49,709 bases of DNA from assembly GCA_022825235.1 (NCBI GenBank), contig JAJDYI010000071.1:1-49709 (forward strand), read 5' to 3'. This stretch comes from Alphaproteobacteria bacterium. Its GTDB lineage: Bacteria; Pseudomonadota; Alphaproteobacteria; TMED109. Both the position numbers and the translations under genes were made by a program. Positions 1 to 49,709 of this stretch are shown one piece after another; position 1 is the first letter of the stretch; every line of letters begins with the position of its first letter. The notes beneath the pieces were generated by a model that was not told the origin of the DNA, did not search any database, and saw nothing but the letters and a program-made list of their open reading frames with translations.

Positions 1-130
1 CCCGCCAACCCGAGCCTGTTCAACCCCCAACACCGAGTCCGAAAACGCCAAATCCCGGCACCGTCAAGGCGCCGAACGTCCGCTCCTGCACGCTCGAAAC
101 TGACCGATTTAATCGACCTCCCATGAATAG

Positions 131-2719
131 ATCAGGCTAGATGGGCTAGACGAGGTAGCAGAGATATCGAAACGACAAACTATAGTTCAGGAAATCACCC
201 GTGGCGTTAGCAGATTGTCAGAAAACTGCGCCAATTTGCAGGTAATTGCTACCAGTCGACCCAGCGCATTTTTGAATTCGCCAGGCTTATCGTCTAGGAA
301 GTTCCACTATCTGGAGCTGGGCCCTCTTCGGGATAGCGATCTCACGGATTACGGGGAGAGGTGGTTGAAGGCGAAACGACTGCATGGGAGAGAGGCGCGA
401 GACGTTCGACAAACATTGAAGCAAAAAATTGCCGAGCCGCATCTGAAAGAGCTAGCGCGTAACCCCATGCAATTGGCTATAGTACTGAGTCTTATAAATA
501 CGCGAGGCGTTTCATTGCCGGACAAGAGAACCGCATTATACGACAACTATGTAGATCTATTCTTCAGTCGAGAGTCGGAAAAGAGCGCCATCGTGCGCGA
601 ACACAGGGAGCTTCTTAGAGACATTCACTGCTATTTGGCTTGGGTATTGCACGGAGAGGCGGAACGCGCTGGTGGTCGAGGCTCAATTACAGAAGAACGC
701 CTTAAGCAGGTTGTGCATGATTTTCTCTATGCACAGGGGCATGACACGTCTCTCATAGATGATCTGTTTACCGGCGTAATTGAACGAGTGGTTGCCTTGG
801 TTTCTCGAGTAGAGGGAACTTTTGAGTTTGAAGTTCAACCCCTTAGAGAATATTTTGCGGCCAGGCACCTCTACGACACGGCGCCCTACACACCGGTGGG
901 GGACGAGACGGCGGGTACTCGTCCTGAAAGGTTCGACGCAATAGCCAGAAATTTCTATTGGACCAACGTGGCTAGATTTTATGCTGGATGTTACAACAGG
1001 GGTGAATTGCCGTCGCTGGTAGAGGGCTTGGAAGAATTGGTTGAAGACAAGGAGTACCGGTACACCAATCATCCACATGTTTTGGCCGCAACTCTATTGT
1101 CGGATTGGGTGTTTGCACAACTACCGCGTTCTCAAAGCAAAGTCGTTGAGTTGGTGCTCACGCCAATGGGTCTGCGGCACATGCTGAATGAGACAGCATT
1201 GGGCAGAATACGATCGGAACCCATCGCATTGCCAAAACGCTGCGGTGGTGCAGAGTTGTTGAAGAGGGCATTGGATTTATTGGTTGAGGCAAAGACTGTC
1301 GATCAGGCAAACTCTCTGATTAGATTGATTGTGAAGAATGGGACAACGGACGATTTGGCAGATGCTTGGAAAGGGATCAATTTTTCCAAAGAATTGAACC
1401 CAGAGCGATATCTTGAAATAGCGTTTCAACTGGAGGTTCTTCCTTACTTTTCAAATGAAGAGCTGGATAGGATATGCGAGGCGTCGAAGAAGTCCGAGTG
1501 GCAGTGTAGAACTCTTTTGAGGGGTCGAAAGTTTGACTATATCGTGAGGAAGCCTGACTTGATCGAATCTTCGGTGAATGTCGTGTTTGACGGAGCGAGC
1601 GTATCTCCGATCAGGAACCGCGGTCATCTTTTCGAGTTGGCCTGGATGTTGACGTCGGTGCAATGCTATATGGGTTTAATTGGTGTTAGAAACTGGGGCG
1701 CAGACAGTGTGAGGCATGCATTGATCGACACCATGAATGGAGGGGCGGACAAAGTTGAGTCAGAAGCTGAAGCGCTTGGAGAAGTTGGCAAGAAGTTGGT
1801 GAGGTTTGTTGACGCGGGAAGGGAGGTATTTGCGCGAGGCTCGTCTGAGGCGATCGCGAACCAAAACGGCTTTAGCGCATTGATAGATGTTGGCGTGGAG
1901 CAATTTGGTCATCGCCGATCGCTGAGTAAGTTGGCGGTATTCTTGGCAGGTGCAAGGTTGCGAGGTAGCAGAAGTAGAGATGTGCAAGAATTGACGAATG
2001 ATTCTGCATCGTTGGTGAATAGGGCGCTTGGAGCACGATACAGAGCGGGAAATGCGAGTTGGTGGCGACGGCAGTTGCTAGGCGTCAATGGAGATGATCA
2101 GGCCTATTTTGTCGCTCTTTGTATGATTGTGTGGGCAGGGCCCACAGTCATGGTGAAGTGCCAAGAGGATATAACCAAGTTGATCGACAGTTTGGATTCG
2201 GGAACGCGGCAAGCGCTTGTTTTCGCTGCCCGAGAACTACTGGCGGACACCGGATTTGGCAGGGAGCGGGTAATCAAGTCCCATCATGGTTTGGAGAGTA
2301 AGCGGTGGAAGGGTGCAGCAGCGGCAATTGTTTGCTTGAGGGCATCGGAGAGCGTCTGCGAGGAAATTGTTCGGGAGAATGAAGGTAGTATTTTTGACAA
2401 TGGCAGAGTGGTAGGATCAGTGTTACTAGCTGCGGCACTCGAAGTCTTTACGGGAAGGGATAGTGGCGATTGGACAACGACACTAAGGCTTGTGGAAGAA
2501 GGTAGAAAGCGCGGGATTGCGCCTTACAGGTGGCTGGCACCTGGTCGTAGAGAAAAGATTGCTAATGGGCTGGCAGAAGATATTGCAATGAAGATCATAG
2601 AGGGAGCGGAGAAATACCCATCCACGTTGGTAGCCATAGCAGAGGATGTATGCCGCCGTCGGGTGGTTAAGGGCATTCAGCCAGTGTTGGAGCGGGCAAG
2701 GGCGAAGGGGTGGGGATAG
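131..2719 (+). pseudogene. NACHT-type STAND ATPase, N-terminally truncated at Walker B
   Basis: The frame is open from 131 and starts with LDGLDEV, the usual NACHT Walker B, preceded directly by an in-frame TAG at 128-130. No P-loop or effector domain lies upstream; the first 130 bases are a GC-rich stretch of different composition. Downstream the NACHT order continues: VIATSRP (sensor region), then a winged-helix stretch around NPMQLAIVL and LPDKRTALYDNYVDLFF, then QPLREYFAARHLY. A helical tail of about 580 residues without a recognised family follows. The first usable start is TTG at 215, after Walker B, so a product would lack nucleotide binding. NACHT proteins sense phage products and fire an N-terminal effector; both functions are missing here. 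The gene is AT-richer than its neighbours. It could also be a fragment left by a deletion whose other half lies elsewhere. Confidence 0.72.
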
Positions 2720-3105
2720 GGATTTGGGGCGGAAAGCGGAGTGGTGCCACTTGTTAATTTCGGGAAGTGTCTACATCAAGAGAAGCAACAGGGTGATCTA
2801 CGATGTCGTCGATCTCGACGCGTGAATGGACGAAGGAAAACACCGGTTCACGGCAGAGGCGGCGGAAAATTGAGGCCGCATGGCTTCAGATGAGCGCCAG
2901 CGGATGTGGCAGGGCTCATCGAGGCTTCGATCCCATCGGTGATCTTCTGTGCAGGCTTGCATAGCTGGAGATCATCCGGTCAGCAGCGTATCCCTGATGG
3001 GGAGCACTAGGGACTGGGATGGGCGCCGCCGGCAATAGCCGACTCCTGCGGCCAAGCCGTTCACCCCAAGCTAAGGATAATCCATCCGAAAATTGGCTGG
3101 CTTCG
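2720..3105. other. Intergenic, no intact gene
   Basis: No credible open frame. Around 2770-2815 the + strand reads YIKRSNRVIYDVVDLDA followed by a stop, which looks like the tail of a lost gene, but I cannot assign it. The rest shows no clear promoter, RNA gene or repeat. Confidence 0.3.
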
Positions 3106-5223
3106 CTATTCCTGTAGCTTGCATTGGATGCGATCCAAGTTATTCCTTACCAGATCGCAATACTGCGAGTGTCCTTCTGCCGTAAACTCCTCGAGAGCCG
3201 CACGGTATGCGGCAGCCGCTTCCTGGAGTCGCGCCGGTTCACTCCGCCGTTCTCCCAGTACTTGAAGCGCAGTGCCGAGATTGTTTTGCGTTATGGCCCA
3301 GGCATAGGGAACGGTCTCGCGGGATTGCTCGCTAAGCGCTGCGAGGTAAGCATCCACCGCCTCTTCGAGGTGTCTTGTACCGCTCTCGCGCTGTCCAATG
3401 GCTGCCAGAGTGTTGCCGAGGTTGTTCTGAGTGACAGCCCACTGGAGCGGAGTGCGCTGGCGTGATTCACTTTCAAGCGTTTCGCGAAGGGCCGCCGCTG
3501 CCTCGGCGAGGAACTTCGTGTTGTCCTCCCGCTCTCCTAGCGTTGCGACGGTCATGGCCAGATTGTTCTGAGTTGCAGCCCACGCCGACCATGCACGTTC
3601 AGGGGTGCGTTCCTTGAGGGCGGCTCGATAGGCATCGACTGCTTGCTTGAGACAACTCGTACTGCCCTTCCGCTCACCCAGTATGCGAAGAGCACTGCCT
3701 AGTCTGTCTTGCGTTGCGGCCCAGGTGCTCGGCATCCGTTCACGGGTGCGTTCGGTAAGCGCCGAGAGCAAGGCGGCTACAGCCTCTTCGATATGTGCCG
3801 TTTCCTGCTCTCGTTCACCAAGCGCAAGAAGGGCGACAGCAAGGTTGTTCTTCGTCATGGCCCATTGCAGCGGCACCCGCTCACGCGTGTATTCCGTTAG
3901 CGCTGCGCGATAGGCTTCCACAGCCCCATTGAGATGTACGATTTCACTCTCGCGTTCCCCGAGGGCCCGAAGAACGTTGCCGATGTTGTGCTGCGTCATA
4001 GCCCACAGGAGAGGAACGCGCTCACGGGAGTGTTCCTCCAGGGATGTCCGGAAGGCCTCTAGGGCTTGCCGGAGGCGCTCGGTACTGCCTTCCCTTTCGC
4101 CGAGAACCGCAAGGGCAGTCCCGAGATTATTTTGTGTCGTCGCCCACTTGAGAGGATCGCGGTCGCGGGTGTGTTCCTCAAGTGCACCCTGAAATGCATC
4201 CACGGCCTCCTCGAGGTGCTTCGTTCTGCCTTGTCGTTCACCCAGGGCCGCAAGGGTGTTGCCTAGATTGTTCTGCGTCGTGGCCCATGCATCGGGGACA
4301 CGCGCTCGGGCGCGTTCCTCCAGTACGACGCGATATGCGGCTGCAGCCTCCTCAAGACGTTCTGTGCCGCTTTCTCTTTCGCCAAGTGCGCGAAGGGCCA
4401 TTGCAAGATTGTTGAGTGTTGTTGCCCAAAGGACGGGAGCGCGGTGCCGGGTGAACTCTTTGAGCGCCGCCCGCAATGCATCCACGCTCTGGTCAAGTCG
4501 CTTTGTACTGCGTTCTCGCTCCCCGAGAGTACAGAGGGCGATGCCAAGTACCAGTTGGAGAGCCGCTTTGCGTCCACCCGCTGCGATGGTGCGGCCTTCC
4601 AGCAGGCTGATAAGCTTTTCCGTGGCATCGTGCAGTCCTTTATCAATCACCTGCCCGCGCACCTGACCGTCTGCCAGAGGAGCTAAACTGGTCAACGCCA
4701 TGGCTGTAAGCTGAGCGCGTAGATCATGATGAAAGTCTGCGCCAAGCGTCACGTTTTCCAACGTGTAGGGTTGATCTCCACGATGGAGCGTGTCGTCAGA
4801 ACACCGGGGCACGAACCATAGGCTCAATACCGCGTCCGATTGCTTGACCAGACCGACGATCGCCAAATCGGCGTTCCACTTGTCCAGTATCTCGCGGGCG
4901 CTGTCCTTCATCGCCCGACGCCATTCGTCCGCCGCACCGGTAGCCGAGATAATGCGGGCAGAACGGACCAGCGAGATGCCGTCAATACCGACGAAGGCCT
5001 GCGCTACGGTTTCCGTGTCATGTCCGCTGTTGTCTTTTTCAAGCCAGCACAAGACGATGCGAAAACCGTCTTCCGCGCGCTGCGGACGCTTGCCCCAGCA
5101 ATTTTTGAGGGCCAGCCGTGCTCGCGCTGGTGATGGGACGAGTTGATTGAGAAATCCCGTCAACCATGTCGTGATGACGCCTGTGATCACGATTGCGATG
5201 AGGAATTCGCGAAGCCACTCCAT
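3106..5223 (-). CDS. Membrane-anchored TPR-repeat protein (ten 47-residue repeats)
   Basis: A 705-aa protein. Residues 5-25 form one hydrophobic segment (FLIAIVITGVITTWL), suggesting an N-terminal anchor with the rest in the cytoplasm. A globular region of about 200 residues of unknown type follows. From about residue 225 to the end there are ten tandem repeats of 47 residues, each built around LGERE, an EEAVDAYRAAL-type helix and a WATTQNNLG helix. This is an elongated TPR unit known from large bacterial TPR proteins, some in signalling or defence loci. The repeats are close copies at the protein level, which points to recent expansion. It lies between the NACHT remnant and AbiE on the opposite strand to NACHT, so co-transcription with NACHT is excluded. 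A scaffold role is inferred from TPR; the function is unknown. Confidence 0.8.
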   Translation of the reverse strand: MEWLREFLIAIVITGVITTWLTGFLNQLVPSPARARLALKNCWGKRPQRAEDGFRIVLCWLEKDNSGHDTETVAQAFVGIDGISLVRSARIISATGAADEWRRAMKDSAREILDKWNADLAIVGLVKQSDAVLSLWFVPRCSDDTLHRGDQPYTLENVTLGADFHHDLRAQLTAMALTSLAPLADGQVRGQVIDKGLHDATEKLISLLEGRTIAAGGRKAALQLVLGIALCTLGERERSTKRLDQSVDALRAALKEFTRHRAPVLWATTLNNLAMALRALGERESGTERLEEAAAAYRVVLEERARARVPDAWATTQNNLGNTLAALGERQGRTKHLEEAVDAFQGALEEHTRDRDPLKWATTQNNLGTALAVLGEREGSTERLRQALEAFRTSLEEHSRERVPLLWAMTQHNIGNVLRALGERESEIVHLNGAVEAYRAALTEYTRERVPLQWAMTKNNLAVALLALGEREQETAHIEEAVAALLSALTERTRERMPSTWAATQDRLGSALRILGERKGSTSCLKQAVDAYRAALKERTPERAWSAWAATQNNLAMTVATLGEREDNTKFLAEAAAALRETLESESRQRTPLQWAVTQNNLGNTLAAIGQRESGTRHLEEAVDAYLAALSEQSRETVPYAWAITQNNLGTALQVLGERRSEPARLQEAAAAYRAALEEFTAEGHSQYCDLVRNNLDRIQCKLQE

Positions 5224-5339
5224 TGCTGAGTTCTCTACCTACCCTTCGTCCCGCATATCGTCGCTGATATTTCGGGATTCGTCGCGATCTGAAGGCGTAA
5301 CCTCGGTCAGCCGGCTTTCGTTTGAGGGGCTGTAGAGCG

Positions 5340-6254
5340 TCATCGGAAGAGCCGCACGAGCGCGTCCCGCTGGGTTTGGTGCTTCCGGGGATCCGCTTTC
5401 TTGAGCCTCTTCAGGTTCAGCAGCTTCCAGCGAACGGCGGGCAGGTCGGCTGCTTCGGGCACACCGATCAGGTGGAAATCCGGCTCGGCATCGTGCAGGG
5501 AGAGCAGGAAATCCGCGACGTCGCCGGTCAACCGCGAGCGGATGTCGGTATGCAGGCGGCGACGCGTTTCGATCAGGGCTTCCCAGGATACCGGCTGGCG
5601 AGTCATCCCTACGAATTCTTCGCCATACAGCTCCTCCCTGAGAGGCGCCGACGGCGCCAGCAGCTCGTGCATCGGGCGGCCTGAGCTCGCGACGTAGACC
5701 ATGAACGTTCGGAAGAGGTCTGCCGTCAGGCCTTCGTTCTCATACAGAAGCTTCACATCGTAGAGGTCGCGCGGATGCTGGCGATCGAGTGCGGCAGCAA
5801 GCTTCCCGCCGTATATATCCTCGAACGCGAGTACGGTAGTTTCGACGAATCCGAAGAACTCCGTCACGGCCTCCGATGCGGTCACCGTCCTCGCCGGATA
5901 CACCGACCCTCGCCCTATCGGGGAGGTCTCGATCTTTATCTGCGACTGGCCGTCGCTCACCATGATGCGCGTATCGGCGTTTCCGCCACCCGCGGCGCGG
6001 CGCGCCTCCAAGCGCGGGTTGCGGTGGACGATGGCTGCGACGATGCGGTCGAGGGCATCGTCGATATCCGTGAGCGACGAATGGCGGTCCGCCACCGGCA
6101 GGTAGGTGAGATCGATGTCGACGGACAGCCTCGGCATGTCCCTGTAGAACAGATTGATGGCGGTGCCGCCCTTGAGCGCGAACACGGTCTCGTTGGCGAT
6201 ATCCTGCAGCGTGCTCAGGAGCAGGCGAACCTGCGCCACGTATCGGTCAAGCAT
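5340..6254 (-). CDS. abiEii: AbiEii-family nucleotidyltransferase toxin
   Basis: A 304-aa protein of the AbiEii/AbiGii nucleotidyltransferase family, the toxin of type IV toxin-antitoxin and abortive-infection pairs. Family members modify tRNA or use NTPs to stop growth on phage infection. The signature lies at residues 28-48: KGGT, then the metal-binding DID of SVDIDL. A second conserved block, KLAAALDRQHPRDLYDV, follows near residue 150. The length fits the family. Its start overlaps the 3' end of the AbiEi gene by 8 nt, so the two are translationally coupled with the antitoxin first, the normal AbiE order. No truncation or missing catalytic residue is seen. Confidence 0.93.
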   Translation of the reverse strand: MLDRYVAQVRLLLSTLQDIANETVFALKGGTAINLFYRDMPRLSVDIDLTYLPVADRHSSLTDIDDALDRIVAAIVHRNPRLEARRAAGGGNADTRIMVSDGQSQIKIETSPIGRGSVYPARTVTASEAVTEFFGFVETTVLAFEDIYGGKLAAALDRQHPRDLYDVKLLYENEGLTADLFRTFMVYVASSGRPMHELLAPSAPLREELYGEEFVGMTRQPVSWEALIETRRRLHTDIRSRLTGDVADFLLSLHDAEPDFHLIGVPEAADLPAVRWKLLNLKRLKKADPRKHQTQRDALVRLFR

Positions 6255-7089
6255 CGCCGTCTGCCGCCTGCGGTGTCGCGGGCAGGAACGCTTCGGGCAC
6301 GTAGATGCGGTAGGTCGGATGAAATCTGCCGCCCTCTACCAGGGCCCGTGGCCCGGACCCGAAGTCGATTCCTGAGGCGTCCAGGTGCTTGCGCCATGCG
6401 TGTTGGTGCTTGTCGGCAAACACGAAGAACAGCCGTCGCACCTTCACGCTGCGGCACGCCGCCAGGAGTGCCGTGAGCCGCCTGGGTCGGAGCGACACCA
6501 GCCCCTCGAAGACCTTGTCGAGGTTGTCGAAGGTGGCATTCCGCGGCAGCTCGTCGAGGGCCTCGAGGATGGCGCGCTCCGGCGATGATGCCCTGAGGGG
6601 CCAGCGCCACACCTCCACCGTCGGCCGGGTTCCCGCAGCGTCAAGATTGGCATCATCGATACCGAGGGGGTCGTCGCCGAATAGCGAGCGCCGGCGCACG
6701 ACGATCTCGGTCTGCATGGGCAGCCGCTTCAGCCAGGACGGCACCTCGCCATAGAAGTGAACGCGCGATCTCCCGCCGAGTTTCAGGTAGTGGGCGTAGC
6801 CGGCCATGTCGAGGGCGCTCTCTCCGCCGAGATGGACGGCGTACTTCATGAGCCGTTGCAGGGAAAGGAGCGGGATCGCCCAGGACTCCTCGTAGCCGGC
6901 CTGCGCGCCTTCGGGTCGCGGCCGGCGGTACACGCCGCGGACAACGCGTTCGAGCCACCCGCGGGCGACATAGTCGTGGATGGACTTCGGGTCGATCCCC
7001 TGGGCCCTCAGCCAAGGTGTGTCCACCATGAAGCCGGGAGGGACGGTATCCAGGAGCGGTTTCAGGCGTTGCGCTCTTTGGCGGTTCAT
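6247..7089 (-). CDS. abiEi: AbiEi-family antitoxin and transcriptional repressor
   Basis: A 280-aa protein with an N-terminal winged-helix region (residues 10-55, including YVARGWLERVVRGVYRRP, typical of AbiEi_4 type antitoxins) and a C-terminal AbiEi domain. Family members neutralise AbiEii and repress their own operon. Candidate starts are TTG 7098, ATG 7095 and ATG 7089. A promoter (TTGCGT, 17-nt spacer, TATTTT) would start transcription at about 7089-7090, so ATG 7089 as a leaderless start fits best and no ribosome site is visible. The gene overlaps the toxin by 8 nt. A 23-bp palindrome upstream is a candidate operator. Confidence 0.9.
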   Translation of the reverse strand: MNRQRAQRLKPLLDTVPPGFMVDTPWLRAQGIDPKSIHDYVARGWLERVVRGVYRRPRPEGAQAGYEESWAIPLLSLQRLMKYAVHLGGESALDMAGYAHYLKLGGRSRVHFYGEVPSWLKRLPMQTEIVVRRRSLFGDDPLGIDDANLDAAGTRPTVEVWRWPLRASSPERAILEALDELPRNATFDNLDKVFEGLVSLRPRRLTALLAACRSVKVRRLFFVFADKHQHAWRKHLDASGIDFGSGPRALVEGGRFHPTYRIYVPEAFLPATPQAADGDA

Positions 7090-7096
7090 AGCCATC

Positions 7097-7125
7097 AAAA
7101 TACTGATAGTTCAAAATACACGCAA
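7097..7125 (-). promoter_or_regulatory. Predicted abiE promoter
   Basis: Read on the minus strand, the -35 is TTGCGT (7125-7120) and the -10 is TATTTT (7102-7097), with exactly 17 nt between. The expected transcription start falls on or next to ATG 7089, implying a leaderless mRNA. Confidence 0.45.
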
Positions 7126-7149
7126 GCCAATGCTTTATGAAAGTAACAT

Positions 7150-7172
7150 TTGCATGGTGATAAACCATGCAA
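7150..7172. promoter_or_regulatory. 23-bp perfect palindrome, candidate AbiEi operator
   Basis: Arms TTGCATGGT (7150-7158) and ACCATGCAA (7164-7172) are perfect inverted repeats around a 5-nt centre. The site lies 24 nt upstream of the predicted -35. Characterised AbiEi antitoxins bind 23-bp inverted repeats at their own promoter, so the size and place match; binding is inferred. Confidence 0.55.
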
Positions 7173-7530
7173 GAATGCGTATGGCAAAAACGTCAGTGTG
7201 CGGCAAGCGTTCAGCTTCACGCCGGAGAAGGCCGCGAGCCTTTATGTGGCGGAGGGTCCCGCCCCGCTCGCAAGCCAACGGGCCGGTGGCGCCCGTTACG
7301 CAATGAAGAAGCTCGTGGCCGCAGACATGCGACTGCGCCATCTGTCCAGCGCACTACCGGCGAGCGCGGCTTGGTGGGACGGCTGAGCGCTTGCTGGAAG
7401 GAACCGGGTGCTTGGCTGGAGAACGCGGTCCTCCGGTACTTCGAGTCTCGGCTGAGGCGCATCTAGATCGGAAGCGGCTTCCCGTCTTGATGGCTCCGGG
7501 CGCATTCGGCGGTCGGGGCAACCAAGCCGG
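7173..7530. other. Intergenic stretch between abiE and the AlbA_2 gene
   Basis: A + strand frame starting at TTG 7150 and ending at 7386 would encode 78 residues, but it begins inside the abiE palindrome, has no ribosome site and resembles nothing I know. I do not call it a gene. Nothing else is visible. Confidence 0.3.
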
Positions 7531-8832
7531 TCATGCCTGAGCGATGACCAATGGCTCGCGACTCCTCCAACCGGGATCTTGGCGGAAGTAGTTCCAGAAA
7601 TCCCTCTCGAAGCGGGAAACGGTCTTGCTGACTTCGCCGGACGCCTCCAAGGGATACAAAGGAAAATCGGTGTCGTTCCGTTCGATCGTCCCGACAACGA
7701 TTCTGTCGTCGTTGCCTCCGACATTGATGCTGTCCGCCGTGACTCTGAATTGCGGTTGAACTGCATACTCCGCTCCCGGGGCCGATGCCTGATGCCGCAC
7801 GCGGTCCGCCCAAACGAGAAGCCCAGCCAGCGTCGAGACCGGCGTTTCGGAGTCGAAGTTTGTTTCGACCGGATCTTCAGGAAACACGCCTACAAGACGA
7901 TTCGAGACAAAACCCCACTCCAATAGACCGTCGGCGTGGACTTCAGCGTAAGCGTATCTTGTCACTCTCCTATTCCAGTCGTGACTTTCCTCCACGCGCG
8001 CTGCCCGGAGCATGGGTCGCCAGTCGTGAAAGTGCATAGCGTGCAAGCTTCGAATGGTGCGCAGTCGGGAGTCCCTGTTGTTTGACCCGCGTCCGATCTC
8101 GACGTGGGGTGGACGTAATTCTTCAATCAGGTTGCCTCCGGTAAAGACAGACCCGAAGCGAACCTCATCGCCGACGGGGACGGCCGTCATGCGAAACCCG
8201 AAAGCGTCGTCAGGGGTCTCAAGACGCTTGAATTCCTCTTCGAACTTCCTGGAACGCTCCCGCAGCTGGCGTTCCAGCCGTTCCGTGCCGTGTGCAAGAT
8301 TGAGGGTCATGTCCCGGATTTCCCGCATACTCAGGGCCTCGCAACGGTCGGCACGCCGGACCGGGCACACCAGCGTGGACGCAATGCGATGGGGACCGAG
8401 ACGTGACCGGCCCGCTCGGAACACGATGACCCCCTTATCTCCGTCCGTCGGAACGGGGACGATATCCAGCGTCGGGAGTTGCGGTTCGACGCAATCGCGA
8501 AACATCAGCCTGAAACGCCCCGCCAGGTCGGTGCAACTCGGCAGCGGCATTACCGACGCAGCAACGGGCGGTTTGGCGCGATTCTCAGCAATGCCGAGGA
8601 CAAGGGCGCCGCCATAGGCATTGGCAAACGCCACGACCTCTTCCAAAATCCGGTTTCTTGCGTAATCGCCAATCCTGCTTCCGCCGGTAAGCCACGCATC
8701 GGTCCTGCCCTTGCCCGCCGGCAGGCTTTCCTTGAATTCGATCTGAGCGCTTTCCGGCACATTCTCGGCTACTAACGCCTGAATGTCTCCCGAATCGATC
8801 CGATCGGCCGGCTTTGTGAGAACGGCGGTCAT
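7531..8832 (-). CDS. AlbA_2 (Schlafen-like) domain protein
   Basis: A 433-aa protein. Residues about 25-140 match the AlbA_2/Schlafen N-terminal fold: an AQIEFKESLP strand, then ARNRILEEVVAFANAYGGALVLGI, the acidic-helix and glycine block that defines the family. AlbA_2 domains bind nucleic acid; Schlafen relatives cut tRNA or rRNA. A charged coiled segment follows near residues 180-210 (LERQLRERSRKFEEEFKRL), then a C-terminal half of about 220 residues I do not recognise. There is no ATPase or transcription-factor HTH in the chain, unlike the common bacterial AlbA_2 regulators. It stands alone on the minus strand in a row of abortive-infection genes, which suggests a defence role by association only. 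Confidence 0.75.
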   Translation of the reverse strand: MTAVLTKPADRIDSGDIQALVAENVPESAQIEFKESLPAGKGRTDAWLTGGSRIGDYARNRILEEVVAFANAYGGALVLGIAENRAKPPVAASVMPLPSCTDLAGRFRLMFRDCVEPQLPTLDIVPVPTDGDKGVIVFRAGRSRLGPHRIASTLVCPVRRADRCEALSMREIRDMTLNLAHGTERLERQLRERSRKFEEEFKRLETPDDAFGFRMTAVPVGDEVRFGSVFTGGNLIEELRPPHVEIGRGSNNRDSRLRTIRSLHAMHFHDWRPMLRAARVEESHDWNRRVTRYAYAEVHADGLLEWGFVSNRLVGVFPEDPVETNFDSETPVSTLAGLLVWADRVRHQASAPGAEYAVQPQFRVTADSINVGGNDDRIVVGTIERNDTDFPLYPLEASGEVSKTVSRFERDFWNYFRQDPGWRSREPLVIAQA

Positions 8833-9083
8833 GCGAAATTCATTCCGATGGTCAGAATTCCAAAGTATTTGGGAAAAGTGGACTTGAAAACCGCATCCGT
8901 CGAATGGCTCCTGTTTTCTCGCCGGCCTGCAATCCGGTAGCGGTGATTTTGGCTAACGGGTCCCGCTCGACTCGACATGCCGCGTCGGGGCTCGATTGAT
9001 TACGGTCTGATTGCCCCGGCCCCAGTGTCATACCGATCGACGTGGGTCCAACTTGCTGCACTGACAGTACTACGCCGGCCGTC

Positions 9084-10424
9084 CTATAGTGGTTCGTCGT
9101 GGGCGAGCCATTTTGTGCGTACCGGGTACTTGCAGCGGCGAAGCCACAGATCCATATGCGGTTGCAGCGGCGCCTCCGGTGCGTGGTGCTCAACGGCGAT
9201 TGTGCCTTTGAGGTCGCGCTCCTGCCAAACGCTGATGCGCGCCTCCCCTGCGCCCTCGTGTTGGTCGTAAACCCGCATTCTGAGATGCCATTGAACCGAT
9301 CGGTCGCGATTCGCCGCGAACTCGCGAGTTTCCTTGACTTCGTAGCCGGCAACGCTGGCATGGTGCCAAATGTCGCGGAGCCTTCCGTCGGCGTTGTCCT
9401 CGGGCGCAACTCGCGTTGCACCTGGCGGGGCATCATTCCTCGATTCGCTCTGTAGAGGCCAGGCCACATTCTCAAAGCGCACAGTCTCCGGGTTCCACCG
9501 CACGCTCTCGCCGGTGGGGAAGTATCCGAGCGCGCGTCTCGCGAAGGTGGGTAACGCACCGCGCATCCCTTGTCTCGCGTCGTGCGACAACTGTCTCAGA
9601 CACGCGGTGAGTGTCCTTCGCATCGCCTCGCTTCCCTCGCGTTCGGGCACTTCGAGATACTTCTCTTGATGGCCGAGGAGGGCAGCCGTGTTATTCACCA
9701 TGCGCGAGCCCGACGGTGCCCACCGTCTCAATTCTTCTCTGATAGGCGAAATCGGGTCGCCGTTCTCCGCCGCGCGCAGCTCGTAGTCCATGCAGGCGCG
9801 CTCCAGACAGTCGCTGAGGCCAAACCTGACTTCCTCGTCGGCCCTGCGAGCGCCGGCGCGGTGAGGTATTTCCTCGCGCTTCTCGCAGAGACGGATGAGC
9901 GAAGCCCAGATCGCGAGCATCGCGTCCGCGCTATTGGGCGGCGGGAGATGTTCCTGAATGAGGCAGTAGCGCCAGTCCAGATGTCCGTCGTTGCCATCTC
10001 CCTGAATGCGGTCGAGGAACTCCCCGCATGTCGGGAACGTGAAGTAGTCGTAAAGCGACTGCCACACCGCGTAGTCGTGTTCGACGGCCTCCTTCGTCTG
10101 GGGATCCAGCCGCGAGAAGAGGGTGCCGAGTTGGTGTATGCGGTATTTCGTACGTTGGTCGGATTCCTCCTGAGGATCCTCCACGATGCCTTTCTTGACG
10201 AGCAGTTCGTCGACGGTGAGATCCTTCTGGAGCGCGATGAGGTACTTGAGCGTCTGTTCGATGCCGGAGTAGGTAGCCCCGACTGTGAGCCACTGTTGGG
10301 CTAGGGCTACGTCTCCGAGAAGCTCGATGTACGCTGGTTTGCGTGTGTGGTTTTCGAGAGTCTCCGTGAAGGCGGTTTGCAGGCGCAGCGTGATCGCTAC
10401 TCGCGCGTCGTCGTCAATGGGCAT
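9084..10424 (-). CDS. Hypothetical protein with HEPN-like N-terminal region
   Basis: A 446-aa protein with no clear family. The first 150 residues have the look of a HEPN helical bundle: SGIEQTLKYLIALQK resembles the long second helix, and RTKYRIHQLGTLFSRL carries an R-x5-H motif followed by the H-x-L-x-x-L pattern common in HEPN proteins. HEPN domains are often RNA-cutting toxins or their non-catalytic partners. The remaining 300 residues, rich in Trp and Arg, show no motif I can place. It begins with ATG 10424 and has no close partner on the same strand (gaps of 250 and 160 nt). The HEPN reading is an inference; the protein could be something else. Confidence 0.5.
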   Translation of the reverse strand: MPIDDDARVAITLRLQTAFTETLENHTRKPAYIELLGDVALAQQWLTVGATYSGIEQTLKYLIALQKDLTVDELLVKKGIVEDPQEESDQRTKYRIHQLGTLFSRLDPQTKEAVEHDYAVWQSLYDYFTFPTCGEFLDRIQGDGNDGHLDWRYCLIQEHLPPPNSADAMLAIWASLIRLCEKREEIPHRAGARRADEEVRFGLSDCLERACMDYELRAAENGDPISPIREELRRWAPSGSRMVNNTAALLGHQEKYLEVPEREGSEAMRRTLTACLRQLSHDARQGMRGALPTFARRALGYFPTGESVRWNPETVRFENVAWPLQSESRNDAPPGATRVAPEDNADGRLRDIWHHASVAGYEVKETREFAANRDRSVQWHLRMRVYDQHEGAGEARISVWQERDLKGTIAVEHHAPEAPLQPHMDLWLRRCKYPVRTKWLAHDEPL

Positions 10425-10588
10425 ACCGTGTCTCGTTTGTCGTGGACTTGAGTAGATGTTGTTCGGCGTCGCCGTTCAAATCTGAAGGACAGAAGAAAAT
10501 CAACACGTTGCCCCGTTGATCGACGTCGAAGCAGAGCAGAAAATTTGTTGACACCCCTTCAATAGTTGCGGACAGCGTCTTTGATTCA

Positions 10589-11485
10589 TCATTTCTTCGA
10601 AGTCAACACACGAGCGAGATCATTTGCAGCAGCTTGTACGACAAGCCAGCTTATTCCACATGTGTCCGCATCAGGATTGGCCCGCAATGCCAATTGCTGG
10701 TATGGGTGAATGAGGTTCCGAAACTCTCTCAGAGCGTGAGAAAAGCGTTTGACATCCAGATCTATCCAACCCACAGAATGAGCAACATCTATCATTTGAG
10801 ATAATGTCCAATCTGGAAACTCTTTCACTTTTCCGGTAGTGTCTTTGGGTGCAGATTTTGAACGATTTGCTACCTCAGGACGGTGCATAAGAACGCCCAA
10901 CAATAGTCCTTCTAGCAGGCTGCCCATGGCGATTGTGGCTGAAAGATATGCCTCGTTGTCTACGCATAGTTGGGCTTCACGCCAGCGTAAGTCCAGCAAG
11001 CCACCAACGCCTACATCGAGACCCAAGGCGAGGAAATCGGGTGGGGGCTGTGGGACTAGTTCTTCTTCTCCATCACCCGCACCTAAGTCAAAGTCAATTG
11101 GAACGGGCACGATGAGTGGCTGTCCATTCTTGAAGTCGATGCGTAGGCCTTCAAGCTGAAAAATATGGTTGAGAGTGTCAATCGCTTTTCTTGTTGAGGG
11201 GGCATCACTTCGATACTCGCGGGGTGAAGCTAGGCGCAATATGACTTTCCTAAGTTCGTCTGGTGTGCATTGTTGCAAAGCGCTCAAGGTCCACCACTTG
11301 CGCGTTGACCCGTCGTGAACAAATCGGGGGAGACCAGCGGTTTGGAAGAACCGCGTGAGCATGCTGCTCGACCGATAGACGGGGGCCGTGTCTTCGTCGT
11401 CCCCACAAATGAACTCGGCGAGTGCCTCAAGCGCCTGCTCATCCAAGGTTGAAGGTCCTTCTGTGTGCCTGGTAAACCATGACAA
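10589..11485 (-). CDS. AbiJ-like abortive infection protein with C-terminal HEPN domain
   Basis: A 298-aa protein. The N-terminal 110 residues (LTRFFQTAGLPRFVHDGSTR, then ELRKVILRLASPREYR) resemble the AbiJ N-terminal domains. The C-terminal half has the Abi-type helical pattern EAYLSATIAMGSLLEGLLLG and ends with LREFRNLIHPYQQ, an R-x6-H HEPN motif. By family this is an abortive-infection effector, probably an RNase held off until infection. The frame opens with TTG 11485, with no strong ribosome site; the next Met is at residue 42, inside the conserved region, so TTG is the better start. Its base composition is more AT-rich than the integrase beside it. Confidence 0.65.
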   Translation of the reverse strand: MSWFTRHTEGPSTLDEQALEALAEFICGDDEDTAPVYRSSSMLTRFFQTAGLPRFVHDGSTRKWWTLSALQQCTPDELRKVILRLASPREYRSDAPSTRKAIDTLNHIFQLEGLRIDFKNGQPLIVPVPIDFDLGAGDGEEELVPQPPPDFLALGLDVGVGGLLDLRWREAQLCVDNEAYLSATIAMGSLLEGLLLGVLMHRPEVANRSKSAPKDTTGKVKEFPDWTLSQMIDVAHSVGWIDLDVKRFSHALREFRNLIHPYQQLALRANPDADTCGISWLVVQAAANDLARVLTSKK

Positions 11486-11735
11486 GTCGCTGGTGCGACC
11501 GGCTCTCTACCGACTTGTTACTTGATTGCCCGCTGTGTCGCCAGCTATAGCCCAAATGGCACGATCAGATAGCGGGGTCCCGTCTAGGCGCTGCCGCGCG
11601 TTGGGATTTCGACGCCCACGGGGTCGCTCCACGAGTCGTGTATGGGTGAGCGGCGGCAGCACGACGTAGCGTGGAAGAACTGCCGGATTGTCCAAGACCG
11701 CGTGGCTGGTCGTGTGCAGCGTTAATTGTGTGCGC

Positions 11736-12920
11736 TCATTGCTTAGCGGTTTCTTCGAGGCCTTGATTAGACGACAGATTCCCTCCGATGCTCCCGGTGA
11801 TGCGCGCTGCGGCGTTCTGAATGGAATCCCGAGCCAGGTGAGCGTACCGCGCGGTGGTTTGCACCTGCGTGTGACCCAGCAGCTTGCCGATCATCGTGAG
11901 GCTCTCGCCCAAGGCCAGCGCCCGCGATGCATACGAATGTCTGAGGTCATGAATTCGCACGTCCTCCAGCCCGGCGCGCTCGCGGATGCGCCGCCAGGGG
12001 CGCTGCAGATCGGTGATGTGGGAGCCCGGCAGCCGGCCGCGGATGACCCAGGGGTTGTCCTCCTCGCGGGGCAGGGCCGCCAGTACGGCGCGGGCCTCGG
12101 GCCCGAGCGGCACGATCCGCCCCCCGGTCTTCGCGTCGGGTAATTCGATGCAATCGTCCCTGACGTATTCCCAGCGCAGGAACTGGATCTCCGACAGCCG
12201 GCAGCCGGTCAGCAGCAACAGGCGGAAGGCGGCGACCGCTGACGGCATCTCGCTCTCGGCCTCCGCCAGAACCTCGCCCAGCCGCTCGGTCTCCTCGGGC
12301 GACAGGAACCGCTCGCGCTTGCTCTCCTTGTAGCGCTTGACGTGCCGGCAGGGATTGGACCCGTCCGGCCGCAGGCCCCAGATTTCGGCGAGCGAGAACA
12401 TCTTTGAGAGCACGCCCAGCGTCCGGTTCGCCTGGTAGGGCTTGTCGCGCAGATCGAAGTGCAGCTTGGCGATATCCTTGCGTTCCACGCTGGCGATCCG
12501 CATCCCGCCGATCGCAGGGTCGATGAACAACTCCACCGACCGCCGGTATTCCCCCTGGGTGCTGGACTTGCAATGGACGGGGACATACTCCTCGAGGAAG
12601 CGCCGGCCGAGATCGGCCATGACCGGCTCCGCCTCCCGCTTCGCATCGGCGTCGCGCGGGTCGATGCCCTTCTTCGCCTGGGCCAGGATCTCCAGCGCCG
12701 CGGCCCTCGCCTCGTCGGCGGTGATGCGGCCGTGCTGGCCGATGGTGAACCAGCGCAGCTTGCCGCGCACGCGGGTCTGGAGGACATAGTTCTTCCTGCC
12801 CGACTTCCGGATGCGGAGGGCGAATCCGGTCAGCTCGCCGTCCCAGTAGATAGTATCGGCGCCGTTCGGCTTGATGGCCTCGACGGCGCGCCGGGTGAGC
12901 TTGGGAATGCGGTTTGGCAT
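11736..12920 (-). CDS. P4-type tyrosine integrase
   Basis: A 394-aa site-specific recombinase. Residues 1-85 form the arm-type DNA-binding domain of the DUF4102 class (LTGFALRIRKSGRKNYVLQ). The core-binding domain follows, then the catalytic domain with Arg in LTGCRLSEI, His-x-x-Arg in HDLRHSYAS, His in LLGHTQ and the nucleophile Tyr in TARYAHL. All catalytic residues are present. ATG 12920 was chosen over TTG 12977 because MPNRIPKLTRRAVEAI is the usual start of this family. It lies next to the tRNA-fMet fragment and reads away from it, and it is the likely integrase of the left island. Confidence 0.92.
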   Translation of the reverse strand: MPNRIPKLTRRAVEAIKPNGADTIYWDGELTGFALRIRKSGRKNYVLQTRVRGKLRWFTIGQHGRITADEARAAALEILAQAKKGIDPRDADAKREAEPVMADLGRRFLEEYVPVHCKSSTQGEYRRSVELFIDPAIGGMRIASVERKDIAKLHFDLRDKPYQANRTLGVLSKMFSLAEIWGLRPDGSNPCRHVKRYKESKRERFLSPEETERLGEVLAEAESEMPSAVAAFRLLLLTGCRLSEIQFLRWEYVRDDCIELPDAKTGGRIVPLGPEARAVLAALPREEDNPWVIRGRLPGSHITDLQRPWRRIRERAGLEDVRIHDLRHSYASRALALGESLTMIGKLLGHTQVQTTARYAHLARDSIQNAAARITGSIGGNLSSNQGLEETAKQ

Positions 12921-13109
12921 GGGACAGAATTCTTGACGACGGAAGGGCAGTCTAGCAAGCTGGCAAACTATTGGCAAACACTTTGGATGGTTTCGCAGCG
13001 CAGGGGAGGCGGCGCATGCGTCCGCAAGAAATTGAAAAACTTCAATATATCAGCAGTTTGTCAACACTCAGTCGTCGTCAGCGCATCTGAGGCGCAGTTT
13101 GTGGTCACA

Positions 13110-13154
13110 CTCATAACCTGAAGGTCGTAGGTTCAAATCCTACCCCCGCAACCA
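13110..13154 (+). other. 3' fragment of initiator tRNA-Met gene (attachment site)
   Basis: These 45 nt match the 3' part of a bacterial initiator tRNA-Met: the anticodon loop CTCATAACC, variable region AAGGTC, T-arm with GGTTCAAATCC, acceptor strand and encoded CCA (13152-13154). The bases before 13110 do not pair as an anticodon stem and the 5' half is absent, so this is an attachment duplicate, not a working tRNA. The crossover probably lies in the anticodon loop. Confidence 0.88.
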
Positions 13155-14793
13155 CCGAGACCGACATCTCCGACACGGGGATGTCGGTCTTTTTCTTTTC
13201 GGCCCCGTTTCCCGTCCATTCGAGGATGGTTCCGAGATCGCCGTGCAGCACGGCGTCCATCTCGGCCCATTTCTCGCTGGGGGTGAGCACGATGCGCTCG
13301 ATCAGACCCCGGATGGCGGTCGCCGCCGCGTCGCGGTCCTCCGGATGGTCCAGCGCGTCCGCAAGCCGCGCTACCCTACGCCGGTAGATGTCCGCGATGT
13401 TGGGGTGGATGTCCGGGAGGTCGGCGGGCACCGCTGACAGCCGCTCGTTGAGCTCGTCCTGGCGCGCTTCGAGCTCGCGCAGCCGGTCCACCATCCCACG
13501 GACATAGCCGCCGTCCTCGATGACCGCGATCATCGATGCGATCTTCTTCTCGACGTCGGCGAGCTCCTTCCGGTCGCTCGCGCCTGAGGCGCGGCGCTCG
13601 CGGTTGATCCGGTTGGTCTCCTCGGCATAGGCGCGCATCGCCTCCGCGGCCGCTTCCGGCGCCATCAGCCGGTCCTTCAGACCGGACAGCACCCGCTCCT
13701 CGATGACCGAGCGGCGGATGCCCCTGCCGTTTGAGCAGGTGCCGGTCATGATGTGGTTCGAGCAGCCGTAGCGGTCCTGGCCGCGCATGGAGTAGGGGCC
13801 GCCGCAGACGCCACATTGGAGCAGGCCCGAGAGCAGGTGGCGGGGCCGGTGGGCGCCGTTCAGCCGGTTGGCGCGCGCGGCTTGCGTGGCCTCGATGACG
13901 GTGGCGTATTGCTCCGTAATCTCGCCCTGACGGTCCTTCACCGCCTTCCACAGTTCGTCGTCGACGATGCGCAGTTCGGGGACTTCCGCGACGATCCACT
14001 CCTCCGGCGGGTTGATCCGCGACACCCGCTTGCCCGTCTCCGGGTTCTTGACGTAGCGAAGGCGGTTCCAGACCAGCCGGCCGATGTAGAGCTCGTTGTT
14101 GATCAGGCCGGTGCCGCGCTTCGCGTGACCCCGGATGGTGGTATCCATCCAGAGTTTGCCCGAGGGGCCGGGGATGCCTTCTCCATTCAGGCGCCGCGCG
14201 ATCGCGCGCGGGCTCGCGCCGTCGGCGAAGTCCTGGAACACCCGGCGCACGATCTCCGCTTCCGTCTCGTTGATCGTGCGTTCGCCCCGCACCGGATCGC
14301 CGGTCCCGTCGATCGACTTCACCACGTCGTAGCCGTAGCAGAGACCGCCGCCGGAGCGGCCCTGTTCGACCCTGCCCCGAAGCCCCCGGTGGGTCTTCGC
14401 CGCGAGGTCCTTCAGGAACAGCGCGTTCATCGTCCCCTTGAGCCCGACATGGAGCTCGTCGATTTCGCCTTCCGACAGGGTAACGATCATTACTCCGGCG
14501 AAACGCAGGTGCTTGTATAGCGTCGCCACGTCGGCCTGGTCGCGGCTCACCCGGTCGAGCGCCTCGGCGACCAGGATCTCGAACATCCCCCGGCGCGCGT
14601 CCTCCAGCAGCGCCTGGATGCCCGGACGCAGGATCATGCTGTCGCCGGAGATCGCCGAATCCTTGTACGCGCCCACCACCTTCCAGCCCTCGCGCGCAGC
14701 GCGCTCGCGGCAGACCCGGAACTGGTCCTCGATCGAGGCCGCCCGCTGCTGGTCGGAGGAGTAGCGGGCGTAGAGCGCGGCGCGCAGGGTCAT
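13111..14793 (-). CDS. Large serine recombinase
   Basis: A 560-aa resolvase/invertase-type integrase. The N-terminal catalytic domain begins LYARYSSDQQ, with the nucleophilic Ser at residue 12 or 13. A Recombinase domain lies near residues 155-280, a zinc ribbon follows (CGVCGGPYSMRGQDRYGC, then C-x5-C), then a coiled-coil segment (RKELADVEKKIASMI). The start at 14793 has AGGAG upstream, better than the upstream in-frame codon at 14823. The last 13 codons (VAGVGFEPTTFRL) are the antisense reading of the tRNA-fMet fragment, and the codons before them cross the tRNA terminator. Gene and attachment site therefore share DNA, which identifies this as the integrase of an element to the right of the fragment. 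Confidence 0.92.
   Translation of the reverse strand: MTLRAALYARYSSDQQRAASIEDQFRVCRERAAREGWKVVGAYKDSAISGDSMILRPGIQALLEDARRGMFEILVAEALDRVSRDQADVATLYKHLRFAGVMIVTLSEGEIDELHVGLKGTMNALFLKDLAAKTHRGLRGRVEQGRSGGGLCYGYDVVKSIDGTGDPVRGERTINETEAEIVRRVFQDFADGASPRAIARRLNGEGIPGPSGKLWMDTTIRGHAKRGTGLINNELYIGRLVWNRLRYVKNPETGKRVSRINPPEEWIVAEVPELRIVDDELWKAVKDRQGEITEQYATVIEATQAARANRLNGAHRPRHLLSGLLQCGVCGGPYSMRGQDRYGCSNHIMTGTCSNGRGIRRSVIEERVLSGLKDRLMAPEAAAEAMRAYAEETNRINRERRASGASDRKELADVEKKIASMIAVIEDGGYVRGMVDRLRELEARQDELNERLSAVPADLPDIHPNIADIYRRRVARLADALDHPEDRDAAATAIRGLIERIVLTPSEKWAEMDAVLHGDLGTILEWTGNGAEKKKTDIPVSEMSVSVVAGVGFEPTTFRL
13158..13199 (+). terminator. Rho-independent terminator behind the tRNA fragment
   Basis: An 11-bp perfect stem (AGACCGACATC 13158-13168 with GATGTCGGTCT 13180-13190) is followed by a T-rich run to 13199. 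It reads in the tRNA direction and sits inside the 3' coding end of the serine recombinase. Confidence 0.8.
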
Positions 14794-14806
14794 GTCTTCC
14801 GGTCTC

Positions 14807-15028
14807 CTATTTCTCGCCGGCATCCTTCGCCGGCGCGTTGTCGTTGGCGGCGTCGAGCCTGTCCAGCTCCTCGCGCGCGATGCGCCGGCCGATGATCCGG
14901 GCCAGCGTCATCACGGCGGTATCGATCCGCGTCTCCGCCCCGCCGCCTGCCCCGGACCCCGAGCCGGGGTTGTCGTTCGCCGCCACGCCGCGCATGGCAA
15001 TAATCCCGCGATCCTCGCTCTCCGCCAT
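14807..15028 (-). CDS. Small protein upstream of the serine recombinase
   Basis: A 73-aa protein that stops 13 nt before the recombinase start, so the two form an operon. The chain has two low-complexity 'AANDN' stretches around a short helical core (VMTLARIIGRRIAREELDRL). I recall similar 'ANDN' small proteins beside serine recombinases in Alphaproteobacteria. A role as recombination directionality or accessory factor is possible but only suggested by position. No known domain is seen. Confidence 0.6.
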   Translation of the reverse strand: MAESEDRGIIAMRGVAANDNPGSGSGAGGGAETRIDTAVMTLARIIGRRIAREELDRLDAANDNAPAKDAGEK

Positions 15029-15261
15029 CCTCTCGCGCCTCCCGCAACACTACGCTCCCGGGAGTCGATTTGGACCCGCGATTCGGCCATGTCAAACGCT
15101 GCCGGTAGGGGATTTCCTGCATGGAATCAGTCCCTTGCGTAGCGCATGGGGCGCAAGTGGGGACAGGCGCGGCCTGGGGTATGATCAAAAAAAATGTGCA
15201 GATCATCGTGTCACCCGCCCGCTTGCCGGGAATCCGTGTCCGCACGGTTGGCCGTCCCCGG

Positions 15262-15843
15262 TCAGTCTTCAATCTCTACCTCACCAAGATCTTCTCCGAT
15301 CCGCCGATAGACGGATCGGGACAGGTGGGTCAAGCTACCGTAGTTGCGATTGTGCTTCGGCGGCTCCTTCGCGTGCTGCTCCCACTGTCGTGGAGTGACC
15401 TTGTACAGGTTGAACGTGCCCCCGACTGCCTGCGATGCGCAGATGATGTAGTCCACGCGATCGCGCATCGTGTTCGTGAGGCCGCATTGAGAGGTCGCCG
15501 GTTTCGCGCACTTGATCGCGACACGTTTGCCATCGAGCATGAATTCATTGGCCATCGGCTGGTCGGCAGCCTTTTCGGCTTCGAGTACCGCCGCGATCTT
15601 CCGTGCGGTCCGGATGCCCCACTTCTGGGCCCGCTGTCCCGACGCCGTGTCCTGTTTCCCGGATGAATCCGCTTTCGCCGACAGTGGCAATTCGCCCGGC
15701 GCCATACCGCTATCCGAGAGCGCCTGCTCCACAAGCACCGCAATGGCCATGGAGCGCGTCAAGTCCTGTTCCCGGGCGAACCTGTCTACGCCCGCGAGCA
15801 CATGTTCTGGAATTCGTACGCCCAAGGTTTGACTGCCCACCAC
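15262..15843 (-). CDS. Ribbon-helix-helix regulator with unknown C-terminal domain
   Basis: A 193-aa protein. Residues 5-45 fit a ribbon-helix-helix fold: the strand LGVRIPEHVLAGVDRF and a helix with TRSMAIAVLVEQAL. The C-terminal 100 residues (KRVAIKCAKP, then YIICASQAVGGTFNLYKVTP) look like a small alpha/beta sensor or nuclease-like fold that I cannot name. It starts with GTG 15843. The promoter has a consensus -35 and is framed by two copies of GGTGCACAC 41 bp apart, a good arrangement for binding by its own RHH domain. It is the first gene past the recombinase operon and could control the element. Confidence 0.65.
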   Translation of the reverse strand: MVGSQTLGVRIPEHVLAGVDRFAREQDLTRSMAIAVLVEQALSDSGMAPGELPLSAKADSSGKQDTASGQRAQKWGIRTARKIAAVLEAEKAADQPMANEFMLDGKRVAIKCAKPATSQCGLTNTMRDRVDYIICASQAVGGTFNLYKVTPRQWEQHAKEPPKHNRNYGSLTHLSRSVYRRIGEDLGEVEIED

Positions 15844-15871
15844 GATCTGTTCCCCATGTGCTTTAGCCGAT

Positions 15872-15921
15872 GGTGCACACCCTATGAGACCGGAGCAAGT
15901 GTGTCAACAGGGGGTGCACAC
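15872..15921 (-). promoter_or_regulatory. Promoter and repeat operators of the RHH gene
   Basis: On the minus strand, -35 TTGACA (15907-15902) and -10 TAGGGT (15884-15879) are 17 nt apart. Direct repeats GGTGCACAC at 15872-15880 and 15913-15921 bracket the promoter, about four helical turns apart. Autorepression by the RHH protein is inferred. Confidence 0.6.
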
Positions 15922-16094
15922 GCCTGCGAAATCTCGAATGACAACCCCTCCATACCCGAAAATGGCTGCAATCATCACAGGACCGCCGGACGGATCGTAC
16001 TTCCCGCCGGCTCCAAGACCTTCACCGCCCCAAGGGCGGAAGGTAGAAAGGCCATTCGAAACGTATTTCGGTCACGGGGAAAAGGTTATCCAGG

Positions 16095-16943
16095 ATGACA
16101 TACCCGGTTTCAGGATTGGACAACGGCACGCATACATCCACGACGGTCAAATGGTACGATCCGGCGAAGGGTTACGGTTTCCTCGTTCCCGACGACAGCT
16201 CTCCCGACATCTACTGCCGGGCTCCGGCCTTGGCCGCGGTCGGCCTCGAAACTCTGCTCGCCGGGGCGGTGGTCGCCTGCGAGACGGCGCAAGGCCTGCG
16301 CGGTCCCGAGGTTTCACGGATTATTTCGGTCGACTTTTCCGCCGCAGCGCCCCGCCAAGCGTCCTTCGCCAATGCGCAGGGTAACGGACGCATGGCCACT
16401 AGTCCCGGCACGGTCGAAGTCAGCCCCGCCGCGTCCGGCCGCACGATCCGGGCCATCGTCAAGTGGTTTCACCCGGTCAAGGGCTATGGCTTCCTGGAGC
16501 CCGAGGACGGCTCCGCCGATGTGTTCTGCCACCTGACCGCCGCGCAGGCGTCGGGCTACGACACGCTGCCCCAGGGCGCGGCGGTGAGCTGCGAGATCGT
16601 GCAGGGCGACCGGGGGCCGCAGGTTTCGCGGATCCTGTCGGTCGAACCGGCAACCGGGACCGTCCCGACGGACCGCGGCCAGCCTTTCTACGCCCGGTAC
16701 CCGAGCCCGCAAGCCGCGGCGCCGGTGTCTTCGGTTACGGAGTTGCCGGGGACGGTCAAGTTCTTCGACCCGGCAAGGGGGTTCGGCTTCGTCGTGCCGG
16801 ACGATGGCGACCGTGAGGTGTACGTCCATTCCAGCGTGCTGTTCCGCTCCGGCATGACCGACCTGGCTCCGGGGCAGCGCGTCTTCGTGCGCGCCGAAAG
16901 CGTGCCTCGCGGGCTTCAGGCTACGAACATCGAGCCGTTGTAA
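16095..16943 (+). CDS. Protein with three tandem cold-shock domains
   Basis: A 282-aa protein made of three cold-shock (CSD) modules at about residues 15-75, 115-180 and 215-282, joined by Pro/Ala-rich linkers. Each has an RNP1-like strand: KGYGFL, KGYGFL and RGFGFV. RNP2 is canonical only in the third (VYVHSS); the second reads VFCHLT and the first IYCRAP, so the first two have changed RNA-contact residues. CSD proteins bind single-stranded RNA or DNA; alphaproteobacterial ones often have one or two modules, and three is unusual. Two of the modules start with a near-identical VKWxxPxKGYGF block, indicating internal duplication. A 92-aa gene follows 41 nt later on the same strand. Confidence 0.85.
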   Translation: MTYPVSGLDNGTHTSTTVKWYDPAKGYGFLVPDDSSPDIYCRAPALAAVGLETLLAGAVVACETAQGLRGPEVSRIISVDFSAAAPRQASFANAQGNGRMATSPGTVEVSPAASGRTIRAIVKWFHPVKGYGFLEPEDGSADVFCHLTAAQASGYDTLPQGAAVSCEIVQGDRGPQVSRILSVEPATGTVPTDRGQPFYARYPSPQAAAPVSSVTELPGTVKFFDPARGFGFVVPDDGDREVYVHSSVLFRSGMTDLAPGQRVFVRAESVPRGLQATNIEPL

Positions 16944-16984
16944 GCGGGCCGGCCGAGCCCAGTGCAGCCGAAGGGGAGGAAGCC

Positions 16985-17263
16985 ATGAACGACCCGGACG
17001 TGCCGCAGTCGGCGTCGCCGGAGGAGGAAGCCCGGATCGCCGAGACACCGGCGCTCTTCGCGAACAAGGTCTATATCTCGCCCATGCCGGGCGGCGCGAA
17101 GATCACCTTCGCCGAGGCGCGTCGGGTCTCGGACGAGGACCGGGCGTCGCCGCGCGCGGCAGTGTTCCTGCAACACGCCGATCTCGCCGTTCTGCGCCGG
17201 CTCCTCGACTGGACGGCAGCTGCCGATCCGCAAACGGACGCCGCCGGCCGTTCAATGCACTGA
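16985..17263 (+). CDS. Small hypothetical protein (92 aa)
   Basis: Starts 41 nt after the triple cold-shock gene behind a strong GGGGAGGAAG ribosome site, so it is probably co-transcribed. The core (FANKVYISPMPGGAKITFAEA, then RAAVFLQHADLAVLRRLLD) looks like a compact alpha/beta domain of a type I have seen in alphaproteobacterial small proteins, but I cannot give a function. There is no signal peptide or membrane segment. Confidence 0.65.
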   Translation: MNDPDVPQSASPEEEARIAETPALFANKVYISPMPGGAKITFAEARRVSDEDRASPRAAVFLQHADLAVLRRLLDWTAAADPQTDAAGRSMH

Positions 17264-17454
17264 TCCGCAGGGTGCCGCTGAGGACCGGCGAGCATGTAGA
17301 CCATACAAACAAACAGCCGACGGCGGGCTAGGCTCACTTTGGAGGCGGCCCCCGATTCGATAGTCAGCGCGGGTGTAACAAGCCTGCTGGTAACGTAGGG
17401 GACTAGCGTGGTCCGGCAGCTGCACCGAAATGCGAAAGCCAGTGAGAGGGTGAC

Positions 17455-18684
17455 GTGGCTACCATTTTCTATTCGTGGCAGAGCGATGCTCCCAATCCAG
17501 TCAACCGAAAATTCATTCGGCGGGCCCTTGAAGATGCAGCGGAAAATCTCAATCGCAGCGAGGGTGCTGAAGTCGAGGATGTAGTCCGGCTGGATCAGGA
17601 TACGCAGGACGTGGCCGGTTCGCCGGCAATTGTAGATACTATCCTCGCCAAAATTGCCGCGTGCGATGTCTTCGTCCCGGATGTGACCTTTATGCCGACC
17701 TGCGGCGAGCGATACACCCCTAACCCAAACGTGATGATCGAGTATGGCTATGCACTGAAGACTCCAGGCCCAGAGAGGATCGTGGCGGTCATGAACACTC
17801 ATTTCGGGAAGCCGAACGAGTTGCCCTTCGATATGCGCCACCGCCGCTTTCCGCTTACCTACGACCTGGCCCCAGACGCGGATAGCGAAACGCGAAGAAA
17901 CACCCGGGAACGGCTAGCCACCGATATCCAAAGTGCAATCGTTGCGGTCCTCGACGCGCATCCCCGCCCGGCGGCGGAACAGCCGGTCTTCGAGCGAAGC
18001 CCGACATTCGACGGCGGTGCGACTTTCGTCGAGGCCAATGAGCACTTCCCCATGTGGGTCGACAGTCAGGGGGACACGCAGCGACGCTTTCCGGTTGGTC
18101 CAAAAATGTTCCTGCGTCTGATGCCGCGCGACGCAGTACCGCCGATCGAACGCGCCGCCATCTTGGAGGTGCTTGCGGGCAGCGAACTCTGGCCGCTCGG
18201 CCATCTGAGATACGGGGGCTGGGGAATGGGCACCAATCGGCATGGCGGCGGTTATGTTGCCCGTCATCCTGACGACGACAGCCTTATCGGAGCCATTTCT
18301 CAAATCATTCTGACGCGGGAAATTTGGGGAATCGAGACACACCTACTTACCCATGCCGCTTCGCGTCAATGGATCGATCAAGATTATCCGGTCATTCCCG
18401 ATACGCTTCTCCGCCAAATCTTTGAGGATGGACTTGCCCGCTACCTCAAGGTCGCTCGTGAACGTCTTGGGTTGTCTCCGCCGTTGGTCGCTATCGCCGG
18501 TGTCGTCAATTTGGAGAACCACCGGTTGACTTTGTCGCAGACACAGATCAGCCGTCAGATTTATGAGTCATCCATCTTGCGTGAAATTCCCATCGAGGAC
18601 CCGGACCGTCCGGCCGCCGAGATTCTGTACCCCTTTTACGCGGCGCTCTACGATGCGGTCGGGGTGCGCTTACCGCCTCCCTGA
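17455..18684 (+). CDS. TIR / nucleoside-deoxyribosyltransferase-like protein
   Basis: A 409-aa protein. Residues 3-150 have the order of a Rossmann-like TIR or deoxyribosyltransferase fold: ATIFYSWQSDAPN, then a DVFVPDVTF strand, then PNPNVMIEYGYALK with the conserved acidic residue (Glu in IEYG) that serves as catalytic acid in such folds. Bacterial TIR proteins cleave NAD or make signal nucleotides during phage infection. The C-terminal 230 residues (Trp-rich, WVDSQGDTQRRFPVGP and on) are not recognised and may sense infection. It starts with GTG 17455 after GAGAGGGTGAC. It stands alone with no cyclase or Sir2 beside it. The fold is inferred by eye. Confidence 0.55.
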   Translation: MATIFYSWQSDAPNPVNRKFIRRALEDAAENLNRSEGAEVEDVVRLDQDTQDVAGSPAIVDTILAKIAACDVFVPDVTFMPTCGERYTPNPNVMIEYGYALKTPGPERIVAVMNTHFGKPNELPFDMRHRRFPLTYDLAPDADSETRRNTRERLATDIQSAIVAVLDAHPRPAAEQPVFERSPTFDGGATFVEANEHFPMWVDSQGDTQRRFPVGPKMFLRLMPRDAVPPIERAAILEVLAGSELWPLGHLRYGGWGMGTNRHGGGYVARHPDDDSLIGAISQIILTREIWGIETHLLTHAASRQWIDQDYPVIPDTLLRQIFEDGLARYLKVARERLGLSPPLVAIAGVVNLENHRLTLSQTQISRQIYESSILREIPIEDPDRPAAEILYPFYAALYDAVGVRLPPP

Positions 18685-18772
18685 GGGCGATCGTGCACGA
18701 TATTGCCTCGATCTAGTTCGAGTAGCCCGGTTTGAGTGCGAAGCCGGAAGGCCTGTCCGCCAATGCGTTCAA

Positions 18773-19066
18773 TTATCCAGAATTCTCAACGAGCTTCGAG
18801 TATGTCTTGGCTAGGCTGTTCCGTTTGCAAGGGTTTCCCTGTGACAAAACCCTTCGCTCCGTGATTTTCTTCACGAACTCGCCGATGTTCTGGTTGAGAC
18901 CGTCGATCCCTCCATCGAACCCGCTGGCGATGTCGTGGTACTCGGCCAGCAGTTTCGGGGTGTTCTCGATGACTTCGAGAACCTCATCCGTGACGTTCTC
19001 GCCATAAGGTCGCCAAAGCGCTTGCAAAGCGTCCTCGACCAGCTGCCGCGTCCTGTTTTCCGACAC
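18773..19066 (-). CDS. Small hypothetical protein (97 aa)
   Basis: An acidic helical protein (LVEDALQALWRPYGENVTDE, LLAEYHDIASGFDGGIDGL) with a basic tail. It starts with GTG 19066 behind AAGGAAAG and lies 54 nt downstream of the PD-(D/E)XK-like gene on the same strand, so the two are likely one operon. I know no family. As a small acidic partner of a nuclease-like protein it might be an inhibitor or adaptor; this rests on position alone. Confidence 0.55.
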   Translation of the reverse strand: MSENRTRQLVEDALQALWRPYGENVTDEVLEVIENTPKLLAEYHDIASGFDGGIDGLNQNIGEFVKKITERRVLSQGNPCKRNSLAKTYSKLVENSG

Positions 19067-19120
19067 TTTGCTTCTTTCTTTCCTTCTCGGCGCGCCTTGT
19101 CCACCTCAGGCAGTATAGCG

Positions 19121-19585
19121 TCAAATTACAGGCCAAGTGCTCCAGTCACCCAAGAGATTCGTTAAGTCTTGCCCGCTGCAAGTTACCTTGTCGCTGTCGG
19201 ATAGAGTGATTGCAACCTGGCGGTAGTCTCTGTTCAGGGAGCCCAGATTGCTATTGTTTGCGTAATTTCGCAGCACCGACCGATCCATGATCAGAAACTG
19301 CCATCGACGTCTGCGTCTCATGGCAAAGACAAAGTGCAACTCAGGGTTTTGAGGGGCTTGGATCGAATCTTCCCGGATTCGAAACTGAAAGCGCTTTGAC
19401 CTTTTCTGCCTTGTCCCCCGTGAAGTCTTCACCTGAAGGCGCCACATCACTCCCGAATCGTTTTGTACGACAAAGATGTCGTCTCCCTTGTCGATTTCCG
19501 GCATGGCCACGTTGTAGCCGCGAAGTGCCAATTCACCCATTACAGCGAGCTGGCCGGCTTTCCCGATATACTGGGTGCTGGGCAT
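19121..19585 (-). CDS. PD-(D/E)XK-like (DUF4365-type) protein
   Basis: A 154-aa protein with the compact nuclease pattern: GKAGQLAVMGELALRGY (Glu 18), GDDIFVV (Asp 35/36) and QVKTS (Gln 51, Lys 53). This matches PD-(D/E)XK-fold proteins of the DUF4365 type, which are small nucleases or nuclease-like adaptors in mobile elements. ATG 19585 was chosen over the longer frame to 19684 because the family fold starts at MPSTQYIGKAG. A 97-aa gene follows 54 nt downstream. No methyltransferase is near, so it is not an obvious restriction enzyme. Confidence 0.65.
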   Translation of the reverse strand: MPSTQYIGKAGQLAVMGELALRGYNVAMPEIDKGDDIFVVQNDSGVMWRLQVKTSRGTRQKRSKRFQFRIREDSIQAPQNPELHFVFAMRRRRRWQFLIMDRSVLRNYANNSNLGSLNRDYRQVAITLSDSDKVTCSGQDLTNLLGDWSTWPVI

Positions 19586-19810
19586 AGCTGCTCTTTTCTT
19601 GCCCCTTCTGACCAACTGAGTCCGAGCTCTCGCCCACAGAAACGATGCCGACATGGCCTGCGAGCCGTAGTCGCTCAGTCCCACCGTGATCGGATTGCCC
19701 GCATTGCGGATCGAACCGACGCCAGATCCGTAATCGTACCTGTCCGTCCGGTCAATCGCCGGTTCATCTCTGCCGCGCCTTCTGCCCTGGCGCCGCGTCC
19801 GCGCCCTTCC

Positions 19811-20240
19811 GCGCCGAGAGGAGAGGCTTGGCCGTGAGCGGGGCGACGGTTGGGTGTCCGGGGGAGGGCGTCAGGCCGTCGATTCCCCTCATCGGCACGA
19901 AGGAGACGGCACCATGACGGCAGCCATGGCGTTGCCCGGCAACACGGCGGAGACGTTTCTGGTTCATTTCTTCGGCACCGGCCTGGCCGATGACCGCTAT
20001 GTGGTCGAGCCGTTCCGGGCCCGCGCGGACGGCGACATCGTTCCCGCTCCCGCTGAGGCACTCGCGGCGAAGGGACGGCGAAAGGCGAAACACAAGGTCG
20101 TCTCGCGCAAGGAGGTCGAAGCGATGCGTCCCGACCGCACGGAAATCATCATCTGCACCGGCCTTCGCACCCGCGGCGGCCGCCAAGCCTGGGGTTCGGT
20201 GGCCCTAGGCCTTTTCTGCGACCGAAAGCAGCGCGGCTGA
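19811..20240 (+). repeat. Direct repeat copy A (about 430 bp)
   Basis: This block, made of about 100 bp of leader and a 108-aa gene, is repeated in the same orientation at 47355-47785. The leaders share long identical runs such as GGAGACGGCACCATG and GAGCGGGGCG. The similarity begins abruptly near 19811 and stops at the stop codon. Confidence 0.8.
19914..20240 (+). CDS. 108-aa repeated small protein, copy A
   Basis: The start at 19914 sits behind AAGGAG, and the product begins MTAAMALPGNTAETFLVHFF. The central part GTGLADDRYVVEPFRARADG and the basic AAKGRRKAKHK are shared with the copy at 47459, and the C-terminal half (TEIIICTGLRTRGG) is conserved as well. No signal peptide, membrane segment or known family is seen. 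Divergence between copies lies mainly in the linker around residues 58-70, which suggests that both copies are under selection. A broken third copy lies at 43.9 kb. All three sit at the edges of accessory gene clusters. Confidence 0.7.
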   Translation: MTAAMALPGNTAETFLVHFFGTGLADDRYVVEPFRARADGDIVPAPAEALAAKGRRKAKHKVVSRKEVEAMRPDRTEIIICTGLRTRGGRQAWGSVALGLFCDRKQRG

Positions 20241-20374
20241 AGCCGAGGCGAGGTGTTGAACGGCGAGATCATCGAATGGCCTCCACCTCTGCGCCGAAGC
20301 AAGGCGTCCCGATGACCCCGACACCCCGCGCGTCGGAGGCGACAACCTCGGCCGTCGCGTGCCCGCAGCCAGCG

Positions 20375-21259
20375 TCACACACGCAAGTACGCCTCGGTAA
20401 AGCCAGCAACGTCGGACACAAATTCCGTCCTATGGATCGCACGATGACACGATGCGCAAAGCACCGCGAAATCGTCGGCGTGAACCTCGCGTGTTTCGTT
20501 CTCGCGAAGCTCGTGAACCGGCGTAAGGTGATGAAGTTCGAAGCTCGATCCCCAAACCTCACGTTCGTCTTCGTCGATCGACCAGTTGCACGCCTCGCAC
20601 TGGTATCCTTTGCAGTCAATAAAACGTCGGTTGTTGCCCCGCCGCTCCAACCGTTCCGACAGGCGCCGTTGTCTCCACTCCACCGCTGATACTTCTTCCG
20701 GCGGTTGGGCCATGCCATGCGCACCGACGTAGGCCATCAGCCGTTCGCGGAATGCTTGGACCCCCGGTACGTTCTGTGCCGCCTCATTGCTCAGCCCGTA
20801 CCAGATGTTTTGATTACCGATCCCACCGAAGCCGCTCGGCGGATTGTCCCGCGCCCGAGGAATCCGAAAACACCGCTCAGCTTCGGTCACCAGTGTCGCA
20901 TCGTCAGCAGTGAAACTCACCCACCGGCGAGAGTTGGGTCTCCGGATTCTGTGACGCGACACTGTTGCATCGTTGTACCAACCCACCACCAGGAAATCGC
21001 CGCTTGTCGGATGCTCCGCGCAGAAGACGACCAGAACGTCGTTTACGGTATCGTCTCCACGCGCTACCCCTAGATGCTCAATTCGAAGTTGCTGACCTCT
21101 GTACTTGACGTACCCGTAGTAAGTGCCACCAACCGGCAGAAAGTTCAGGCTCTCGTGCGGCACGTTACCCTCGTCCACAAATCGGCCGCCTCCCACCGCT
21201 CGCTCCCTGTTTGACCGGTAGGCCGCCATCCAGGCGACGCGACAAACCAATATTTCCAT
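20375..21259 (-). CDS. HNH endonuclease with N-terminal variable domain
   Basis: A 294-aa protein. The C-terminal 70 residues form a full HNH site with its zinc cysteines: CEAC, then FELHHLTPV with the His-His pair, then DDFAVLCASCHRAIHR. The N-terminal 200 residues (MEILVCRVAWMAAYRS, GGTYYGYVKYRG, IGNQNIWYGLS) are typical of a recognition domain found ahead of HNH in McrA-like single-gene restriction enzymes, though I cannot name it. ATG 21259 was chosen because GAGGGGAATCGTC stands before it. By family it is a candidate modification-dependent or phage-restricting nuclease. It diverges from a small HTH gene. Confidence 0.8.
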   Translation of the reverse strand: MEILVCRVAWMAAYRSNRERAVGGGRFVDEGNVPHESLNFLPVGGTYYGYVKYRGQQLRIEHLGVARGDDTVNDVLVVFCAEHPTSGDFLVVGWYNDATVSRHRIRRPNSRRWVSFTADDATLVTEAERCFRIPRARDNPPSGFGGIGNQNIWYGLSNEAAQNVPGVQAFRERLMAYVGAHGMAQPPEEVSAVEWRQRRLSERLERRGNNRRFIDCKGYQCEACNWSIDEDEREVWGSSFELHHLTPVHELRENETREVHADDFAVLCASCHRAIHRTEFVSDVAGFTEAYLRV

Positions 21260-21421
21260 GACGATTCCCCTCTTCCAACCATTAATGGCGAACCTTGGCC
21301 CCGCCGGCAAGGTCCTCTGTCTTGAAGCAAATCAAGCGCGACGCGGCGCCTGGGGGAGCCCTCTCCGTCCGACGCGGTACGCCCACGCGGGACAACGGTC
21401 TACACGAAGGACGGTCCTCAG

Positions 21422-21604
21422 GTGATCCTGACGACCCGCGAGGCGGCGGCCCTGCTCACGCTCTCGCCCAGCACGCTTCACCGATATCGGGTGAAAGGCG
21501 GAGGACCGCGCTACCTCCACTTCGGGGCGGCTTTCCGGTATGCGCGCGCCGACCTGCTGGAGTGGGTGCTGACGATGCGCCGGGACGGAACGGCTGACGG
21601 GTAG
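21422..21604 (+). CDS. AlpA/excisionase-type HTH protein
   Basis: A 60-aa DNA-binding protein: LTTREAAALLTLSPSTLHRY is a MerR-like helix-turn-helix of the AlpA/HTH_17 class, followed by the usual wing with RYLHFGAAFRYARADLLEW. Such proteins act as excisionases or integrase regulators of islands. It starts with GTG 21422. No integrase is directly beside it; the nearest is the remnant at 24.9 kb on the same strand. Confidence 0.8.
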   Translation: MILTTREAAALLTLSPSTLHRYRVKGGGPRYLHFGAAFRYARADLLEWVLTMRRDGTADG

Positions 21605-22074
21605 ACCCGCATCCCCCACGCGGAGACTTGGCTGCGCTTCGAGGGTCGCGATCTCCTCCACGCCGATGGTAAAATCGAAGCACCAGCGACCGACTCGGCT
21701 GGGGTGTCCACGAGCACCAACCTGAGTGTATTCTCATGGTGGCGCTCGACAATCTCATCCGACAGGCCGTTGAAGTATATCTCTCAAGCTCCGAAATGAG
21801 CCACCGGAACCTGGGCGCGTTCGCGCTCGGTGATCCATAGATGGCCCCGCGTCCCATCCCCGGAGACTCGGTGGGGCACGACACGGACGACGGTTGGCTT
21901 TCTTCCATGAACCAGGTGCGGTTCGATCCTCGCAGTGCTCGCAACGTGTCAGCGTTCCTGAAGGATGAACAGCGTTTTCCCTTGTGCAAACAGGAAAATT
22001 CAAACATCGTTAAATTTTCCGCCGTCCCTTCAGCGAAGAATTGGTACGAAATACGATGTGGTCAACACCAAATA
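21605..22074. other. Intergenic, no gene
   Basis: No credible frame, promoter pair or repeat is visible. The base composition changes here from GC-rich to the AT-richer Septu-like pair, which suggests a junction. Confidence 0.3.
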
Positions 22075-22950
22075 TCACGGAGAGCCGGACAAATAGAATT
22101 GCTCGGATAGCTCGGCGATTTCGGCCGCTTCTACCTCGTCAAATTCGAAGAGCCTCTTAAAGCTCCGTGCGCAGTTGGTGTGGCGTGACGTAGGCTTTAG
22201 CATCTCACTAACTGATGTCGTGCTATCCTGATCTCCATTCTTGGCTTTCAGGAGCAGGCGATATAGAACTATAATGACTAAGGCACGGTCTTTCAGCAGT
22301 TCTTTGCGAAGAATTGCATCATTGAGACTAAAGAACGTAATAGTAACAACGCCACGAAGTTTCAAATGGTGATCTGTCGCTTTACTTCGAGCTAGATACC
22401 CATAGAAGTCAATCACATCCTCCGGATCATTGTCCAATTGACCAATCGGGTAAATGAGCCATGGTTTTTCCCCTTTCATATTCCACGGATTGGTGCCGTC
22501 GAGGTCGTATCGAGCTGATATCGGAAAATAATCCTTTTTAAGCGCAGAATTGCAGGATTTGCATGCGACAGCATAGTTCCAGAGATGATAGGTCAACAGG
22601 TAGTAGCCACGGCGTCCGGGGTCTGGCGCAGTCAGCATGACTCCTTCTTTAGCCAGGTTCGAAGCGAGAGTCCAGTGCCTAACATTTCCTTTCGGCCGAA
22701 AATGCTCAATGTCGAGTTCGTACCGTCCCAGTTTAGAATCTTCGTACTTTTTTTCGCAAAAGCAACACTTAGATCTCCCTTGTATCTCCATAAACACGGG
22801 CTTCACTTCACTCCAAATTGAACTATCTTCTTGGTATTTTCCCAGATCGCGGAACGAGTCGGTGCGCGTTTTTGTGCGTGCCCGCCAGCCTGGTACGCGG
22901 GCATCAATCAGAGTCTGCAACTCGGTCGGAGTGATGTCGTAGCGTATCAC
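22075..22950 (-). CDS. ptuB: HNH nuclease, PtuB-like (Septu)
   Basis: A 291-aa protein with a PtuB-type HNH: CCFCEKKY, then YELDIEHFRPKGNV carrying the HNH histidine, then LWNYAVACKSCNSALKKDYF with the second Cys pair. In Septu the HNH subunit cuts nucleic acid when the ATPase partner senses infection. It overlaps the ATPase gene by 4 nt, so translation is coupled with ATPase first, the known ptuA-ptuB order. The C-terminal 100 residues are helical. It is AT-richer than the flanking genes. Confidence 0.85.
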   Translation of the reverse strand: MIRYDITPTELQTLIDARVPGWRARTKTRTDSFRDLGKYQEDSSIWSEVKPVFMEIQGRSKCCFCEKKYEDSKLGRYELDIEHFRPKGNVRHWTLASNLAKEGVMLTAPDPGRRGYYLLTYHLWNYAVACKSCNSALKKDYFPISARYDLDGTNPWNMKGEKPWLIYPIGQLDNDPEDVIDFYGYLARSKATDHHLKLRGVVTITFFSLNDAILRKELLKDRALVIIVLYRLLLKAKNGDQDSTTSVSEMLKPTSRHTNCARSFKRLFEFDEVEAAEIAELSEQFYLSGSP

Positions 22951-24167
22951 GTGTCGAGACCTGAAAGTTCAGCCATCAAGTCTCGCGCAGATACAGTATC
23001 ACCGGTGCGGGTACTTCGAAGAAGTTTACGTATTCGCCTAGTTTGGTTAGAAGAGCGTGTTGAACTTAAGCCGAAGAGTTCTGTAAGAAGGATTTGATCA
23101 GCGTCCAGTTTCGATATATCAACCTCTACACGGTTCAGCACGCTACCGCTCCTATTTCGCCGGGCAATAATCACATTATGCCATTGCAAAGATCCGACGA
23201 GGAGCGGACTGTGAGAAGTGACAATAAACTGCACCGTTGGCAGGCATCGAGCGAGCTTGGGAAGCAAATCTCTTTGCCAGCCGGGATGAATATGCAAGTC
23301 AACCTCATCAACCATGACGATGCCGGAGTTGCGATCTAGAGGCCTATCTATTGGGCAAGTCCTGCAGACATGGTAGAGCAGATCTCCAATCCAGCCGAGA
23401 AAAGCGCGATAACCATCAGATAGAGCTGGGAAAGGTACGAAAGAACGCCCGTGCTGGAAGATGTATTCGTCTCTATCTCTGGATTCGGTTAAGCGATATC
23501 TACCTCGTCCGAGAAGTCGATTTATAAGCCCTTTTACCTCCTCGAAGCGTTCGGGAAATTCAACCTGATATTGAGGGAGCCAATGGCTTAGCGGAAGCAG
23601 GGAGTATGTTTCTTCAAAGAGGTTCATGACTCGACGAGCGCGGATGAATGAAGTGGTACGGCGTCCGGCCGAGTCGACGTTGCGTGTGTTTTCGACTCGG
23701 CGGTTTGCGCCGTATCCTACGAAGAAGAAGGCATCCGAACTCTCGCTATAGATCGGGTGCCATGGCTTTTCATCCATATGGGTCCATTTAAGTCTTTCCA
23801 AGTCACCAACTTGTTCAATACAGACCTGAGATTCAACTCGTGAAATATGGGCTGGGAAATTTTCTGTTCGATCTTGAGTGTTGGGCGTAAAGATCGCGCT
23901 GATTTGGGCGCCAGTTTCTACTGGATAACCGTGTATTCGTCGGATGAGGTGATACGGAAATATTCCGGACTCTGCGACCGCTGGACCCAACGCTGCAAGC
24001 GCCACTCCTTTAAGAAGGGTAGTCTTTCCGGAGCCATTTCCGCCAATAACAAGGTTTATATTTGGCAAGCGTGGAGGTTCGGCTGTGTTGATGTATGGAT
24101 GCACGAAGTCGATGGATGATCGCCTGAACGTCCGAAAGTCCTTCAAAGTGATCGAGTCAATGTACAT
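22947..24167 (-). CDS. ptuA: SMC/ABC-type ATPase, PtuA-like (Septu)
   Basis: A 406-aa AAA-type ATPase of the OLD/PtuA class. Walker A GGNGSGKT lies at residues 42-49, the signature region near FPALSDGYRAFLGW, Walker B GIVMVDEVDLHIHP about residue 290, and the H-switch in TSHSPLLV. The order matches ATPases that lack a TOPRIM domain, so nuclease activity must come from the HNH partner. ATG 24167 (next to GTG 24170) follows GGAAGGCAGGT. With ptuB it forms a two-gene Septu-like anti-phage system. Identity to characterised Septu was not tested. Confidence 0.85.
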   Translation of the reverse strand: MYIDSITLKDFRTFRRSSIDFVHPYINTAEPPRLPNINLVIGGNGSGKTTLLKGVALAALGPAVAESGIFPYHLIRRIHGYPVETGAQISAIFTPNTQDRTENFPAHISRVESQVCIEQVGDLERLKWTHMDEKPWHPIYSESSDAFFFVGYGANRRVENTRNVDSAGRRTTSFIRARRVMNLFEETYSLLPLSHWLPQYQVEFPERFEEVKGLINRLLGRGRYRLTESRDRDEYIFQHGRSFVPFPALSDGYRAFLGWIGDLLYHVCRTCPIDRPLDRNSGIVMVDEVDLHIHPGWQRDLLPKLARCLPTVQFIVTSHSPLLVGSLQWHNVIIARRNRSGSVLNRVEVDISKLDADQILLTELFGLSSTRSSNQTRRIRKLLRSTRTGDTVSARDLMAELSGLDT

Positions 24168-24170
24168 CAC

Positions 24171-24899
24171 ATACCTGCCTTCCGATGAGATCGGTAGTGG
24201 ACGCGGTAGTTGCTACGAACGCCCAAGGAATTTGAACGCCTCGCCAAGTATTCCTTAAGCATTCGGCATTCATGGTCCTACACTTTGCGGTGGAAGCATG
24301 CTTTCAATAGACTCCTGTACTAGAAACTAAACATGGAACCAAACGGAGTTCGCAGGTGGTGCAAATTCGGTTTCACCGTGACTCCATTGTCGGTTGGTGA
24401 GTTTTGGGCACATGGGGCGACCGCTGGCTATAGCGTTGTGCCATTCCGAGGATCTGCAGGTTGCTGGGCAGCGAAGGCCCGTGATTGGGTTGTGTCGAGT
24501 CAAGATCAACGTTGGGCCCCTGACAAGGACATCTTCGCGGTATGCTACCACGATCATGACCTGCGCTGAACCACAGGTGATCAAATGGGAGCAGACATGG
24601 CAACTGGGGGCACGATGGCGGACGGGCTGCGCAGCAGGGCGGCGCGGGGATCGCGCCCGGCGGATGAGTGGTCGCCTCCGGCCGCCCATGGCATGGTCAG
24701 CGGCCGCTTCTGACGCCACGTGGTCGGGCCGCCAAGAGTGATTGCGATTTCGTGCGCCGAAAGGCTAGCCCGCTTTATTCATCGTAGCGTGAGGGCGTAG
24801 TGGCGAACATGGCGTAAGTCGTTGACATCGGGTAGAAATTCGTTTCCCAGCGCATTTCCGCCTGAGCAACGAAAGCGCCACGCCCACCATGACCGACGG
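24171..24899. other. Intergenic stretch upstream of the Septu-like pair
   Basis: It holds the ptuA promoter region and mixed GC-rich sequence. A 78-codon + strand frame (24333-24569) opens with ATG but lacks a ribosome site and known relatives; I leave it uncalled. No tRNA or terminator is seen. Confidence 0.3.
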
Positions 24900-25190
24900 C
24901 GCGGGCCGAGGGCGGGGCTGGGCGACGTCCGTCTTCACGATCTGCGCCATTCATACGCCTCGCACGCGCTCGCGCTGGGCGAGGGGCTCGCCGCAATTGG
25001 GCGGCTGCTCGGCCACGCCCGGGCGGGGACGACGGCGCGCTACGCCCACCTCATGCGCGACGCCGAGACCGCGGCCGCGCGGCGCGTCGGCGACAGCATC
25101 TCGGCCCACATCGTCCGGCGCCGCAACGCCGAAGCCCTTCAGCCTGCCGTCGCGGACGTCGTAGGTGGTCTTGCGGGGTTTCAGCGCTGA
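24900..25190 (+). pseudogene. C-terminal remnant of a tyrosine integrase
   Basis: The frame reads the last catalytic blocks of a P4-type integrase: HDLRHSYASHALALGEG, LLGHA and TTARYAHLMRD with the catalytic Tyr. The arm-binding, core-binding and first catalytic Arg regions are missing; the frame before 24900 is unrelated. It resembles the intact integrase at 11.7-12.9 kb but is a different allele. It marks an older integration or a deletion inside the block. No attachment site is seen beside it. Confidence 0.8.
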
Positions 25191-25392
25191 GCTTCGGGCG
25201 TCGGTGAGGTTGGTTCTGGGCAGGTCTCTCCCGGTTTGGGTTGCAGCCGGGGGAACCGATGGTTGTGCAATCCGTCCTCCAGTTGCAGAATGTGGGAGAG
25301 AAAAACGACCTCTATATCAAATGGTCAGCACCGTCAGGTGCGGCTAACTGTGTAACCGCCTATGATATATGCTGGGAAAAAGGGAGAGATCA

Positions 25393-26121
25393 ATGTCCGT
25401 AGAGATAATGAAACGCTATCGCGGGAATGCCTCTAAGACCGTAAATCCATTTATTGAGGAATATGTTATATCCATAATGAAATGTACGAAGAAATATCAT
25501 CGTGGTTTCAGTAGAGAATTTGGCTACTCATATTATAACTTATTTGGTAGGGAAAGGACCCTTTATTCCCTTTTGAGCGCCGCAATGGACCAAATTACGC
25601 CAATTCATGAATCGGAGAATTCGATAATCAGAAAACGGGACAGACGAAATCCAATTAACAGAAAAAAAGAACAGGAGGCAACGGGAAGGATAGATCTTTG
25701 GGCGTGTAAGGACGGGATCCAGTATTTTTTTGAATTCAAACGTTCGTATGTTTCGTTACGGAATATAAATGATGGGCAAGATGTTAAACGAATACTCAAG
25801 CCATGGAAAAGTCTTGTGAAACAAATCACTGAAGCTGAAGCGGGGGCCTCAAATAGGGATGCCTGTTATGTAGGCTTACAAATTATAACGCCCTATATGG
25901 TTAGTGGATGCGAGGATGCATTTGCTGACGCACCCGAAGTCACCGGAAAACACATAAAGGAATTAATTGATAGATTTAAACCACAGCCTCCTGACGCGTT
26001 GTTGCGTCATTTCAATCCAAGGAATATGAGGGTGATACCTATAGACTGGGACAAAAACGATAACCCAATAAAATGGGAATTTCATCCGTTTCATTTATTT
26101 TGTTTCACCATCAAGTCGTAA
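25393..26121 (+). CDS. AT-rich gene for a PD-(D/E)XK-like protein
   Basis: A 242-aa protein, markedly AT-richer than everything around it. The centre carries a nuclease-like triad: GRIDLW (Asp 101) and YFFEFKRSY (Glu 114, Lys 116), the D-x(n)-E-x-K order of PD-(D/E)XK enzymes. Flanking regions are not recognised. ATG 25393 follows GGGAGAG and is better than ATG 25369. A TATGATATAT element lies at 25361-25370 but no good -35 is seen. It is alone and probably transferred from a low-GC donor. It could be an orphan restriction enzyme or a toxin-type nuclease. Confidence 0.6.
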   Translation: MSVEIMKRYRGNASKTVNPFIEEYVISIMKCTKKYHRGFSREFGYSYYNLFGRERTLYSLLSAAMDQITPIHESENSIIRKRDRRNPINRKKEQEATGRIDLWACKDGIQYFFEFKRSYVSLRNINDGQDVKRILKPWKSLVKQITEAEAGASNRDACYVGLQIITPYMVSGCEDAFADAPEVTGKHIKELIDRFKPQPPDALLRHFNPRNMRVIPIDWDKNDNPIKWEFHPFHLFCFTIKS

Positions 26122-26310
26122 TGTGCGAACCGCAGGCGAAAGAGGCCGCCGCATCGAAATCGAATATCGACGCACGGGATCGTGCGCGCGTGACAATGCC
26201 GGTCTGGTCGCAAGCATGGCGAGACTTCTTTGGGTTTCGGTTTTTGGCATTCCCAACAGAGTGAGGGTATACATGCTGGGTCGCTACGTTCGGGCTCACT
26301 GGAGGGAGTC

Positions 26311-29300
26311 TCAGTCTTTCCGTATGATCGCGTCGACGAGTCCCGACGTCATGAACACTAACAGGCCGCGCTCCGCCCCGGTCGTATCGAGATAGGCTCG
26401 GACCTGGGCGCGGTAGTGTTCGAGCGTTTCGGCAGAGGGATCGACGTCGCTCTTCCAGTCGATCACCACCTGCGGCGCGCCATCTGCGTCGAAAGCGATG
26501 GCATCGACGATCCCCGCCGTCGCCTCCTCCTGAGCGTCGGTCATGGTCGACCGAAACACCGGGAGCTCCGGGACGAGCCTGTGCCTGAGGCCGGCTATTT
26601 CAGAGAGGGAGAGTGCACGAACGACACTGCTGGCGAGTTCGGCCGGCGATAGCCCCTCGGCGGGTTCGTCCACCACGGGCCGGTCCAGGGCTCGGATCAG
26701 ATCCTCCGCGCGGGCGCATAGGTCCGGCAGGTTCTCCGTCGTCTCGTCGGTGAGCACCTCCTCGATCAGCTTGTGCAGGATGAGGCCGCGCTCCCGCCCG
26801 CCCTGTATCGCCGCTGGGGCGGCACCATCGACCGGCGCGCCGTCGCCGTCCGTGATGAGGATCGTGGGCGTTTCCTCCCTCGGCACCGGATGGGCCGCAC
26901 CCTCGTCCCGACTCGGCGTCCTCCAGACGATGCTGCGCGTGCGCTCCGCGATCGCCGCCGCCTCGGCGGCAAATACCTCGCGCGTCTGCTCGTTCTCCGT
27001 CACGGGCTCGCCCGCACCCACTTCTGCCGGCAGACGGTCGAGATTGAGCGCGGGAAGCCCTGGCAAATCCAGATCCACGACGGAGAGCCAGGCCGTGCGG
27101 GCGGCGTCGACGTCGAGCCGGGGCAGGACCAGGAGTTCCCGCGCCCGGGTGGCGGCGACGTACCAGAGGCGAACGCGCTCGCGATCGAGTTCGGCCCTTT
27201 CGTCGTTCCGGGCTGCCTCGTATCCGGTCGGCTCGACGCCAAACACGCGGCAATGAAACCGGCCAGTCGCGCGGTCGGTCACGGCGCTGTCCGCCGCCAT
27301 CACCCGGGTCATGGTGTTGATCGGCACGACGATAGGCCATTCCAGCCCCTTGGCTGCATGCATGGTATAGAGCGCCACCGCCTCCTCCTGGGCGTCCGGC
27401 CGGCCCTCCACGGCGCGGGCCTCGTCGCTCCACGCGGCCGTCATCGTCTCGGCGAAAGCGCGCAGCCCCCGTACAGCATAGGCCCGGCTGAAGCCGAGAT
27501 AGAGATCGACATTGGCCAGTGCGCGTTCCGCCTGGCCGCGATGGCGCCGCAGCAGGATGGGGCGGACCCGGAGCACGTCGACGGCTTGGGAGAGAAGCCC
27601 ATGCGGCGTGGTCGCGTTCGCACCGCGTTGCAGCGCCTGAAGTTTCTCGACGATATCCCGCGCGAGAGGGTTCGCGATCGCATCCGGCGCGACACTCATA
27701 TCCAGTCGCGGCAGATCGTCGGGCGCATCGTCCGAGCGCGGCAGTGCCCAGACGAGGTCGAGCAGCTCCTCCTCGGTCAGCCCCACCAGCGGCCCGCGCA
27801 GCAGCGCGCCGAGCGCGAGCGTATCGCGCCGGTCGGCCAGGACCCGGGTGATCGCGATGAGGTCCTGGATTTCCTGGCGCCTGTAGAGACCCTTGCCCGC
27901 CTGGGTGGCGACGGGGATGCCGCGCTCTTCCAGCGCTTCCTCGTACCGCCAGAGGTCGCTCCCGGTTGGCGCGAGCAGGGCGATGTCTCCGGCCCGGCAC
28001 GGGCGCTGCCCGCCGTTCTCGGGGTCGGGAACCGGCTCGCTGCCGATCAGGCGCGCGCACAACTCGGCGACGGCCTCGGCTTCTCCGTCGCGTTGCCGCT
28101 GCGCATTCGCATTGCCCTCCTCGTCGGCCACTTTGACATCCAGTGCGGCGACCGAGGGTCCCCCGTCCCGCGGCGGCCGGAAGGGGTCGAGGGCCTGGAA
28201 GCCGGGCTGGCCGTTCTCCTCGGAGAGCGCGGTCTCGAAACGCGCGTTCACGTATTCCATGATCGGCGCGAGGGAGCGGAAGTTGGTGGCGATCGAGAGC
28301 ACTGCGTCCGCGGCGTGCGCGCGGAACGCCTCGCGCGCCCGGACATAGGCGGCGATGTCGGCGCCGCGGAAGCGGTAGATCGCCTGCTTGGGATCGCCGA
28401 CCAGGAACAGCGCGCCCGGCCGAAGCGCGAACGCCGTCCAGTCGCCGACGTCGCCGTCTTCCGGCGGCTCGCCGCAGAGGCGCCAGAATATCTCCGTCTG
28501 AAGCGGGTCGGTGTCCTGGAACTCGTCGACGAGGACGTAGCGGAAGCGCGCGGCCAGAGCACGCCGTACCTCGTCATGGTCGCGCAGCAGATCGCGCGCC
28601 GAGAATATCAGGTCGTCGAAATCGAGCAGCGCGGCGGCGCGCTTGTGCTCGCGGAACAGGTCCATGACGGGCTCGACCAGCGGCACGAGATCGGCGAGCA
28701 CATGGGTGGCGACGGCCTGCTGGAAGACCGTCCAGACCCCACAGCAATTGGCGTAATGAGCGCTGGCCGCGTCGTTCAGCAGCTCCGCATCGGCCTTGGC
28801 CAGGCCCGCGGGCCTTGCGGCGGCTACCCACATTCCCTTCTTCCGATACGCCCGAAAAGCGCCCGATCCGGTGCATAGATCGGGGTGGGGTGTCATCACC
28901 AACAGCGCGACGAGCGCGGCGGGGGTGTCGGCTGGAAGCGCGGCGGCAACCTCCCCGGCTAGTTCCTGAAACCGACCGGCGATGGCGACGGTTTCAGGCT
29001 CCTTCGCCTCCGCCTCGTCCAGGAACGTGGCGAAACCGTCAACCGCTTCCCGGAACCCGGCAGCCAGCCGATCGAGGTCCTGTAGCTCGTAGGGAGCCAA
29101 CTCCCGATGCCGGCGGAGATGCTCGAGGACGGTGCGGATCAGCGCGATGGTCGCGTCGGGATCGTGCAGGACCAACTCAGCCAGCAGGCCGCCTTCCTCG
29201 CCGGCGAGTTCTTCCCGCAGCCAATTGTCGACGATCTCGGCGAAGGCGAGCTCCGCCTGGTCGCGGTCCATCACGGAGGCGCCGGGGTCGATGTCGGCTT

Positions 29301-29700
29301 CCACCGGATAGGGAGTAATGAGCCGCTGGCAGAAGCCGTGGATGGTCGAGCAGGTCATCTCGTCGAGCGCCGCGTCGGCTCGGGCGAGGTTGCCGCGCTG
29401 CTCTTCCGACAGGCCATCCGGCAGGGCGGAGCGAAGCTCGACCGGAATGTCGCCGGCCGCAAGCGCGCTCACGAAGGCGCGCACCCGAATGAGCAGCTCG
29501 CTCGCGGCGAACTCGGTGAACGTCACGGCGGCAATGGACCTGGGGGCGACGCCCGCCGCCAGCAGCATCGCGATCCGGCCCGCCAGAACCGCTGTCTTGC
29601 CCGATCCCGCGCCGGCCTCGACCAGGAGAGAGCGGTCGCGGACCGCGACGGCCTCGCGCCGCGCGGCATCGTCGGAGAGTGAAAGTCGCCCGTTCGCCAT
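26311..29700 (-). CDS. AddA-like UvrD helicase-nuclease
   Basis: A 1129-aa superfamily 1 helicase with a C-terminal nuclease. Motifs in order: Walker A EAGAGSGKT near residue 33; STIHGFCQRL; LVDEFQDTDPLQ near 390 (Walker B); FLVGDPKQAIYRFRG near 430; TMHAAKGLEWPIVV near 780; YVAATRARELL near 850. The RecB-type nuclease follows with LILHKLIEEVL, VIDWKSD near 1078 and the YRAQVRAYLD motif. This is the AddA layout, complete. Its ATG overlaps the stop of the AddB-like gene by one base (TGATG), so translation is coupled. Housekeeping AddAB repairs breaks and degrades phage DNA; here, in an island and beside AAA and WYL genes, a dedicated defence role is likely. A misplaced housekeeping addAB cannot be excluded. 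Confidence 0.85.
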   Translation of the reverse strand: MANGRLSLSDDAARREAVAVRDRSLLVEAGAGSGKTAVLAGRIAMLLAAGVAPRSIAAVTFTEFAASELLIRVRAFVSALAAGDIPVELRSALPDGLSEEQRGNLARADAALDEMTCSTIHGFCQRLITPYPVEADIDPGASVMDRDQAELAFAEIVDNWLREELAGEEGGLLAELVLHDPDATIALIRTVLEHLRRHRELAPYELQDLDRLAAGFREAVDGFATFLDEAEAKEPETVAIAGRFQELAGEVAAALPADTPAALVALLVMTPHPDLCTGSGAFRAYRKKGMWVAAARPAGLAKADAELLNDAASAHYANCCGVWTVFQQAVATHVLADLVPLVEPVMDLFREHKRAAALLDFDDLIFSARDLLRDHDEVRRALAARFRYVLVDEFQDTDPLQTEIFWRLCGEPPEDGDVGDWTAFALRPGALFLVGDPKQAIYRFRGADIAAYVRAREAFRAHAADAVLSIATNFRSLAPIMEYVNARFETALSEENGQPGFQALDPFRPPRDGGPSVAALDVKVADEEGNANAQRQRDGEAEAVAELCARLIGSEPVPDPENGGQRPCRAGDIALLAPTGSDLWRYEEALEERGIPVATQAGKGLYRRQEIQDLIAITRVLADRRDTLALGALLRGPLVGLTEEELLDLVWALPRSDDAPDDLPRLDMSVAPDAIANPLARDIVEKLQALQRGANATTPHGLLSQAVDVLRVRPILLRRHRGQAERALANVDLYLGFSRAYAVRGLRAFAETMTAAWSDEARAVEGRPDAQEEAVALYTMHAAKGLEWPIVVPINTMTRVMAADSAVTDRATGRFHCRVFGVEPTGYEAARNDERAELDRERVRLWYVAATRARELLVLPRLDVDAARTAWLSVVDLDLPGLPALNLDRLPAEVGAGEPVTENEQTREVFAAEAAAIAERTRSIVWRTPSRDEGAAHPVPREETPTILITDGDGAPVDGAAPAAIQGGRERGLILHKLIEEVLTDETTENLPDLCARAEDLIRALDRPVVDEPAEGLSPAELASSVVRALSLSEIAGLRHRLVPELPVFRSTMTDAQEEATAGIVDAIAFDADGAPQVVIDWKSDVDPSAETLEHYRAQVRAYLDTTGAERGLLVFMTSGLVDAIIRKD

Positions 29701-32369
29701 CACGGCGCGTCCCACACATGGGTCGCATCGCCGAGGAGTGCGTTCGCGGCCGCCTCCTTCCGAACGCGGTAGACGGCGCCGGCGTTGGCCGGAAGCGCGA
29801 AGGCGAGGTCGTCATGCTTCTCGCCGGTATCCGCGCCCATGACCGCACCGCCGGAGGCGAGGCTGGCGTGCGCCGCCCTCAGGTGGCTGGTGAGCGTGCC
29901 GAGCACGGCGTCCGGGTCGTCGAGCCGCAAATCCCGATCCTCGTGCGGATAGAGGAGCGACGCCACGATGGACACTTCCTCGCCCAGCAGCGCCCTCACC
30001 GCGAAGGCGTAGAGGCAGCGCTGCAGTTCCTTTCCGCCGTCGAGGACGATGTCGTCCCTGGGAACGCGCCCGGTCTTGTAATCGCGCACCAGCGCGCGTC
30101 CGCCGTCGCCGGAGATGTCCAGGCGGTCGATGTATCCGGCGATGTTGAACCCGGCGCCGGCAATCTCGACGGCGGCCCCGGTATCCCACGGGACCGCACC
30201 GTCGGTCTTCGGTTCCGACCCGCCGAACGGGACCTCGCCAAAGGCGCGCGCGTCCGCGAGATCCGCGTCGCGGAAGCCGAGTGCCCGGCCGCCCAGCTCG
30301 CGCACCCCGTCGAGAGTGCGGCGCCAGATGACGGGCGGCGGCACGGCCTGCGCGGCTTCCCAGGATGCCGCGATCTCGGCGGCGGCGGTATCCATGGCCG
30401 TGCCGATCCGCTTCTCCGAGGCGCCTGCGAGACCGCCGTCCTCCTCCAGCGTGCGAAGCGCCCGGTCGAAGGTCTGGTGAACGAGATCGCCCATCGCGAG
30501 GGCATCGAGCACCAGGGGATCTTCCCCGCTCTCCGGCGCACGCCAGCGGAGCCCGTAGCGCCAGACGAACCCGAGCGGGTTGCGCAGGAGCATGCGCAGC
30601 GAGCTCGCCGACTGGGTGCGCTCCAGGATGGCCCTGATCACCGGGTGGTCGGGGCGGACGACTCCGTCGTGCGGCGTGATCTCCGCGCGCAGCCAGTCGA
30701 ACCAGCAGTCAGACGCGGCCACCGCCTGGGGCAGGCGGCGGAACTCGTCGGGCCGGGCCGTCAAGCGGTCGGTCTCGCTGAAGGCGTGCGCGGGCACGCG
30801 ATTGCGCGGCACGTAGGTCTCGGGGGCCTCGACCTGAAGAAGAAGGGTGCTGCGCCCGAGCAGCCGGCCGTCCTCGCCGCGCCGGGCGCGGGACAGCACG
30901 ATCTCGCTCTCCGTGGTTGTCAGGACGGTCGCGAAATCGCGGCGGTCGGCAGCAGCGACGGCTAGCGGATCGAGCTCTGCGGTGGGGACGATGTGATCCG
31001 AGAGGAGGCGGTCCTCCACCATGGCGCGCGGCCAGCGCGCGGAGTTGAGGCCGAGCAGCCGGACGAAGCGCCGGGGCGATGCGGCGAGCGCGTTCGCCGG
31101 CATCCAGCAGACTGAAACACAAGCGTCGATGCCGTCGTCCTGCCTGAGTGTCTCCAGGGTGAGGTCGAGCGAAGCGGCAGGACCCTCCGCGAGCGCCCTG
31201 CGCCAGATATCGCGCGCATGCCCGCGCAGCAGCGTCTCGCCTGCGTCATCGGCGGCCTCGATGCCCCGGGACAGCAGGCCGACGATGTCGGCGAGCGCCG
31301 GGCCGCGATCGGCTCCGCCCGGCCAATGGTTGGCGTCCAGACCGCCGATCAGGCGCGCCCAGGCCTCGGGAGACGAGAGCGGCGCGCCGGCCGGCAGGAT
31401 GCGCGTCCAGCCCTCCGGCAGGTCCGCAAACGGGCCGGCATGTGCCCTCAGCAGCGTGTTCAGCCGTCGCATCCGCGTCTGGGAGAGGCCGCGCAGCAGG
31501 ATGTCGGCGAGCGCCGCCGCCGCCTGCCCCTCCCGGCAGGCCGTGACCGTGACGCCGTGCACGAAATGCAGGTCGAGATTGGCGTCGGCGCGGAGGGCGA
31601 GCAGGTGGTCGTCATACTCGGCCGGCGTGGCCGAAGCGATGGCGATGTCAGCGGGCTCCGCCCTGCCGGACGCAAGCAGCTCGCGCACCCAGCGCATGGC
31701 CTCGACCGCCTCGTGGTAGGCCGTGGCGGCGCTCACGGCGGAGACCTCCGGCGACTTCGCCTCGTCGCGCACGATCTCGACGGCCTCACCATCGAGCCAG
31801 TTGGGCACTGGCCGTGGGCCCGCGTTCCAGCGCACCGGCACGCGGCGGGCGATGGCGTGGAGAAGGGACCGCCAGACCGGCGAGAGTTCGGTGATGCCGA
31901 CGATCTCGATGGGCCCGAACAGCGCCGCCGCGTGATCCAATCGCGCAAGTCCCGCGGCGACAAGATCGGCGGGTCGCATCATCGATGGCGGCAGCGCCGC
32001 TACGACCGCATCCTCAAGGCTCGCGATGGACTGGAGGCGCGGATGCTCATCGGCCCGGGCCTGAAGGTCGAGGCCGGCCCGCCATGCCTTGCGCAACGTG
32101 TCCGCGGCGGCGCCCGTCATGCCGGGCAGCGCCTTGATCCCGTCCAGCTCGCCGAGATCTGTCTCCGGCAGGACGGCCGTAATGGCTTCCCGGAGGGCAT
32201 CGTCGTCGACGGGCTGTGTCAGCCCCCCCGCGAGCCGCACCGCGAGATGCTCGAAGGTCATGACCTGAAGTCCATGCCAGCGGTTCCGGGCCGCCTCCAG
32301 CCGCAGCTCCCGCATCCTGAGCCGGCTGTGGGCGACGACCGTTCGGCGCGGCGATTCCTCGATAATCAC
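29700..32369 (-). CDS. AddB-like protein with RecB-type nuclease
   Basis: An 889-aa protein, the first gene of the operon with the AddA-like helicase. Its N-terminal 600 residues resemble the inactivated helicase of AddB, without a working Walker A; the start reads RTVVAHSRLRMREL. The C-terminal PD-(D/E)XK domain has GDLVHQTFDRAL (His about residue 629), GYIDRLDI (Asp about 748), VRDYKTG (Asp-Tyr-Lys about 762) and ELQRCLYAFA, so the active site is complete. The iron-sulphur cysteines of classical AddB are not evident, and the protein is shorter than typical AddB (over 1000 aa). The start is GTG 32369; the opposite AAA gene starts 247 bp away. Confidence 0.8.
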   Translation of the reverse strand: MIIEESPRRTVVAHSRLRMRELRLEAARNRWHGLQVMTFEHLAVRLAGGLTQPVDDDALREAITAVLPETDLGELDGIKALPGMTGAAADTLRKAWRAGLDLQARADEHPRLQSIASLEDAVVAALPPSMMRPADLVAAGLARLDHAAALFGPIEIVGITELSPVWRSLLHAIARRVPVRWNAGPRPVPNWLDGEAVEIVRDEAKSPEVSAVSAATAYHEAVEAMRWVRELLASGRAEPADIAIASATPAEYDDHLLALRADANLDLHFVHGVTVTACREGQAAAALADILLRGLSQTRMRRLNTLLRAHAGPFADLPEGWTRILPAGAPLSSPEAWARLIGGLDANHWPGGADRGPALADIVGLLSRGIEAADDAGETLLRGHARDIWRRALAEGPAASLDLTLETLRQDDGIDACVSVCWMPANALAASPRRFVRLLGLNSARWPRAMVEDRLLSDHIVPTAELDPLAVAAADRRDFATVLTTTESEIVLSRARRGEDGRLLGRSTLLLQVEAPETYVPRNRVPAHAFSETDRLTARPDEFRRLPQAVAASDCWFDWLRAEITPHDGVVRPDHPVIRAILERTQSASSLRMLLRNPLGFVWRYGLRWRAPESGEDPLVLDALAMGDLVHQTFDRALRTLEEDGGLAGASEKRIGTAMDTAAAEIAASWEAAQAVPPPVIWRRTLDGVRELGGRALGFRDADLADARAFGEVPFGGSEPKTDGAVPWDTGAAVEIAGAGFNIAGYIDRLDISGDGGRALVRDYKTGRVPRDDIVLDGGKELQRCLYAFAVRALLGEEVSIVASLLYPHEDRDLRLDDPDAVLGTLTSHLRAAHASLASGGAVMGADTGEKHDDLAFALPANAGAVYRVRKEAAANALLGDATHVWDAP

Positions 32370-32616
32370 GTCACATGTCCCGGTCGCGGCAGGTTCACGG
32401 CGATGGTGTCTTCAACTGACAGGCAATTCCTCAACACACAAGTCCTCGACGGCAGGCTCATGCCTCGCGGAAGACGGTCGGCTGACGATTTCCGCTATCA
32501 CGACCTACCAATAGCGAGAGGGACGGATCATCGCCAGCGGGCTCCGGATCGGTACGACCGGAACTGACGCATCGGTGAGGTAGGTATCCCCCGGTGTCCA
32601 TCGCCGGAGATACCCG

Positions 32617-34692
32617 ATGCTTCGCCCCTACCAGCGCCACCTTCTGTTCTCCTACCTCGCGAACGCCGCGAGGCGCCTCGACAGGCGCGACCCGGTCGCC
32701 GCCGACCTGGCAAGCTGGGTCGTCGACAACGCCCCCGTTCTCGACGACGAGAAACCGGGCGAGGTTGTCCGCCGGCGCCGGGGACGGCGGGAGAGGATGG
32801 CCGACCCCGGCGATCCCCACCTTACCGAGGACGGCTGGGCCGCCTTCCGCCAAACGCTCGCCGGCAAGGCGCGGAGGGCGGGAAGGCCGAAACCCGACCT
32901 GATGTCGCGACGCCTGCGGCGCCTCTCCGGAATCACCGAAACTTCCGCGACGGATATCCGCATCCTGGAGGTTCTGCTGCTCTACGAGACCAACCCGGTC
33001 ATCGAATCGGTGGTCGACGACGTGTTCATGGGCGGGAGCCGCCGGGCCTGTTTCAACATGCGGGACTCGGCGCTCCCCTATTTTCTCGACATGTCGCATC
33101 GCGCGGTCGCCATGCGCTTCACGCCCGAGGCGCCGCTCGTCCGCTCGGGCCTCGTATCGGTCGACGATGACGGAGACCTCTCTCTCGTCGAGCGTCTCAC
33201 CCGGCTGGCCAACCTGCCCGGCAAGGATCTCGGGATCAGGGACATCCTCCTCGGCGAGCCGGACCGCGCGGAGCTCGAATGGACGGATTTCGATCATGTC
33301 GCGGAGAGCCGGGATCATGTCGAGAACCTCCTCCGGGGGGCGCTGCTGGCTGGGGAAACGGGCGTCAACATTCTCCTTCACGGGCCTCCCGGCACCGGCA
33401 AGACCGAGTTCTGCCGGACCATGGCGGCGAGGCTGGGCGTGCCGCTGTTCAGCATCGGCGAGCGCGACAAGAGGGGCGGCGAGCCGAACCGCGTGGAGCG
33501 GCTCGGCGATCTCTCGCTCGCCCAGTGCCTGCTCGCGCGCGGCGGAAATTCCCTCCTCCTGTTCGACGAGATGGCCGATCTGCTGCCGGATCCCGGCTGG
33601 AACTCCTTTTTCGGCATGCATGGCCGCCATGCCGCTTCGGGAGGATCGAAGCTGTTCATGAACCGGCTGCTGGAGAACGCGCCGGTGCCGACGCTCTGGA
33701 CCGCGAACACCGGAGACCACATCCCCGAGGTTCTCCTCCGCCGCATGAAGTTCGCCCTCGAACTGCGCCTTCCTCCGCCGCGCATCAGGGCGCGGATCTG
33801 GTCGCGCCAGCTCGCCCGCAACGACATCGAGGCGGAACCCGGCGATGCGCTCGCGCTCGCCACCGCCTTCGAGGCGCCGCCCGGCGTCGCGGCGGAGGTC
33901 ACCGCCGCCGCACGCCTCACCGGCGGCGATATCGACTCCGTGCGGCGCGGCCTGCAGGGGCTCGCCCGCGCGCTCGGCTGCGAAAGGCCTGTCCAGGGCG
34001 TGCCGGTCCGCTTCGATCTCGCGCTCATGCAGTCGGATACGGATCTCGTCGGGCTCGCCGACCGGCTGACCGATGGTAACGAACGGCGCTTCTCGCTCTG
34101 CCTGCAGGGGCCTCCGGGCACGGGGAAGAGCGCATGCGTCCGCTACCTCGCCGACCGGCTCGGGCTGGAGGTCGTGCAGAAGCGGGCATCCGATCTCCTG
34201 TCTCCCTGGGTCGGGCAAACCGAGCGGAAGATCGCCGAGGCGTTCCGGGAGGCGCGCGACGAAGAGGCGTTCCTGGTCTTCGACGAGGCCGACTCCCTGC
34301 TGGCCGACCGGCGTCACGCGGTGCGGAACTGGGAGGTCAGTCAGACCAACGAGATGCTGACCTGGATGGAGAGCCATCCCCTGCCGTTCGCCTGCACCAC
34401 CAACTTCGCCGACCGCCTCGACGCCGCCACCCTGCGCCGCTTCGTGTTCAAGATCACGCTCGACTACCTCGCTCCGGGCCAGGCGGCGTCGGCGTTCCGC
34501 GGGTATTTCGGTATCGACGCACCTCCGGAAATCTCGCAATTGGCGACCCTGACTCCCGGCGACTTCGCGGTGGTCCGGAAGAAGGCGGAAATCCTGCGAT
34601 GCCTCGACGATCCGCCGACGCTTGCCGGCATGCTGCGCGAGGAATGCGACGCGAAGGAGGAGCGGCGGAGGCCAATCGGATTCCGTCCGTAG
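32617..34692 (+). CDS. Tandem AAA+ ATPase
   Basis: A 691-aa protein with two AAA+ modules after an alpha-helical N-terminal region of about 230 residues. Module 1: LHGPPGTGKTEF near residue 256, Walker B LLLFDEMADLL near 312. Module 2: LQGPPGTGKSACVRY near 497, Walker B FLVFDEADSLL near 552, then TTNFADRLDAATLRRF, the usual sensor 1 and arginine finger order. Module 2 resembles spastin/katanin-like ATPases that thread or remodel protein. ATG 32617 follows GGAG. It diverges from the AddB-AddA operon across 247 bp and is followed 86 nt later by the WYL gene. It probably acts with the helicase-nuclease pair as remodeller or sensor; this pairing is inferred. Confidence 0.85.
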   Translation: MLRPYQRHLLFSYLANAARRLDRRDPVAADLASWVVDNAPVLDDEKPGEVVRRRRGRRERMADPGDPHLTEDGWAAFRQTLAGKARRAGRPKPDLMSRRLRRLSGITETSATDIRILEVLLLYETNPVIESVVDDVFMGGSRRACFNMRDSALPYFLDMSHRAVAMRFTPEAPLVRSGLVSVDDDGDLSLVERLTRLANLPGKDLGIRDILLGEPDRAELEWTDFDHVAESRDHVENLLRGALLAGETGVNILLHGPPGTGKTEFCRTMAARLGVPLFSIGERDKRGGEPNRVERLGDLSLAQCLLARGGNSLLLFDEMADLLPDPGWNSFFGMHGRHAASGGSKLFMNRLLENAPVPTLWTANTGDHIPEVLLRRMKFALELRLPPPRIRARIWSRQLARNDIEAEPGDALALATAFEAPPGVAAEVTAAARLTGGDIDSVRRGLQGLARALGCERPVQGVPVRFDLALMQSDTDLVGLADRLTDGNERRFSLCLQGPPGTGKSACVRYLADRLGLEVVQKRASDLLSPWVGQTERKIAEAFREARDEEAFLVFDEADSLLADRRHAVRNWEVSQTNEMLTWMESHPLPFACTTNFADRLDAATLRRFVFKITLDYLAPGQAASAFRGYFGIDAPPEISQLATLTPGDFAVVRKKAEILRCLDDPPTLAGMLREECDAKEERRRPIGFRP

Positions 34693-34778
34693 TCATTGCG
34701 CATTCCAACGGTGCCGCGTTCGCCACGGCTTCGGCACTGCCTATGCTGAACGTCCGATCGGGAAGTGGAGCAGAGACA

Positions 34779-35789
34779 ATGCGGTACGAGCGGCTTGCCG
34801 ACATCCTCCGCCTCGCGGTGCGCCTGCAGGGCGCGGGCGGGATGACACTGGACGATATCGGATCCGAATTCGAGGTCAGCCGGCGGACCGCGGAGCGCAT
34901 GCGCGACGCGGTGGAGCACGCCTTCGGGCCGTTGGTATACGACGATGCGGACGACGGAAGGCGGCACTGGAGGCTGCGCTCGAACGCCCTGCGTGATCTG
35001 ATCCGCATCTCCGCCGACGAGCTGGTCGAACTGGACACCGCCGCCTCGGAGGTCGAACGGTCGGGCCTCGACGAGCGCGCCGCATTGCTGAGGGACCTCG
35101 CCGGGAAGCTGCGCGCGCTGGCGGGGGAGGCGGAACGGCGCCGCATCGAGCCGGATCTGGAAGCGCTCACGATGGCCGAGGGGCTCGCGATGCGGCCCGG
35201 ACCGCGTCCCCGGATCGAGCCCGGACTGCTCATGACCCTGCGGGAGGCCATCAAGGCGGGCCGCACGGTCTCCTTCCGGTATCTCAGCCGCATGACGGGA
35301 CGGAAAAGCCGCCAGCATGTCCAGCCGCACGGCATCCTCTACGGCAGCAGGGCCTATCTCGTCGGCCGGTCCGACTGGACCGAGGACATGCGCTACTGGG
35401 TGCTTGCCAACATGAGCGAGGCCGCTCTCACCGCGGAGAGCTTCGAATTCGACGAAGGCTTCGATCTCGAGGAATTCGCCGCCCGGTCCTTCGGGGTGTT
35501 CCAGGAGGAGCCGATCGACGTCGCGTTGCGTTTCACCCCCGAGACCGCGGAGGACGCGGCCTCCTTCCTGTTCCACCCGGGACAGGAAACGGAAAACAAC
35601 GACGACGGCTCGCTGACCGTCCGCTTCAGGGCCGGGGGTACCCGCGAAATGTGCTGGCACCTGTTCACCTGGGGAAACGCGGTGACCGTCGAGGCGCCCG
35701 AGAGCCTGCGCCTCGAAATCGCCGAAATGTGCTCCCGGCTGGCCGTACATCACCAGATCCGGCCCGACCCGGCCGGAGACCGCGTCTGA
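34779..35789 (+). CDS. WYL-domain transcriptional regulator
   Basis: A 336-aa protein with an N-terminal winged HTH (MTLDDIGSEFEVSRRTAERM) and a WYL domain (TVSFRYLSR, VQPHGILYGSRAYLVGR) followed by a WCX extension. WYL regulators often control defence operons such as BREX or CBASS, sensing a nucleic-acid ligand. ATG 34779 follows GGAG at 34767; longer in-frame starts overlap the ATPase gene and are rejected. It lies 86 nt after the AAA gene on the same strand and probably represses the divergent promoter region at 32370-32616. Confidence 0.88.
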   Translation: MRYERLADILRLAVRLQGAGGMTLDDIGSEFEVSRRTAERMRDAVEHAFGPLVYDDADDGRRHWRLRSNALRDLIRISADELVELDTAASEVERSGLDERAALLRDLAGKLRALAGEAERRRIEPDLEALTMAEGLAMRPGPRPRIEPGLLMTLREAIKAGRTVSFRYLSRMTGRKSRQHVQPHGILYGSRAYLVGRSDWTEDMRYWVLANMSEAALTAESFEFDEGFDLEEFAARSFGVFQEEPIDVALRFTPETAEDAASFLFHPGQETENNDDGSLTVRFRAGGTREMCWHLFTWGNAVTVEAPESLRLEIAEMCSRLAVHHQIRPDPAGDRV

Positions 35790-35880
35790 CGCGTTGGCGA
35801 CCGGGCCTGGCGCTCCGCGGCTCGATGGGAACGGACCACCCGCGGCGCCCCGCCCGAACCATGGAAGGGATGGAACGAAA

Positions 35881-36429
35881 ATGGCGTACCAGGGAAGTCT
35901 TGACGGGCTCTGCGGCCCCTACGCGATCGTCAACGCCTTCGACCGATGCGGGCTGAACGAAGAATGGCTCGGGCAGGACCTCTTCAACATTGCCTGTCTC
36001 GCGATCGAGAGCTGGCCTCGCGTCCTCTGGAAAGGCACGGAATTCTCGCAGATGAAGACCATGCTGAAGGCATGCACGAAGGCGTCAAGAAAGGCCTACA
36101 GGGAGGCTGGAGAGGAATTCCACATAAAGGTGGAATACCCGTTCTCCGGCGCCAAAAGGCCCAGGTCGGATCGGGAATACTGGGTCCGGTTCGACGAGCT
36201 CTGCGCGCGCGAGGACGTCGTGTGCGGCATTCTCGGGATCGATCACCCTTACAGGCACTGGATCGCGTTCAGGAACAACGGGAAATCGCTCACCATGTTC
36301 GATTCCAGCGTCCGCGACGGGAGATGGCGGCTCGCAAAGAAGAAGATCCACGCCGGCCGCCGCAACCGGAAGAAATACCGGATCGACCGCGAGGACCTCG
36401 TGCTGTTTCGAGTGATCGGCGCGGATTGA
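35881..36429 (+). CDS. Papain-like (C39-like) cysteine peptidase
   Basis: A 182-aa protein with a papain-like triad layout: GLCGPYAIVNA (Cys 11), HPYRHWIAF (His about residue 126) and LTMFDSS (Asp about 141). This resembles single-domain C39-like peptidases. There is no signal peptide, so it acts in the cytoplasm. It follows the WYL gene by 91 nt and precedes the tubulin-like gene by about 70 nt on the same strand, so the run AAA-WYL-peptidase-tubulin-like may be one operon. A protease beside a polymer-like protein suggests cleavage of a partner, but the substrate is unknown. The ribosome site is weak. Confidence 0.65.
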   Translation: MAYQGSLDGLCGPYAIVNAFDRCGLNEEWLGQDLFNIACLAIESWPRVLWKGTEFSQMKTMLKACTKASRKAYREAGEEFHIKVEYPFSGAKRPRSDREYWVRFDELCAREDVVCGILGIDHPYRHWIAFRNNGKSLTMFDSSVRDGRWRLAKKKIHAGRRNRKKYRIDREDLVLFRVIGAD

Positions 36430-36498
36430 GCCGTACCCGCTCGGCATATCTTCTTCTCCGCCGCCCGGTTCGACAGGTAACCCTGGAAGGAAAAATGA

Positions 36499-37719
36499 AT
36501 GACCACAGTGCTGGACAGACGCAGATTTCTGTCCACCACGACGGCCTCCCTGCTTACCCCGGCCGTGGCGCCGTTCGCTTACCCTCGATCGGCAAGAGCG
36601 ACCGATCCCTGCCATGCCGGCGTCAAAGCCCTCGTGTACCCTGGATTTCCCGGCCACCCTCGGAGGAGAAGGGGGGATTCCGATGTCTCCGGCCCCTACG
36701 TCGTGGTTTTCGGAACGGGTTCAGCAGGCATGGAGGCGCTCCGCCGATTGCCGTCTCTGTGGAAAGACGACCTGAGATGGGCTAGCGCCCGTCCCGCTCC
36801 GGAGAGCGTCCACGAATTCACCGCCAAGGTTATCGAGTCGTCAGACCAGTCTACGCCTGTCATTCGTCGCGGGACACAACCGGGACCCCACTGGATATTC
36901 GAACGGTCACCGATACACCTTGCGGTTCTTTGCTGTGCCTTCGACGACGAAGCGGCCTTCGCGCGCGCGGCGAAGCTCGCGGCATTCCTGAACGCGCACG
37001 CCATACCGACCGTTATGGTCGGGACAAGCCGAAATCGCCCGCCGGCTTCCCGTGGCGAACCGACCAATCCAGTAGCAGTCGACCTGGGTTCTCTGGAATA
37101 TTTCCGGCTCTTCCAGATAATCGGGCCGGAGGCCGCGCGCCACGCCAATCACGTCAACGCCGGACGGAGCGCAGGTCGAGCAATCGCGAGGGCCGCAAAC
37201 GTGTTCGTGAATTTCGTCTGGTCGGCGGGCCTGGTATCGGCTGGCCTGTTCGATCTCTACGACCAGCTGTTTCGCGCCAAGCGCGTGCGGGGCTGCGACC
37301 CGAGAATGGACGGTTGGCCGTACATTCCCGGTATGCACTCTGCAGGTCGTCCGAAAAAAGCGTCGGCTTCCGATTTTCGAACGGATCGCTGGGTCGTGTT
37401 TTCCCATGCAGTCCCCGGACATGCCGGCATGTCGAGTCTTCGCGACCGGGTGCATGAGTGTCTGCGGGACTGGCAATGGCGGCACCATCGCTGGAGCCCC
37501 GTTTGCCTGAGTGTAGGGAGCTCGGCGGACACGACGCTTCCGGAATTCGACGAAATGTGCCGGAAGATGACGGAGACATGTGACACCATCGTCGAGGACC
37601 ATTGTCTGGGCCGCCAACGCTTTCACTCCGTGGGTCCGGACCGGTTGAGCGTCGAGCTTCTGGCTGTCCAGCTTCCCGGGCCTGAGGCGGCGATTGCCCA
37701 CCTGGATCGCGATCACTGA
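36499..37719 (+). CDS. Divergent tubulin/FtsZ-like protein (tentative)
   Basis: A 406-aa protein that no family claims by eye. Block order recalls FtsZ: VVVFGTGSAGMEALRRL where FtsZ has its first glycine loop; IHLAVLCCAFDDEAAFARAA where the GGGTGTG loop should stand; then AIPTVMVGT; a helix AGRAIARAANVFVNFVWSAG; and a C-terminal CLSVGSSADTTLPEFDEM with LSVELLAVQ, close to the last strands of FtsZ. The GTP-signature glycines are replaced, so it may not bind GTP. The N-terminus looks like a twin-arginine signal (RRRFLSTTT, then SARA), which is odd for FtsZ and may be chance or a mis-set start. ATG 36499 follows GGAAGG. Alternatively it is an unknown exported protein. Confidence 0.4.
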   Translation: MTTVLDRRRFLSTTTASLLTPAVAPFAYPRSARATDPCHAGVKALVYPGFPGHPRRRRGDSDVSGPYVVVFGTGSAGMEALRRLPSLWKDDLRWASARPAPESVHEFTAKVIESSDQSTPVIRRGTQPGPHWIFERSPIHLAVLCCAFDDEAAFARAAKLAAFLNAHAIPTVMVGTSRNRPPASRGEPTNPVAVDLGSLEYFRLFQIIGPEAARHANHVNAGRSAGRAIARAANVFVNFVWSAGLVSAGLFDLYDQLFRAKRVRGCDPRMDGWPYIPGMHSAGRPKKASASDFRTDRWVVFSHAVPGHAGMSSLRDRVHECLRDWQWRHHRWSPVCLSVGSSADTTLPEFDEMCRKMTETCDTIVEDHCLGRQRFHSVGPDRLSVELLAVQLPGPEAAIAHLDRDH

Positions 37720-37862
37720 CGCCCCTGATGTGGAGCGCCAAACAATGTGTACCGCGAACCGCCTCTTCTGGATGAATCCGCACGACCTGGACCCGACGAA
37801 TTTCGGCATTCAGATGTTGTTGCGTTAGAACGTCCAACGAAATCCGAAGGTAGCCTCACGCC

Positions 37863-39248
37863 ATGGAGTATCGCCGGTTTTTCGCCGAGCTCTTGCCCCG
37901 ACTGGACGCTGCCCGCCAGCTGGAACGCGAGTTCGACCGAAGGTTCGCCCATCGCTTCAACGTGCTCGACTATCTTCGCCAGGATGAGCTGGGCCTGTCC
38001 CGCATCGTCGCGGACTTGCTCGATCCCAAGGCGAGGCACGGGCAAGGAACCCTTTTTCTGGCGGCATTCCTGGGCCTGGATGGAGTCAGGGATGCTCTGC
38101 GCTGGCCCGACCTCAATCATTGCCGGATAGCAGTGGTCACGGAGAGACAGACCTCCGAAGGGCGTTTCATCGACATTTCGGTCGAGATCGTCGACGCGGA
38201 GGGAAATGCGTATTGCCTGGCCATCGAAAACAAACCCTACGCAGCCGATCAGCCGAAGCAGGTCGAGGATTATCTGAATTATCTGGAGACAGGCGGGTAC
38301 GGTGAGCGGTTCCTGCTGATCTATCTCTCGCCCCACGGCGAGGGCCCCTCGGAGGAGAGTGTCCCTAGAGAATCGCTGGCAAATTGGAAGAACCGCTTTG
38401 CGATCATGGCTTATTCCGCGGGCGCGGCGGAAGGGGAGGACGAATTCGAGGGAAGGCGGTTTTCGGCCGTGCTCTCCGACTGGTTCTGGGAATGCCGCAG
38501 AAACTGCGAGGTGGACCGCCTACGCTGGTTTCTCAAGGACGCGGAGACCTTCTGCAAACAAACGTTCGGGGACCTGACCATGTCGAACGATAGCGAGAAC
38601 ACAGCCGTTCGGGAATTCGTCCTACGTGATCGTGGAAATCTTGAAACTGCCTTCGCCGTCCACCAAGCCTGGCCTGGCGTGAGAGACGAGCTGTGCCGGG
38701 ATTTTCTTGAGCGGCTTCGTGAACATATCGAAACCGCCGTGCGGCAGGATCGCGAATTGAACGAATGCACCCAAGTTCAAGGTATCGTCGTCGGTTGCCA
38801 TTATGTGAGTGCTGCCGCCTACGTGAACCAGGTTTGGCTCTTCAGGAAATCCTGGCGTCCATATCGCACCGTAGGTCCGTCCAGGACCAGCACGGCAATC
38901 ATGATGGAGAACGCCAGCCGCGGCCCCTCCGGTTGGGGCGTCGGCGTAGCGTCTCCAATTTCCAGGAATGACATGGCGAACGACGACAAGAACCGGCGCG
39001 ATCGCCTGATCGAGAAGTTTAAGGCAGAGTTTAACAAAGATCGCAGTACCGACTGGTGGCCTTGGTGGGTTCCATTGGACGCCCACAAGGGAGACTGGGA
39101 TTCTCGGGCGCTTGAGTTGGAAGCGGAATGCAGGACCGGCGCCGGAGGCATCACCAGCTACTTTGTCGATCAATTCCTCGATGTCGCCAGGTGGGCGATT
39201 CCGATAATCGACGAAATAGAAGGAACTGGAGCTCACCGACGCACTTAG
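37863..39248 (+). CDS. PD-(D/E)XK nuclease (PDDEXK_4 type)
   Basis: A 461-aa protein whose first 250 residues fit the PDDEXK_4 family: NVLDYLRQDELGLSRIVADL, then HGQGTLFLAAFL, then RFIDISVEI (Asp 104) and CLAIENKPYAADQ (Glu 122, Lys 124), giving a full D-ExK site. The C-terminal half is Trp-rich and of unknown type. Such proteins are common defence-island nucleases, often alone. It starts 143 nt after the tubulin-like gene and could belong to the same block or be independent. No methylase partner is beside it; the methyltransferase 640 nt downstream looks small-molecule type. Confidence 0.75.
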   Translation: MEYRRFFAELLPRLDAARQLEREFDRRFAHRFNVLDYLRQDELGLSRIVADLLDPKARHGQGTLFLAAFLGLDGVRDALRWPDLNHCRIAVVTERQTSEGRFIDISVEIVDAEGNAYCLAIENKPYAADQPKQVEDYLNYLETGGYGERFLLIYLSPHGEGPSEESVPRESLANWKNRFAIMAYSAGAAEGEDEFEGRRFSAVLSDWFWECRRNCEVDRLRWFLKDAETFCKQTFGDLTMSNDSENTAVREFVLRDRGNLETAFAVHQAWPGVRDELCRDFLERLREHIETAVRQDRELNECTQVQGIVVGCHYVSAAAYVNQVWLFRKSWRPYRTVGPSRTSTAIMMENASRGPSGWGVGVASPISRNDMANDDKNRRDRLIEKFKAEFNKDRSTDWWPWWVPLDAHKGDWDSRALELEAECRTGAGGITSYFVDQFLDVARWAIPIIDEIEGTGAHRRT

Positions 39249-39887
39249 TCGTGGACCGCGTGATCCACGCCTATCCGCCTCATGATGCTCCGCCAACCCG
39301 GCTCCAGCGGTTCCGGATGGTCGCCCTTTCTTCCCATGTAGCTCTCCAACATCCGTGTGGGAGAACGATGGTAGTAGCGTGTCAAGGAGTGAACGGAAGT
39401 CGCGCAAGGCGCCCCGCGCGACGCGCGGCCGATCCGACTGGGTGGAGATCCCATGAGGCGACTCGGCGACCTTCGCCGATGGGTGGCACGCGACACGATG
39501 GGTCGCCGCCGGATCGCTAGCGCGTGGAATAAGCCCGAGACGGTCGACGAAGCAGGCTTGGCCGGCCAGCGCACCGGCGATGGCGTGAATCCGGTCCGCC
39601 CGCACCAACGGGGTAGGGACAGGGCCGGTGACACGAACGAGGCGACGAGGGAGGTGCAGCGGATCCGCGGGTGCGGTTTCCGGGGATGAACCGGGCCCGA
39701 GACGGACTCTGGACAGCAGCGGCGGGTTCCGGCTTTCCCCGCCGGCCTGAATTTCCCCGACTGGCGATCCCGGGATCGTGGAGAGCAGGCACCGCGCAGG
39801 TCGTTCGGAAGCATGTCTCAGGAGTAGCGTATGGCAATTTCGGGTTGATCGCCGATCAATGATCGGCACCAACAAGGAGCTGACACC
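39249..39887. other. Intergenic stretch between nuclease and methyltransferase genes
   Basis: A 6-bp hairpin (CGTGGA 39250-39255 with TCCACG 39264-39269) follows the nuclease stop, without a T-run; a weak terminator at most. Long frames on the minus strand here are compositional. No other gene or repeat is seen. Confidence 0.3.
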
Positions 39888-40802
39888 ATGGCGCTCGGCA
39901 ACAAGAGATTTCGTCCCGTCGAGACCGCTCCGGAGTGGAGCGACGGCGTCTTCGATACCTGCGCGGAACTGGCCGGGCTTCTGGAGACGCACTCGTATCG
40001 GTTTGCCAGGACGATGCCCGGCGCGCCCCATTCCTACACCCTGAAGAGGACGTGGCAGACCGAGGAGGGATTCGTCGAGGCTCTCCGGAAGATGCGGGCC
40101 GTGGAGCGTATCGAGGAGTTCTTCAGGGGCTACTGGTATCGCCGCTTCAACGCGAACGGCTACAAGTACTGGACGATGGGGGCGAACCTCGACCACATCC
40201 TCGTCAATCGGGCCATTCACGCGCCTCTTTTCGACCCCTATACGGCCATCGCCGACTCATACGATCTAGCAGTCCACGAGGGGGAGGCCGATATCGATGG
40301 AAGCAGGCGCGTATATGATTCGCTGAATATCGCGCCCGGAATCGATATTCTCGACATCGGCTGCGGCACCGGGACTCTCGTCGACTTCCGCTTCAGGGAC
40401 ATCGATCCGGAGCGCTATATCGGCGTCGATCCCAGTCGGGGGATGCTGGGCGTCTTCGGAGACAAGCATCCCGATTTCCGCGGCCGGCTGGTCCGGACGC
40501 CGTTCGAGGATTACTGGCCGAAGCCCGGACAGAAGTTCGATCTCGTCGTGGCGCTGTTCGGCGCGCCATCCTATATCGGCGAGCCCGACTTTGCGTCCAG
40601 GAAGGTCCAGTGGCTTCTCAAGCCCGGCGGAACGGCCGTCCTCATGTACAACAAGAGGAAGCCCGGGGAGACGGATTTCTACCGGCGTCTTGGTATGGAG
40701 AGTCCCACCGCATACGGTGAGCCTGTGAGCGGCGAATTTTGGACGGCTCGGAGGGATAGCGATCCCGACTGGCTCACGCTCGTCGGCAAGAAGCTCGGCT
40801 GA
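39888..40802 (+). CDS. Class I SAM-dependent methyltransferase
   Basis: A 304-aa protein. Motif I is DILDIGCGTGTLVDF, followed by YIGVDPSRGML (motif II) and FDLVVALFGAPSYIGEP (motif IV region); it ends LKPGGTAVLMYNKRK, all typical of a methyltransferase-11/25 type fold. There is no DPPY or NPPF, so DNA adenine methylation is unlikely; a small molecule or protein is more probable. The N-terminal 110 residues (RGYWYRRFNANGYKYW) are unusual and may bind the substrate. The AAGGAG site before ATG 39888 is strong. No partner gene is adjacent on the same strand. Confidence 0.75.
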   Translation: MALGNKRFRPVETAPEWSDGVFDTCAELAGLLETHSYRFARTMPGAPHSYTLKRTWQTEEGFVEALRKMRAVERIEEFFRGYWYRRFNANGYKYWTMGANLDHILVNRAIHAPLFDPYTAIADSYDLAVHEGEADIDGSRRVYDSLNIAPGIDILDIGCGTGTLVDFRFRDIDPERYIGVDPSRGMLGVFGDKHPDFRGRLVRTPFEDYWPKPGQKFDLVVALFGAPSYIGEPDFASRKVQWLLKPGGTAVLMYNKRKPGETDFYRRLGMESPTAYGEPVSGEFWTARRDSDPDWLTLVGKKLG

Positions 40803-40856
40803 CTATCCGGTCATCCCTGCAGCTTCCGTCGCGGACCAGATCGAGCACACACCGGG

Positions 40857-41897
40857 TTAACCATTCGGAATTGTTTTCAGCACCTTATCCGCGATTCGCT
40901 CGATCTGTGCGGCGGCGTCGCTAACGACCTTTTCCCGTTCGACGCCAGTCTTGAGGCGAATGGGGACATATAGCCCATCGTCACGGGGTCTCACGTCCCT
41001 GAGGAGTTCGGGGAACGCCTTGAAGTGGCCGACAACCACGCCGGTCTTTGCTCTGAATCTCCACCATAAGGGGGAGATGCCCTCGTCACGCCATGCTTTG
41101 AGGTGAATCCCGAGCCGCGTCTCAAATTTGCCATGTGCGTGGATATTAAAGAAATGGCCGGTAGCGTAACGCTGGTAGCTCCATGTCAGCCCATCGGTGT
41201 CGGCGATTCCGCCGCGCACGAGCTCATCGATGATGTCGGCGGCCAAATCGACGTAGTTGATCAGGCGGCGCGCAGTTTCCTGGTCGGTGGCCTCATCGTC
41301 TCTAAGTGGCAGGAATGCCTCCAAATTCATCCTGCCTGCCAGCCCCCGTAGCTGGAGGATGTCGTCTCTGACGGTGTCGTGCTTCTCCGAACGGGCAGCG
41401 TCCAGCAGTCGCTCCAGTACGTATTCCCAACTCGTGACCGACATGGTCTTGCAGCCGACGCGGGCGCGCATCACGGTGCTCTCTCCGGGTGCGTCCGCCC
41501 ATTCGAGCCCTGCTTCACCGCATCGATCCTTGAGCTCGCTCCAGACCGTAATCACTCTCTGGCCGGGAACGACGAATATGAGGGCGGACGGGGGGTCCTC
41601 CGGCAGTTCCTTGAGATAGGACACCGGTTGTGCGGGGGTAAGGGGGGCCCAGAACTTGTTTTCCACGAAGATCCGTACACGACCGTCCGTGTCGTGGATC
41701 GTCAGGTCCGGTTGGCCATCTTCATGCGCGAGTTCGGCCTCGATGCGCCCCGGCTCGAATTCGATATTCGCGTCTTGCAGTATTCCGACAAACGATCGGG
41801 CGATATCGGGGTTCGAATTCAGGATGTAAGCCAGAGCTCGCGTCGCGGCGGGCTCGCCTTGCTGCGCTCCAAGAACGACATGCGCCAATACGCTCAC
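40857..41897 (-). CDS. PD-(D/E)XK nuclease-like protein
   Basis: A 346-aa protein with the triad GQPDLTIHD (Asp 64), then VFVENKFWAPLTPAQ-type block IFVENKFW (Glu 79, Lys 81), and a following PAQPVSYL motif as in PDDEXK_4 relatives. The start was set at GTG 41897 because GGGAGG stands 6 nt before it; the frame to 42020 adds 41 residues of no pattern. The C-terminal half is unknown. It converges with the methyltransferase gene, 54 nt apart. It is probably an orphan defence nuclease, different in sequence from the one at 37.9 kb. Confidence 0.7.
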   Translation of the reverse strand: MSVLAHVVLGAQQGEPAATRALAYILNSNPDIARSFVGILQDANIEFEPGRIEAELAHEDGQPDLTIHDTDGRVRIFVENKFWAPLTPAQPVSYLKELPEDPPSALIFVVPGQRVITVWSELKDRCGEAGLEWADAPGESTVMRARVGCKTMSVTSWEYVLERLLDAARSEKHDTVRDDILQLRGLAGRMNLEAFLPLRDDEATDQETARRLINYVDLAADIIDELVRGGIADTDGLTWSYQRYATGHFFNIHAHGKFETRLGIHLKAWRDEGISPLWWRFRAKTGVVVGHFKAFPELLRDVRPRDDGLYVPIRLKTGVEREKVVSDAAAQIERIADKVLKTIPNG

Positions 41898-42195
41898 GAA
41901 TCGCCTCCCTTGTCCGTCCGACGGCTGTCCTGTGGGCAGAATCGCACAAGCCTCCTCGCCCGTCCCCGTCACGATCGATGCGTGCGGACGAACCCGTGGC
42001 CAAGCTCGACATCGATCCAACCTCCAGCCCGTCCGCTTTCAGTTCTACCACCAGGTGCCAGAGCATGGGTGAAACTGGCGCGATCGCACTACACGCATCC
42101 GGAGATCGTCCCGATGCCAGGTGGCCGAATCCCTCGGCCCGGGGCACACTCATCCGCCCCCCTCGGGCCCAGGCTCCGAGGCTAGTCAACGGCGA

Positions 42196-42777
42196 TCACG
42201 AGCCGGCGACCGTCCGCCTGCGGATCGCCTTGAGATACTCGCGTGCTGGACAGGCATTCTCCACCGCTCGTTTGAGTTCGCCGACGCCGCACGGATCCGC
42301 AATTCGCTCCAGCCTGCTCAATCCGACGCTTTTATGCCCGGTGGGAAGCAACCGCTCAGCGACAACAAAGAACCGCCATTGGGTAGCGTCTCGGTGGTCG
42401 GCCTCTTCGTCGGCTTTCCCGTGCCAGGCGAATACGTAGACATCGGCCAGCCGGCCCGGATGGGTCACCCAGGCGCCCCCATCCTTCGGCCAGTATCCCT
42501 TCCGCGGCCTGACGTCGAAGCCCGGATTGCGGCGCGGTCCATCCGCCTCGCGGTCCCAGCTCTGCCGTGCCGCCGACTGCTTGATCTCCAGCCTGGCCCC
42601 TGACGCAGCGTGCTCGCAATCCCAGGCCGCCCAGTCCCAGCCTTCCTCCGATGTGAGCCGCCAATCGGCGCCGAGTGCAGTCGCGATCATGCATTCTACG
42701 TAGTCGCCGCGCTGCACGTTGTTCATGATGCGCCGATCATACCGACGAATGAGCATTTCCAGGATGCGGTTGTGCAT
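42196..42777 (-). CDS. Small PD-(D/E)XK-like protein
   Basis: A 193-aa protein beginning MHNRILEMLIRRYDRRIMNN behind GGGGAGG. The core EEGWDWAAWDCEHAASG followed by ARLEIKQSAA has the acidic-then-E-x-K order of PD-(D/E)XK folds (Glu 64, Lys 66), and the rest (DVYVFAWHG, QWRFFVVAERLL) fits the strands of such a fold. I have seen relatives as singletons in alphaproteobacterial chromosomes. The long frame to 43611 is an artefact of GC-rich antisense. It lies 158 nt downstream of a coiled-coil gene on the same strand. Confidence 0.7.
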   Translation of the reverse strand: MHNRILEMLIRRYDRRIMNNVQRGDYVECMIATALGADWRLTSEEGWDWAAWDCEHAASGARLEIKQSAARQSWDREADGPRRNPGFDVRPRKGYWPKDGGAWVTHPGRLADVYVFAWHGKADEEADHRDATQWRFFVVAERLLPTGHKSVGLSRLERIADPCGVGELKRAVENACPAREYLKAIRRRTVAGS

Positions 42778-42935
42778 CGCGTCCTCCCCGGATACGAGCT
42801 CTGGTCCCGGACTTTTGGCCGCGGTCGACACCGAGTCGGCACGCGATTCCTGAGCAGATATTCTCGACTCGCTTCGCCCGGTCGACCGAGCGCGAGTCCT
42901 GCCCGCCGTGGAAATTGCCGCCGTGGAGACCGGCC

Positions 42936-43514
42936 TCACAAGTTCAGGCCGAGGGTCCCCTTGCCGGTTTCTTCCGCCGTCTCGGACCCCGTGCCGCCGC
43001 TGTCCTCGGCGACGCCGTCCGCCGCCGCCTCTCCACTCGGCACCACGCCCGGCGAAGGATCGGATGACAGCGCTTCCCCGGACGGCGCCGCGGAGGTTTC
43101 CGCCCCCGCCAACGACCACCGACCGTTGTCGGAGACGTACCTGCCTTGGTTCCGTCCCTTGGCCAACGCCACTCTGATCGATGCCAACTGTATCGAACGC
43201 TCGACGTCGCTGGCCGCGTGTCCGGCTATCTCCGCCGCCGTGGCGCCGGGATGCTCCCTGAGAACACGTCCGACGAAACGCGGCACCGAGCCTCGCGGCG
43301 CGCGTCCGCTCCCGCGGGAGGAGCGCTTCGGCGCTGCCTTCGCCCGGCCCCTCGCTCGCCTCGTCCTCGCCGGCGCCGGCCGGCCCTGCGCGGCGCCGAG
43401 GGCGTCCAGCAGCTCCTGCCTCGCGTCGGCTCGGCCTCGGGCGTAGGCCTCCGCCTCGATCTCCGCGACCAGCGCCGCGACCCTGTCCCCGACACTCGCC
43501 AAGTCCTTCGCCAT
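42936..43514 (-). CDS. Coiled-coil and winged-helix protein, unknown role
   Basis: A 192-aa protein: an N-terminal coiled coil (VGDRVAALVAEIEAEAYARG), a basic Arg/Ala/Lys linker, a winged-helix-like region around PRFVGRVLREHPGATAAEIA and RYVSDNGRWSLA, and a Gly/Ala/Ser/Glu-rich tail. The layout recalls small nucleoid-associated or plasmid/phage accessory proteins. ATG 43514 follows GGGAG; the frame to 43559 adds 15 basic residues. It may be co-transcribed with the PD-(D/E)XK-like gene downstream. Function not assigned. Confidence 0.6.
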   Translation of the reverse strand: MAKDLASVGDRVAALVAEIEAEAYARGRADARQELLDALGAAQGRPAPARTRRARGRAKAAPKRSSRGSGRAPRGSVPRFVGRVLREHPGATAAEIAGHAASDVERSIQLASIRVALAKGRNQGRYVSDNGRWSLAGAETSAAPSGEALSSDPSPGVVPSGEAAADGVAEDSGGTGSETAEETGKGTLGLNL

Positions 43515-43865
43515 CGTACGTCTCCCGTTCCTCGACCGACGCTGAAGCCGTGTCGCCACGGCATGTCCGCGTCAGCAATACCCGCCCGCAATATCCGTCG
43601 CAACCGAGCACCGGCCGCCGGCGATGCGGGCTGGCGGTAGCATCCTGGCCGACGATCGTGCGGTGCCTCCAACGCGGTCCGTTGAGGAAACACTACTGAA
43701 CGGGCTTGCAGCGGGCGATCTCCCGATCTCCGTCGATAGCTGCCGCAGCGCCGCGACCGGTGTCGCCGCGGACCCCCACGTCTCTCCCTCGAAACCAGAC
43801 GTCTGGCCGGCCCGGCGGCGGCGGTGCGGATCGGCTCTGGCACAACGCGCCCCGCCGCCAGGAAG
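43515..43865. other. Intergenic stretch, no gene called
   Basis: GC-rich, with long frames on both strands but no ribosome site or family pattern. It leads into the deleted copy of the 108-aa gene. Confidence 0.3.
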
Positions 43866-43975
43866 CGGAGTTCGACCGTGAAGGGGGCGGCGGGCGGGTG
43901 TTCGGGAATACGGCGGACACGTTCATGGTGTATTTCTTCGACATCGGCCTTGCAGACGACCGATGTGCGGTATAG
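43866..43975 (+). pseudogene. Internally deleted third copy of the 108-aa gene
   Basis: About 40 bp resemble the leader of copies A and B (GACCGTGAAGGGGGCGGCGG), then the sequence jumps, without ribosome site or start, into the coding part: GNTADTFMVYFFDIGLADDR matches GNTAETFLVHFFGTGLADDR of the intact copies. A TAG at 43973 ends it soon after. The remnant lies in the same orientation as both intact copies, between them. Confidence 0.75.
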
Positions 43976-44093
43976 CGGTTCAAGGCGCCACGCACGGCAA
44001 CAGGCAACAGGGTGCGCCAATTAACACAGGCTTGTAGGATATCCAGGCCGGACGGAAACGAGTGGCGCATGTTGCAGAGTTAGAGGGATTGCA

Positions 44094-44720
44094 ATGGAAG
44101 ACCTGACCCGAGACGCAGTTCTGAAAGCCATTGCGGACTTCGACGATAGGGGGTGCGACGATTTCTTCCGGCACTACCGAATTCAACCCTCCAGAAGCTA
44201 CTTTATTCGCCACCAGGGTCAGGAATACGACATGAAGGCCATCACGCGAGTCGCACGTGGCCTGGTATCGGGGGAGAAGACGATCCACGCATCGCTCGGA
44301 CATTCGGTTGAGGTTAAGCGACGGCTGGAAAGAGATGATCTCGACCTTAAGGTGGTCCATCACAAGAAGACATACGACCGAGCCAGCCGGGAAGGTCGCC
44401 GATTCTGGACCAAACAGAAGAAGGCAGAACGCGATCCACGTCTCGCAAAGGAGGCGATGAGACTGAATCGATGCCGACATGGCGGCTGGATCAAATGCGA
44501 AGCGTGTGGGTTCACGGACAAGGAGCGATCCATGTTCGATGCCCACCATCTGTCGCCTTTGGTGCTGGGACAGCGCGACAGTCTTGTGAGCGATCTCGCG
44601 GTACTGTGTCCGACCTGTCATCGCTGGGCACACTCCAAGGCCGGTGACAGGCTTCACCCCCTGCCCGTCAAGCAAATTCGCCGTGGGCGACGCAGAGCAA
44701 AGAAACGGAAGAGGCGTTAG
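44094..44720 (+). CDS. HNH endonuclease with ScoMcrA-like N-terminal head
   Basis: A 208-aa protein. The N-terminal 85 residues (LTRDAVLKAIADFDD, RSYFIRHQGQEYDMKAITR) resemble the head domain in front of the SRA and HNH domains of Streptomyces ScoMcrA. The C-terminal HNH is complete: CEACGF, then FDAHHLSPL, then SDLAVLCPTCHRWAHS. No SRA or sulphur-binding domain lies between, so how it would find modified DNA is unclear. A very basic tail (RRGRRRAKKRKRR) may hold DNA. ATG 44094 follows GAGGG. It is probably a stand-alone type IV-like restriction factor. Confidence 0.75.
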   Translation: MEDLTRDAVLKAIADFDDRGCDDFFRHYRIQPSRSYFIRHQGQEYDMKAITRVARGLVSGEKTIHASLGHSVEVKRRLERDDLDLKVVHHKKTYDRASREGRRFWTKQKKAERDPRLAKEAMRLNRCRHGGWIKCEACGFTDKERSMFDAHHLSPLVLGQRDSLVSDLAVLCPTCHRWAHSKAGDRLHPLPVKQIRRGRRRAKKRKRR

Positions 44721-44857
44721 GCGGACCACGGCGGCCCTCGATCCGGCCGACCGGGCTGAGGATCTGCCGTGCACCAACAAGAGCGAGAGGTGAGCCGCGA
44801 GCGGGTCGGCAGTAGCCCAATCACGAAAATCCGGGTCCGGGATCACGATGCGGGCGG

Positions 44858-45568
44858 TCATGCAAGGGAGCCGATAACCCGATGCGTTACCGCCGCCGCG
44901 CCCCGCGAGAAATCCCAAACAACATCGTGAGATCGGAGAATGAATATCCGGTCAAAGGGACTTGCTCCGTCGTGACTACGGAGCTCCCGATCAAGGGCCG
45001 TCATCGCGGCCTGATCGTTCAGTCCGGCAGTCGGGCTCCAGTTGTTGTAGATCAGCAACCAGTTTCTGTCGTGCTTCGCGAAACCCGGTCGGACGAACCT
45101 GTCGGCCTTTCGTCCCACGAAATAGAGCATCGCTTCGACCCAGTCGCGTTCCATCGAGCCGCCCGGGTGGGGATAGGTAGGAACGCGTCCCCTCGCGATA
45201 TCCTCTATTTCCTGCACGGAACGCCTATTCTCCCCGGCGCGGTACCTGGGCACAAACCTGAAATCTTCTATCCCTTCGCGTTCCGAGAGGGCGTCGACCC
45301 TGGCTTCGTCCGTGGGAACCGCTTCTGTGATCTCTATTCCCGTGCGCCCGGATACGGACGAAAGGACAAGATCGGGCCGGTCTCCGGGGGTAACCGCAAG
45401 AGGGTAGTCGAGCAGGCCGGACTCGGAGACCGCCGCGAGAAAACGGCAGGTCACCCAGGTTTCGCCGTGCGCTGTAGTTCGGCCGCGTGATCGGGGCGGC
45501 ACCTGCACATCATTTGCGTGCAACTCACGGACGAGGTCCTGGGGCGATGAAGCGCGAAACGGGCGCAT
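44858..45568 (-). CDS. Hypothetical protein, possible nuclease fold, partner of the PLD gene
   Basis: A 236-aa protein 45 nt downstream of the PLD-family gene on the same strand, so the two form an operon. The block GDRPDLVLSS followed by GRTGIEITEAV suggests a D-x(n)-E strand pair as in diverged PD-(D/E)XK folds, though the lysine is missing. The remaining sequence (NWLLIYNNWSP, HDVVWDFSRG) is compatible with such a fold. I do not recognise the family. There is no ribosome site at ATG 45568, so coupling to the upstream gene is likely. Confidence 0.5.
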   Translation of the reverse strand: MRPFRASSPQDLVRELHANDVQVPPRSRGRTTAHGETWVTCRFLAAVSESGLLDYPLAVTPGDRPDLVLSSVSGRTGIEITEAVPTDEARVDALSEREGIEDFRFVPRYRAGENRRSVQEIEDIARGRVPTYPHPGGSMERDWVEAMLYFVGRKADRFVRPGFAKHDRNWLLIYNNWSPTAGLNDQAAMTALDRELRSHDGASPFDRIFILRSHDVVWDFSRGAAAVTHRVIGSLA

Positions 45569-45613
45569 TGTCAGGTGCCATTTACAGCGATAGCTGGACC
45601 GCAGTGAAGAGGA

Positions 45614-47056
45614 TTACAGCGCGAATTGGATTTCAATGGTCGTTGACTGGCCACTTTCCGTTGTCTGGATGATGTTGTCCTCGACGCTTCCTTGCTGTCG
45701 CCAGAGCTTCCACATGGCTTCGCAAGCCATCGGCATCCTGTTGGGTTGGCTGCCGCGGACCACATTGCGATGCAAGTCGCGGGCGACAATCCGGGATGCC
45801 CTCCGGCCGGCACGCCGGTCCGCGGCCAGCATCCTGCGGAGTTCGTTGTCGAAGGCGTCCTGCGTGAATTCCGTAGCCTGAGCCGGCTGGACGGGAGTTT
45901 CCGGCCAATCGAGTTCACGAAGAACGTGACGGGGAACCTGTCCGTGGACGTCGAACGCCGTCTGGAGGCGTGCGTTCAGCCACCCGAACCCGTCGCTTGA
46001 AAGTCGGACGGCAGGCTGCTGCATGAGGGAACGGCGCGGGTTTGTGTTGCCGTCCCCACGGGCCGCATTCCGCTGGGTGGTGGCGAATGAATCGCTCCCC
46101 AATGTGTCCATCAACTGCGCGAGGGAAACGCCGTTTTCCATGGTGCCGGCGACGAATTCGGCATTGTGGATCCGAATGTAGCGTGGCCAGCGGGTCTTCC
46201 ATGGGCGCAGCTGGATGTCGGCCTGGGTCGCATCGTCTCGGCCCTCTTGGTGTCTCAGTGCGATTGCGCGGCCGTAGACGCGGATATCCGGCCCCTTCAC
46301 GAGTCGCGAAATAAACATGACCGCTCCTTCCTCGACGCCTGTGGGGCGCCCGCGGCCTGCTGGATAGGCGAGGGCCCAGTGACTGCCTCCTCTTCTGATT
46401 TCTTCGATGGTAGGGCAGTCGAGAGGGACGCGATCGTTGCCCTCGCCGCCGAATTTCACGAACGCCTGGGGCGGGTCGGTGTAGGCCAGCGGCGTGCCGG
46501 GGACGGGTGTCGGCTCGAACCCCGCCTCGGCTCCGAAATCCCCGAGGCTGCGTGATGGAGCGGGCGGCCCACCCGACGCTCGATGGTCCGCTAGCGTGGC
46601 ATCCCAGCCGTCGAGCTGTTGCCGCTCCAGGTCGGACCCGGCGAGCGGCCACAGACTCTCGAAATAGGCCAGGCAGCGTTCGATCGCGGCGGGATCTTCG
46701 GTGACAATTCCGAACTCCCGGTTTGTCGAGAGACCGGCACCAGTGAGGTTGGCGGAGGTCACGATCGCCCGGCTTGTCCCGAATACGTAGAGCTTGGCAT
46801 GGAGGCCGCGGATACCACGGACCGCGGCGCCTGCGTCGAGGAGCAGTCGCAGGGCACCTATATCGCTCACACCGTCAGCGAAATCCGCGAGATTGAACCG
46901 GGTGATCACCTGGAGGGAAGCAGGCCGCGGTGTGAGGATCCGGTTGAGAGCGCGGGCCTTGATGAACGGACACACGATCCGAAGCTCACCGGAATCGTGA
47001 CGAAGCCCGGAGATGAACTCCGAGTCCCACCCTCGGTCGACCAGACGAAACGTCAT
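45614..47056 (-). CDS. PLD-family protein with one HKD-like motif
   Basis: A 480-aa protein. Residues 1-150 form a phospholipase D-like domain: LRIVCPFIKARALNRIL, then GLHAKLYVFG and VTSANLTGAGLSTNREFG. The motif keeps His, Lys and Asn, but the Asp of H-x-K-x4-D is replaced by Gly. PLD-type domains in defence genes act as nucleases (as in BfiI and some helicase-associated proteins). The C-terminal 300 residues are unknown and basic. ATG 47056 follows GGAG. It is upstream of, and probably co-transcribed with, the 236-aa gene. Activity is uncertain because of the lost Asp. Confidence 0.75.
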   Translation of the reverse strand: MTFRLVDRGWDSEFISGLRHDSGELRIVCPFIKARALNRILTPRPASLQVITRFNLADFADGVSDIGALRLLLDAGAAVRGIRGLHAKLYVFGTSRAIVTSANLTGAGLSTNREFGIVTEDPAAIERCLAYFESLWPLAGSDLERQQLDGWDATLADHRASGGPPAPSRSLGDFGAEAGFEPTPVPGTPLAYTDPPQAFVKFGGEGNDRVPLDCPTIEEIRRGGSHWALAYPAGRGRPTGVEEGAVMFISRLVKGPDIRVYGRAIALRHQEGRDDATQADIQLRPWKTRWPRYIRIHNAEFVAGTMENGVSLAQLMDTLGSDSFATTQRNAARGDGNTNPRRSLMQQPAVRLSSDGFGWLNARLQTAFDVHGQVPRHVLRELDWPETPVQPAQATEFTQDAFDNELRRMLAADRRAGRRASRIVARDLHRNVVRGSQPNRMPMACEAMWKLWRQQGSVEDNIIQTTESGQSTTIEIQFAL

Positions 47057-47354
47057 GGCGGTCTCCTCACCTTGACGAGGATCGCGGGCGTTTATTCCCG
47101 GGAAGCGGTCAGCACGATTCAGTTTCCAGTAAACGGTCCTGCATCGCACGTACTTCCTTGTTCAGTCGCTCGACCTCTTGGCGCGCTTGGCTTGGATGCG
47201 TTCGTCACGCTTGCCCGCCTCGCCGGCAAGGGGGTGGCGCTCTCGGACATGCGCGCGGTGACGGGCGTGCGCCCCGGCTCCTGCCCCTCACCGATACCGC
47301 CGGCCCCATCTTCGTCCCACAGATCATCGTCCGGGCTTCTCCGACCCGCCCCGC

Positions 47355-47785
47355 GCCGCCGAGAGGGGAGGTCCGGCCGTGAGCGGGGCGGCGGTCGGGC
47401 GTCCGGGGGAGGGTGTCCGACCGTCGATTTCCCTCATCGACACGAAGGAGACGGCACCATGACTGCAGCCATGGCGATGCCCGGCAACACGGCGGAGACG
47501 TTCCTGGTTCATTTCTTCGGCACCGGCCTGGCCGACGACCGCTATGTGGTCGAGCGGTTCCGAGCCCGCGCGGACGGCGACATCGTTCCCGCCCCAGCCG
47601 ATGCGCTCGTGGCGAAGGGCCGGCGCAAGACGAAGCGCACCACCGCCACGCTGAAGGCGGTCCGGGAGATGAGGCCCGCCTGCACCGAAATCATCATCTG
47701 CACCGGCCTCAAGACCCGCGGCGGCTGGCAATTGTGGGGTTCGATCGCGGCCGGGGTCCTGTGCGACCGCAAGCAGAAGGGCTGA
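47355..47785 (+). repeat. Direct repeat copy B (about 430 bp)
   Basis: Same leader-plus-gene block as 19811-20240 and in the same orientation, 27.5 kb away. Recombination between the two would excise or invert nothing but remove the whole defence block as a circle. Confidence 0.8.
47459..47785 (+). CDS. 108-aa repeated small protein, copy B
   Basis: Near-identical in its first half to copy A (GNTAETFLVHFFGTGLADDR in both), with AAGGAG before ATG 47459. It differs in the linker (KTKRTTATLKAVREMRPA against KAKHKVVSRKEVEAMRPD) and near the end, while keeping TEIIICTGL. The leader of about 100 bp is also conserved, which suggests shared regulation. The family is unknown. Confidence 0.7.
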   Translation: MTAAMAMPGNTAETFLVHFFGTGLADDRYVVERFRARADGDIVPAPADALVAKGRRKTKRTTATLKAVREMRPACTEIIICTGLKTRGGWQLWGSIAAGVLCDRKQKG

Positions 47786-47897
47786 CCCGCCCGCTTCCCT
47801 GGACGTCCTGCCGGCCCGCGTTCCTCCGCACGACAGGCGGGGGAGGCCGCCGGCCGGGCGTCAGCCATTTCGATTCTGTTGCCAATGGAGAGCGCCG

Positions 47898-48917
47898 ATG
47901 GCCTACAAGGACATCGAAGTGCAGCGCGCCCGCGACCGCGAACGGTTCCGGAAGCGCACCGCCGACCGTATCGCCGCCGGGCTCTGTCCCCTCTGCGGCG
48001 ACCGGCCTCCGGCATCGGAGCGCCGCGCCTGCGACCCGTGTGCCGCCAGGCGCAACAAGGCGAGCCGCGCCCGCGACGCCCGGCTGCGGGCCGAGGGCAA
48101 GCCCAGGCGGGACCCGGTGAAATCTCGCGCCTATGAGCGCGAGCGTACCCGCCACGAGCACGAGCGGCGGAGCGCGCTGGGCCTCTGCACCCGCTGCGGC
48201 AAGGCGCCTGCCGCCCCCGACCGTGCGTCCTGCGAGCCCTGCCTGGAGAAGCGCCGCGCGTCGGACCGTGCGAAATACGCCGCCGGCAAGGCTGCCGGCC
48301 TGCCTTACGGGGGTGCCAATGCCGAGGCCAAGCGCCGTGCTGCCCGCACCCGCAGCAAGAAGCGCCAGAAGGCGCGTCTCGACGCCGGGCTCTGCATCCG
48401 CTGCGGGCACAATCCGCCCGCCGACGGCGGCATCACCTGCGCGCCGTGCCGCGACAAGCGCCAGGCGGCGGAGCGCGACCAGTATGTGGCGCGGCGCGCG
48501 GCCGGGCTCTGCGTGCGCTGCGGCGGTCCGACGATCGACGGCCTGTCGCGCTGCGCCCCCTGCGGCGCCATCGAGGACGCGCGCCACTCGCCCGAGCGCA
48601 AGAACGCGCAGTCCCGGCAGCGATATGCCAGACGGAGAGCCGCCGGCCTCTGCACCGATTGCGGCGCGCCGTCCCAGGGGGCCAGTCGTTGCACCCCGTG
48701 CGCGGAGCGTTCGTATCACCGCTCGGCGTATTTCAAGGGCATCCCGGTGTGGGACCCGAGCTGGACGGTGATCGAGATCGCCACCGGCGAGCCGCTCGGC
48801 ACCTTCGACAGCGAGGCCGACGTGGCGCTCTGCCTCGCCTTCGCGAAGCTCGCCCGCGACCAAGTGGAGGTGCTGCACGACGCCTCGCCGATGAGCTCGT
48901 TCACGAGCTGGACCTGA
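47898..48917 (+). CDS. Protein with five CxxC zinc ribbons
   Basis: A 339-aa, very basic protein with five similar modules GLCxxCGxxPx(n)CxxC: at about residues 28-48, 95-116, 164-184, 202-222 and 249-269, separated by Arg/Ala/Lys-rich helices (RARDRERFRKRTADR-type). Four cysteines per module would hold one zinc each. The C-terminal 70 residues (WTVIEIATGEPLGTFDSEAD) form a separate small domain. Binding to nucleic acid is likely from charge and zinc ribbons, but the family has no function I know. It starts 112 nt after copy B on the same strand. Confidence 0.7.
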   Translation: MAYKDIEVQRARDRERFRKRTADRIAAGLCPLCGDRPPASERRACDPCAARRNKASRARDARLRAEGKPRRDPVKSRAYERERTRHEHERRSALGLCTRCGKAPAAPDRASCEPCLEKRRASDRAKYAAGKAAGLPYGGANAEAKRRAARTRSKKRQKARLDAGLCIRCGHNPPADGGITCAPCRDKRQAAERDQYVARRAAGLCVRCGGPTIDGLSRCAPCGAIEDARHSPERKNAQSRQRYARRRAAGLCTDCGAPSQGASRCTPCAERSYHRSAYFKGIPVWDPSWTVIEIATGEPLGTFDSEADVALCLAFAKLARDQVEVLHDASPMSSFTSWT

Positions 48918-49068
48918 CCGCCGCCAGACGTCTCGCCGGCCGGACGCCCGCGAGCAACCGGCGCGGCGGGGGGCTCTCCGCTGCGCTGCCGGCCCGCGGT
49001 CCGCCGCCGTCCATACATATCGCCGGCCGCTCGTCCGCCGCCCCGGTCCAACCCAAGGAGCACCGCGC

Positions 49069-49329
49069 ATGACCGCCTGCATTCCCGACGAGCCCACCTA
49101 TTGCTTCTGCCCGGTGAGCGATGCCGACGGCGAGCCGCCGCAGATTCGGATTTTCGTCGAGGGCCTCCCCTTCGCCGTCCCCACCGCGCTGGTCGCGCTG
49201 AGCCAGGCCGATGGGCTCGCCGTGTGCGACCGGATGAACCGGGCCCTCGGCCTCGACCGTGCCGCCTGGATGGCGCTGGCCGCGCGCTGCCTGCGCGCAG
49301 CCAGGGCAGGCAGCACTGCCATCCATTAA
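49069..49329 (+). CDS. Small hypothetical protein (86 aa)
   Basis: Starts 151 nt after the zinc-ribbon gene, with AAGGAG before ATG 49069. The core (PPQIRIFVEGLPFAVPTALV, then LDRAAWMALAARCLRAARA) is a plain alpha/beta fold with a C-terminal helix; no known family, no signal peptide. The same strand and spacing suggest co-transcription with its neighbours. Confidence 0.6.
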   Translation: MTACIPDEPTYCFCPVSDADGEPPQIRIFVEGLPFAVPTALVALSQADGLAVCDRMNRALGLDRAAWMALAARCLRAARAGSTAIH

Positions 49330-49485
49330 TCGCCGCGCCGCCGGTCCCCTCGCCCGCGGTCCGGCGCGGGGCGGCCGGCCGGGAGGTGGAGGGGAGCTTT
49401 CGCAGGGGGCGTGTCCGGCAGGACGGCGGGAGGGAGTTCCGCCGCGCCGATGCCGGGCCGGGCAACGGCAGAGGAGTTCCCCGCC

Positions 49486-49709
49486 ATGTTCCAGTCCGAC
49501 CATTCCCCCGACCTTCCCGCCGGCGTCATCGCCGAGCTGGGCATCGACCCGGCGGCCGTCCGCGAGGCGATCGAGGACGCGCGCGCGAGGCGCTGTCCGG
49601 ATCGCCCGGCGGTCTACCCCGAGCGCAGCTTCGCCCGTCTCGTCCCGGAGCCGGCGGCGGGGGGTCTCGGCGAGGCGGCGCCGGACGAGCCCTGGGATCC
49701 GGCAGCGGC
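49486..49709 (+). CDS. Hypothetical protein, cut by the window end
   Basis: An open frame from ATG 49486, behind GAGGAG, runs off the right edge after 74 codons. It begins MFQSDHSPDLPAGVIAELGI and continues with DPAAVREAIEDARARRC. No family is recognised; it continues the row of small + strand genes. Confidence 0.5.
   Translation, partial: MFQSDHSPDLPAGVIAELGIDPAAVREAIEDARARRCPDRPAVYPERSFARLVPEPAAGGLGEAAPDEPWDPAA

Follow-up and report, generated by a model that had tools for sequence, protein, structure and literature searches.

The locus and its surroundings

The window, by which is meant the whole analysed stretch of 49,709 nucleotides, lies on contig C13 of an alphaproteobacterial genome of 3.85 Mb that is 96% complete. 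Within it, genes for an AddB-like and an AddA-like protein lie divergently, across 247 bp, from genes for a tandem AAA ATPase and a WYL regulator, and both the open reading frames and the Pfam matches bear out an earlier description of these as four real genes. They are set out below together with a nuclease gene that lies further along.

26311..29715 (start at 29700 or 29715), minus strand: AddA-like helicase-nuclease, 1129-1134 aa, with UvrD N- and C-terminal domains and PDDEXK_1 (Pfam)
29700..32369, minus strand: AddB-like subunit, 889 aa, with a C-terminal PDDEXK_1 (Pfam) and an AddB fold by structure search
32370..32616, no strand: divergent intergenic region of 247 bp from addB to the AAA gene, read from the sequence
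32617..34692, plus strand: tandem AAA ATPase, 691 aa (Pfam), Walker A and B of both domains intact
34779..35789, plus strand: HTH-WYL-WCX regulator, 336 aa (Pfam WYL and WCX)
37863..39248, plus strand: PDDEXK_4 nuclease of candidate family PDC-S26 (PADLOC), with relatives beside the AAA gene in loci L026 and L172

The listed open reading frame of the WYL gene starts at 34134, which falls within the AAA gene, whereas the start of the HTH-WYL protein itself is near 34779. Within the intergenic region the 114 bp nearest addB are conserved with locus L041, although in L041 the join to the AAA-WYL genes is a different one.

The surroundings of the four genes are a defence island, in agreement with the nuclease-rich island proposed from the sequence alone. 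An AbiEii/AbiEi toxin-antitoxin pair is encoded at 5340-7098, and elsewhere AbiE pairs are also found near the AddB-AddA pair, upstream of it in 7 loci and downstream in 3. A PtuA-like Septu ATPase (22947-24170; PADLOC, 5e-128) lies near the AddA gene and, since a weakly matching HNH protein (20375-21310) is encoded close to it, a Septu-like unit may exist in the window. A DrmC-like PLD nuclease is found at 45614-47149 (PADLOC, 1e-130), with no other DISARM genes seen among the window genes scanned, and an integrase and a serine recombinase are also encoded around the four genes. The PDC-S26-type nuclease may be an optional partner of the AAA-WYL genes because of its relatives adjoining the AAA gene elsewhere. 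PADLOC assigned AddB to no system and returned only generic AAA, UvrD or WYL matches for the other three genes, and no core genes of BREX, Hma, Shango or Azaca were present among the window genes scanned. With respect to Gabija and Hachiman, GajB models match only the UvrD core of AddA, there is no GajA among the seven genes of the cluster that were scanned, and the cluster contains no HamA.

A divergent and additional AddAB

The closest solved structure to the AddA-like protein is AddA of AddAB (3u44, E 4e-61). Its Walker A and B motifs, the residues of motif VI and the nuclease D/DWK/Q/Y residues are invariant in 45 relatives, just as H631, D748, D763-Y-K765, Q783 and Y787 of the AddB-like protein are invariant in 51, and a complete PD-(D/E)XK active site is present in both subunits. 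As a sequence search of the PDB with the AddB profile gave no match, AddB was compared by fold, where the best Foldseek matches of its AF2 model (mean pLDDT 64.7) are 4ceh_B and 3u44_B, both AddB of AddAB (E about 1e-11), followed by AdnA. The full-length TM-scores are low because the middle region of the model is poor, and the fold is therefore supported for the N-terminal and nuclease parts only. The protein has neither a Walker A motif nor a CxxC, and, with the moderate confidence that the model allows, it has a helicase-like fold without an active motor. The pair thus resembles AddAB itself (3u44/4ceh), which likewise consists of two coupled subunits, with an SF1A motor and a PD-(D/E)XK nuclease in AddA and a motor-dead helicase fold with a second nuclease in AddB. 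AdnAB of mycobacteria (6ppj/7sjr), which provides the next structural match, is also a heterodimer of motor and nuclease, but it has a motor domain in both subunits, whereas the AddB-like protein is without Walker A. The start of addA overlaps the stop of addB by 4 nt in 67 of 90 loci and by 1 nt in a further 19; a short overlap of this kind is the usual sign of a co-translated gene pair, and the two genes are translationally coupled. All of these catalytic features, however, would be expected just as much in an enzyme of repair.

How, then, does the pair relate to the AddAB that the host would need for its own repair? The case for a defence role had looked to a second addAB in the host, and one is present: the housekeeping addA, on contig C76, scores 1000.9 bits against TIGR02784, a model with a cut-off of 860.75, whereas the AddA-like protein of the window reaches 262.6 bits and so falls far below the housekeeping equivalog threshold. 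A housekeeping addA above the cut-off is also found in 44 of the 45 carrier genomes tested, the sole exception being an acidobacterium, Bryocella (G412), which is outside the group described by the model. As judged by its sequence, the helicase-nuclease pair of the window is a divergent, additional AddAB, and it differs further from housekeeping AddAB in its place on plasmids and islands beside defence operons. The sequence-only reading had set the AddB-like protein apart by its shortness and its lack of iron-sulphur cysteines. The first of these holds, the protein being about 100 aa shorter than the AddB of the host, but the second was rejected as a mark of a non-housekeeping AddB: the host's own AddB (995 aa) has one Cys, no CxxC and no Walker A, so that the absence of iron-sulphur cysteines is not discriminating in this host.

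Distribution and mobility

The AddAB-like pair is mobile and patchy in its distribution. Among 28 genomes of the order the AddB-like gene is present in that of the window only, and it occurs in 11 of 385 genomes of the class, where several of the 11 are fragments or weak matches. A scan with one genome per species gave 292 AddB relatives, of the best 80 of which 73 belong to Pseudomonadota. The gene is also carried by 64 plasmids, 40 of them conjugative, and no AddB relatives were found in viral contigs and phage genomes.

Neighbours of the AddB-AddA cassette

After removal of duplicates 91 loci were compared, with the neighbours classed by BLAST against representatives whose names came from PGAP annotation or PADLOC, and most partner labels thus depend on BLAST to a few representatives named in this way. 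AddB and AddA are adjacent in 90 of the 91, which is to say wherever contig and reading frames let it show, and the pair is referred to here as the cassette. Upstream of AddB, HmaA/B/C (Hma being Type-1 BR) are found in 25 of the 91 loci and BREX in 9; further partners there are a multi-ubiquitin/ThiF/DUF6527 operon (8 loci), Shango (6), HKD-Snf2 helicase systems (Type-2 BR; 4 loci) and AAA-WYL (4), with DUF1403-ScpB, CBASS-like and R-M-like operons in 1-2 loci each. A TmtA-like (Tiamat-like) gene is present in 14 loci, mostly adjoining HmaA, and a further plasmid locus (L167) has Gabija (GajA/B, PADLOC) as the neighbour of the cassette. Immediately upstream of AddB, 45 loci have a WYL gene in divergent orientation. 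Downstream of AddA there are Azaca genes in 33 loci, where ZacA is the immediate neighbour in 14, and 21 loci have a DEAD-box helicase. The partners named by PADLOC are HmaA/B/C, TmtA, HKD-Snf2, ZacA/B/C, SngA/B/C, BrxC, E1-E2 and GajA/B. Spacing is operonic in several cases, at about -4 bp for SngC-AddB, about 14 bp for AddA and the DEAD helicase and mostly 4-22 bp for AddA-ZacA, and among alphaproteobacterial plasmids with ZacA 10 of 11 also carry an AddB of the cassette family.

Two of these arrangements deserve separate description. In L031 (2703-11818), L169 (664-9744) and similar loci a series of AbiE, a response regulator, a 192-aa protein, a UvrD protein (1133 aa), multiubiquitin, ThiF and DUF6527 lies directly upstream of AddB, and the ubiquitin-like genes of this type have no PADLOC match. 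In L023 (10258-17954) and L118 the order DUF1403-ScpB-AddB-AddA is found near the repABC genes of alphaproteobacterial replicons, a hint that the cassette may have a use linked to plasmids.

The suggestion that the locus serves in phage defence is well supported by this context. At a threshold of 90 bits, defence proteins are encoded in 59 of the 62 cassette loci that span 19 kb or more, as compared with none of 20 housekeeping addA loci taken from carrier genomes; the first figure is slightly favoured because a few of the case loci supplied the representatives, which leaves the zero of the controls unaffected. Adjacency alone is no proof of functional coupling, because defence islands gather defence genes anyway. 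The neighbours are exchanged around a constant pair. At least 22 changes of the named upstream partner can be traced on the AddB tree (29 if 'none' is counted, where the least possible is 10). Two pairs of sister loci illustrate how this occurs: a locus with Hma and one with BREX share 13.8 kb at 90% identity (L099 and L104), and a second such pair shares 11.9 kb at 96% identity (L036 and L109). In both pairs the homology starts near the far end of WYL and takes in AddB, AddA and the DEAD helicase, and the systems beyond it differ. The conserved unit in these loci is WYL-AddB-AddA-helicase, with BREX and Hma as alternatives at its far side. The AddB-AddA pair is not dedicated to AAA-WYL.

The AAA-WYL module

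By profile similarity the AAA protein is a Cdc48/VCP-like double AAA with a helical, uncharacterised N-terminus; two AAA domains are present in 20 of 20 relatives, and its AF2 model (pLDDT 43.6) is too poor for interpretation. IetA was considered as the identity of the gene and rejected, as only the AAA domains are matched and a partner protease was not found. A WYL gene adjoins the AAA gene in most AAA loci. The WYL protein of the window is 44-86% identical to the AAA-linked WYLs of L041, L045, L134, L135, L025 and L170, with the highest value, 86%, for L134, and gives no BLAST match to the WYLs linked to Hma or BREX. It is thus of the AAA-linked kind and distinct from the WYL found with AddAB in other loci.

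Most AAA-WYL loci are without AddAB. Some are accompanied by DUF2779 or PDDEXK nucleases (L029, L171, L172), some by Azaca-like genes (Rhodoferax, Desulfosarcina BuS5 and Pantoea) and some have no recognisable nuclease partner, while on three plasmids, of Fuscovulum, Leisingera and Novosphingobium, AAA-WYL adjoins a second AddAB family, the AddB of which is about 20% identical. In L025 (7404-17398) and L170 (8076-17425) this second family takes the form of a Rhodobacterales plasmid operon, AAA-WYL-ADP-ribosylglycohydrolase-(HEPN)-AddB2-AddA2, whose ADP-ribosylglycohydrolase and AddB2 have no PADLOC match. The Azaca-like genes, for a PLD-type protein and an SNF2/helicase, are found with AAA-WYL in L174 (7353-16213), L027 (6365-15356) and L028 (5047-14542), plasmids with hosts among the gamma- and betaproteobacteria and Desulfosarcina. 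In L142 (4169-9443) a single 1046-aa protein, with an AddA-like helicase and weak similarity to the AddB profile, is encoded directly upstream of an AAA gene, so that a third type of helicase-nuclease is found next to AAA.

The sequence-only reading had proposed AAA, WYL, AddB and AddA as one candidate system. All four genes occur together in the window, L041, L042 and L045, and the truncated locus L059 shows AAA and AddB; these 4 of 91 AddB loci (5 with L059), all of them close relatives, are however the only ones in which AAA is beside a cassette-family AddB. The union is nonetheless recurrent. The AAA of the window shares 81% identity with its counterpart in L134, a locus without AddAB beside it, and between the window and L041 AAA is 56% identical but AddB 90%, with gene order and orientation differing. 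Because of this disparity, together with the different orientation and the agreement of the WYL genes, AAA-WYL is taken to have been joined to the cassette at least twice, the AAA of the window and that of L041 separately, and its place beside the second AddAB family on three plasmids is a further recurrence. What speaks against a dedicated system is that the AAA-WYL and helicase pairs are apart in most genomes, the AddAB being accompanied by other systems in most of its loci and AAA-WYL being without AddAB in most of its own, and that the window and L041 do not even share an arrangement. The proposal is thus partly supported, and a dedicated four-gene system is highly improbable: the combination is a recurrent but minor one, around which the boundary of the system was misdrawn. 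AAA-WYL is a separable, second exchangeable unit, and the locus of the window is the junction of two exchangeable defence modules, the AddAB-like pair and AAA-WYL.

Proposed role of the two modules

What might an additional AddAB contribute beside so many different systems? The reading favoured here, with somewhat better than even confidence, is that the AddAB-like pair is a plug-in DNA-end-degrading effector for partner systems and AAA-WYL a control module. From its sequence and company the pair is most likely such a shared effector. In the first module the coupled addB and addA would produce a divergent, horizontally moving AddAB, in which the single SF1A motor of AddA would pull linear dsDNA past two PD-(D/E)XK nucleases, one per subunit. 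Such a complex would destroy DNA that already has an end, phage DNA included, with partners such as BREX, Hma/BR, Shango, Gabija or the R-M-like, CBASS-like and ubiquitin-like systems providing the recognition, an initial cut or a trigger. In the second module the WYL-HTH regulator would set expression in response to a ligand or to DNA damage, and the Cdc48-like double-ring AAA would remodel or unload a protein, such that the nuclease is licensed or cleared.

The extra AddAB could instead be a back-up for repair or counter-counter-defence, which either replaces a host enzyme blocked by phage (with inhibitors of the Gam or gp5.9 type) or mends host breaks made by restriction, thereby lowering autoimmunity with no attack on phage DNA. 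The pair is indeed an extra copy, as the host and nearly all carriers tested also have a housekeeping addA. Many of its partners (Hma, BREX, HKD-helicase, R-M) resemble restriction systems, and a preprint (PMC12407980) reports that antagonism of RecBCD by phages sensitises them to Gabija. Yet Shango, the CBASS-like and ubiquitin-like systems and AAA-WYL need not cut host DNA, and the distance of the cassette from host AddAB (262.6 bits against 860.75) is greater than a spare copy requires, which leaves this explanation unlikely. It is also conceivable, though less so still, that addBA defends on its own as a two-gene system and is only a passenger of islands, where the exchange of neighbours reflects recombination of island genes. 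It is after all the only constant unit among the loci, and three of the 62 long loci (L055, L091, L103) are without any named partner. The neighbours are however non-random, as is evident from the WYL gene upstream, from the closely spaced DEAD helicase and ZacA genes downstream, from SngC, which overlaps or abuts addB, and from the near-constant presence of cassette AddB on alphaproteobacterial ZacA plasmids.

The preferred reading of a plug-in effector points to a single DNA-shredding machine that may be common to otherwise unrelated defences. In its widest form, which is tentative and on balance doubtful, BREX, BR/Hma, Shango, Gabija, the CBASS-like and ubiquitin-like systems and AAA-WYL would all hand target DNA to one dedicated AddAB-type helicase-nuclease, missed because it is annotated as DNA repair. 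If true, an AddAB effector that is shared and can be swapped would connect BREX, Shango, Azaca and others mechanistically at the removal of phage DNA, and would explain the common backbone of defence islands on alphaproteobacterial plasmids. It would also serve as a warning that a UvrD and PD-(D/E)XK pair may be an effector of defence even where its annotation is repair.

Relation to described systems

Other pairings of nuclease and helicase are known in defence. Gabija (GajA-GajB) and Hachiman (HamAB) resemble the cassette in acting with a nuclease and a helicase on DNA ends or damage, but GajB consists of a UvrD helicase alone and HamB belongs to SF2. The AddAB fold and catalytic layout of the cassette are known and it is the proposed use that is new; no description of the cassette was found in the literature searched, where Supplementary Data S4 of PMC12839542 may hold an entry. 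That paper, in which Hma is termed 'Type-1 BR' and the HKD-helicase systems 'Type-2 BR', reports extra PD-(D/E)XK nucleases adjoining BREX, Type-1 BR and Type-2 BR loci and proposes them as auxiliary effectors. These auxiliary and back-up nucleases are like the cassette in being additional PD-(D/E)XK enzymes beside the same systems, but the main text of PMC12839542 names no UvrD, AddA, AddB or RecB pair, and the cassette extends beyond BREX and BR to loci with Shango, Azaca, Gabija, CBASS-like and AAA-WYL genes.
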